Below are positions 1 through 49,061 of a DNA stretch of 49,061 bases, one piece after another; positions within the stretch are counted from its first letter, which is position 1; each line of letters starts with the position of its first letter. The translations under genes and the position numbers were made by a program. The DNA lies in assembly GCA_017962495.1 (NCBI GenBank), contig JAGCVH010000038.1, forward strand, positions 1-49,061. The letters run 5' to 3'. This DNA is from Bacteroidaceae bacterium. Lineage in GTDB: Bacteria > Bacteroidota > Bacteroidia > Bacteroidales > Bacteroidaceae. The notes under the pieces are model-generated. The model saw only the letters and a program-made list of their open reading frames with translations, did no database searches and was not told where the DNA came from.

Positions 1-49
1 AATTAAAAATTAAAAGTGAAAAATTAAACGTGAAATTACTGATTAAAGA

Positions 50-1444
50 TTAGGCTTTTCTTGCTTCGATTTCCTTATTGATTTCGTCGAGTCTTTCGTC
101 GGTGAGAGGATACTTATAAATAAGGAATCCTACAACGATGAGAAGAATGGCTGGAATGATGCAGGTAAACCACAGGATTGCATTCTGGGCAATGTCGGAA
201 TAATTGGCGAGTTTAGTGTAGTAGGCGTTAACTGGGGCACTGATGAATGATGCCAAGAACACCACAACGAAGATGCTGAGCACCAACTGGAGACACTTGT
301 TAGCCTTGAACTCGGCAAACATCTCGCCGTAAGAGACGGGCTTTTCGGGTGTGGTGGTGATGTTTTCCTTGCTTCCCATGAAGCAGAAAAGCAAGAGGAC
401 GAAGCCCACGATGGCAAAGATGCAAGTAACCGTGAACCATGCAATAGGATCGGTTGGCAATGCCGATTGCTCACTTGCCAGGTTAAACCCAATCATACCC
501 ATAACCAGAGGAGTAATCCAACCGGCAATCGAGAAACCAGCCTTGAAAGCAACACCAGCAAGCGCATTGACGGTGGCTGCAGGACGGTTTCCTGTGCGAT
601 ACTCGGCTTCTGTGATTACTTCAGGAACCAATGCCCACATCAGAGAACCTACAAGAAGACCAACACCCGTCATAACCTTTGCAGTCTGAACGATGGTGTT
701 GCAAGCAGCAACATCGAAGAACTTTCCAATGGTGAACAGGATGGCAAAGCCGACAAAACCAACAGACAAAAGCAGATAGTAAAGACCCTTCTTACCAAAC
801 CATTTCTTCAACATGGGGAGAGAAGGCAGGATGATGAAGGCAGGAATCGTTCCGATAGCCATGAAGGTGGCCTGATTCCAGTCGATGGCAGTATGAACGA
901 CCATTGCAAGACCGATGGGGAAACCTGCCTGAACAACAATCTGACCGATGTTGGCACATACCATTCGGGTCGAAGTAAGGATAAGCACTTCATCGTTATC
1001 ACGAGTCATACTTGCCATGATGGAACCATAAGGTATGTTCACCACAGAATATATCATACTCAGCACTGTGTAGCTGACTGTGGCATAGACCAACTTCATA
1101 CCCATGGACCAAGTAGCTGCCTGAGGAAGCATCAACAGACAAGCGGCAACGGTGAGAGGAATACCTCCATAAAGAAGGTATGTACGATACTTGCCTAATT
1201 TGGGATTGCGATTATCGATGTAACGCCCTACGACAGGACTCCAGAAGCAATCGAGGAGTCGAACCGAGAGAATCAGCCCACTGACAAAGGCTGGATTGAT
1301 TTTAAGCACTGTTGTCAAGTAGAGCATTAAGTAACATGCCACCGTTTGGAAAATCAGATTCTGTGCCAAGTCGCCCGATCCAAATCCGATGCGTTGGAGC
1401 CACGACAAACGATAGAAACCAGATGTGTTGTTTGTTTCGTTCAT
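50..1444 (-). CDS. GPH-family (MFS) sugar:cation symporter
   Basis: A 464-residue polytopic inner-membrane protein with about 12 hydrophobic segments. The N-terminal region (GFGSGDLAQNLIFQ, about residues 21-34, and the basic loop after the D-N-R-N-P-K-L-G-K-Y-R stretch near residue 80) is typical of the glycoside-pentoside-hexuronide:cation symporter family, which includes XynP/XylP-type xyloside carriers. The predicted role is cation-coupled uptake of xylose, xylo-oligosaccharides or (methyl)glucuronic acid across the inner membrane. It begins 71 nt downstream of the GH115 gene on the same strand, and no TAnnTTTG box lies in that gap, so it is probably co-transcribed with GH115. This pairing suggests a product released by GH115, or a short aldouronic or xylo-oligosaccharide, as substrate. 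The exact substrate cannot be read from sequence. Confidence 0.9.
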   Translation of the reverse strand: MNETNNTSGFYRLSWLQRIGFGSGDLAQNLIFQTVACYLMLYLTTVLKINPAFVSGLILSVRLLDCFWSPVVGRYIDNRNPKLGKYRTYLLYGGIPLTVAACLLMLPQAATWSMGMKLVYATVSYTVLSMIYSVVNIPYGSIMASMTRDNDEVLILTSTRMVCANIGQIVVQAGFPIGLAMVVHTAIDWNQATFMAIGTIPAFIILPSLPMLKKWFGKKGLYYLLLSVGFVGFAILFTIGKFFDVAACNTIVQTAKVMTGVGLLVGSLMWALVPEVITEAEYRTGNRPAATVNALAGVAFKAGFSIAGWITPLVMGMIGFNLASEQSALPTDPIAWFTVTCIFAIVGFVLLLFCFMGSKENITTTPEKPVSYGEMFAEFKANKCLQLVLSIFVVVFLASFISAPVNAYYTKLANYSDIAQNAILWFTCIIPAILLIVVGFLIYKYPLTDERLDEINKEIEARKA

Positions 1445-1515
1445 AATAATATTTTTAGTTTAATTCATATATTTGCATTGTAAGCCTTTGTTCGAGCATG
1501 CTGTCGCAGACTCCA

Positions 1516-4011
1516 TCACTTCCTTCCGCTTTCTTCTCCGAAGAGATATTGAGGTTGATAGCCTCCGAAGTCGATGACAATCTTCTCGAAGACGATGCCA
1601 GGAGTCAACGGACGCAGGTCGAGCACATGTGTTCCACTGCCTTCAACAGGCAATTCCACCGTATTCTCCACCACTCTACGGGCAATGGTGGGATAGAACA
1701 CGCGATAGATGTTCTGGGGTGCCTCGTTGAGTTGGGCATTGAAGTTCACGCGTTCGCTTTTGCCGCCATCGATGCTGAGCTCGTATTCATGTCCACCACG
1801 GTTCAGGAAATCGAGTGTCGACTTTACAATAATATGTACGCGCACATGATTCGTGCCTTCTGGCAGTTCGAAGCTATAGGAAAGGATTGCATCGCCAGTC
1901 TCCTTCGTATAGGGAGTAAGAGCCACCGCACTGCCAATGCGTCCCATGCCGGGATAGACCGTCCACTGAGTGCCTTCCGAGGTCTTTGACGATGAGAAAT
2001 GGCGGGCATCGATAGCCAGATAGCCACGACGCTGTTCGTCGAAGAAGATGTTAGACATGTTCGTGCCAGTCTCCACCATTTTCAATGGAGGCAAATGGTC
2101 GGCAGGGAAGTTATCGTTCCACGAGGTGTATCCAATGTGTTTCTGTATCATCATACCACGCCACTTGCCGTTGGCTATGCGATTGTTGTATTCGTCACAG
2201 AGCAATGAGTCGCGACGGAAACGCTGTTGAGCGCGTTCTGCCCAAGTGTTGGCTTCGGGGTCACCAATGGCGGCAAGCGCATAGTTCATGGCCACCGCAC
2301 GATACATCTCATACAGGTTAGCCATTGCCTGAATGGGGAAGAGTATCAGTTCGTGGTAAGCCGTCTGCTGTTCGGGCTTCAGTTCGCGGAACAACTGCAA
2401 AGCATCTGCTTCAAGGCGTGCGAAATCGCCACACACACGGTCCCACTCGCCAGTCTTCAGGTTATACGTCCGACCATCCAACATTTCGGCAGTAACCCGG
2501 CTATTGTATTGTCCACTCAAATCGAGCAAACGGGCAGCTTCGGCAGCATGTTCTGTTCCTACCAGTGTCTCGCAGAAGGGAAGGGTGTGTTGGCGAACCA
2601 CTTCCTCTCCGTCGAACTGATGGGGATTCCAAGCCATATCCATGAAGAGTTGAATCTGGTATTCCATCGGCTTCAGGTCGCCCACATTCAATACCCAGAG
2701 GCGGTCGAGACCGAAATCGGAAGCCAGACGAAGTTGTTCCCACATGCCTTGTGTCTGGGTCACATTGATCCATTTCGTGTTTCGGGGTGCACCAACGTAG
2801 TCGACATGATAGTACAGACCCCATCCACCGGGATGTTTCCGTTCCTCTGCCGTTGGTACTCGTCGCACATTACCCCAATTGTCGTCGCAAAGCAGGATGG
2901 TTACATCGTCTGGAACACGCATGCCTTTGTCATAATAGTCCAATACTTCCTTATACAAAGCCCAGACTTGAGGCGTTTCTTTGGCTGGTCTGCCCGTTAC
3001 TTCCTTAATGATACGACGCTGGTTTTCTACGATGCGTTCAAGCAGTCGTGTGTCGGCTTCGGCAGACATAGCCTCATCTCCATCGCCACGCATACCAATG
3101 GTCACTATGTCTTCAGTGCCTTTCATGCGTTCAATGCCTTCACGGAAGAAGCGGTCCAAACTCTCTTGGTTGGTCTGATAGTTCCACGCACCCCATTGCC
3201 TGCGATTACGGGCATACTCCTGATGATTGCGCGCCATAGGTTCGTGATGACTCGTACCTATAATAATGCCCATTTCATCGGCTAATTTTGAGTTTTGAGG
3301 GTCATCGGCATAAAAAGCCCATGCCCACATAGCAGGCCAAAGGAAATTGCCTCGCAAACGAAGGATTAACTCGAACACTCGCTCATAGAAACGATGGTCT
3401 CCATAGTCGGTCCCATAGGTATTTTTTACCCATTCCATGAGGCAAGGACCTTCATCGTTAAGGAATATGCCACGCCAGCGTACTGCAGGTTCACCAGCAC
3501 TGTACTCTCCTGCCTTCACAAAAAGGCTATCGTGCTGTTGAACGGCTACATCAGCCCACCAAGTCCAAGGTGAGACTCCTGCCTGACGAGATAATTCGTA
3601 CAAGCCATAAATCGTACCACGACGGTCGCTTCCCGAAATAATAAGTTGATGACCGACCGACGTTATCAGGAACTGCTCGCGATGACCTTTTATGGAGTTT
3701 ATCTGTCGTTTGTTCAACAACTTATCTAAGGCTTTGCAATGGCCTAACGTACCAACAACCACCTGAGCATCCTCAACAGAAGACGTCAATTGTACTTCGG
3801 CCTGACACACAGAACTCAAATCGGACATTACTGCTTCCACAGCACGTCGCACTCCCGGTTGATCGGACATGTCGAGATAAACATTAACTCGACCATCTGT
3901 ATTCAAGAGCCAATTGTCGGTTTGCTGGGAAAATTCAACAAATCGTTGTTGCTCTTGCGCAAAAGCCGTCAACGAAACGAAAAGAATAAAAGAAAGAAGC
4001 TTGCACCTCAT
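1516..4011 (-). CDS. GH115 xylan alpha-1,2-glucuronidase
   Basis: An 831-residue secreted glycosidase. The reading frame opens at 4056, but the start chosen is the Met at 4011: it gives a clean signal peptide (MRCKLLSFILFVSLTAFAQ) and lies just downstream of a promoter box at 4034-4041, which the longer start would overlap. Family-typical stretches are SGSDRRGTIYGLYELS, SPWTWWADV, RWRGIFLNDEGPCL, LRGNFLWPAMW, GTSHHEPMARN and MRGDGDEAM; a C-terminal beta-rich domain fills the last 160 or so residues. GH115 enzymes remove (4-O-methyl)glucuronic acid linked alpha-1,2 to xylose, including on internal residues of polymeric xylan. With no lipobox and no C-terminal sorting-like tail it is probably periplasmic. 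It is transcribed divergently from the esterase gene and probably together with the downstream symporter. Confidence 0.93.
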   Translation of the reverse strand: MRCKLLSFILFVSLTAFAQEQQRFVEFSQQTDNWLLNTDGRVNVYLDMSDQPGVRRAVEAVMSDLSSVCQAEVQLTSSVEDAQVVVGTLGHCKALDKLLNKRQINSIKGHREQFLITSVGHQLIISGSDRRGTIYGLYELSRQAGVSPWTWWADVAVQQHDSLFVKAGEYSAGEPAVRWRGIFLNDEGPCLMEWVKNTYGTDYGDHRFYERVFELILRLRGNFLWPAMWAWAFYADDPQNSKLADEMGIIIGTSHHEPMARNHQEYARNRRQWGAWNYQTNQESLDRFFREGIERMKGTEDIVTIGMRGDGDEAMSAEADTRLLERIVENQRRIIKEVTGRPAKETPQVWALYKEVLDYYDKGMRVPDDVTILLCDDNWGNVRRVPTAEERKHPGGWGLYYHVDYVGAPRNTKWINVTQTQGMWEQLRLASDFGLDRLWVLNVGDLKPMEYQIQLFMDMAWNPHQFDGEEVVRQHTLPFCETLVGTEHAAEAARLLDLSGQYNSRVTAEMLDGRTYNLKTGEWDRVCGDFARLEADALQLFRELKPEQQTAYHELILFPIQAMANLYEMYRAVAMNYALAAIGDPEANTWAERAQQRFRRDSLLCDEYNNRIANGKWRGMMIQKHIGYTSWNDNFPADHLPPLKMVETGTNMSNIFFDEQRRGYLAIDARHFSSSKTSEGTQWTVYPGMGRIGSAVALTPYTKETGDAILSYSFELPEGTNHVRVHIIVKSTLDFLNRGGHEYELSIDGGKSERVNFNAQLNEAPQNIYRVFYPTIARRVVENTVELPVEGSGTHVLDLRPLTPGIVFEKIVIDFGGYQPQYLFGEESGRK

Positions 4012-4033
4012 CTGTTCTGCATGGTTTGTGTTA

Positions 4034-4041
4034 CAAATATA
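4034..4041 (-). promoter_or_regulatory. -7 box of the GH115/GPH transcript
   Basis: On the minus strand this reads TATATTTG, a perfect match to the Bacteroidetes -7 consensus TAnnTTTG. It lies 22 nt upstream of the chosen GH115 start, so the leader would be short. No TTTG is present about 20 nt further upstream, so the promoter may need an activator. Confidence 0.6.
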
Positions 4042-4113
4042 CGATGAAAAGTGCATAGTGAAAAGCCCTATTTATAGTTTTTTGGGGCAATGAAACATAA
4101 AATAAACGTTTTT

Positions 4114-4158
4114 GAGACAATTTGGGAAAAACATTTTATAAAAAAAACATTATCTTTG
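4114..4158 (+). promoter_or_regulatory. Promoter with GARACA-type upstream element (esterase/GH5-GH43 operon)
   Basis: TATCTTTG at 4151-4158 matches the -7 consensus. The sequence GAGACAATTTGGG at 4114-4126 begins 37 nt upstream of it. Nearly the same sequence at nearly the same distance precedes the gene at 12721, and related ones precede the GH98 and xusA genes. A -33 TTTG at the usual spacing of about 20 nt is absent, which fits activator-dependent transcription. The ATG follows 22 nt after the -7 box. Confidence 0.6.
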
Positions 4159-4180
4159 CCTTCAAAATACGAGTCTACGC

Positions 4181-6097
4181 ATGAAAAAAACACAAATTCG
4201 TATCCTTGCAATCGGAATAATGATGTTGTTTGCCGGCATAAATCCCGCAACAGCCACTCGTTTGCCCAGAATCTTTAGCGATGGGGTCGTCTTGCAACGC
4301 GGTCAACCTATTCCCATCTGGGGATGGGCAGAACCCGGACAGACCATTACCATCAGTCTGAACGAAGAGGGTAAGAAGGCGAAAAGCACGGTTACAGCCC
4401 AAGCCGGCAGCAACGGGAAGTGGTTGGCAAACCTGCCTTCGATGAAAGCATCGGGACCTTTGACCCTGCAAGTGGATACGATCCTTATTCATGATGTGTG
4501 GATTGGTGATGTATGGCTCTTCAGTGGGCAGTCAAACATCGACACAGATATCGAACGCGTCTATCCGCAATATCCCCAAGAAATTGACCAAGATGCCAAT
4601 GATCATGTACACCTTTTCAAAGTAGAGAACGAGGCTGTTCTGGAAGGTCCTGTTTCCGATGTCCGTTCCAATGGATGGAAGACGCTATCGAAACAGAACG
4701 CTTGGAAGATTACGGCTTTGGGCTACTTCATGGGTAAGCAACGAGAGCGAGAGACAGGCATCGTGCAGGGCATCATTCAATGCAGTTGGGGAGGAACACC
4801 TATCGAATCGTGGATGCAAGTCGATAGCGTGGCCAAATTCGACCCAAGGATGGCAACGGAAGCACACTTTTATGCCGATGCAAGCCTCCGACGGAAGATA
4901 AATGATGTCAATGGACATGCTTCACGTCGTTGGAATCAAACCCTGAACGAGACCGACCCAGGTATGTCACAGGGATGGAATGAACTTGCTTTCGACGATA
5001 GTCAGTGGGCTACAGCAAACCAATTCCAGTTATCTGTTTCTCGTCCATTCATCGGGTCGTATTGGATGCGACAACACATCAAGGTCGATGCCGCTCATGC
5101 AGGCCAGTCGGCGCTATTGCTCTTGGGTACACTCGTCGATGCCGACTACACTTTCCTTAATGGCAAACAGATTGGACACACGGGCTATCAATACCCGCCT
5201 CGTCGCTATCGCATTCCCGAAGGATTGCTTCGTGAAGGCGATAATGTGCTGACCGTTCGCTTTGTCAATCAAGGTCCACCTCCTCAGTTCGTAAAGGAGA
5301 AGCCCTATCGCATAGAATGGAACGACGGCACAAGTCTTCCTCTCCAGCAAGAATGGCTGGTACACGAAGGAACAAAGGTGAATCGTGCTCCATCCTTGCC
5401 TGCAGGCTTCCAAAACATGGCTGCTGCAGCATATAATGGTATGCTTTCACCCCTAATGCCTTATGCTTTGTCAGGTGCCGTTTGGTATCAAGGCGAATCG
5501 AACACAGGAAAGGCTGTCGTCTACGAACAACAGTTACAGAACCTGATGGATACGTGGCGAAAGGATTTTGCTCAACCCGAGTTGCCTTTTGTCATCGTGC
5601 AGTTAGCCAATTTCATGGCTCCAAGTCCTAATCCGCAGGAGAGTGGCTGGGCACGTTTGCGTGAAAGCCAACGCCGTGCGGCTGTATCCGACCCACATGC
5701 AGCTTTGGCAGTTGCCATCGATCTGGGAGAAGCCAACGACATTCATCCACTAAGGAAAAAGGAATTGGCCGAACGCGTATCTTTGGCTTTCGACCATCTC
5801 ATCAACAAAAAGCCAGCTGTGCTCTCGCCACAACCCATTAAAGCCGTTAGCACAAACGAAGGCACAACCATCGTCACTTTCGACCAACCCATTGCAGGCA
5901 GTGTGGGATTTGAAATCTCTGACGAGAACGGGACTTTCCGCAATGTCGTAGGAGAGGCGAAAGACCGCCAAGTCACGCTTCGCGGTCAAGGAACGCGTGT
6001 TCGTTACGCCTGGAAAGACAATCCCGTAGAAGCCAACTGTAGAGGCACGAAGAACAACCTTCCTGCTACCCCATTTGAAATAGAAACCACAAAATAA
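4181..6097 (+). CDS. SGNH O-acetylesterase of the sialate-esterase/CE20 type
   Basis: A 638-residue protein with signal peptide (cleavage likely after the A-T-A near residue 26). Blocks typical of sialate O-acetylesterase-like carbohydrate esterases are seen: RIFSDGVVLQRGQPIPIWGWA, then WLFSGQSNID with the predicted nucleophile S118, WYQGESNTG (about residues 436-444), and DIHP with predicted D520 and H522. A galactose-binding-like beta domain of about 140 residues (roughly 250-390) is inserted in the catalytic domain, as in the family. In xylan and xyloglucan loci such enzymes remove O-acetyl groups; acetyl-xylan is the natural inference here, not sialic acid. It has no lipobox and no sorting-like tail, so it is probably periplasmic. 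It is followed after 17 nt by the GH5-GH43 gene, forming an operon. Confidence 0.82.
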   Translation: MKKTQIRILAIGIMMLFAGINPATATRLPRIFSDGVVLQRGQPIPIWGWAEPGQTITISLNEEGKKAKSTVTAQAGSNGKWLANLPSMKASGPLTLQVDTILIHDVWIGDVWLFSGQSNIDTDIERVYPQYPQEIDQDANDHVHLFKVENEAVLEGPVSDVRSNGWKTLSKQNAWKITALGYFMGKQRERETGIVQGIIQCSWGGTPIESWMQVDSVAKFDPRMATEAHFYADASLRRKINDVNGHASRRWNQTLNETDPGMSQGWNELAFDDSQWATANQFQLSVSRPFIGSYWMRQHIKVDAAHAGQSALLLLGTLVDADYTFLNGKQIGHTGYQYPPRRYRIPEGLLREGDNVLTVRFVNQGPPPQFVKEKPYRIEWNDGTSLPLQQEWLVHEGTKVNRAPSLPAGFQNMAAAAYNGMLSPLMPYALSGAVWYQGESNTGKAVVYEQQLQNLMDTWRKDFAQPELPFVIVQLANFMAPSPNPQESGWARLRESQRRAAVSDPHAALAVAIDLGEANDIHPLRKKELAERVSLAFDHLINKKPAVLSPQPIKAVSTNEGTTIVTFDQPIAGSVGFEISDENGTFRNVVGEAKDRQVTLRGQGTRVRYAWKDNPVEANCRGTKNNLPATPFEIETTK

Positions 6098-6114
6098 CCA
6101 AAATACATAAAGCA

Positions 6115-9100
6115 ATGAGAAAATCTATCTTAACCACATTAGTCGCCATTTGCTTGCCTTTGATTGCTTGGGCGCAATTTGGCACTATCGCTTCCTTACA
6201 CGTCGATGGCAATCAGCTGAAGGACGAACACGGCAACACCGTTGTCCTACACGGATTCATGGACACTCCCAGCCCTTACTTCAACAGTTATCGATGGGGT
6301 AATTCCTGCAACGACAACACCGTAGCAGATTGTAAGACCTACTTCAACCGCATTTTCACGGCTGTAACCGACACCGCGCAGGGTGCCTACTGCAACCTGT
6401 TCCGTCTGCATCTCGACCCCTGCTGGACAAACGACAACAGTTACAACTACGCTCCTGCTGCCGCACAACCCTCAGGAACAACTGGAGAGGCCGACATTAG
6501 CCACTTCAATCCCACACGACTGAAGAAATACCTCTCTTCGCTCTACTACCCCATAGCCCAAGCCGCCATGAAGAAGGGTATGTACGTCATCATGCGTCCG
6601 CCAGGCGTGTGTCCCGGCAATCTGAAGGTGGGTGACTACTACCAGCAATATCTCTTGCAGGTATGGGACATCGTGAGCCAGAACACTTCCGTGAAGAAGG
6701 CTGCAGGATGGCTCAGTCTGGAGTTGGCCAACGAGCCCGTCAACCTGACCGATGCCAACGGACAGAACAGCGACAAAGCTCTGCACGACTATTTCCAACC
6801 CATCGTCGACAAGATTCGCGAGAATGGTTTCACAGGTATCATCTGGATTCCTGGAACTGGTTGGCAAAGCAACTATCGCAGTTATGCCAAATACCCCATC
6901 ACGGGATACAACATCGGTTATGCCGTTCACGACTACACGGGATGGTACGGATGCAGCGACAGCCATTATGACCACGACGACCTGATTCGTCAGTTCCACG
7001 AGGCTGTTCCCGTCGTTGACACCAACCCCATTGTTATTACTGAGATTGACTGGAGTCCCACTGACCCCAACAAGGAAGGTCATTATAACGAGCATGGAGA
7101 ATGGGTTCAACCCAATATGGGCACATGGTCCACAGGTAGCACATCGAAATGGGGTTTGGCTTACAAGAACCTTCACGACCACTTCGGCAACATCTCGATG
7201 ACGCTCTCCGGCTCACACTGCTACTTCGATTGGGACACTTATGCTAAATCGAACTACAAGACGGTAGTTCCCTCATATGGAGGCGAGCCCGAGGCCTGTG
7301 CAAAGGCTTGTTTCGACTGGTATGCCGAGTGGGCAAAGGAAAAGCAACCCCGACCCGACTACGCCAAGAAGTGGTCGGCAGACTCGGGTAACGGGTATTA
7401 CGTGAATCCCATTGTCAACGCCGACTTCCCTGACTGCGACGTCATCCGTGTCGGCGACACCTACTACATGCTCAGCACGACCATGTTCCATATGCCGGGT
7501 GCCACCCTGCTGAAGTCGAAAGACCTGGTCAACTGGGAGTATTGTTCCAACCCCCTGAAAAAGATTCTCGACAACGACGACTATAACCTGCTGAAAGGCA
7601 AGAACCACTACTCTCAAGGCATGTGGGCAGGAAGCCTTAACTACCACAACGGTAAATTCTACATTTACTTCCCTTGCTCTACCTGGTCACTTGACTCACA
7701 GAGCGTACTCCTCACTGCCACCAATCCCGAAGGCGATTGGGAGGACACCCGTCTGAATAAAACCTATCATGATCCAGGATGGCTTTTTGATGACGGACCA
7801 AATGGTGACGGCGGTCTTTATGTCGCTTGCGGAATTGGTGATATTTATGTTGTCAAACTTAATCCGACAACGTATCAAGAAATCTCCAGCACCAAGGTCA
7901 TCTCTGTCGGCAACGGCTGTGAGGGAAGCCACATGTACCACATTGGTGACTACTACTACATCTATGCCACCTATGGCGGCACGGAAGGTTCGCAGACTAT
8001 CTTCCGCGCCACAAGTCCCATGGGACCTTATGAGGAGCACGACGGACGCGTATTTGCAGGTCAGAAGATTCACCAAGGCGCATTGGTAGAAACCCAGACA
8101 GGTGAGTGGTGGACCGTCCTCTTCCGCGATGCTGGAAGCATCGGTCGCATTCCTTACCTCGAGCCCGTAGTCTGGAAGGACGGTTGGCCCACATTGGGCA
8201 AGAACGGACGTGACGTCACAGAGAACGGTACGAACTACAAGAAGCCCGATGTCGGGAAGAGTTGGCCCATAACCTATCTGCCTACCAACGAGACGTTTAC
8301 GAGCACACGCTTCGGCAAGCAATGGCAGTGGAACCACAATCCAGACGACACGGCTTGGACTCTGAGTCGCGGATGGCTTCGACTCGCCACATCGGGATTG
8401 TCGACCGACCTGTGGCAAGCCCGCAACTCACTCACACAGCGCATTCCTGGTTATGCAAAGGCCAATCTCTCCACTGCAAGCGCATCCACATATGACACCT
8501 ACGGAACAGTGAAGATGGCCATCGGAAACATGGCCGACGGCGACGTGGCTGGATTAGCTGTTTTCCAAGATCCCTATGCCCTGATAGGCGTGAAGATGGA
8601 GAATGGCGAACGCCGTCTCTACTCCCAGCGCTGTGAATATACCGAACATGACTGGTCAATCGACAAGGATGTTACGTATCAGGCCGAGGAAGTTCTGGGC
8701 GATGTGGTAGAGGCCGACACCATCTACTTGCGTACGATACTCAACTTCGCCACGAACAAGTGCCGTTTCTACTACAGTTACGACAACAAGAAGTGGACTG
8801 CCTTTGGCGAACAACTGACCATGCGCTACACACTGAAAGTGTTTGTCGGACAGCGTTTCTACCTCTTCAACTATGCCACGAAGCAGAATGGCGGATATGT
8901 TGACATCGACTGGTTCTCTACCGAGCAGGACTTCACTGAAGAGAAATTCTTTGCTCCGGGCACCCTTGAGACTCTCGATCCCGAAGACCTCATGATGGTC
9001 AGCCTCAAGCCCTCTATGACAGATATCACCATGGGCGTTGGCACCACGCGTGAAGTGAAGGTGTTTGCCGTGGGCAAGTCAGGCTACGAACGTGATGTCA

Positions 9101-9420
9101 CCACGGAAGCCGCAGGCAAGAGCAATAAACCCACTATGGTTGAATATGCCAATGGTGTCATCACGGCCAAGAAGGTAGGCACTGCCGTCATCAGCTTCTC
9201 GTTCATCGACAGTTACGGCACTCGCAAGGCTACACGCATCAATGTTACTGTCACCGAGACTGATGCCGTCACCGACCTCAAGGGCGAAGTCCGTCCCGTC
9301 AGCGTGGAATATTATTCCACCGATGGTCGTCGTCTCGCTCTGCCTCAAAAGGGTGTTTACATCCAGCGCACTCGCATGAGTGACGGTTCAGTCAAGACCA
9401 CGAAGATTCTAAGACACTAA
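6115..9420 (+). CDS. GH5-GH43 bifunctional xylan-degrading enzyme
   Basis: A 1101-residue secreted two-enzyme fusion. A signal peptide ends at Q21. Residues 22 to about 400 form a GH5-type barrel with the acid/base in LELANEPV (E207) and the nucleophile in ITEIDW (E310). From about residue 428 a GH43 propeller starts (PIVNADFPDCDVIRVGD, base D440; acid E603 in GCEGSHMYHIGDYYYI), followed by a GH43-type C-terminal beta-sandwich (about 720-930) and a bacterial Ig-like (Big_2-type) domain (about 955-1045). The last 40 or so residues (YYSTDGRRL, GVYIQ) form the same sorting-like tail found in five other proteins here. The GH5 half probably cuts the backbone (endo-xylanase is likely from context, but the subfamily was not determined) and the GH43 half probably removes arabinose or xylose. 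Surface location is likely. Confidence 0.85.
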   Translation: MRKSILTTLVAICLPLIAWAQFGTIASLHVDGNQLKDEHGNTVVLHGFMDTPSPYFNSYRWGNSCNDNTVADCKTYFNRIFTAVTDTAQGAYCNLFRLHLDPCWTNDNSYNYAPAAAQPSGTTGEADISHFNPTRLKKYLSSLYYPIAQAAMKKGMYVIMRPPGVCPGNLKVGDYYQQYLLQVWDIVSQNTSVKKAAGWLSLELANEPVNLTDANGQNSDKALHDYFQPIVDKIRENGFTGIIWIPGTGWQSNYRSYAKYPITGYNIGYAVHDYTGWYGCSDSHYDHDDLIRQFHEAVPVVDTNPIVITEIDWSPTDPNKEGHYNEHGEWVQPNMGTWSTGSTSKWGLAYKNLHDHFGNISMTLSGSHCYFDWDTYAKSNYKTVVPSYGGEPEACAKACFDWYAEWAKEKQPRPDYAKKWSADSGNGYYVNPIVNADFPDCDVIRVGDTYYMLSTTMFHMPGATLLKSKDLVNWEYCSNPLKKILDNDDYNLLKGKNHYSQGMWAGSLNYHNGKFYIYFPCSTWSLDSQSVLLTATNPEGDWEDTRLNKTYHDPGWLFDDGPNGDGGLYVACGIGDIYVVKLNPTTYQEISSTKVISVGNGCEGSHMYHIGDYYYIYATYGGTEGSQTIFRATSPMGPYEEHDGRVFAGQKIHQGALVETQTGEWWTVLFRDAGSIGRIPYLEPVVWKDGWPTLGKNGRDVTENGTNYKKPDVGKSWPITYLPTNETFTSTRFGKQWQWNHNPDDTAWTLSRGWLRLATSGLSTDLWQARNSLTQRIPGYAKANLSTASASTYDTYGTVKMAIGNMADGDVAGLAVFQDPYALIGVKMENGERRLYSQRCEYTEHDWSIDKDVTYQAEEVLGDVVEADTIYLRTILNFATNKCRFYYSYDNKKWTAFGEQLTMRYTLKVFVGQRFYLFNYATKQNGGYVDIDWFSTEQDFTEEKFFAPGTLETLDPEDLMMVSLKPSMTDITMGVGTTREVKVFAVGKSGYERDVTTEAAGKSNKPTMVEYANGVITAKKVGTAVISFSFIDSYGTRKATRINVTVTETDAVTDLKGEVRPVSVEYYSTDGRRLALPQKGVYIQRTRMSDGSVKTTKILRH

Positions 9421-9445
9421 TAAGTAGAAGAACGCTTTTGTAAGT

Positions 9446-9507
9446 GAAAGTGCAGAGTTTAGAGTGCATAGTTGAAAGTAATTATGCATTTTGAACTTTG
9501 CACTTTC
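9446..9507. repeat. Imperfect 14-nt inverted repeat
   Basis: GAAAGTGCAGAGTT at 9446-9459 pairs with AACTTTGCACTTTC at 9494-9507 with one mismatch, leaving a 34-nt AT-rich loop. It lies 26 nt past the stop codon of the GH5-GH43 gene. It may stabilise the 3' end of that mRNA or be a remnant of AT-rich intergenic repeats. Confidence 0.5.
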
Positions 9508-9531
9508 TCCATTAGGGCTTAAGCCTTCCAG

Positions 9532-9575
9532 CAATTGAACCCTTGTTCGATGTGCTTCGAACAAGGGTTCGATTG
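9532..9575 (+). terminator. Strong 19-bp hairpin, possible terminator
   Basis: The arms are 9532-9550 and 9557-9575, with a 6-nt loop (TGTGCT). The inner 14 bp are perfect and the outer 5 bp contain one G-U pair. It lies between the GH5-GH43 gene and the regulator, both on the plus strand. No run of T follows the stem, so it could end transcription by another mechanism, protect the 3' end, or be a protein-binding palindrome. Confidence 0.5.
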
Positions 9576-9850
9576 CAATCGAGCCTATGTTCACATTTCA
9601 CCGCTCGGTATTTGTGAAGTGATGACGCTTGCGTAAGGAGTTGAAGCAATAAACCACTGAATGCGCCTTCAGCCCCAGTCGCCCAAGCAGGGGAGAAGCC
9701 AAAACCGCTCTCCACATGGGGGCGAGAACCTGCCCTATATGCCGAGGAAATTGCAAAATCGTCCATTCGAAAAGTTGTCATATCGAGAGATTCTCGCTTT
9801 CCACATCACTTTTTTTCTTTGAAAAAAGAGGAATTATAAAAAAGAATGCA

Positions 9851-9858
9851 TATATTTG
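9851..9858 (+). promoter_or_regulatory. -7 box of the regulator gene
   Basis: TATATTTG matches the TAnnTTTG consensus exactly and lies 25 nt before the chosen ATG at 9884. It also argues against the upstream in-frame ATG at 9716. No -33 TTTG at the usual distance and no GARACA-type element are seen, so the regulator is probably controlled differently from its presumed targets. Confidence 0.55.
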
Positions 9859-9883
9859 CACTCAGACAATTGAGAATCATATC

Positions 9884-12607
9884 ATGAAGAAACATATATT
9901 GTTCGTAGTTTTAGCCGCTATGTGGGCCGTAGTGGCCCAAGCCCAACACGCACTGTTTTACGGTTCGGAACGTTTGAACTCATCGCTCATTACTGCTCTG
10001 GCTCAAGATGGCGACGGATTGTTGTGGGTTGGAACGGAACAAGGCTTGAGTTGTTTCGATGGCTATCGCTTCGTCATGCAACCTCTGGTGGAAGGAACAG
10101 GAAGAGAGAACGAATGTGACGTAACTTCGCTACTTTCGGACAAAGACGGCCACCTATGGGTAGGAATGGCCACTGGATTGCTTTTACGCGAAGCCGTAAC
10201 AGGCGCCTACCGACGCGTAAAATTCCCTGATGACATCAAACCACGCATAACGGCAATTGTGGAAACCTCCGAAGGATTGTTGGCAGGTACGGCAGGCTAT
10301 GGACTATACAACATTTCACCCGACAGCCTGGCAGCAATCCCCTTGCAGGGATATGCGCCTGAAGGGATGAACAACTATTTCTCACGACTGTTCCTGGCAT
10401 CGGATGGAAGCTTGTGGAAGGGAGGTACGGACAACATGGTATGCTACCGCAAACCCAATGGGAAACTATTGACCAGGAAAGAGAGTTTCCAGCCTGAGAC
10501 CTTTTTTGAAAAGGATGGCAAGGTGGTGGCTATGGGACAACCCTTTACCTGTTCTGCCAAAGATGGACAAGGAGATGTTTATCTGGGTACCAGAAGCAAT
10601 GGCTTATTCCGCATTTCATCGGAAGAGAATGAGCCTCGTAGTTACAAAGTAAACATAGAGGACCTGAACATGGAACGAGCACGCATAAGTGCGTTGCTGA
10701 TTGACAAAGCCGGCAATCTGTGGGTAGGGTGCTATGGACGAGGACTGCTCATGGTTCCACTGCACGACAACGGATTGTTCCACATGTGGAGCTTTGCCCG
10801 CCAAGGAAGGGCAACGGGTTCGTATGTGACCTCGATTGCCGAAGGCGATAACGGTCTAACCTGGTGCGTGGTGCAAGGCGACGGAGTGTATGGATTCGAC
10901 AAAGATGGACGCATTGTCTCAAATCCTAATACGCCCGACGATGCCGAATGTCTGTACCGTGATGGGGATGGCGACTTCTTCCTCGGCACAGGCAATGCCT
11001 TATTCAAATACTTCCCCAAGGAAGGCCGATGGCAACAATTGATGCAGAGCGACGGGTATCGAGTCAACACGATGACGGACTTGAACAAGGACATGCTGGC
11101 AGTTTCGACCTTTGGCACGGGATTCGCGGTCCTGGACAAGCACAACGGCCAACTCGTGACAAAGGAAAGCATGCACGACACTGACACGCTGGTGCGAGGA
11201 CGCCTATGCAACGACTGGATTTACACAATGGTCTGCGATGACAAAGGCGTGATGTGGATGGGAACCTCATCGGGCATCTGTTGCTACAAGCCTGCAAACA
11301 GGTCGTTCATGCACAAAGGCCAGCGTGTAATCCGCGACAACGAAGCCTGTACGGCACTCCTGCAAACCGCAGAAGGGAAGATGTTCTATTCTAACGAACT
11401 GACAACGACTGGCGGCATCTGCTTTATCACGCAAGACAAAGCTGGAGAACTCTGGGTTGCAACAACAAACGCACTCTATCGCATGGATGCCAGCAAAAAA
11501 GCGCTGGGCGAGCCCATCATCGCTTCAGAATTTGTGCAGGGAGCAGGATTGCAAGCCTCAGACGGTCGAATCATGCTGGGAATGGCCGACGGCATTCTGG
11601 TGTTCCACCCCGACAGCATTAAGGGAAAACAACCTTCGGTGGAGAGAGTGCATTTGACAGCCTTCCGTATCGGTGGAGTTGCAGCCAACATGCTTACCGA
11701 ATCGGGAGGGAAACGAGTGATGGAAAGTCCTGTAAGCGAGTGCCACTCGTTCACTATGGCTTATTCGGAAAGCAATTTCCAACTCGACTTCTCTTTGCTT
11801 GATTTCGCAAACGTGGCCAATACCAGTTTCGAATATCGAATGGAGGGCGACCAACAATGGCAACAGACAGCACGAGGAGAAAACTCCATTATCTTCAACC
11901 ACCTCTCACCAGGCACATACCATTTGCAGGTAAGAGGACTATGTTCAGGCATACGCACGCAGGTAGAAGAATATGTGTTGGTAATTCGCAATCCTTGGTG
12001 GACAAGTCGGTTCGCATATGCTCTATACATGATTTTGGCCGTATTGGGAGCTTTGGCTCTGGCCATCCTCTATCGCCGGCATGTTCAGCACCAGATGAAC
12101 GAAGAGAAGCTGCGCTTCCTTATCAGCGCCATCCATAACGACGACCAGCCACTAACCTTGGAAGAGATGCGCAAGGCCATCAACGGTTTCGTGCAGAGCC
12201 GGAGAAAGCAACGCGACCTGTACGGCAACACGGCAGTAATGGCCGATAGAATGGAGACACCCGAAGTAAAGGGTAACGACGAGGTGCTTATGGACCGCAT
12301 TATCCAAAGCGTGAACAAGCATCTTTCGGATTCTGAATACAGCATCGAACAGCTGTGCAGTGAAGCCGGTATCAGCAGGGCACAGCTTCATCGAAAGATG
12401 AAGGAACTAACAGGAGTCTCCACAAGCGAGTTCATCCGAGGCATTCGTTTGGAACAAGCAGCACGCCTCTTGCACGAACAGAAATTGAACATTACTCAAG
12501 TGGCCTATACTGTAGGATTCTCCACAGCAGCACACTTCTCAACGGTCTTCAAAAAGCACTTTGGAGTATCTCCAAGTGACTATATCGAACAAAAGAAACG
12601 CGAATAA
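9884..12607 (+). CDS. Kinase-less HTCS-like transmembrane AraC regulator
   Basis: A 907-residue protein from the Met at 9884 (signal peptide MKKHILFVVLAAMWAVVAQA; the frame is open from 9716, but that start precedes the promoter box). Residues 21 to about 620 carry two-component-propeller repeats (for example DGDGLLWVGTEQGLSCFDG, DKDGHLWVGM, DKAGNLWVGCYGRGLL). A Y_Y_Y-like domain (SPGTYHLQVRG) follows, then one transmembrane helix (about 710-729), then a cytoplasmic part of only about 175 residues. This part ends in an AraC-type DNA-binding domain (SIEQLCSEAGISRAQLHRKM; AYTVGFSTAAHFSTVFKKHF). A normal hybrid two-component regulator has histidine kinase, ATPase and receiver domains between the helix and AraC; here there are only about 80 residues of linker. 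It is probably the periplasmic xylan-oligosaccharide sensor and direct activator of this locus. Confidence 0.88.
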   Translation: MKKHILFVVLAAMWAVVAQAQHALFYGSERLNSSLITALAQDGDGLLWVGTEQGLSCFDGYRFVMQPLVEGTGRENECDVTSLLSDKDGHLWVGMATGLLLREAVTGAYRRVKFPDDIKPRITAIVETSEGLLAGTAGYGLYNISPDSLAAIPLQGYAPEGMNNYFSRLFLASDGSLWKGGTDNMVCYRKPNGKLLTRKESFQPETFFEKDGKVVAMGQPFTCSAKDGQGDVYLGTRSNGLFRISSEENEPRSYKVNIEDLNMERARISALLIDKAGNLWVGCYGRGLLMVPLHDNGLFHMWSFARQGRATGSYVTSIAEGDNGLTWCVVQGDGVYGFDKDGRIVSNPNTPDDAECLYRDGDGDFFLGTGNALFKYFPKEGRWQQLMQSDGYRVNTMTDLNKDMLAVSTFGTGFAVLDKHNGQLVTKESMHDTDTLVRGRLCNDWIYTMVCDDKGVMWMGTSSGICCYKPANRSFMHKGQRVIRDNEACTALLQTAEGKMFYSNELTTTGGICFITQDKAGELWVATTNALYRMDASKKALGEPIIASEFVQGAGLQASDGRIMLGMADGILVFHPDSIKGKQPSVERVHLTAFRIGGVAANMLTESGGKRVMESPVSECHSFTMAYSESNFQLDFSLLDFANVANTSFEYRMEGDQQWQQTARGENSIIFNHLSPGTYHLQVRGLCSGIRTQVEEYVLVIRNPWWTSRFAYALYMILAVLGALALAILYRRHVQHQMNEEKLRFLISAIHNDDQPLTLEEMRKAINGFVQSRRKQRDLYGNTAVMADRMETPEVKGNDEVLMDRIIQSVNKHLSDSEYSIEQLCSEAGISRAQLHRKMKELTGVSTSEFIRGIRLEQAARLLHEQKLNITQVAYTVGFSTAAHFSTVFKKHFGVSPSDYIEQKKRE

Positions 12608-12615
12608 ATAGTTTT

Positions 12616-12659
12616 GAAACAATTTGGAAAGTCACTTTAAATAAAGAACACTAACTTTG
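12616..12659 (+). promoter_or_regulatory. Promoter with GARACA-type upstream element (gene at 12721)
   Basis: TAACTTTG at 12652-12659 fits TAnnTTTG. GAAACAATTTGGA at 12616-12628 starts 36 nt upstream and differs from the element at 4114 by two bases. No -33 TTTG at standard spacing is present. The leader would be about 55 nt. The regulator gene ends 8 nt before the element, so the giant gene has its own promoter. Confidence 0.6.
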
Positions 12660-12720
12660 TGACATCCTTTCTAACATTTTAATTATTTATTAACAACAAA
12701 CAACTAAAACCTAACTAAAA

Positions 12721-15700
12721 ATGAAAGCACGATTACTTTCTCTGTTTACCTTGGTCATGATGGCCATTGGCGTACAGGCACAGTGGACAGCTCCCGTTGC
12801 CCCCGAATCCCCAATCAAGGGTGTGGACTACGTAGCTGATGGAACCACGCTCTACTATTTGTATAATGTAGGCTGTGGTCAGTTTGTCACTGGTGCGAAT
12901 TCATGGAGTACTCAGATTTCACTCGGCACCAACAGCGAGCCCTACATGGAAATCGTAGTAGAAGCCCTGAGTGAGGATGAGGAGGAATTCTATCCCAATG
13001 CAATTATGTTGAGACTGAATCCCAACAAGTCGCAAAACTTTAACGGTGAAGGTGGCAGTCGTTCGTTCACTGGAACTTACCTATTCCGCGACACTGACAC
13101 CCAAGGTTTCATCGACCATGCATCTCAAGCTGTTTGGTACTGGAACTTTGAAAAGACCCCAAGCGGCAACTATCACTGGCATTCTGCCTATGAAATGGGT
13201 TTCAATCCCCAATACGAGTATGCTTCTGGTCCGAGAGCCGGTGCTGGTGTCGTATTCAATGCCGATGAGGATGCAGCGAACATCGAATGGGCATTCGTTC
13301 CGGTTGAGACTCTCGACAAGGATGCCATCGCACCCTATGCTGAAGCCATGACTCTCTACGAGGCCAAACTCGACCTCTACAACACCCTTATGGAAGCTAA
13401 AGATGCTGGTGTGAACACCGATGCAGCCGGAGCAGTTTACAATAATGCCGACGCTACCATCGAAGAGATTAAAGCTGCTACCGCCAAACTGAAGGCCGAC
13501 ATTAAGGAAGACGAATTTGGCGACAAGTGGGCAGATGCCTCTGAGGACAATCCTCTGGACGTAACCGACGACGTTATGATTAACCCCAGCTTCGACTTCG
13601 ACAATGGTATGGAAGGCTGGAACATCAGTGGTGCTACACCTGCTACGCTTGCATGGAATGGTCAAGGTCCCAATAGCTCAGGTACAATGGGCGCAATCGG
13701 TGATGACTCTTGGGGTAAGAACTGCGAGGTTTACCATGCAACCTTCGACATCAGTCAGTACATCGATTTCTTGCCTGCAGGCGTATATAAGTTCACCTGC
13801 CAAGGTTTCTATCGACCCGACGAAGAGAATGTTCCCGCAGAACTGTATGCCATCTTCCCCGATGGTTCGGAACAGATTTCTTATCTCTCACACATCGATG
13901 ACTACGCTACAGTTGACAAACTTTACGAGAATGGTGGTGAATGGTATGGTGACGCAAACCGTAATGGCAAGTGGGTTCCCAATGGTATGAACGGTGCCTT
14001 GTATCACTTCCGCCACCATACTGGCGACAACGAGGAACTGGACTACACCAGCGTTCTGAACATCGTCGTTACAGAACCCATCGCTGGCATCACCATCGGT
14101 GTACGCACCAAGAGTGCAGGCACATGGGTTATCTTCGACAACTTCACACTCACCTACTATGGCAAGGTTGACCCCTTCAAACTGGAGTTGCAAGACCTCG
14201 TCAAGAAGAACGACCAGATTTATGCTAACGTCTTCGATGACCTGAAAGCCAACGAGCAAGTGAAGTCCGACTATGAGAGCACGATGGATGCTTCTCGAGA
14301 TGCCGATGGTGACTACGAGAATATGTTCAACACCCTGAAGGCTGCCACCGAGGCTCTCGCTGCTTCCATTGAAGACTACAAAGAACTGGCTGAGGTTATG
14401 GCCGAAACTCGCGAATTGGCCGACAAACTGGAGGCTGAGCATCAGGATTGGGAAGAGCTTGTAAGTTCTGTTAGCGCACTAGCCGATGACATCGAAGGTA
14501 AGTACGAAGATGCTCTGGCAGACCATGCTTATCTTGAAGAAGTTCGCGACAAGGCAAGAAACTCTATTATTAATGCTATTGCTGACGGTTCAGTTCAGAT
14601 TAAGGAAGGTGACGACCTGACCATCCTGCTGAAGAATGCCGACTTCCAGAAGACTGCAGCTGACCAACATGAGGTTCCTGGATGGGAAGGCAAGGTTAAG
14701 GAACTCTCCAAGCAGTGGGGCGACATTGAAAACTATGGCGACTACGGAGCAGGACACATCGAGCAGACCATCAAGAACATGCCTATGGGTGCATACGACG
14801 TTACCGTACAAGGCTTCGTTCGTGGTAACAGAGACAAGGTGACCTTGTTTGCTGGTGATTCCAAGACCTGCTTCATGTATGTTACTGATCAGTATGCTAC
14901 CGAACCCAGCTTCGGAACTCCCGAAGACTGCACAGGCCATCCTTATGACAACGTTGGTTCACTGGAAGACGGTACTCCCGTTTACTATCCCAACTCAATG
15001 CAGGGTGCTGCCGCTGCCTTTGCCAAGACCAATCCTGTCACAGGCGAGCCCTTCTACACCAACCATTGCCGCATAGTGCTTACCAAGGCTGGTGACCTCA
15101 CCATTGGTGTTGACGTGAAGGAAGCCGTCGATGAAGAGATCTGGGCCATCTGGGACAACTTCCGCATTGTTTACGCCGGTAGCTCTATCGAGCTGTTTGC
15201 CGACGAGATCCGCAACCGTCAGGATGCTGTACGCAATGCTTTGAACGCCGATGATGCCTTCGTAACAAATCAGGCCGCCGTTATTGCCGATGAAGCTATC
15301 GCTGCTGGCGACGAGGCTTTGGCTGGAACAAGCGTTGACGACGTCTTTGCTGCAATGAATCAACTTGAGGCAGCTGTAGATTACATTAAGGCTGCAGCTG
15401 GTCTCGCACAAGAACTTGCCGAAACTGCCGAATTCTACGGTAGCATGCTTGACCTTGTTGATTCCAGTGACGACGCTTATCGTGACCTCGTTATCAATGC
15501 CTACACTCCGCTGCCCGACGAATACGAGAGCAACGAAGCCATTCAGGCAGCAATCGATGGAATTAAGGACGGTTGGACAGCTTACGTTATGTATGATGTA
15601 AAGAACACCGCAAGCGTTGACAATCCTGAGGAAGTGACCCTCGTCATCTACAACCCCGATTACACTGATCCCATCTATATGGAAGACTCTGATGCAGGTT

Positions 15701-16350
15701 GGGATATCACCACTGACGGCGGTACTCATGCAGCAAGTCAGGGCGAACTCGAGTGCTTCAATAACAACAGCTTCGTTGTACAACAGCAGTTGCGCGGTCT
15801 CGAACCTGGCTTCTACACACTTGGCGTAAGCGCATTCTATCGCGCTGGATTACCCGGTGACCAGACCGACTCACTCATCAATGTTCAAAACGCTATTCTC
15901 TTCGCAGAAACGCAAGCAGGAACCTTTGCACAGCCTATTATGAATGCAGTCACTGGCGGACAGCCCGTTCCCGAGGAAATTGGCGGTGAAAGCAACATTG
16001 TAATCGAAGATTTGGGTCTCGACGTTTACATCCCCAATGATATGACTGCTGCCAAGCAATACCTCGACCTTGGTTACTATATGAATGAGAACACCTTCGA
16101 GGTTGGCGAAGACGGACTTGCCACCATTGGTATCCGCAAGGATGAGCATCTCAACGGCGACTGGACCATCTTCACAGCCTGGACGCTTTACTATCTGGGT
16201 AAGGTTGCTCCCGATGCAATCGAGGATGTTGTAAGTGTTGAAAACAAATCTCAGAACTCTGCAATGTACGACCTGAGCGGTCGCCAAATCACTGGCAAAC
16301 TGCAGAAGGGTATCTACATCAAGGGTAACCGCAAAGTACTGGTAAAGTAA
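12721..16350 (+). CDS. Giant secreted multi-module putative glycan-binding protein
   Basis: A 1209-residue protein with a type I signal peptide (cleavage near A-Q-A, residue 20) and no catalytic motif that I recognise. Residues about 30-200 look like a beta-rich lectin-like domain (YYLYNVGCGQFVTG). Then three beta-sandwich modules follow at about 285-485, 625-825 and 975-1170. They share a pattern: an N-P-x-F/Y-type start, a central L-x-x-G-x-Y-x-x-x-x-x-G/A-F-Y/V-R motif, and a closing W-x-x-F/W-D-N-F or W-T-L-Y-Y-G/L-G motif. Charged helical segments of about 100-140 residues separate them. The sorting-like tail (MYDLSGRQI, KGIYIKGNRKVLVK) closes the protein. It is acidic and probably surface-displayed or released. 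The regulatory element in its promoter ties it to the enzyme operons. A glycan-binding scaffold is inferred, not proven. Confidence 0.7.
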   Translation: MKARLLSLFTLVMMAIGVQAQWTAPVAPESPIKGVDYVADGTTLYYLYNVGCGQFVTGANSWSTQISLGTNSEPYMEIVVEALSEDEEEFYPNAIMLRLNPNKSQNFNGEGGSRSFTGTYLFRDTDTQGFIDHASQAVWYWNFEKTPSGNYHWHSAYEMGFNPQYEYASGPRAGAGVVFNADEDAANIEWAFVPVETLDKDAIAPYAEAMTLYEAKLDLYNTLMEAKDAGVNTDAAGAVYNNADATIEEIKAATAKLKADIKEDEFGDKWADASEDNPLDVTDDVMINPSFDFDNGMEGWNISGATPATLAWNGQGPNSSGTMGAIGDDSWGKNCEVYHATFDISQYIDFLPAGVYKFTCQGFYRPDEENVPAELYAIFPDGSEQISYLSHIDDYATVDKLYENGGEWYGDANRNGKWVPNGMNGALYHFRHHTGDNEELDYTSVLNIVVTEPIAGITIGVRTKSAGTWVIFDNFTLTYYGKVDPFKLELQDLVKKNDQIYANVFDDLKANEQVKSDYESTMDASRDADGDYENMFNTLKAATEALAASIEDYKELAEVMAETRELADKLEAEHQDWEELVSSVSALADDIEGKYEDALADHAYLEEVRDKARNSIINAIADGSVQIKEGDDLTILLKNADFQKTAADQHEVPGWEGKVKELSKQWGDIENYGDYGAGHIEQTIKNMPMGAYDVTVQGFVRGNRDKVTLFAGDSKTCFMYVTDQYATEPSFGTPEDCTGHPYDNVGSLEDGTPVYYPNSMQGAAAAFAKTNPVTGEPFYTNHCRIVLTKAGDLTIGVDVKEAVDEEIWAIWDNFRIVYAGSSIELFADEIRNRQDAVRNALNADDAFVTNQAAVIADEAIAAGDEALAGTSVDDVFAAMNQLEAAVDYIKAAAGLAQELAETAEFYGSMLDLVDSSDDAYRDLVINAYTPLPDEYESNEAIQAAIDGIKDGWTAYVMYDVKNTASVDNPEEVTLVIYNPDYTDPIYMEDSDAGWDITTDGGTHAASQGELECFNNNSFVVQQQLRGLEPGFYTLGVSAFYRAGLPGDQTDSLINVQNAILFAETQAGTFAQPIMNAVTGGQPVPEEIGGESNIVIEDLGLDVYIPNDMTAAKQYLDLGYYMNENTFEVGEDGLATIGIRKDEHLNGDWTIFTAWTLYYLGKVAPDAIEDVVSVENKSQNSAMYDLSGRQITGKLQKGIYIKGNRKVLVK

Positions 16351-16389
16351 ATCTTTTTTGTAACAAATAGCTTTATTGGTTAGTAGGTT

Positions 16390-16446
16390 CTTGCCGCCTG
16401 GCATGTCACAAGTGATTGTCGCATGTCGGTCGGCAAGACTTTTTTA
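16390..16446 (+). terminator. Rho-independent terminator after the giant gene
   Basis: The outer stem CTTGCCG (16390-16396) pairs with CGGCAAG (16431-16437); partly paired sequence lies inside, including CATG/CATG and TCAC/GTGA. A T run follows at 16440-16445. It lies 40 nt past the stop codon at 16350. Confidence 0.6.
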
Positions 16447-16485
16447 TGCCTCTATCAGTAAGAGAGGAAATTATCGCTTTAATAT

Positions 16486-16517
16486 TTTGGAAGAGTCACT
16501 GAAATAGGTTAATTTTG
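16486..16517 (+). promoter_or_regulatory. Canonical promoter of the DUF6057-like/propeller operon
   Basis: A -33 TTTG at 16486-16489, a 20-nt spacer and TAATTTTG at 16510-16517 make a standard Bacteroidetes housekeeping promoter. Unlike the xylan-gene promoters it has a proper -33 box and no GARACA element. The ATG lies 42 nt further on. Confidence 0.6.
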
Positions 16518-16559
16518 CATCACATGGAACGATGAACTTCATAGAGACTTAACCCAGAT

Positions 16560-18425
16560 ATGAAACAAAACAAACAGAAGAAGGAAGCATCCCGTTTCCA
16601 AGGAATCGCCCAATCAGGTCTATACCATATTATTATATGGACTGCAGGCTTGGCGGTTATCGCTTTCGCTTTGCTCTTTTATGAGAAAGACTTCTTATGG
16701 AAAGTGCAGGAAATGAACCTTTTTCAACATTCAAGTTTGTTTTTCAAACAGCAAATGGTGGTACCAGGTGGGATGCTTACCTACTTAGGGACCTTTCTCA
16801 CCCAGTTCCTTTATTATCCTTGGCTTGGCATCTTGATTATTAGTGGATGCTGGCTGTTAGTGATGTGGATGACCAAGCAGGCTTTCCGGATGCCTGGAAA
16901 ATGGGCGTTAGTGATGTTCATTCCCGTTGTTTTGCTGTTACTTACCATCGTTGATATGGGCTATTGGGTTTATATTCTCAAATTGCGCGGACACTTTTTT
17001 GTCGCCACTTTGGGCATCCTCTTTATAACCGCCTCACTATGGGCTTTCCGAAGCCTGCCTGGGAAGTATTATCTTAGAGCCCTATTTCTATTACTCACTG
17101 CTGTTATAGGTTACCCACTTGCCGGCATCTACGGGTTGGCTGCCACCCTATTGATGGGGATTGTAAGTTGGCATATAGAGTCAAAAGGGGGGAGTGCAGT
17201 CTATTCGTTGCTCGCTGTGATTGATGTGGTTGCCGTCCCGCTTCTCTGCTACAGACAAGTGTATTATGAGATTAATCAGGCCAACATCTATTGGGCAAAG
17301 TTGCCTCTATATTACCTACAGCAGGACTATCAACAATATTACATCCCCTTCTATCTGCTCGCCCTCTTCTATGTCATCCTTGCCGTCACCTATCGGAAAG
17401 AGAGGAACGAAGAGGTGACCAAGCCTCTCCGATGGTTCCTAGCCCAAGCTGTGCTATTGGTTGCTCTTGTCTTTGGTACTTTCAAGGGATGGTACAAAGA
17501 CGAGAACTTCCACCGCGAACTGGCGATGCAGCATTGCATCGAGCAAAGCGACTGGGGAGGAGTTATAGCCGAAGCTACCAAGCAGCAGGACGAACCTACA
17601 CGCTCCATCGTTATGATGAAGAACCTCGCCTTGGGCCGTCTCGGGCGACAGGGCAACGAGATGTATTATTTCAAGAATGGGGCAAAGCCAAGCGATGGAC
17701 CCTTCACGTTGCGTCTCATGCAAGTCATTGGTCCAATGATTTATTACCAATATGGAATGACCAATTTCTGTGCGCGTTACAGTAACGAGATGGGAGTGGA
17801 ATATGAATGGCGTGCCGAATACCTAAAGAATCTTGCCCGCTGTGCACTTCTCAACGGAGAGTGGCAAGTTGCCCGCAAATACATCAACCAACTGAAACGA
17901 ACCACCTTCCAAAGGAATTGGGCGAAACAGATGGAGGCATTGGTTGGCAAGCCCGACCAAATAGCGGCGTATCCCGAATTTGCCCCCATCACTCACCTAA
18001 TGCAGTTTGACAATGGTTTGTATAACGATCAGGGGAACGTGGAACGCTGCCTCATGAGGCATCTTGCTGCCTGTCGAGAGGTGGATGACCCCTACTTTCA
18101 GGAACAGGCTCTGCTTGCCTCGCTATATATGAAAGACGAAAATGCCTTCTGGTTCCATTTCACACGATACATGAAGCAGCATCCCGACCAAACCATCCCC
18201 ATACATTATCAGGAAGCTGCCTATCTTTATGGCATTCTGGACAAGAATCCCAACATCGAAAGTTGGCCAATAAGTCCGGTTGTAAAAGAGCGTTATGTGC
18301 AGTTCGACCAAATGGCTGCCCAATCTGATGGTCTGACACTTGACGGTGCCCGCAAAGCCCTGAAGCCTATGTTTGGGAACACTTACTTTTACGACCATTT
18401 CCTCATGTCTGACCTCTCCGAATAA
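16560..18425 (+). CDS. Polytopic membrane protein, DUF6057-like
   Basis: A 621-residue protein. The first 310 or so residues contain roughly nine or ten hydrophobic segments (for example LYHIIIWTAGLAVIAFALLF and KWALVMFIPVVLLLLTIV). The C-terminal 300 residues are soluble, helical and TPR-like (VARKYINQLKRTTFQRNWAKQ; RCLMRHLAACREVDDPYFQE). The layout resembles proteins annotated DUF6057 in Bacteroidales; the function is unknown to me. The gene is followed after 7 nt by a propeller lipoprotein, so the two are co-transcribed and probably act together in the envelope. It has its own terminator-promoter boundary upstream, and nothing in it points to xylan. Confidence 0.75.
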   Translation: MKQNKQKKEASRFQGIAQSGLYHIIIWTAGLAVIAFALLFYEKDFLWKVQEMNLFQHSSLFFKQQMVVPGGMLTYLGTFLTQFLYYPWLGILIISGCWLLVMWMTKQAFRMPGKWALVMFIPVVLLLLTIVDMGYWVYILKLRGHFFVATLGILFITASLWAFRSLPGKYYLRALFLLLTAVIGYPLAGIYGLAATLLMGIVSWHIESKGGSAVYSLLAVIDVVAVPLLCYRQVYYEINQANIYWAKLPLYYLQQDYQQYYIPFYLLALFYVILAVTYRKERNEEVTKPLRWFLAQAVLLVALVFGTFKGWYKDENFHRELAMQHCIEQSDWGGVIAEATKQQDEPTRSIVMMKNLALGRLGRQGNEMYYFKNGAKPSDGPFTLRLMQVIGPMIYYQYGMTNFCARYSNEMGVEYEWRAEYLKNLARCALLNGEWQVARKYINQLKRTTFQRNWAKQMEALVGKPDQIAAYPEFAPITHLMQFDNGLYNDQGNVERCLMRHLAACREVDDPYFQEQALLASLYMKDENAFWFHFTRYMKQHPDQTIPIHYQEAAYLYGILDKNPNIESWPISPVVKERYVQFDQMAAQSDGLTLDGARKALKPMFGNTYFYDHFLMSDLSE

Positions 18426-18432
18426 TAATAAT

Positions 18433-19941
18433 ATGAAACTGAATCATATCCCATACATTTTCGTAGCAGTCTTGCTGCTGGTAGCCTGCGGAAGGGTCAA
18501 AGTGCCCACTGAATACATCCAATCGGACCAGTTGCCCTCCATTTATCCCGATTACATCGACGTGACGGTTCCCGTGAACATTGCCCCGCTGACCTTCATG
18601 CTTGACATTCCCGATGCCGACATGATTGCACGCTATCGCGTGGGCGACGAGGAAGTGGTCTGCAAGGATAAGATGCAACCCACCGACGACGAATGGCACC
18701 GACTCACGGAGAAGGCAAAAGGAGGAGCCATCGAGGTAGATGTCTTCACACGAACGGATGACCAGTGGACTCGTCACAAGCCTTTCCACATCTACGTTTC
18801 GCCCGATTCCATCGACCCTTACATCAGCTATCGCCTGATAGCCCCCTCTTTTGTGGCCTACGAGTCGCTCACCATCAACCAGCGCTGTCTGGAAAGCTAC
18901 GAAGAGAGCGTCATCTATGACAATATGCTTTGCAGCTTCGAGAAAGACGGACAGTGCATCAACTGCCACCATTTTCAGTGGTACAATCCCCAGCGCATGC
19001 AGTTTCATGCCCGCCAATACAATGGAGGCACCGTTATCGCCATCGACGGTAAGGTGAAGAAAATCAACATGAAGAACGACTCCATCCTTTCTGCCGGCGT
19101 ATATCCTGCTTGGCATCCCACCCTCGACCTGATTGTCTACGCCACCGACAAGACCTATCAGAGTTTCCATGTTACTGACCCCAATAAGGTGGAAGTCTTT
19201 GACGAAGAGAGCGACATCATCGTCTATGATATCGACAAGAACGAAGTGACCAATCTGGGCAACGACACTACCGAATTTGAGGTGTTCCCCTGCTGGTCGC
19301 CCGATGGTAAGACCCTATACTACTGCAGCGCTCACTTCGAACGCAAGTATTCGACCATTTCCAAGCAATCGGAAGTCATAAGAAGATACACCGAACTGAA
19401 ATACAACATCTACAAGATGAGCTTTGACCCTACCACACGGAGGTTCGGTTCCCACGAGCTCGTTTATGATGCCTCAGCACAAGACAAGAGTGCCACCCTG
19501 CCACGCGTCTCGCCAGACGGTCGTTTCCTGCTGTTCACTATGGGGGAATACGGCTATTTCCACATCTGGCACCACGATGCCGACATCTGGTCACTCGACC
19601 TTCAGACGGGTGAGGCAAGAGTCATGTCCGAAATCAATTCCCCCGACACAGAAAGCTATCATTCCTGGTCCAGCAACGGCCGTTGGGTTATCGTTAGTAG
19701 CAGGCGTTACGATGGCACGTTCACAAGGCCCTTCATTGCCCACGTTGATGCTGAAGGCAAGGGGACGAAGCCATTCGAACTACCTACTGCCGATCCCGAC
19801 TATCACCGTCAGTTTATGAGGAGTTACAACGTACCCGAATTCATGTCTGGCCCCGTGACCATCACTCCCCACCAGTTTGCCGACATCCTCAAGGGCGAAG
19901 CTATCCCAGTCAAATATGCCCGTCCCTCGGGAAAGGAATAA
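18433..19941 (+). CDS. TolB/PD40-type propeller lipoprotein with CxxCH motif
   Basis: A 502-residue protein from the ATG at 18433; the frame is open from 18373 but inside the upstream gene. A lipobox (LLLVAC, Cys19) predicts a lipoprotein. An N-terminal beta domain (about 30-150) precedes a haem-type motif, CINCHH, with C175, C178 and H179. The rest reads as PD40/WD-like beta-propeller blades (FPCWSPDGKTLYYCS; LPRVSPDGRFLLFT; SYHSWSSNGRWVIVSSRRYDG). Similar proteins are sometimes annotated as TolB-like or as cytochrome c biogenesis proteins. The CxxCH could attach haem c or bind a metal; neither is shown. It is paired with the DUF6057-like membrane protein. No link to glycan use is visible. 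Confidence 0.75.
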   Translation: MKLNHIPYIFVAVLLLVACGRVKVPTEYIQSDQLPSIYPDYIDVTVPVNIAPLTFMLDIPDADMIARYRVGDEEVVCKDKMQPTDDEWHRLTEKAKGGAIEVDVFTRTDDQWTRHKPFHIYVSPDSIDPYISYRLIAPSFVAYESLTINQRCLESYEESVIYDNMLCSFEKDGQCINCHHFQWYNPQRMQFHARQYNGGTVIAIDGKVKKINMKNDSILSAGVYPAWHPTLDLIVYATDKTYQSFHVTDPNKVEVFDEESDIIVYDIDKNEVTNLGNDTTEFEVFPCWSPDGKTLYYCSAHFERKYSTISKQSEVIRRYTELKYNIYKMSFDPTTRRFGSHELVYDASAQDKSATLPRVSPDGRFLLFTMGEYGYFHIWHHDADIWSLDLQTGEARVMSEINSPDTESYHSWSSNGRWVIVSSRRYDGTFTRPFIAHVDAEGKGTKPFELPTADPDYHRQFMRSYNVPEFMSGPVTITPHQFADILKGEAIPVKYARPSGKE

Positions 19942-19948
19942 AAACTTC

Positions 19949-20121
19949 CATAGATATTAGGTTCAATTACGTTAAGACCTAGGTTTTAATGTCGAAAGAC
20001 TTAGGTCTTATCGCTGTAAGACATAAGTCTTATTGCGGAAGACCTGGTGCAATCTCCGAAGGCCTTAGGTGCAACCTCGGAAGACCTTAGGCCTTATTGC
20101 CGAAGACCTAAGGTTTGAGAC
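19949..20121. repeat. Degenerate tandem array with a period of about 22 nt
   Basis: About eight contiguous units of 20-23 nt fill the gap between two convergent genes. Well-matched units begin at 19971, 19993, 20016, 20038, 20058, 20080 and 20102. The most regular unit reads GAAGACCTTAGGCCTTATTG; most units hold a small palindrome of the AAGACCTTAGGTCTT type. There are no spacers, so it is not CRISPR. The array lies downstream of both neighbouring operons. Confidence 0.7.
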
Positions 20122-20161
20122 AAGCCGAACGCATATTACCTATCGCATGGATATAAAAGAA

Positions 20162-20192
20162 GAATCGGGAATCCCAAGGGAACTCCCGATTC
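20162..20192 (-). terminator. Terminator hairpin at the end of the xus operon
   Basis: GAATCGGGA (20162-20170) pairs perfectly with TCCCGATTC (20184-20192), and an inner TCCC/GGGA adds to the stem. Read on the minus strand the stem is followed by TTCTTTTATAT, a T-rich run. It lies 58 nt past the stop codon of the last xus-operon gene at 20250. It may also serve the convergent plus-strand operon. Confidence 0.65.
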
Positions 20193-20249
20193 ATTTGTAA
20201 TGTCAGATGTCAGGAAACGATTCGCTGACAACAGACTTAAGTTTAATGC

Positions 20250-22370
20250 TTACTTAACAAGAGTCTTTTTACCGTTCTTGATAACGATGCCCTTGTAATC
20301 CTTCGTTACACGCTGGCCAGCAAGGTTGTAGGCAACGGAAGAAGTGTTCTTCTCCTTAGAGATGCTCGTGATAGCATCCTCACCGCCATAGCAATAAGGA
20401 TCGGTGCCAGCACCTATCTTAACGTAGAAGTTCCTAGCGCCTTCCTGGTCGATGAGTGACTGTGTACCGTCCTCAAGTCTCCAAACAACATTCCAGATGG
20501 TGTACTGGCAAGCTTCCTTGATTTCAGCCATATTGAATGCGATAGACTGCATACCATTGGCCTCAGAAGGAACAGTGAACGTTGTAGAGAAGTGGTTCTG
20601 AACGGTGCTGAAGTTTACGTCGCCGATAGCGCCCCAGTGCAGGTAGTTACCTGGTGTGGAGTGACACTGCGTAGTGGTCTTAGCTTCGATAGAGCTGATG
20701 TAATCGAATTCGATAACAGTAGTTTCGCCCTTCTCAAGCGTACGGTTGGCAACAATCCAGAACTGGTTGTCCCAAGTCTGACCTGTACCACCTTCTTCTT
20801 CTCTAATCTGGTCGTTATCATCTGCGAGGTCGTCTCTCTCAATGGCATCAACAATAATCTCCGTTGGGTTAGGATTGATTTCGATAGGCTCGATGTCATC
20901 GCCCTCAATCATCTCGAATGCCATAGCCGTGTAAACATCATCGAGGTAAATCTTCCAGATACCAGCACCTGGGAGATTCAGCTTAGCAAGGCTAGCCTCA
21001 GTGTAGTCGAGCCACTCTCCTGGATCGTTGTGGATGGCGCCAGAAGGCTTAAGCGTAGAGCTCTTGAATGCAGCATCGTTACCGCGAACAGTAGAAATCA
21101 TAATCTGAGAAACATAAGCATCCTTCTCACCAATGGTAGCAGTGTACAAACCGTCAGCATCCGAATACTCGAACTGAACAGCATTGTCGAAATCATACTC
21201 AAGTCCCTCGTTGGGGTTGCATCCTGCAACGAAGTAACCCTCCTCGAGTTTCATGATCTTCCAAGAGAGGTCGTCGAAGTAGAAGTCAGTAGCACTCTTC
21301 TCATTGGGGTTAAGGTTGAATGCGATTGACCAACCGCCACCCATAGCATCGGAGAATGTGAATGTCCTGTCAAACTCCTGCCACTCGGGAGTGAAGGTAA
21401 CACTACCAACAGCCTCATAATGGAGGTAGTCAGATGGGTTCTGCTTGTGAATCTGGGTATCAGTGGTAACAGTCTTAGAAGCCTTGTAACGGAAGTGAAG
21501 CTTGATCTGTGTTCCAGCCTTCCAAGACTTTGGAGACTGAATCCAGAACTGGTTGTCCCATGCAGAAGCGTCGCCTTCAGAAGTAGCATCATTGGCATGA
21601 ACTACGAATACGTGATTGCCATCGGGCTCGGCTTCAATAGTAGCGGGGAAGGGATCCCAACCACCATCGTCATTCATGTTAACGCCCTTCTCCTTGCCCC
21701 AGGCACAAATCTTGTAGTTGTTCTCTGTGTCGTTGAAACGAGTGTCGGGATCAGCCCAAGGAGTCTCGGCATCACCATTGGTCAGCTGCTCAATCCATTC
21801 AACAGGGCGCTGCTCCTTCTGGTTGTGGGATACGGTAAGCCACTTCCACTCGATCTGAGCAGCAGTGTTGGGCTGTGCAACGAGGTTACAAGAAGAACCG
21901 CCAATGCCGCTGTACTCCCATTCAACCTCTGCCCATTCGGTGCCTACAGTAACAGAAGCACTGGCCTGTTCGCCAGAGCCCCAACCCCAACCCATGTTTA
22001 CGTTCATGGTAACGGGTTCTGATGCCTTAACCATTGCCTTGATAGTGTATTTGCCATCAATCTCGGTGGGGATACCATCGGCAATGAAATACTGGTGCCA
22101 TGTGCCTTCGCTTGCGAGGCGGTAGTACTCAACACCAGCCTGCGTGGTAACAATGACGTCGCTGGTTTGCTCAGCACCTTCAACTGTGGCATAGGTGTAG
22201 TTACCGCCAAGGTCGGTCATCACACCGTCCACCCATTCGGGTACATAACCCATTACGTAGAATGGGAAACCCTGATAAGTAGAGTAGTCAATCTTGTAAT
22301 CTTCTACCCACTCTGCCTTTGCTCCTAAGCATACTGCAAAGAAAGCAATCAGTGTAAATAATTTCTTCAT
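20250..22370 (-). CDS. Secreted multi-CBM xylan-binding protein (putative)
   Basis: A 706-residue protein with a type I signal peptide (MKKLFTLIAFFAVCLGAKA) and no lipobox. No catalytic domain is recognised. It holds at least three carbohydrate-binding-like beta-sandwiches. The second and third are clear internal duplicates: DNQFWI at 272 and again at 534, and NPSDYLHYEAVG (about 312) matching TPGNYLHWGAIG (about 573). The first (about 55-190) is related more distantly. A SusE/F-like domain (about 385-500) lies between the duplicates. The end (AYNLAGQRV, KGIVIKNGKKTLVK) is the sorting-like tail. It is the last gene of the xus operon, 69 nt after the GH10-like gene, and no promoter box is seen between them. 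A surface xylan-binding accessory protein is inferred from context and modules. Confidence 0.75.
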   Translation of the reverse strand: MKKLFTLIAFFAVCLGAKAEWVEDYKIDYSTYQGFPFYVMGYVPEWVDGVMTDLGGNYTYATVEGAEQTSDVIVTTQAGVEYYRLASEGTWHQYFIADGIPTEIDGKYTIKAMVKASEPVTMNVNMGWGWGSGEQASASVTVGTEWAEVEWEYSGIGGSSCNLVAQPNTAAQIEWKWLTVSHNQKEQRPVEWIEQLTNGDAETPWADPDTRFNDTENNYKICAWGKEKGVNMNDDGGWDPFPATIEAEPDGNHVFVVHANDATSEGDASAWDNQFWIQSPKSWKAGTQIKLHFRYKASKTVTTDTQIHKQNPSDYLHYEAVGSVTFTPEWQEFDRTFTFSDAMGGGWSIAFNLNPNEKSATDFYFDDLSWKIMKLEEGYFVAGCNPNEGLEYDFDNAVQFEYSDADGLYTATIGEKDAYVSQIMISTVRGNDAAFKSSTLKPSGAIHNDPGEWLDYTEASLAKLNLPGAGIWKIYLDDVYTAMAFEMIEGDDIEPIEINPNPTEIIVDAIERDDLADDNDQIREEEGGTGQTWDNQFWIVANRTLEKGETTVIEFDYISSIEAKTTTQCHSTPGNYLHWGAIGDVNFSTVQNHFSTTFTVPSEANGMQSIAFNMAEIKEACQYTIWNVVWRLEDGTQSLIDQEGARNFYVKIGAGTDPYCYGGEDAITSISKEKNTSSVAYNLAGQRVTKDYKGIVIKNGKKTLVK

Positions 22371-22439
22371 AGTAGAAATAATTTAGGTAAGTTAATAAAA
22401 TAATTAGTTAATAAAATGAATTACGTCGTTTAGAGAGTT

Positions 22440-24128
22440 TTACTTTCCGCTAAGTGCATCGCAGAAAGCCTTGTAAGTAGCCGTGCGCACCCAATCCTTC
22501 TTGTCATCAATTGACCAAAGGCCTACGGGGTCATTGGTGTCTGCCATGTTGCCCTTGCAGATGCCTGCCTGCTTCTCGTGTGGAATCTTGTTCATGTAGC
22601 TCTTGATGACATGACCATAGAAGTCCGCAAGCTTCTGGCGTTGAGCGTCTGTGATGTCCTTTGCTGCGACATTTGCGCCTGAGGCATCCTGATACTTGAT
22701 GTCGAAGTTGGAAAGGCGGATGAGTTTGCCGGTAGAAGCAAGATTCTCGAGCAGGGCGTTAAGAGAGGTTTCCGTAGCAGCCTGAGTTGCTTCATCTTCA
22801 CTATAGTTGAGATTGAGCTTGGCATTGATGCCATCAATCTTTGCTCCCTTGGCGTCCCAAATACCAATCCAATACTTTAGGCTCTCAAACTTCTTTTCAT
22901 CCTCAAGACCAGACTCGGAGATGAAGAATCGCAGATCGGAGAGATTGCCACCATACTTTTCGAAGGCGTCACATGCTGCCTTGGAAACTTTCGGAGCATA
23001 GTTCTCACTGCCAAATACATCCTGCCAATAAATGTTATCAGTAGAGTGCTTAAGATCGAGCATGCCGTTGTCAAGTGTGGCATTAGGATCGATGGCCTCA
23101 TCAATGAGGTCGAACGACTTGATGCGACTTTCGTTAATCTTCATCAAACCATCGCACCAGGCATTGAGCGCATAGTTCATGGTGTCGTTCTTCTCCTGGG
23201 CTGTCTGTGGACGATGGTTGTCGGGATTGTGAACTACCGTAACCTTCTGGATGTAGACAATGGAGTTCAGATTACCCTCAATCATCAAATAACCCTTTTC
23301 AGCGCCTTCGGCAGGCATGGCCTCAACGACAACTTTTTGCCATTTACCAGCCTTGATGGGGTACTTCTTATCCTTTCCACCCTCCTGAATCTTGTTGTCA
23401 CAGAATGTGCAGATAATGGACTCGTCCGACTCTACCTGAGCCCAGAAAGTAACCGTGTACTGACCAAGCGGATCGACGTCGAAGTCCTCGACGATGTAAA
23501 CTCTTGACCTCTTGGGAATCTTAAGTGCATTGTCCTCGCCATCATAATTCTTTTCGATAGAGGGCTTACCGCTACCAATGACCGTGCCTGTGAACTCCTC
23601 CATAGTGGTGTAGTCGATGGTCTTGTCCTCAATGGACTCAACCCTGATTTCAATAGGAGCAGTAAGCACATTAAACCAGCTGTCTGCCTGATTAGCATTG
23701 GCACAGATAGGACTTCCAAACACCTCGGCACCGATTTCTTCGACATGGTCGAGGAGGTCTTTCATATCAAGGAAGTTCATAACGCCCTTCTCGTTGATGA
23801 TAGCACCAGACATAAGAGTGGTTCCAAATGCAATATTGTCGAAATTGGTGATAGCAGCAGCATGGGCCAGTTCCTGCTTATTGAACTCAGACACCTTGAG
23901 TGTTGCACCAAGAGACATATTGGGATACTTGTCCCTGTCGATGTAAGACTTAATAGGAGCATAGTCCTTGTAAGGCTCTACAAAAGTAGGATCAGGCTCT
24001 GCCGTGAAATTGTCCGTTTCATTATAGTCGGCACAGGAAGCGAGAAGGGCTCCCAAAGCCAACATGAAGAGACCGCCTTTCAAATTGAAAGATGAAAATC
24101 GAAAATTGAAAATTGCTTTCATATTCAT
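22440..24128 (-). CDS. GH10-like lipoprotein with inserted CBM, catalytically degenerate
   Basis: A 562-residue lipoprotein (lipobox ALLASC, Cys32). The fold is plainly GH10 xylanase with a CBM4/9-like insertion (about residues 145-315): compare DRDKYPNMSLGATLKVSEFN at the start, TAQEKNDTMNYALNAWCDGL before the acid/base, and YKAFCDALSGK at the end. The acid/base Glu is kept (E344 in FDLIDEAI, normally WDVVNEA), but the nucleophile Glu of the usual SELDM is Asn474 (RLSNFDI). The N-x-x-K, HxLxWH and QxH active-site motifs and the late Trp are also lost. It is therefore probably a non-hydrolytic surface xylan-binding protein. It sits where an active Xyn10 lies in known xus operons, 9 nt after xusE. 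The N-terminal codons resemble AT-rich intergenic sequence, so Met3 (24122) is an alternative start. Confidence 0.85.
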   Translation of the reverse strand: MNMKAIFNFRFSSFNLKGGLFMLALGALLASCADYNETDNFTAEPDPTFVEPYKDYAPIKSYIDRDKYPNMSLGATLKVSEFNKQELAHAAAITNFDNIAFGTTLMSGAIINEKGVMNFLDMKDLLDHVEEIGAEVFGSPICANANQADSWFNVLTAPIEIRVESIEDKTIDYTTMEEFTGTVIGSGKPSIEKNYDGEDNALKIPKRSRVYIVEDFDVDPLGQYTVTFWAQVESDESIICTFCDNKIQEGGKDKKYPIKAGKWQKVVVEAMPAEGAEKGYLMIEGNLNSIVYIQKVTVVHNPDNHRPQTAQEKNDTMNYALNAWCDGLMKINESRIKSFDLIDEAIDPNATLDNGMLDLKHSTDNIYWQDVFGSENYAPKVSKAACDAFEKYGGNLSDLRFFISESGLEDEKKFESLKYWIGIWDAKGAKIDGINAKLNLNYSEDEATQAATETSLNALLENLASTGKLIRLSNFDIKYQDASGANVAAKDITDAQRQKLADFYGHVIKSYMNKIPHEKQAGICKGNMADTNDPVGLWSIDDKKDWVRTATYKAFCDALSGK

Positions 24129-24137
24129 AGCCTCCTA

Positions 24138-25313
24138 TTATGGTTTAACATATTTGGGTGAGAAGAACTCTTTCTTGTTTGCCTCACGAGTCTGAACTAC
24201 AAGTGTATCAGCTGTGGAGACATCTACGTCATTGGCAAGCAGAATGTCATTACCCTTATCATCCTGTCCGATGACCTTGCCAGCCTTGAAGCTAACTTCG
24301 TATGCCAAGCGGAGGATGTCGCGCTGAACAGGTTTTCCTTCCATGCTACCCCATTGGAAGTCCTTGTATTCGGCCTTCTCTGTTCCCTTGGTGATGTATT
24401 CACCAGAACCTGTAACTGTCACGCCTTCATCCTCTGTGGAAATGGAACACTTGTTGCCATCGAAAGTGAGGAGAAGGTTGCAAGGCATGGAAGCCAAATT
24501 GCCACCGCGTCTGATGGAAACAGGGAATATGGCCTGCTTCATGTTCTTAGTGGTAATGCCACAAACCTCATCGTACTGGTTCACAGGATTCTCTGTGTAA
24601 TGCTCAATGTCGGAGTTTACGAGAGTCGTATCCTTGCGGATAATGGTCTGTGTAGTTCCGTTTTCCGTCACCTTGTCAACACCGCGACGAATGTATTTAC
24701 CCTGCCAGGGATTCATATACTTCACGCAGTAAAGCACATAGTCCTTTGCCAAAACATCCCAATTCTCCAAGTCTGTGCGAGCGGGTGAAAGACCTTCACG
24801 CGGTGTGCCAGTAAGAATTCTGTCGATACCTTTCACACCCGTCATCAAAAGAGGAATAACGTAAGTGTTCTCAATGGCTTTGGGGTCATTGAAGAAAGCA
24901 TCCGTGAACTGCACTTCTACATAGCCACGAGGACCATTATAAGTAATGGTATTGGACGCAAGGCTATAGTAGTTCTTTGGCATAGGAAGCACGGGAGTTG
25001 AAGGATTGCCACCAGCATCGATAAACCAAAGGTTGTCGCAAAGAGACTCGTCGACAACGATATCTGCAACGGCATTACGACCCTTATAGGCACCTCCCAT
25101 TGTTGCCCAAATCTGACACTTGTGAGCGTTGTCGAGCGAATTGTCATAGATATCGTTACCAAGAACAAGCGTGCGCACTGGATCCTGATAGGCGAAGTAG
25201 GCTGTCGTGCCACCTTCAAAGTCGGGGAACTCATGATCTTGATTGCAAGACGCACTGGTGAGAGCTAATGCTCCCAAAACTGCTCCGTATATATACTTCT
25301 TAAGTTTCATCAT
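24138..25313 (-). CDS. xusE: XusE-like outer-membrane lipoprotein (DUF1735-type)
   Basis: A 391-residue lipoprotein (MMKLKKYIYGAVLGALALTS, then A-S-C with Cys23). Its first half (YFAYQDPVRTLVLGNDIYDN; NTYVIPLLMTGV) has the look of DUF1735-type Ig-like domains found in surface glycan-binding proteins next to SusD. The second half is a separate beta-rich domain. By position, after two SusC/SusD pairs, it corresponds to XusE of the Prevotella xylan operon, a protein of unproven function thought to bind glycan at the cell surface. It starts 28 nt after xusD and ends 9 nt before the GH10-like gene. The symbol is given by synteny. Confidence 0.78.
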   Translation of the reverse strand: MMKLKKYIYGAVLGALALTSASCNQDHEFPDFEGGTTAYFAYQDPVRTLVLGNDIYDNSLDNAHKCQIWATMGGAYKGRNAVADIVVDESLCDNLWFIDAGGNPSTPVLPMPKNYYSLASNTITYNGPRGYVEVQFTDAFFNDPKAIENTYVIPLLMTGVKGIDRILTGTPREGLSPARTDLENWDVLAKDYVLYCVKYMNPWQGKYIRRGVDKVTENGTTQTIIRKDTTLVNSDIEHYTENPVNQYDEVCGITTKNMKQAIFPVSIRRGGNLASMPCNLLLTFDGNKCSISTEDEGVTVTGSGEYITKGTEKAEYKDFQWGSMEGKPVQRDILRLAYEVSFKAGKVIGQDDKGNDILLANDVDVSTADTLVVQTREANKKEFFSPKYVKP

Positions 25314-25341
25314 TGTAATTTACGATTTAATAATTTACAAT

Positions 25342-27162
25342 TTACTTCCAGCCCTTATTTTGCTTGAGCTTGCTCCATTTAAGTATCTCGCTCTTAGGAA
25401 TAGGACCATACCACTGATATGAGCTGTCATAATCACGTGGCTCAACAACGAAAACGGTGTATGAGAGCGTGTTCGTCTTTTTGTCACGTTCAATCTTCAT
25501 ACCCTTAACGGCTTCATTGAGAGGCATCTTCCAGCGACGGAGGTCCCAGAAGCGCTTGTTCTCGAAGCAAAGTTCGATGCGACGTTCGTTACGAATAAGT
25601 TCTGTCATGCGAGTCTGGTCGTTGGCACACTCTTCGAGATAGACGTCTCCTTCAGGAAGCGGCATTCCAATCTCGTTGGTTGCAAGTCCGGCACGTGTGC
25701 GGATGGCCTTGATCACGTCGTAAGCCGAGAAACCTACGCCATTGGGATCAGCCTTGGGTCCCCAAGCATCGTTGGCTGCTTCAGCATAAGCCAGGAACAT
25801 TTCTGTGTAACGAATGCGGGGATAGATGTGCTGCTGAGTAAGTTCTGTACCACTTGCCGTTGGACTTACGTCGTCACGAAGAAGCTTCTTCAGGTAGTAT
25901 CCTGTACGCGTAGAGGTACTTATATTAGTGAGATTGTCAGTAGACTCACTCTTGCTGTTAGGATAGTTTCCAGTGATGATATCGACCTTGCGGAAGATCA
26001 TGCCATTATAGATGACATTATCTTCGAGACGCGGATCGCGCTTCGCATAAGGATTCTGCGGGTCGTAACCAGAGTTGGCGTCTGTGATAGGAAGACCACT
26101 ACGCATGGGGAATGCATCAACGAGATTCTGGGATGGGTTGACACGACCATCACCATACAGTGATGGTGGGAAGTTTTCTGCCTCCTGCGTTGCATCTTTA
26201 ACACGGTCTGCGCGCCAAAGAATTTCGGGCATCTCTGATGCACTGGGTTCCAGTTTCGACTTATTCTTGTACCAGATGTTACCCGTTGCGTCAAAGCCAT
26301 TCAATCCACCTATACGCTTGAGAACATTGGCAGCAAGCCTTGCAGCCTCATAGGATGTCACGCCGCTTTGATCGCGGAAGGCAGGACTTGCAGCAAGAAG
26401 GGCAACTTGTGCCTTTATGGCTTCTGCAATCTTACCTGACATCAGATTCTTTGACTTTTTACCAAACACAAGGTTGTAACCCGAAGGATTCGCACCAAGT
26501 TCCAGATATTTCTCAGGAATCTCACTATTGCTTTCAATGTCAGCATAATCTACAGGAAGAAGTTCCATGGCCTGGTCACAGTCGTCGAAACACTGCTTAA
26601 TACAGCTCGCGAAGGTGGCACGAGGCTGGTTAAAGTCGGAACCTCCGTCTTCAGGAGTCGTAAGCAAGGGGACACCATAGAGCACGCCGTCATCAGCATA
26701 GCCTCCATGAGCCATCAGCAAGTAGTAATAGAAAAGGGCACGAAGGCCGAGGGCCTCACCTTTCAAACGGTCAATAAACATCTGCTGCTTGGAAGCTGCA
26801 CTGGGAGCCCACTTAACCTTGTCGACAATGGAGAGGAAAAGATTGACATACTGAATGCCATCCTTACATGCGTTCCACTGTGACACGGGATTATTGTCAG
26901 AAGCCCATGAACCAGTGGCCATATTCAGATAAGCACTGGTGGTCAGGTTGGTCACAGCGTCATCTGTAGCCACATCCGTCTGGGTACTTCTAGCGTATGG
27001 AAGTCGACCATAGGCATAAATCAGCAGTCCATGTGCATACGCAGACTCCTCGGTCATGTCTTCCAACTGTCGGTTGTTTTCAATTGCCGGCTCGAACATA
27101 TCATCGCATGAACTCATTACGAAGAGCGCGATGAAACAGAAAATTATATGTCTTGTCTTCAT
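25342..27162 (-). CDS. xusD: SusD-family xylan-binding lipoprotein (second pair)
   Basis: A 606-residue SusD/RagB-type lipoprotein (MKTRHIIFCFIALFVMSSC, Cys19). Features of the family: an N-terminal TPR-like helical region (GLIYAYGRLPYARST; GEALGLRALFYYYLLMAHGG) and the C-terminal RagB/SusD block (YPRIRYTEMFLAYAEAANDA; LIRNERRIELCFENKRFWDLRRW). It caps the partner TonB-dependent channel XusC on the outer surface and hands over oligosaccharides. It begins 14 nt after xusC. The symbol follows the xusABCDE order known from Prevotella bryantii and rests on synteny. Confidence 0.93.
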   Translation of the reverse strand: MKTRHIIFCFIALFVMSSCDDMFEPAIENNRQLEDMTEESAYAHGLLIYAYGRLPYARSTQTDVATDDAVTNLTTSAYLNMATGSWASDNNPVSQWNACKDGIQYVNLFLSIVDKVKWAPSAASKQQMFIDRLKGEALGLRALFYYYLLMAHGGYADDGVLYGVPLLTTPEDGGSDFNQPRATFASCIKQCFDDCDQAMELLPVDYADIESNSEIPEKYLELGANPSGYNLVFGKKSKNLMSGKIAEAIKAQVALLAASPAFRDQSGVTSYEAARLAANVLKRIGGLNGFDATGNIWYKNKSKLEPSASEMPEILWRADRVKDATQEAENFPPSLYGDGRVNPSQNLVDAFPMRSGLPITDANSGYDPQNPYAKRDPRLEDNVIYNGMIFRKVDIITGNYPNSKSESTDNLTNISTSTRTGYYLKKLLRDDVSPTASGTELTQQHIYPRIRYTEMFLAYAEAANDAWGPKADPNGVGFSAYDVIKAIRTRAGLATNEIGMPLPEGDVYLEECANDQTRMTELIRNERRIELCFENKRFWDLRRWKMPLNEAVKGMKIERDKKTNTLSYTVFVVEPRDYDSSYQWYGPIPKSEILKWSKLKQNKGWK

Positions 27163-27176
27163 TTTCTTGTTACTTT

Positions 27177-30134
27177 TTAGAAGGTTGCTTTAACACCGAG
27201 GTTATAGAAACGAGTCTGAGGCGCATAGCCAATGCTTGTCTCCAACAACTTACGATTATTTGAAATTGTGAAGAGGTCGTTGGCATTGACATAAACTGAG
27301 AGAGCCTTTAAGATTTTTCTCTTAAACAAGCTTTCAGAGAAGTCATAAGTAATCTGCACCTTACGAAGGTTGAAGCGGTCTGTGGTATAGAGCCAGAATG
27401 TCGATGCTGCAGCATTGTGGTTCGAATTCTGCGAAGTCAGACGAGGATGAGTAGCCACGTCTGCTGTCTCTGGCGTCCAACGACCAAGTGCATTCACAGA
27501 GTACTTGTCTTCGTTCTTCATATAGTAGTAAGTATTGTTGTTCTTCAACCCGTAAGCACCAAACTGTCCGTTACCTACTACAAAGAGGGTGAAGTTCTTA
27601 TACTTGAGCGTAAAGTTTACGCCCTTTGTTACAGGAGCACCAAAAGCTCCATTTCTACCAAGATAGATCTGGTCCTTGTTGTCGATGGTGCCATCACCAT
27701 TCGTATCCTCATACTTCAGGTCACCCGGGTGGATGGCACCACCAAGAGAGGATTTGGGAAGACCGTCCTTCAAGGCGTATTCCGTCTTGCCATCAGCGGT
27801 CGTAGTGATGTTAAAGTCATCTGTGTTATAGAATCCCAGACACTTAAAGCCCCAAATGGCATCAAGAGGACGGCCCTGTACGTGTTGGTAATCGTACTCT
27901 ACGATTTCGTCGAACTTAGAGTAGTTCGTTTTGAGATAAGTACCCACAACTCCAAGAGCCACGTAAACCTTCTTAAACTGTTTCTGAGCCTTTACACTGA
28001 AGTCAAGTCCTCTGCGATTTTGAACATTGTTGTTGATAGCAGGCATGAACGTAGCTCCCGAGAGACCACCCTGCAAGTGAGAGGGGAATGTCGAAAGGTT
28101 CTGAACGATGAATCCAGACATGTCTGTATTGAAGAAGGTAAGGTCTGTGGAAAGAATCTTGTTGAAGAACGAACCACGAAGTGTTACAGAGTACTCTTTG
28201 CGATGGATGAAGTCGAGTGCAGGGTTACCACCCGATTGGGAGAAAGTATGACTAACACTTGTTCCGTCACTCCAACTGAAGTTACTGGTGTTTTCAGGAT
28301 TGTCCCATGTAGCATCGTAGAGATAGAAATAATTAGTATCCATATAGATATCAGCATCATCGCACAGGTTGCTGTATGAAGCGCTGAGCATCAGGTCATT
28401 GATGCGAGTACCTTTCAAGAACTTCTCTTTAGCAAGGTTCCAACCAATCGTGAAGGAGTGTGAAAGACCGTTGCGATTACCCTCTGCAAGACGGGCTGAA
28501 TGAACACCTGCCAATGAGATGTCAGCAAAGTATCGACCTAAATAATCGTATCCAGCTTGCAGACCTAAGTTGGCATTGGCATAACGATGATATGCACCAC
28601 TGGCTGTGGTAGTAAACATGTTTGCGAGAAGCATACCCGTTACATGATGCTTGCCAGCGAATGTGTGGTCATAGTCGAAATGACCATTCCAACTGATAGT
28701 CTGGCGATAAGCCGTATTTGACATAGCCATGTGGCCAGTAACGATTTCATCGTTCTGCTGGGTAATGCCTACGATAATGTCCTGCGCGTTATAGTTACTC
28801 CAGGTGGGGATGAACACTGCGTACTTGTTGTCATACGAAAGGCTATAGTTTGCAGCATAGTCGATGGCAAACTGTGTCTTGAACGACAAACCCTTCACGA
28901 ACTTGTCCATGTCATAGATGATACCCGCATCAAACTGGAACTGACGGCTAACATCTCTTGTTTTACCACCAAAATAGCAATCTGCAATCGCATTAGTCTG
29001 GGTTGCCTTGGTTCCTCCTGGGAAATACTTGCCATCGAGCAGGTTCAGCGACTTGTTAAGGATGGCTAGAGCCTTGGAGGCATTGGGATCGACCATGTCA
29101 ATAGGAATCAATGGTGCAGCATTCTCAGGGAAGTTAGGACGTGCGGTAGCAGCACTGGCCCAGAAGTCTCCCTTGTTCTTGTGGGCATTGTAGAACGTAG
29201 CACTTGCATTAGCAAATCCCTTGATGAATCTGTTGATAGTCAGGTCCACATTACCACGAACGCTGAAGCGGTCGGTGTAGTTGTCCTTTGCTGTACCAAA
29301 GTCAAGGAGGTCTCCCAAACGATAGTAGTTGATGTTCGTGTAGAAGTGAGCACGCGTACCACCGCCCTGTATCTCCAACGTAGCCTCCGAACGGTTATAT
29401 ACCTTACGGAGATACTCGTCGGAATAGTAGTTTACGTTGGGATAGCGATAAGGATTGACACCTGAAGCATGATTGTAGATGTCCATCTGGGTGTACTTCG
29501 GATTGAGTCCGTCATTCTTGCGGGCTTCGTTGTACAGTGTCATGTACTGTGCAGAACCCAGATACTCGGGGAACTCTTTTGCCACATGGAAACCTGTGTT
29601 TGCGTTGGCTGTAACCTGTAGTCCATCGATCTTGCCACGCTTGGTGGTGATAAGGATAGCGCCCTTAGCAGCCTTTGCCCCATAGAGCACTACGGCCTGC
29701 GCACCCTTGAGGAAGGTAATCTGCTCAATTTCGGAAGGAAGCACGTTGTTTGACGGACGCTTAACACCATCGATAATCACGAGTGGAAGGTTACTATTGT
29801 CGTTATTATCGAGACGTTCATTGTCCATACCCCATAGATTGTTGCCATTCCATCCGCCAACAAGAGCATACATGTCTTCAAGACTACTCATCGTATAGTC
29901 CTTCTTCTGCAGCTCTTCCATATCCACGTAGGAAATACCTCCGAGAAGCTGGTCAGGATCCTTGTCGCGGAAAGCAACATGGACTTTCTTTTTCGCCACA
30001 ACGGTATCAACGGTAGTTTCAGGGGCTTCATCATCCTCTATGTCCTGAGCATTGACCGTCAGTGGCAAAGCAGCAAACAAGGCAAATAGAAAAATGTTTG
30101 TTCTTATACTTTTCATAAAATTGTCAATTTTCAT
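27177..30134 (-). CDS. xusC: SusC-family TonB-dependent transporter (second pair)
   Basis: A 985-residue outer-membrane receptor. After the signal peptide (cleavage near V-N-A-Q, residue 30; Met7 at 30116 is an alternative start) it goes almost directly into the plug domain (PLVIIDGVKRPSNN; VLYGAKAAKGAILITTKRG), then the 22-strand barrel, ending TRFYNLGVKATF. It lacks the roughly 80-residue carboxypeptidase-regulatory-like domain that its paralogue XusA carries before the plug. The short acidic stretch at 31-45 replaces it. It is predicted to import xylo-oligosaccharides with XusD. It starts 23 nt after xusB. Confidence 0.93.
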   Translation of the reverse strand: MKIDNFMKSIRTNIFLFALFAALPLTVNAQDIEDDEAPETTVDTVVAKKKVHVAFRDKDPDQLLGGISYVDMEELQKKDYTMSSLEDMYALVGGWNGNNLWGMDNERLDNNDNSNLPLVIIDGVKRPSNNVLPSEIEQITFLKGAQAVVLYGAKAAKGAILITTKRGKIDGLQVTANANTGFHVAKEFPEYLGSAQYMTLYNEARKNDGLNPKYTQMDIYNHASGVNPYRYPNVNYYSDEYLRKVYNRSEATLEIQGGGTRAHFYTNINYYRLGDLLDFGTAKDNYTDRFSVRGNVDLTINRFIKGFANASATFYNAHKNKGDFWASAATARPNFPENAAPLIPIDMVDPNASKALAILNKSLNLLDGKYFPGGTKATQTNAIADCYFGGKTRDVSRQFQFDAGIIYDMDKFVKGLSFKTQFAIDYAANYSLSYDNKYAVFIPTWSNYNAQDIIVGITQQNDEIVTGHMAMSNTAYRQTISWNGHFDYDHTFAGKHHVTGMLLANMFTTTASGAYHRYANANLGLQAGYDYLGRYFADISLAGVHSARLAEGNRNGLSHSFTIGWNLAKEKFLKGTRINDLMLSASYSNLCDDADIYMDTNYFYLYDATWDNPENTSNFSWSDGTSVSHTFSQSGGNPALDFIHRKEYSVTLRGSFFNKILSTDLTFFNTDMSGFIVQNLSTFPSHLQGGLSGATFMPAINNNVQNRRGLDFSVKAQKQFKKVYVALGVVGTYLKTNYSKFDEIVEYDYQHVQGRPLDAIWGFKCLGFYNTDDFNITTTADGKTEYALKDGLPKSSLGGAIHPGDLKYEDTNGDGTIDNKDQIYLGRNGAFGAPVTKGVNFTLKYKNFTLFVVGNGQFGAYGLKNNNTYYYMKNEDKYSVNALGRWTPETADVATHPRLTSQNSNHNAAASTFWLYTTDRFNLRKVQITYDFSESLFKRKILKALSVYVNANDLFTISNNRKLLETSIGYAPQTRFYNLGVKATF

Positions 30135-30157
30135 TTATCAATTATCAATTGCCTGTC

Positions 30158-32215
30158 TTACCATCCTGGATTTTGAGGGAATCCTTCGTAGAGATACGTA
30201 TCCTTGTCAGGAAGTGGGAACCAATAGTGCTTAGACTCCAACGGACGAACGATGAGCACTTCCTTGTGGAAGTTTGCCACCCTTGCATCCATGGGATCGT
30301 GCAACGGTTCGCGAGTGTTCTTATTAAAGTACCAGTCGTCATTCTCCAAACGCTCGAACTCATGAGAGTATTTCACGGTGTAAGGAGGTTCTGTCAGGAG
30401 AAGCCAACGCTGAAGGTCGCACCAGCGGTGTCCTTCGAAGGAAAGCTCCACAGCGCGTTCACGACGAACTTCATCGATGAAATGCTCACGGGTGTCCATG
30501 AGGTTAGCCTGTACATGCTCCATAGGATAATCGCTTGAGTTCACACGATCGCGAAGTGCGTTGATTGCGTCAACAGCAGAGAATGCCATACAATAATCAG
30601 GCTTTTCCTTGAGGTCGCCCACTCCGTTTGCAATAGCGGCTCTTGCCTCAGCATACATCAGGTAGATTTCAGCAAGACGCATGTAGGGGAGATAGCACTG
30701 GAATTTATAATCCCATTCATACCATCTATCACCCTGGTTACACTGGTGAGGCACCAGTTTCTGGATGAAATAGCCTGTGCTACTTCCACTATCGACAGCA
30801 CGCATGGCACCACCCGTGTAAAGGGTGCAGTAGTCATACTTCTTCTGGTCGGAAGTTAGTGCGTCGATGCTGAGCACATAACGGAAACCGTCGAATATGA
30901 TATCGTGATAGAATCGTGGGTCGCGATTCTTGAATGGGTGCTCAGGATCCCAACCCGATGCGGGATTCAATACATACTCACCATTCCGTACGAGATAGAT
31001 GGGTTGTCCGTTAGCCATTCCGTACTGGTCAACAAGGTTTGCTGTGGGGTGGTGGATAATCTTGTCGTGGTCCACGATACCTGCCACCTTAGGACCAAAT
31101 ATCTTTGCACAGTTCCAGTTGGCTGAATTAACACCTGGATAAGCACCACGCATGATGGCTTCTTTTACACCGGGCATTTTCCAATCTTGATTGACGGTAT
31201 AGAAGATGTTAGAATAGTTGTTTTCAGTATCACTATTTTCATCAGCCGTATGGTTGTACAGGTCAGAATACTTGAACTCTGCAAGTTTATACTTAACGGT
31301 ACCCCTATTTACCATATCAAGAGCCTTGCCAAGAGTCTCGGCAGCCTTCTTACAGTAATTCACGTCATAGTCGTATGTCTTGCCGTTGGCACTTGCACCT
31401 AACAACTGAGCAGCACCACCCGTCTTGGTCTTCTCAAACTCCTTCATGAGTGGAGAACCTGCCCACAGATAGCACTTGCCAAGGTAGCACAGTGCAGTGA
31501 ACTTGTCGACGCGTAGATCGTTCTTGTTAATTGTATGCATACCGGCAAGCGTCTCGTCCCAGTCGAGAGGAAGAAGATCGTAGGCACGTTCGAAGTCTTC
31601 TGCACAACGATCGGCACACTCTTGGAAAGAGAGGCGTGGCAGTTCGGGAATGCTTGCAGCCTCAAAGGCTTTGTCGATGTATGGCAGACCGCCAAAGTAG
31701 CACATCAGCTCGAAATGCCACCATGCACGGAAGAAATACATCTGCCCAAGCAACAGGTCGCGTTCTTCGTCTGTTCCAACAAGCGACTTGATATTCTCAA
31801 TACCCATATTACACTTACGGATGCAGTACCATGAGTTGTCCCATAGAGATTGGGTTCTATCATTATAGAAATTACCCTTAAGCCAGCATTGGTTGTTGTA
31901 ATACCAGTTACGATAGTTGCCAAGGTCCACCTGATGGTCCATGTGTGCGAAGCCTTCTGTGTTGTGAACAGCATCGTCACCAAAGTTCCACGCGGTACAA
32001 TAATTGACCTTCTCTTTATCCGGAATCAAGTAATAGATTTCCTCAATATACCCTTGGAAATTGCGGTAGTTCTTGAATGCCTCATCCTCTGCCACGATGG
32101 ACTCTGGTTCCTTGTCGAGCCAGTCAGAGCATGCAGTGAAGGTTAAGCCAACTCCCATAAGAAGCAGCATACCGCTAAATAGGGACTTTATGTTGTTATA
32201 ATAATTCATATCCAT
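30158..32215 (-). CDS. xusB: SusD-family xylan-binding lipoprotein (first pair)
   Basis: A 685-residue SusD/RagB-type lipoprotein. The hydrophobic leader ends in FTAC (Cys29). SusD signatures: GQMYFFRAWWHFELMCYFGG near residue 160, the helical TPR-like core, and the C-terminal block (LPYMRLAEIYLMYAEARAAI; RRERAVELSFEGHRWCDLQRW). It is longer than SusD2, with an extended middle loop region. The partner is XusA, whose gene ends 20 nt upstream. Role: outer-surface capture of xylan oligosaccharides for the TonB-dependent channel. The symbol is by synteny with the Prevotella bryantii xus operon. Confidence 0.93.
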   Translation of the reverse strand: MDMNYYNNIKSLFSGMLLLMGVGLTFTACSDWLDKEPESIVAEDEAFKNYRNFQGYIEEIYYLIPDKEKVNYCTAWNFGDDAVHNTEGFAHMDHQVDLGNYRNWYYNNQCWLKGNFYNDRTQSLWDNSWYCIRKCNMGIENIKSLVGTDEERDLLLGQMYFFRAWWHFELMCYFGGLPYIDKAFEAASIPELPRLSFQECADRCAEDFERAYDLLPLDWDETLAGMHTINKNDLRVDKFTALCYLGKCYLWAGSPLMKEFEKTKTGGAAQLLGASANGKTYDYDVNYCKKAAETLGKALDMVNRGTVKYKLAEFKYSDLYNHTADENSDTENNYSNIFYTVNQDWKMPGVKEAIMRGAYPGVNSANWNCAKIFGPKVAGIVDHDKIIHHPTANLVDQYGMANGQPIYLVRNGEYVLNPASGWDPEHPFKNRDPRFYHDIIFDGFRYVLSIDALTSDQKKYDYCTLYTGGAMRAVDSGSSTGYFIQKLVPHQCNQGDRWYEWDYKFQCYLPYMRLAEIYLMYAEARAAIANGVGDLKEKPDYCMAFSAVDAINALRDRVNSSDYPMEHVQANLMDTREHFIDEVRRERAVELSFEGHRWCDLQRWLLLTEPPYTVKYSHEFERLENDDWYFNKNTREPLHDPMDARVANFHKEVLIVRPLESKHYWFPLPDKDTYLYEGFPQNPGW

Positions 32216-32235
32216 ATACTATATTATTATATACA

Positions 32236-35200
32236 TTAAAGATAGAGCTTAAATCCGAAGTTAAAACGTCTGACTGTGGGATAGGCGCCCTGACCACCAG
32301 AGAAGTTATAAAAACCACCTACGCCATTAGACGTATTAGTGAGGTTACTCTCGCGGTCATCAGGCATCTTCGTAATCAGGAAGAGGTTGTTGGCATTCAC
32401 ATAAAGCTTCAGGCTTGAGAAACCAATTTTCTTAATCCAGCCCTTAGTCCATGTGTATGCTACTTCCACATTCTTCAATCGGAAGAACGAGCCATCGAAG
32501 AGGTACTGAGTACCATAGTTCCATTCTTCCTCGTTCTCAGGAGCTCCAGTAGTAAAGCGCAGGGGAACGACATCTGCCGTTGCAGCCGAAGGATGCCACT
32601 GAGTACCAGTATCATATACGGTAAGAAGGGTACTTGGGAAGGAGCGTAATGTCACGTCACGAGTGACGCCAAACACGCCATAAAGCTGAGCAAATATACT
32701 GAAGCCCTTCCACTCCCATCCGATTGTAGCATTATAGGTGTGCTCGGGAGTTCCCGTGTAGCCGTAAGGAGCCTTATCGTTTGTTTCGTCAATCTTACCG
32801 TCACCATTGAAGTCAACGAGATAATGGTCGCCAATGAGAACCTGATTGTCGTTCTTCTCACGATATGGCGTACTATAGAGTTCGTCGTAGGTGCCAATAA
32901 AACCTCTGTCGATAAATGATACGTATTGTCCCTGAGAATAACCTTCTGCCTTACGATAGCTTGGAATCAGTGCGGGGTCATCCTTTAAGATAATAGTATT
33001 GTGCGCGTACGTATAGTTGGCATTTGCCCAGAAACGCATGCCATTGCTCTTCAGCACCTTATTGAAGCGCAGTTCAAACTCGAAACCTGAGTTCTTCATC
33101 TTACCCTTATTGATGTCCGGAGTCTTTGCAGCACCATAGAATGAAGGCACGGTGCGATCGGCTCCAGAGATGAAGATGTCAGTACGGTCGTCGCGGAACC
33201 AGTCGAAACTACCTGCAAACATACCATTGGCAATGGCATAGTCGAAACCAATGTTCTTCTTTGTTACCGTTGCCCAACGAAGGTCGGGACTGGCAATGGT
33301 GCTTTCCTTATAACCCGTGAACGGGCTGTTGGAACCGTCAGTGGCCATCGCAAACGGGCCATTAACCTCCCAGTTCGTCAGATAAGCCCAACGGGCACCT
33401 GCATTATCATCACCAATCTGACCAATGGAGCCACGAATCTTGAACATGTCAATGATTCCCTTCTCTCTAAGCTTGTCCATGAATTTCTCTTCCGAGAGCA
33501 TCCAGCCTGCAGCTCCTGAACAGAAGAAAGCGAAGCGGTTTTCAGGAGAGAACTTTTGTGAACCGTTGTAAGCACCGTTGAACTCAGCGAAATACTTGCT
33601 CTTAATGTCATAAGTGGTACGGAACACCCAGTCCTCACGACGCCACTCAAGGTCGGAGTTATTGGCATCGATACGACGTTTCCAGTTACCCATGGCAGTG
33701 ACATTGTGGATTCCAAACTGGCGAGCCCAATAGAGTTGAAGTGAATATTCTGTTCCACGGCTCGTCGAACTTATGCTGCCGTCTTCCTCATCCCAAGTGC
33801 GGGGTTCATAGAAATCAAAACCTGTGCTCGTGAAGATGTCCTCTCCGTGAACAAACACACCATCCTCTGGGAGAATATATGCTGTCTTTGTTTGATGCTG
33901 GTCATAGATACCGCGATTACCTTCGTCAAAGCGGTTGTCCCACGATATTGTACCACGCAGGAGCAGGCCCTTTGTGATGAAATCGAGCTTCTGCTCGAGC
34001 GAGAAGTCAGTATAGATACGTGTAATGGAGTTTAGCGCATAACCAGTGGTTGCCAAATTCATAGGAGAGTTTGCAACGTTGGAAGCAAATTGCTTAGAGA
34101 AACCCCATGAACCATCTGAGTACTTAACAGGGAAGATGTTGGGTGGCATACGATAGGCTCCCACCCAGTTCTGAGCCTGAAAGTGCTCAGCTGTATTATT
34201 ATAATAATAGTGTGGAGTCTTCTGACGTGCATTAGAACCAGCCAGACTTACCTTAAACAAAGTGGTCTTTGTGATTTGGAAGTCCAGGTTTGAACGGACA
34301 TTCAAACGATTGTATGTATAACCACCTTTATAACCCTGATTGTTCTCACGAATTCTTGTCATATCGCCTTCGTTCTGGAAGTCGAATGCCACAAAATACT
34401 TCACATACTTAGTACCACCAGAAATATTGAGGTTCGTATTATAAGACAATGCAAAGTCCTTGAACATCTCATCCTGCCAGTCGATGTTAGGATAGCGTTC
34501 AGCCATGCTATAATCGCCAAGATATTTGCCTGCAGCATCATAATGAGGCTTCACGGTATGATCCTGGTTGCGGAAGTTGTTGATGAAAGTTTGCGGACGA
34601 TAATATGCCCACGAACCAGCACCACCTAAAGCCAACTCATGTTCGATGGCCTGATTGCGGTACATATATCCGTCGTAAGAATCATACTTGTGCGGAAGCT
34701 TTGACACGGCCTTCAGGGTAGCGTTGAAGCCAACGTCGATTCTTGCCTTGCCTTCCTGACCACGCTTTGTGGTTATAAGGATAACGCCATTAGCTCCCTC
34801 GACACCGTAAACGGCCGTAGCAGATGCGTCCTTCAATACCGACACGGTAGCCACAGACGTGATATCAACAGACTTAATGTCACGCTTAACTCCATCGACG
34901 AGGATCAGAGGCTGAGCATCCTGATTCCAAGCCGCAGCACCACGAATGTAGATACGTGGGTCTTCCTCACCAGGCTGACCAGAAGAAGCAACTGTTACGA
35001 CACCTGGAAGGTTACCAGTGAGGGCTGAGCCAACACTACCTATACCTGCGGTGCGTTCGAGGACTTCGCCCGTGGTCTGCGCAATTGCACCCACGACAGA
35101 GGCTTTCTTCTGCTGACCAAAACCTACCACCACGACTTCATCCAGCCGGTTATCGTCTTCAAGCACGATTTTTAATGTCCGTTGCTTGTCGATCTTTACT

Positions 35201-35490
35201 TCCTTCGTGGTCATACCAACATAGGAAACCACCAGTACCGACTTCTCAGAAGGCACCTTCAACTGGAAGTTACCGTCGATGTCAGTAAGAGTACCTACGC
35301 CAGTTTGGCCTTTCACCAATACCGTTGCACCTATCAAAGGCTCCGCGTTATTGTCTGTGACTGTACCCTTTACCGTGATGCTATTCTGAGCATACAGCAT
35401 AGAACTGCATGTGAACAGCATCAGAATCGCGGGAATGGTCTGTCTAATCAACCGTTTCAGATTCTTCGATTTTGACAGATTTTGATTCAT
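32236..35490 (-). CDS. xusA: SusC-family TonB-dependent transporter (first pair)
   Basis: A 1084-residue outer-membrane receptor, first gene of the xus operon. After the signal peptide (cleavage near L-Y-A-Q, residue 35) lies a carboxypeptidase-regulatory-like domain (VKGTVTDNNAEPLIGATVLV; VVSYVGMTTKEV), then a TonB-box-like LDEVVVVGFGQQKK (about residues 117-130), the plug (PLILVDGVKRDI; AVYGVEGANGVILITTKRGQ) and the barrel, ending VRRFNFGFKLYL. It is predicted to import large xylo-oligosaccharides with XusB. Two promoters lie upstream: a regulated-looking one at 35543-35586 and a canonical one at 35717-35748. Confidence 0.95.
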   Translation of the reverse strand: MNQNLSKSKNLKRLIRQTIPAILMLFTCSSMLYAQNSITVKGTVTDNNAEPLIGATVLVKGQTGVGTLTDIDGNFQLKVPSEKSVLVVSYVGMTTKEVKIDKQRTLKIVLEDDNRLDEVVVVGFGQQKKASVVGAIAQTTGEVLERTAGIGSVGSALTGNLPGVVTVASSGQPGEEDPRIYIRGAAAWNQDAQPLILVDGVKRDIKSVDITSVATVSVLKDASATAVYGVEGANGVILITTKRGQEGKARIDVGFNATLKAVSKLPHKYDSYDGYMYRNQAIEHELALGGAGSWAYYRPQTFINNFRNQDHTVKPHYDAAGKYLGDYSMAERYPNIDWQDEMFKDFALSYNTNLNISGGTKYVKYFVAFDFQNEGDMTRIRENNQGYKGGYTYNRLNVRSNLDFQITKTTLFKVSLAGSNARQKTPHYYYNNTAEHFQAQNWVGAYRMPPNIFPVKYSDGSWGFSKQFASNVANSPMNLATTGYALNSITRIYTDFSLEQKLDFITKGLLLRGTISWDNRFDEGNRGIYDQHQTKTAYILPEDGVFVHGEDIFTSTGFDFYEPRTWDEEDGSISSTSRGTEYSLQLYWARQFGIHNVTAMGNWKRRIDANNSDLEWRREDWVFRTTYDIKSKYFAEFNGAYNGSQKFSPENRFAFFCSGAAGWMLSEEKFMDKLREKGIIDMFKIRGSIGQIGDDNAGARWAYLTNWEVNGPFAMATDGSNSPFTGYKESTIASPDLRWATVTKKNIGFDYAIANGMFAGSFDWFRDDRTDIFISGADRTVPSFYGAAKTPDINKGKMKNSGFEFELRFNKVLKSNGMRFWANANYTYAHNTIILKDDPALIPSYRKAEGYSQGQYVSFIDRGFIGTYDELYSTPYREKNDNQVLIGDHYLVDFNGDGKIDETNDKAPYGYTGTPEHTYNATIGWEWKGFSIFAQLYGVFGVTRDVTLRSFPSTLLTVYDTGTQWHPSAATADVVPLRFTTGAPENEEEWNYGTQYLFDGSFFRLKNVEVAYTWTKGWIKKIGFSSLKLYVNANNLFLITKMPDDRESNLTNTSNGVGGFYNFSGGQGAYPTVRRFNFGFKLYL

Positions 35491-35542
35491 AGAAATGGTA
35501 TTTTGTAGTTATAATTAAGCATTTTTTAACAATTGTACGGGA

Positions 35543-35586
35543 CAAAATTAATTATTATTAATTATGCTTCAATTTGCACATGTTTC
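35543..35586 (-). promoter_or_regulatory. Regulated-type xusA promoter with GARACA element
   Basis: On the minus strand TAATTTTG (35550 down to 35543) fits the -7 consensus. GAAACATGTG begins at 35586, exactly 36 nt upstream, the same distance as in the other GARACA promoters of the window. The match covers GAAACA and a following T-G; the right half is less conserved. The xusA start codon is about 53 nt downstream. Confidence 0.5.
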
Positions 35587-35716
35587 AAATCTTTTAGTAT
35601 TTGTATCAAACACCTATAAACTTAGCAAAAAGCCGATTTCTACGGGTTTTTCCCACACGACAGGCAGGTATAAACAGCACGCTCATAGTTGTTAGTTTTT
35701 CATGTTATTACAAATG

Positions 35717-35748
35717 CAAAGATATGACTTCTTGAGGGGGTATGCAAA
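35717..35748 (-). promoter_or_regulatory. Second, canonical promoter upstream of xusA
   Basis: Read on the minus strand, TTTG (35748-35745), a 20-nt spacer and TATCTTTG (35724-35717) form a standard Bacteroidetes promoter. A transcript from it would have a leader of about 220 nt and would run through the regulated promoter. It may give basal expression of the surface receptors. Confidence 0.5.
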
Positions 35749-35998
35749 TAAAATCGTGGATTTTTGTCGCAGGGATAATCAAATAAGATCTTGTTCTTGA
35801 GAAAAGACACCAGCAAGTCTGTTTGCAAATCCCAAAGATCGTGCCACCAGTCAAAGTCAACCAACGGCGTACATAATTAATAATGTACCTGCGCGCGTTA
35901 AGCACCAAGCGAGCTTGGCTAATGAAGAATGTATAATGAAGAAAGATTTATCCCAACGACCATATTAAACCAGGGATGAAACATACAAAACAGAATAT

Positions 35999-36042
35999 GA
36001 GACAAATGTGGGCATAAAGGCGAGACGAAATTCTTAACTTTG
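35999..36042 (+). promoter_or_regulatory. Promoter with GARACA element (GH98-GH51-GH95-GH43-GH43 operon)
   Basis: TAACTTTG at 36035-36042 is the -7 box; GAGACAAATGTGGG begins at 35999, 36 nt upstream. A second, partial copy (GAGACGAAATTC, 36022-36033) lies 23 nt downstream of the first and abuts the -7 box. No -33 TTTG is present at the usual spacing. The GH98 ATG lies 22 nt after the -7 box. Confidence 0.6.
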
Positions 36043-36064
36043 CAACGAAAGAACACTTATTACT

Positions 36065-38719
36065 ATGAAAAAAATACTCTTTTTACTCCTTACCATCCTA
36101 CTTCCAACAGCCCTCAAGGCACAGGAAAGACGCCCTATCGACGCCCAACACCCATTGTGGATGATTCACGTCGACGTATGGAATGCTGCCGATCCGCAGA
36201 AGATCATCAACTTGATTCCCGAAGACATTAAACCATACGTCTGCATGAACCTCTCCCTCTCTTGCCAGTTCGACACGGAGAAGAATGTGTACAAGATGCC
36301 GCAAAATGCCGTTCGAACCTACAAATCATGGGGCACCGTGTGTCAGCAAAACGGGCTGTGGTTTACCTGCCAACCCGCATCGGGCGGACACACCCACATC
36401 CAAGACACAGACTTGGAGACATTTGAATATTTCTTCCGTCATTTCCCCAACTTCCTTGGCTGGAACTACGCAGAACAGTTCTGGGGCTTCGACGAGAAGA
36501 ACTCGAAGAACGACCTGAGTTCTTCATTCCAGGCCGACCGCATCGCCCTGTTTGCCAAACTGGTGGAGATGTCGCACAAATATGGAGGTTTCCTCACCGT
36601 ATCGTTCTGTGGGAACATCTGGAGCCACGCCCTGAACCCCATCGGAATGCTGAAGCGTAACGCATCATTGCTAAAGGCCTGCCGCAACTATCCCGAAGCC
36701 ATTCTGTGGCTGTATAAATACACGACATCGGCATGTTTCTACAACAACGAAAGCGTAACCTACGGCCCATACATTTCAGGTATAGCAAAGAATTACGGCG
36801 TGCGCTATGACAACTGTGGCTGGAACGGTGCCATGGAGTCGCTGGTAGGGGCTGACAAGACGAAATACCCCATTGCCGCAGGCATAGCTACCGTAATGGA
36901 ACAGATGGCGGTAAACGGCGGTGCCGTATGGGACGGTCCGGAACTCATCTGGACGGAAGACTTCAAGGAAACGGGAAAGACCACTGTGGACGGTTATACA
37001 CGTCGCAACTGGGCTACTTTCGACGGTTTCCAAGGAGTTTGGATCGATATGTTCCGAAAGGTTATCGACGGCACCATCTACATCCCCACTCGCGAGGAAG
37101 TGATGGAGAAGACAAAGGTGATAGTTGTGAACAACGTGACTTCGGGAAGCGACGAGGAACGATATGCCGCATGGGGTGACCTCTACGACGGGCTGTACAA
37201 GCAAAACGATCCCATGAACAAGGGCGACGGCAGGTGGATGAACAACTTCTGTTACTTCAAATCGACTGGTCGCTACGGGGCCATCCCTATCGTTCCTGCC
37301 ATGTACGACAATCTGGTGAAGTCAGTGCCTGTAAGAGTGAGCAAGTCGGCTTACACCTCGCGTTGGCAAAACATAGACAAGAAAGTTGCAGAGTTCAACA
37401 AATACTATCCCGAAGTAAGCACGGGCGACTTATATGTCAACCGCTATCGCAACCAACTGGTGACTTACACGCCTTACAGCTATCTCAACAAACTGACCAC
37501 GGCAACAGGCCACATTCCCTTGCTCTACAACACTTGCGACAGTCTGCATCTGACATTGGGCAAACTGGGAAGTGCGCTGGTGCGTGAATATGCCGACCAC
37601 ATCGACCTCTACCTCAACAATTACCGTACGGACACCACCACACAGGTGAAAGAGGACATCGTGATTACAGGTGTTACCTCCGAACCTTCGTACACTATCA
37701 ACAAGCGACTGCGCGCCTCAGCAGTAGCCGTGCCAACATGGGATGCCGAGAACGGCATATATACCTTAAGTGTAAAACACTTGGGAGGAGTGGACGTTAC
37801 CATTAATTGCCAAGGAAGCGCCACAGGCAAGCAAACTGACACGTTACCCAACACATCGCTAACGGCCGACCTTCCCAAGCAACCAGACGAATACAAGGGT
37901 GAAATCATCATCGAGGCAGAGGATATGGATACCAAGAGCGTAAAGAACTGCACTACAAGTTCCTATTATTCTCACCCCAATGTAAGAGGACACGCTGGCA
38001 ACGGATTCGTGGAAATGGGAACCAGCACCTCTGGGGCATTACGCCACCAACTGGAACTGAAAGAAGCTGGAACCTATCGCGTGCAAGTAAGATATATGTG
38101 TACCACCAAAGCTGGCAAGATACGCATTACTGCCAATGGCAAGAGCACGATAGTGACAACGGAAAAGACAGCGGATAACGAATGGCTGAAGGTATCACTT
38201 GACGACGTAGCCCTAAAGGCAGGCACCAACAACCTCATTGTCACCAACGTAGGCGGTCTTCCTATCTTCATCGATCAAATCATCTATTCACCTGCCGACC
38301 TCGAACCCGAGAAGTTCCTCATCACCATTCGCAAGGCAAGCTACGGCTCCATTACCGCAAATGTGAGTGAGGCAGCAGAGGGAGAAGAGGTGAAACTCAC
38401 CATCAAAGCCACAGAAGGTTACGGGTTGAAGGAACTACAGGTGGTCAACGGCGTCAACTTCACCATGAAAACGATGATGAGTTTGGAAACACTGGACAAT
38501 GGCAATACCACCCTGACCTTCATCATGCCTGACGACAACGTCACCTTGCAACCCGTCTTTGCCAAAGGAGTGAACGTCGTTGACGGCATTACCTTGGTGG
38601 AAACTGCTGGAAGTCAGTCGACACCCATCTACGACCTCAATGGTCGCATTGTCCCTGCGTCCTCTGCACGCTCGAGACACATCTATATACAAAATGGTAA
38701 GAAGATAATGAGACCATAA
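36065..38719 (+). CDS. GH98 endo-xylanase with CBM6-like module
   Basis: An 884-residue secreted enzyme. The signal peptide (MKKILFLLLTILLPTALKA) is followed by the GH98 catalytic barrel (about 22-350: HPLWMIHVDVWNAADPQKII; FLGWNYAEQFWGFDE with E137; RYDNCGWNGAMES; VWDGPELIWTED with E293) and the GH98 C-terminal domain (to about 595). A CBM6/35-like module (IIIEAEDMDTKSV to IDQIIYSP, about 603-735), a beta repeat domain (about 740-830) and the sorting-like tail (IYDLNGRIV, HIYIQNGKKIM) follow. GH98 includes blood-group endo-galactosidases, and also the endo-xylanase of Bacteroides ovatus that cuts highly substituted corn glucuronoarabinoxylan. The neighbours favour the latter. It is first in a five-gene operon and probably surface-located. 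Confidence 0.88.
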   Translation: MKKILFLLLTILLPTALKAQERRPIDAQHPLWMIHVDVWNAADPQKIINLIPEDIKPYVCMNLSLSCQFDTEKNVYKMPQNAVRTYKSWGTVCQQNGLWFTCQPASGGHTHIQDTDLETFEYFFRHFPNFLGWNYAEQFWGFDEKNSKNDLSSSFQADRIALFAKLVEMSHKYGGFLTVSFCGNIWSHALNPIGMLKRNASLLKACRNYPEAILWLYKYTTSACFYNNESVTYGPYISGIAKNYGVRYDNCGWNGAMESLVGADKTKYPIAAGIATVMEQMAVNGGAVWDGPELIWTEDFKETGKTTVDGYTRRNWATFDGFQGVWIDMFRKVIDGTIYIPTREEVMEKTKVIVVNNVTSGSDEERYAAWGDLYDGLYKQNDPMNKGDGRWMNNFCYFKSTGRYGAIPIVPAMYDNLVKSVPVRVSKSAYTSRWQNIDKKVAEFNKYYPEVSTGDLYVNRYRNQLVTYTPYSYLNKLTTATGHIPLLYNTCDSLHLTLGKLGSALVREYADHIDLYLNNYRTDTTTQVKEDIVITGVTSEPSYTINKRLRASAVAVPTWDAENGIYTLSVKHLGGVDVTINCQGSATGKQTDTLPNTSLTADLPKQPDEYKGEIIIEAEDMDTKSVKNCTTSSYYSHPNVRGHAGNGFVEMGTSTSGALRHQLELKEAGTYRVQVRYMCTTKAGKIRITANGKSTIVTTEKTADNEWLKVSLDDVALKAGTNNLIVTNVGGLPIFIDQIIYSPADLEPEKFLITIRKASYGSITANVSEAAEGEEVKLTIKATEGYGLKELQVVNGVNFTMKTMMSLETLDNGNTTLTFIMPDDNVTLQPVFAKGVNVVDGITLVETAGSQSTPIYDLNGRIVPASSARSRHIYIQNGKKIMRP

Positions 38720-38768
38720 AACTAAATAGATAATACCTTTCTAATCTTTTCCTGCTGAAGAAACGACC

Positions 38769-41700
38769 ATGATGAACAAGAAAGTTATCCTGACACTAAG
38801 CACGATGCTGGCAGTTATGCTGGCAGTGGCCCAACGGGCCAATCAAATTTATGTCGACCTCGGAACAAAAGGACACGACGTTTCACGTTCGATGTACGGA
38901 ATCTTTTTCGAGGAAATCAACCACGCTGGTGACGGGGGACTCTATGCCGAGATGATTCAGAACAGAGGATTTGAGGAACACGCACTACCATCAGGAATGA
39001 CCCTAAAGGATGACGGGAAAGCCTATGCTCCACACTCACCAAACTATTGGACCTCAGGCTACTCAGACTTCTGGATTTGGTGGAATGTGGAACAATTGAA
39101 ATGGAAGGGATGGAGCATTAGTAGCAGTGGTTGTACCCTTGCCAAAGATGTTGTCGTACCAGATGTTCCCTTACACGAGAATACACCCAATGCCCTTTGC
39201 CTTCGTGTATCATCAGCCACGTCGAACACGAAGGTTATAGTTGACAATTCAGGCTATTGGGGAGTGGCTTATCAAACGAATGAAAACTACAAGTTACGCT
39301 TCTATCTGCGTACAAACAATTTTCAGGGCAAGGTTATTGCTCAACTATCCAACTCAGCAGGCACAGACATCGGCAGTAAGGAATTCGACATCAAGGCTGA
39401 TGGAGAGTGGAACGAATACACTGCCACGATTACGGCTTCACAAACCGTCACCAATGGCAAGTTCCGATTACTCCTGACGTCTCAGACAGGAGGAGAGGTG
39501 TATGTTGATTATGTGTCTCTCTTTCCCTCCGACACATACAAGGGACGCGATAATGGCCTTCGTCGTGACATTGCTGAGACGCTAGAAGCACTTCACCCCT
39601 CTTTCATGCGCTGGCCTGGTGGGTGCATTGTGGAGGGCTACACCCTGGAGAATCGTGTAAAATGGAAGGAAACACTGGGTGACCCCATGACACGACGAGG
39701 CGAATACAGCCTCTGGGGTTATCGTTCAACCTACGGCCTAGGCTATCATGAGTTCTTACAATTCTGCGAAGACATAGGCATGGATGGCATGTTTGTGGCC
39801 AACGTAGGCATGTCATGCTCCATACGGAATGGTGATTTCATCGAAGCTTCCAACACGGCAAAGTTGCAACCCTACCGTCAGGACATTGAGGATGCCATAG
39901 AATACGCCATTGGCGACCCCATGACAAACGAGTGGGCAGCCAAACGTGCAGCAGCTGGACACCCAGAACCTTTCCCCCTGAAATATGTGGAACTGGGCAA
40001 CGAGAACGGCACAGACCGCTATGTTAAACGATACGCATATTTCTATGACTACCTGAAGAGCAAGTATCCCCAATTAACGTTCATCAACAACTTATCTTGG
40101 ACAGACGATCACTTGTTCCCCAACAACGACATGTACGACGTACACTGGTATGTTGAACCCGATTATTTCTATGACTCTTCTTCGTTGTTCGACAATGCTG
40201 CCCGAGGTAAATACACGGTATATGCTGGAGAGTATGCCACCAACAATAATGTAGGACAGGGCAATATGGACGCAGCATTAAGCGAGGCTGCCTTCATTGG
40301 TTTCATGGAACGCAACAGCGACCTTGTCACCATGGCCTCTTACGCACCATTGCTCACCAACGTAAACGCCCCCAACTGGAGTTGCAACCTCATTTGGTAC
40401 GACAACCACCAGGTGATGGGACGTGCCTCGTACTACGTGCAAAAGATGTATGCAGAAAACCGTCCCGACTATAACGTGAAGACACGCATCTTTGCCGACA
40501 GCCAAAAGCTCATCAGCAATGGCAAGATAGGTATCGGCACCTGGGCCACGCAGGCGAAGTTCCGCAACCTAAAGGTAACCAGCAACGACGGCACGCAAAC
40601 CTATTACGAGAGTGACTTCAAGAATCGGGAAGACGAATGGACGGAGGCCAGTGGCACATGGAAAGTGAACACCCTGGGAGAATACATACAATCAGCGAAT
40701 GGCACACCATGCCTAAGCTTCATCAATGCCTACGCCTTCCGCAACTCGACCTTAGAACTTGAGGCCATGAAGACAGGTGGGTCAGAAGGCTTTATGATTG
40801 CCTTTGGAGCTGATACGACGAACGTCAACACGCACTATCGCATCAACATGGGCGGATGGGGCAATACGCAGACAGGCATGGAGAAGGTCAGCAATGGTTC
40901 TGCTTCCAGCGTAGGCAACAAGGTATCACACAACATCGCTACAGGACGCTGGTATAAGATAAAGATTGTGATGCAGGAAGGCGACGGCATCTATTGCTAC
41001 GTGGATGATAAACTGCTACTCACCTACAAGACGAATGACATCTTTGATGGTCGCGTACAGGCTTTTGGTGGCTATGACGAGGCAGAAGGCGAGATAGTCG
41101 TCAAGGTTGTTAACGGCCTTACAAAGCCCCAGACGACACAACTGCACTTGAACGCAGACGGCATACAGCCCACGGGCAAGGTCATCACCCTGAAGGCAAA
41201 CTCACTTACAGAAGAGAACTCGCTGACAAGCCCCAGGAAGATTTATCCTGCCGAGAGTTCCTTCACGGGCTTTGGCAATGACTTTGAATATACGTTCCTC
41301 CCTTGCTCGTTCACCATACTACGCATCAAGGCGAACTCACCCAACAATGCTGGGTTACAGCCCCTTGCCATTCCTGCCTACGACTTCGACAGCACGCCCA
41401 CGCCACTGGCTGAAGCTGCCCGAATCCGCGCAGAAGCTATAAATCGCATAAACTCGCTTATCGAGCGGAACCAACCCAATGTCATAACTGGGGCAAAGGG
41501 AGCCGACAACGTGCAAAAGGCCATAACCAAAGCCCAAGAAGTATTGGAAGCAGAGAACAACCTGACGAAAGAACTCGTGAAGGCCGGTGATGCCCTCGAG
41601 ACGGCCCTTAACAACTACTATCACGGACTGATGGTTACTACCAACGAAGAAACGGCGAAGATAAAGAATCCCAACTTCACAACTATGGACAAGACTGGGT

Positions 41701-42296
41701 GGTCGGGCAGTTCTCCCTCTTTGGAACACAATGTAGGCGAGTTCTTCAATACTAACTTCAATACCTATCAAACGCTTACAGGGTTGGAAAATGGATATTA
41801 TCTCCTCTATGTTCAGGGCTTCTATCGCAATGGTTCACAAGACAATGCCTACAAAAGTCACAACGAAGGTAAAGAAAAGCTGAACGCCATTCTCTACGCA
41901 GGTACTACTTCCGTTACTTTAGGCTCTATCTATGATTATCAGTTCTCCTTTGGTTCTTGGAATAACTATGTCGATAATCGTGAGCAGTCTGAAAGAGCAT
42001 TTAACCAGAATGGAGACACTTATGCCAATTACCTCGTTGCCAAAGTAACGAATGGCCGCCTAAGAATAGGATTAAAGAAGACAGTATCCGTAGGCAATGA
42101 CTGGACGTGTTTCAACAACTTTCGTCTCTTCCTCATCCCCGTTACCATACCAGATGCTATACACGATATTAATGCCAATGAAACCCGACCTTCATCCCAA
42201 GGCACTGCGATATACAACCTGTTAGGGCAAAAGGTGCGAACTCCGCAACGGGGTATATTCATTATTAACGGAAAGAAAATATTTATAGGAAAATGA
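38769..42296 (+). CDS. GH51 alpha-L-arabinofuranosidase with C-terminal 'GFYR' module
   Basis: A 1175-residue protein, much longer than the usual 500-850 of GH51. After the signal peptide (to about residue 21) lie an N-terminal GH51 segment ([20 protein letters not shown]), a CBM4/9-like domain (about 100-255) and the catalytic barrel with the acid/base in ELGNENG (E412) and the nucleophile in YAGEY (E488). A concanavalin/LamG-like domain (about 605-790) is inserted before the C-terminal part of the arabinofuranosidase beta domain ([12 protein letters not shown]). Then follow a charged helical segment (about 870-945), a jelly-roll-like module with the [11 protein letters not shown] motif (about 955-1135) like those of the protein at 12721-16350, and the sorting-like tail. 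It would remove arabinose side chains at the cell surface. It starts 49 nt after GH98. Confidence 0.88.
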
Positions 42297-44848
42297 AAAA
42301 ATACGCCTTCGTTAAGCCAAAAGACCAAAGCCATGATTACATGAGCCTTGGCACAGTGAGAAAAAGCCAGATGAGTCTCAATCTTCTCATTACAATGATG
42401 TTGCTCGCAGTATCCTCGACACTGTCGGCACAAGATAACACTGAAAAGTTGTGGTATGACACCCCTGCCAAGATATGGCTCGAAGCATTGCCTATTGGCA
42501 ATGGTCGCCTCGGAGGCATGGTTTATGGCGGCACACAGGAAGATGAAGTGCAGCTTAACGAAGACACTTTCTGGTCTGGAGGTCCGCACGACAACAACAG
42601 CACAACGTCACTCGACCATCTTGATGAAGTTCGCAATCTTATCTTCAACGACAAGGATGCGGAAGCTGCAAAACTCATTGACCAGCAGTTTATCAAAGGT
42701 CCTCATGGTATGAAGTACCTGACGCTGGGAAGCCTGAAACTGACACACGAAGGCATCACACCGGAGAACGTAGGCAACTACAAACGTGAGCTGGACCTAC
42801 AGACAGCCCTCTCGACGGTGATATTCGAACAAAACGGGCATCACTATCGTCGCACCACCTTTGCCACGATGGCTGACAACATCATCGTCATGCATCTGGA
42901 AAGCGACACCCCTGCAAGTTTCGCTATCAGTCACACGGCACCCTATGCCACAACATATGACAAGGGCAAGGACGGCATCATGGCCACCATTCAAGGCGTT
43001 GACCACGAAGGCATTGCCAGCAAGCTTAAGGCAGTTCTTCGCTATCAGGTGGAGAGCGACGGCGAAGTGACTTACCAGACGGGAGGTGGCGTACAAGTGA
43101 AGAACGGCACCACGACAACGATATACGTTTCTGCTGGCACAAACTATGTCAACTATGAAAACGTAGATGGCAATGCGCCTGCTAAAACGCTGAAACAACT
43201 GAAGAGTGCACGAAAGCACAAGTATGCAGCATTACTCAGTCGGCATATAAAGGCTTACCAACAGCAATATCAGCGCGTTAAGCTCCACCTTACTTCGACA
43301 GCCAACAGCCAGTTGCCCACAGACAAACGTCTGGAACAGTTCACAGGAAGCACAGACTGGGGTATGGTGGCATTACTCTTCAACTACGGACGCTATCTGC
43401 TAATCTCCAGCTCACAGCCAGGCAGTCAGCCTGCCAATCTTCAAGGACTATGGAACGACAAGAGAGATGCACCTTGGGATTCAAAATACACCATCAACAT
43501 CAATGCCGAGATGAACTATTGGCCTTCGGAGATATGCAACCTAACGGAGACCAACGAGCCCTTCTTCCAAATGATTCGTGACTTAAGTGTTACAGGAGCG
43601 AAGACAGCGAAGGTCATGTACAACTGCGGAGGTTGGATGGCCCACCATAACACTGACCTTTGGCGTATTGCAGGTCCTGTGGATGGTGCTTTCTGGGGAA
43701 TGTATCCTAATGGTGGCGCTTGGTTGGCAACCCATCTGTGGCAGCATTACCTCTACACGGGCGACAAGAAGTTCCTGCGCCAATGGTATCCAGTCATTAA
43801 GGGTACGGCAGACTTCTATCTCGACTACATGCAGCCTCATCCCAAATACAACAATTGGCTGGTAGTTGTTCCCTCTGTTAGTCCTGAGCAAGGACCTGCC
43901 GGAAGGCCGACGCCCATCACAGCAGGTTGCACCATGGACAATCAGATTGTCTTCGATGCCCTGTCAAACACCTTGCAAGCCGCCCGCATCCTGGGAAAGG
44001 ATGTCGATTACCAGAAGACTTTGGAGGATGCCCTCTCGAAATTGCCTCCCATGCAGATAGGCAGTCGCAAGCAATTGCAAGAATGGCTTATCGATGCCGA
44101 TGGCAGTGACATGCATCATCGCCACATCTCGCATCTTTATGGTTTGTTCCCCTCCAACCAGATCAGTCCTTACAACCACAACGAACTCTTTGCTGCAGCC
44201 AAGCAGACGTTAAACGACCGCGGAGACGAGGCTACGGGATGGAGTCTGGGATGGAAGATATGCTTCTGGGCTCGCATGCTCGATGGTGATCATGCCTTGA
44301 CCATCCTGAAGAACATGCTTAAACTATTGCCATCGGAGAGGGCCTCAAGGCAATATCGTGAGGGACGCACCTTCCCCAACCTCTTCGATGCTCATCCACC
44401 TTTCCAGATCGACGGCAACTTTGGTGCCACAGCAGGTATTGCAGAGATGCTGTTGCAAAGTCACGACGATGCCATACATTTGCTACCCGCCCTACCTTCG
44501 ACCTGGGAAGAGGGAAGTGTTGCAGGCTTAAAGTCACGCGGTGGCTTTGAAGTGGATATGGAGTGGAACGGAAGTCAACTTCAGAAGGCCACCATTCACT
44601 CAAGCATTGGTGGTGTTGCCCGCATCCGTTCTTATGTGGAACTGGAAGGTGAAGGCCTAAAATTAGCAAATGGCGATTGTCCCAACCCGCTATACAAGAG
44701 CGCCCAGATAAAAGAGCCTATCTTGGCAAAGTCGCTTACAGAAAAGCCTGCGCTCGATGTGAAGAAGGTCTATGAATACGACCTGCAGACCAAACCCGGC
44801 GGCATATACCACCTATATAATCAATTTGAAGGACTATCTACAAAATAG
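42293..44848 (+). CDS. GH95 alpha-L-galactosidase/alpha-L-fucosidase
   Basis: An 851-residue GH95 enzyme. The first ATG overlaps the GH51 stop codon (ATGA); it gives a long basic stretch before the hydrophobic signal segment ([17 protein letters not shown]), so Met17 (42341) is a good alternative start. Family blocks: [60 protein letters not shown], and [20 protein letters not shown]. The residue two before the first catalytic Asn (N402) is Thr400. In the corn-xylan alpha-L-galactosidase of Bacteroides ovatus this place is Thr, and in bifidobacterial fucosidase AfcA it is His; this and the GH98/GH115 context favour alpha-L-galactosidase. No lipobox or tail is seen, so it is probably periplasmic. 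Confidence 0.87.
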
Positions 44849-44857
44849 CAGCATATT

Positions 44858-48813
<3,956 letters not shown>

Positions 48814-48826
48814 TTAGGCGAAAACA

Positions 48827-48858
48827 TTTGGATATTCAAGTGTTTTTTACTATCTTTG
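48827..48858 (+). promoter_or_regulatory. Canonical promoter reading out of the window
   Basis: A -33 TTTG at 48827-48830, a 20-nt spacer and TATCTTTG at 48851-48858 make a standard Bacteroidetes promoter directed rightward. GAAAACATTTGG around it resembles the GARACA element but lies 31 nt, not 36, from the -7 box. Its target gene is outside the window; transcription would run through the hairpin and repeat array that follow. Confidence 0.55.
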
Positions 48859-48897
48859 CACCATAGAACAGACCCGGAAAGGGAATAATATTGCAAA

Positions 48898-48939
48898 ATA
48901 TTGCACGGCGTGACATTATTGTTCCACGTCGTGCAATAT
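48898..48939. repeat. 15-bp inverted repeat in the leader
   Basis: ATATTGCACGGCGTG (48898-48912) pairs with CACGTCGTGCAATAT (48925-48939) with a single G-U or mismatch position, leaving a 12-nt loop. A partial copy (ATATTGCAAAATATTGCA) lies just before it. It is about 30 nt downstream of the expected start of transcription, so it could be a leader hairpin or, if transcripts reach it from 48813, part of a terminator, though no T run follows. Confidence 0.55.
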
Positions 48940-49061
48940 TCGTTTCAAGGCGTGCGACAATCATCTCATGTCGGCGTTCAGTCTTTCCTCCTTAGGCGTT
49001 CGGCTCCTTCCTCCTGCGAGCCGAGGCTTATCCTCCTAAGGGCCGAGACTTATCCTCCTAG
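48900..49061. repeat. Degenerate array with exact 22-nt period, cut by window end
   Basis: Units of exactly 22 nt begin at 48900, 48922, 48944, 48966, 48988, 49010, 49032 and 49054 (the last one partial). Neighbouring units are most alike: early ones share GGCGTG or CGTCGTG, the middle ones GGCGTT, and the last ones CCTCCTAAGGGCCGAGACTT-like sequence. There are no unique spacers. The period matches the array at 19949-20121, though the sequence differs. Confidence 0.65.

Follow-up and report, generated by a model that had tools for sequence, protein, structure and literature searches.

A catalytically dead, xylan-binding GH10 protein is already known from loci of the kind described here. In PUL-XylL of the human gut bacterium Bacteroides ovatus, BACOVA_03431 was described in 2015 as an "inactive GH10" that is located on the surface and binds BGX and CX; the DUF5627 protein encoded beside it, BACOVA_03430 (PDB 3N91), did not bind xylan (PMC4491172). 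That paper stated that BACOVA_03431 was at the time, in 2015, the sole natural inactive GH10 on record, and the "inactive GH10" mentioned in PMC4855328 and PMC11610566 is again BACOVA_03431. The 2015 paper likened the protein to the GH18 chitin-binding lectins, in which a glycosidase fold has lost catalysis and binds a polymer; these lectins differ from the protein considered below in fold family and in substrate. A second point of reference is the group of surface GH10s whose barrel is interrupted by a CBM4 module, such as BACOVA_04390 and BXY_29300, of which the characterized members are active (PMC4491172, PMC4855328).

The window analyzed here is a stretch of 49,061 nucleotides from a Bacteroidaceae bacterium (assembly GCA_017962495.1, contig JAGCVH010000038.1). 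It encodes a 562-aa GH10-like lipoprotein (22440..24128, minus strand), predicted to be catalytically dead, whose barrel is interrupted like that of the CBM4-interrupted surface GH10s and their relatives in the same family. Like BACOVA_03431, it is a GH10-related lipoprotein without the nucleophile Glu and occupies the slot after SusC-SusD-SusC-SusD-DUF5627. However, the two proteins differ in size (750 aa in BACOVA_03431), in the residues at the nucleophile and acid/base columns (Asp and Asn in BACOVA_03431, Asn and Glu in the window protein), and in the gene that follows (GH30 versus a CBM protein). The matches listed in searches of the open-licence literature showed no report of the clade to which the window protein belongs. 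New relative to the earlier work are this large clade, mostly from ruminants and with other replacements, its CBM partner, and the repeated loss of catalysis in the slot.

The operon and the altered active site

The GH10-like gene is the sixth of a seven-gene operon on the minus strand, with the order SusC-SusD-SusC-SusD-DUF5627-GH10-like-CBM protein and intergenic gaps of 9 to 69 bases. The first gene encodes a SusC-like TonB-dependent transporter (32236..35490) and is followed by genes for a SusD-like lipoprotein (30158..32215), a second SusC-like transporter (27177..30134), a second SusD-like lipoprotein (25342..27162), and a BT_3987-like_N/DUF5627 lipoprotein that is the counterpart of BACOVA_03430 (24138..25313). 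Downstream of the GH10-like gene lies the gene for a 706-aa CBM protein with three CBM4-type modules and a plain signal peptide (20250..22370). This gene, which the first-pass annotation did not cover, is by sequence the last of the operon. A terminator-like hairpin of 14 pairs 3ʹ of it (20162..20192, minus strand) likely marks the operon end; it is a consensus match only, and the region holds 11 terminator-like sites against 12.7 expected by shuffling.

The GH10-like open reading frame has an ATG start, an intact frame and a lipoprotein signal, LASC-ADYN, with the lipobox LASC ending at Cys32, a residue unchanged across all 31 aligned clade members. Pfam matches GH10 over residues 311-550 only (E 9.9e-13), and the GH10 profile score of 48.4 bits lies above the curated cut-off of 22.1, which identifies the fold and homology as GH10. 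When the profile of the 31 clade members was aligned with that of 11 interrupted GH10s whose motifs are intact (probability 100, E 3e-68), RLSNFDI fell opposite the template nucleophile segment VSELDM, with N474 facing the Glu. Column-by-column alignments of nine close orthologues with one degenerate, one interrupted and one canonical GH10, together with a wider table, gave the replacements N103 to T, K106 to M, H139 to S, W143 to A, H144 to N, N343 to D, Q437 to K and H439 to N. Asn474 thus stands where a GH10 xylanase has its nucleophile Glu, HxxxWH is replaced by S139/A143/N144 and QxH by K437/N439, and in the acid/base N-E pair Glu344 is present with Asp before it. No Glu occurs among the top four residues of any column from 470 to 478 across 80 clade members. 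A direct PDB sequence search with either the window protein or the clade profile as query returned zero matches, and an NCBIfam scan gave nothing useful.

These columns had been read in the same way in the first-pass annotation, which claimed that the nucleophile Glu had become Asn474, that N-x-x-K, HxLxWH and QxH were gone, and that N-E had become D-E with E344 kept. All of this is seen in the alignments. An alignment with Glu at the nucleophile position, named there as contrary evidence, was looked for, and Asn474 was found instead. At the level of sequence, then, GH10 homology, loss of the catalytic set, conservation and operon membership are established.

Conservation across the clade

From a scan of species genomes, which yielded 486 confirmed relatives, the best 80 were retained. 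Among these, 79 are orthologues with 62-93% identity over the best segment; the eightieth, L181, is 37-40% identical to the window protein. Some of the 80 loci are the same contigs as other loci fetched. Because loci were picked by similarity to the window protein, they are a sample of the clade and not of GH10 at large. The 79 orthologue genomes are named Prevotella, Prevotellaceae, Bacteroidaceae, Bacteroidales, Muribaculaceae (one) and uncultured bacterium (one). Their record titles give a ruminant stomach compartment as source in 21 cases, deer in 3, the RUG label (presumably rumen uncultured genomes) in 31, and none in 24; the records of Prevotella sp. P5-92 and Prevotellaceae bacterium MN60 carry neither a MAG nor an uncultured label. 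Since a whole clade of dead GH10s occurs in largely ruminant-gut genomes, GH10 counts there may overstate the number of xylanases.

Within the clade, the catalytic losses are fixed and not decaying. Among the window protein and the 79 orthologues from the best 80 of 486, the nucleophile column holds Asn in 79 of 80 and Asp in one, and M106, S139, P140, A143, N144, N435 and K525 are invariant (80/80). Of 123 sites kept in 90% or more of the 25 relatives with intact motifs, all 25 of which have Glu at 474, 24 have switched and become fixed in at least 95% of the 80 clade members, 51 are the same in the clade, and 48 are not fixed. The last group includes N103, H439 and W526; part of the old active site therefore varies. 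The ratio dN/dS was 0.084 between the window and L103, and ranged from 0.067 to 0.274 (median 0.18) over the pairs whose dS lies between 0.1 and 1, which are 66 out of 3160. That the gene is a decaying pseudogene of a surface xylanase would fit the disappearance of several catalytic residues, but the frame is intact in the window, the script reported no internal stop in 80 clade loci, and dN/dS lies well below 1 with the replacements fixed. Decay is accordingly unsupported and has next to no probability.

The survey of GH10 homologues that had been suggested as a check gave a corresponding picture. Among the fetched loci, after rows matching via CBM modules only and fragments were set aside by hand, the nucleophile column reads Asn in 80 and Asp in 1 of the 81 distinct ORFs of the clade. 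The non-clade ORFs readable at both catalytic columns comprise 60 with Glu/Glu, including L098 with a broken HxxxWH motif, and 4 without the nucleophile Glu; the replacing residues outside the clade are Gly (L042/L054), Ala (L099) and Asp (L095 and L183).

One residue of the old catalytic pair, E344, is Glu in 78 of the 80 proteins. A protein that still acts as an enzyme, by an altered mechanism or on another substrate, might pair E344 with one of the substituted residues (Asn474, Lys437 or Asn144), and many of the old active-site replacements are indeed fixed instead of drifting. However, positions 106, 139, 143, 144, 437 and 474 have changed together, and BACOVA_03431 in the same slot was inactive on xylans (PMC4491172). 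Retained enzymatic activity is therefore very unlikely.

Judged from sequence, the window protein is probably a former GH10 xylanase that now binds glycan at the cell surface and serves xylan capture. Having lost its cutting residues while being conserved within one and the same set of transport genes across dozens of species, it most likely holds plant xylan rather than cutting it. This reading is supported by the fixed replacements, dN/dS, the kept gene order, the orthologous PUL-XylL operon, the xylanase-type CBMs next door and the GH98, GH115, GH43, GH51-type and GH95 enzymes encoded in the window. Two observations count against it: the retention of E344, which a purely structural role would not call for, and an insert too diverged for Pfam to recognize a CBM in the window protein. 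Moreover, the relationship to BACOVA_03431 is distant and the substitutions in that protein are different ones, so the window protein need not share its ligand. The first-pass annotation had proposed selection for binding instead of decay; lost catalysis and maintained selection are borne out by the dN/dS range and the fixed replacements, while the surface location, xylan as the ligand and the part of the protein that would bind it are inferred.

The insert, the CBM neighbor and the cutting enzymes

The insert of the window protein lies at about residues 161-305. A Pfam scan of the protein gave no CBM match there, and the clade insert profile matches module 1 of the neighboring CBM protein (probability 95.4, E 1.7e-8), matches the insert of intact GH10s weakly (probability 63, E 6.8e-5), and does not match modules 2 and 3 of the neighbor; control barrel slices in this comparison matched nothing. 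The earlier description of the fold and CBM insertion as intact therefore holds for the existence of the insertion but is too strong for its state, given that the insert has diverged and lacks a Pfam CBM match.

In the 706-aa neighbor, the CBM4-type modules lie within approximately residues 22-190, 190-385 and 498-645, with a stretch of another type between. Pfam found no family in this neighbor at E<=0.001; in the wider family of such CBM proteins, CBM_4_9 (PF02018) is matched at E<=0.1 by 30 of 49 members, the window's own member not among them. Module 1 of the family profile matches 4MGS (E 2.7e-20) and 4QPW (E 6.2e-20), whose deposited GH10 chains have 150 and 142 residues. We take both to be the CBM of a Bacteroides xylanase, one of them presumably solved with xylohexaose. 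Against the insert of intact-motif GH10s, modules 1 to 3 reach match probabilities of 98.6, 96.3 and 96.1 in turn; by sequence, they are related to the modules that interrupt active GH10s. Dockerin type I was matched at E<=0.1 in 5 of the 49 family members (best 9.9e-8), which is unexpected for such a PUL protein.

The gene order is preserved across the clade. DUF5627 lies directly upstream of the GH10-like gene in 76 of 80 loci, the remaining 4 starting at a contig end, and a gene of the 706-aa type lies directly downstream in 80 of 80; the script identified 77 of these, those of L113 and L133 were recognized on inspection, and in L159 the frame runs open at the contig end. In L114, the CBM gene is split into two ORFs. 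The visible share of SusC/SusD in each locus depends on the flank length fetched, and the genes beyond the CBM gene vary. In L113 (12976-15315) and L133 (8508-10841), an intact-motif CBM-interrupted GH10 directly follows the dead GH10 and its CBM neighbor, so that cutter and binder versions stand side by side.

That the neighbor carries the xylanase-type CBMs, while active-site residues and insert of the GH10-like protein are altered, also suits a structural scaffold of the SusCD complex, in which the barrel would dock proteins and bind no sugar, leaving glycan binding to SusD and the CBM protein. That the adjacent DUF5627 counterpart BACOVA_03430 bound no xylan speaks for a scaffold, but xylan is bound by BACOVA_03431, which sits in the corresponding slot (PMC4491172). 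Conservation of 51 of the 123 enzyme sites likewise speaks against a scaffold, though perhaps these are kept for the fold alone. A scaffold is unlikely, though more plausible than a surviving enzyme.

Under the preferred reading of xylan capture, the products of the seven-gene operon would assemble in the outer membrane to capture and import complex (glucurono)arabinoxylan. The GH10-like lipoprotein, with its barrel and diverged CBM insert kept and its active-site motifs lost, should hold xylan without cutting it. Together with the two SusD proteins and the separate CBM4-type protein, it may offer chains to the SusC pores and to enzymes, GH98 among them.

The enzymes encoded in the window include GH98, GH115, GH43, GH51-type and GH95. 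The GH98 gene (36065..38719, plus strand) adjoins the operon start on the opposite strand, and its catalytic Glu and Asp align with E361/D467 of BACOVA_03433; given that both are kept, the protein is probably an active endo-xylanase. Unlike BACOVA_03433, a surface lipoprotein, it has a plain signal peptide, as does the two-domain GH5-GH43 enzyme (6115..9420, plus strand); no lipobox was found in either. GH115 (1516..4056, minus strand) is 47% identical to the PUL-XylL GH115. The genome of the window, 85% complete, has three GH10 matches including the window protein. Of the other two, L001 has all motifs and L002 keeps both Glu residues with HALVWG, by eye, in place of HxxxWH; neither looks to be of the CBM-interrupted surface type. 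The proposal that surface endo-xylanase activity falls to GH98 and GH5 is thus only partly supported: the GH98 residues are kept, but neither enzyme has a lipobox and two further GH10s retain both Glu residues.

Several features beside the operon were also observed. A C-terminal tail, Y[DN]L.G....(G).YI.NGKK, is common to the proteins encoded at 36065-38719, 38769-42296, 44858-46366, 20250-22370 and 12721-16350. It is perhaps a sorting signal and may route GH98 and the other tail-bearing proteins outward; NCBIfam secretion-tail models had no match in the three of these five that were scanned. The last of them is a 1209-aa secreted protein with a sub-cut-off Pfam match only and no useful NCBIfam match. 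A DUF6057 membrane protein (16560-18425) and a PD40 propeller protein (18373-19941) are encoded beside the operon, and ORFs of similar start and length follow the cassette in L103, L108 and L118.

History of catalytic loss in the slot

The first-pass annotation had placed the window protein in the slot of an active Xyn10 in xus loci. Intact-motif GH10s do occupy the slot: in nine loci of relatives from the same family (L034-L038, L052, L053, L100, L101), an orthologous SusC-SusD-SusC-SusD-DUF5627 cassette precedes a GH10 that, unlike the window protein, has an intact catalytic Glu pair, HxxxWH and QxH. However, the closest same-slot comparators found are PUL-XylL-type loci. The same cassette precedes a degenerate GH10 in the window clade, L042/L098/L099, L095 and L183; SusC1 lies outside the fetched stretch in some cassette loci. 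L183 corresponds to BACOVA_03431. Its locus lies in genome G320; there, the product of the gene preceding the GH10-like one is identical to 3N91 over 322 residues, GH30, GH98 and GH115 follow, and SusC, SusD and DUF5627 are 39-50% identical to the window proteins. L095 was ruled out as BACOVA_03431, as it is followed by a beta-helix-type protein and GH115, not by GH30 and GH98.

In a GH10 tree of 46 rows, in which 20 of 43 inner branches are weak, the window clade is supported at 100/100 and has as its sister L181, with all motifs intact (100/99), among intact-motif interrupted GH10s. A single clade of all degenerate GH10s was rejected on this tree (p-AU 0.0016); a pairing of the window clade with BACOVA_03431, involving long branches, was not (p-AU 0.167). 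A search of 399 genomes of the family with L181 as query gave no full-length match above 45% identity and partial matches up to 58%, so the intact sister comes from one MAG (G483, 83% complete, 4% contamination).

On a tree of four cassette partners, one loss shared by the window clade and BACOVA_03431 was rejected (p-AU 1.1e-7), as was one shared by the window clade, L183 and L095 (8e-8). A union of the L042 group with L183 and L095 was strongly rejected (1e-10); for the window clade and the L042 group, rejection was only marginal (0.0285). These tests, run under LG+G4 without mixtures, take the history of GH10 from its neighbors, and an exchange of the GH10 gene by itself would make them misleading. 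The sister of the window clade on this tree is L034/L036, at a weak 74/68; L181 is unplaceable because its contig starts at the GH10 gene.

The dead state requires three changes on the partner-gene tree. L104 was dropped from both topology tests and count because most of its columns are empty, the split gene L043 was left uncounted, and L098, which keeps both Glu residues, and L102, a fragment, were scored dead for a broken HxxxWH. The count stays at three with L098 and L102 uncounted or L043 alive, and rises to four with L098 and L102 alive. Two losses of catalysis in the slot are well supported, and a third is likely. The evidence leans, if modestly, toward a broader reading, in which this slot of Bacteroidaceae xylan loci would have switched from a cutting to a capturing role on three or more separate occasions, with different residues each time, in the window clade, in PUL-XylL with the second locus of the same genome (L095), and in L042/L098/L099 from the genus of that genome. 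In the window clade, the GH10-like protein and the free-standing CBM protein would form a capture module of two parts, constant amid a varying set of enzymes. If repeated conversion is true, these groups are natural replicates for asking why the transport complex prefers a binder over a cutter there.

Within the third group, HxxxWH is broken in all of L042, L098 (8033-9793) and L099, and only L098 retains both catalytic Glu residues, which suggests that the motif was lost before the Glu residues. In genome G090, a CBM-interrupted GH10 is present as two ORFs in the same cassette slot (L043:5937-8719).
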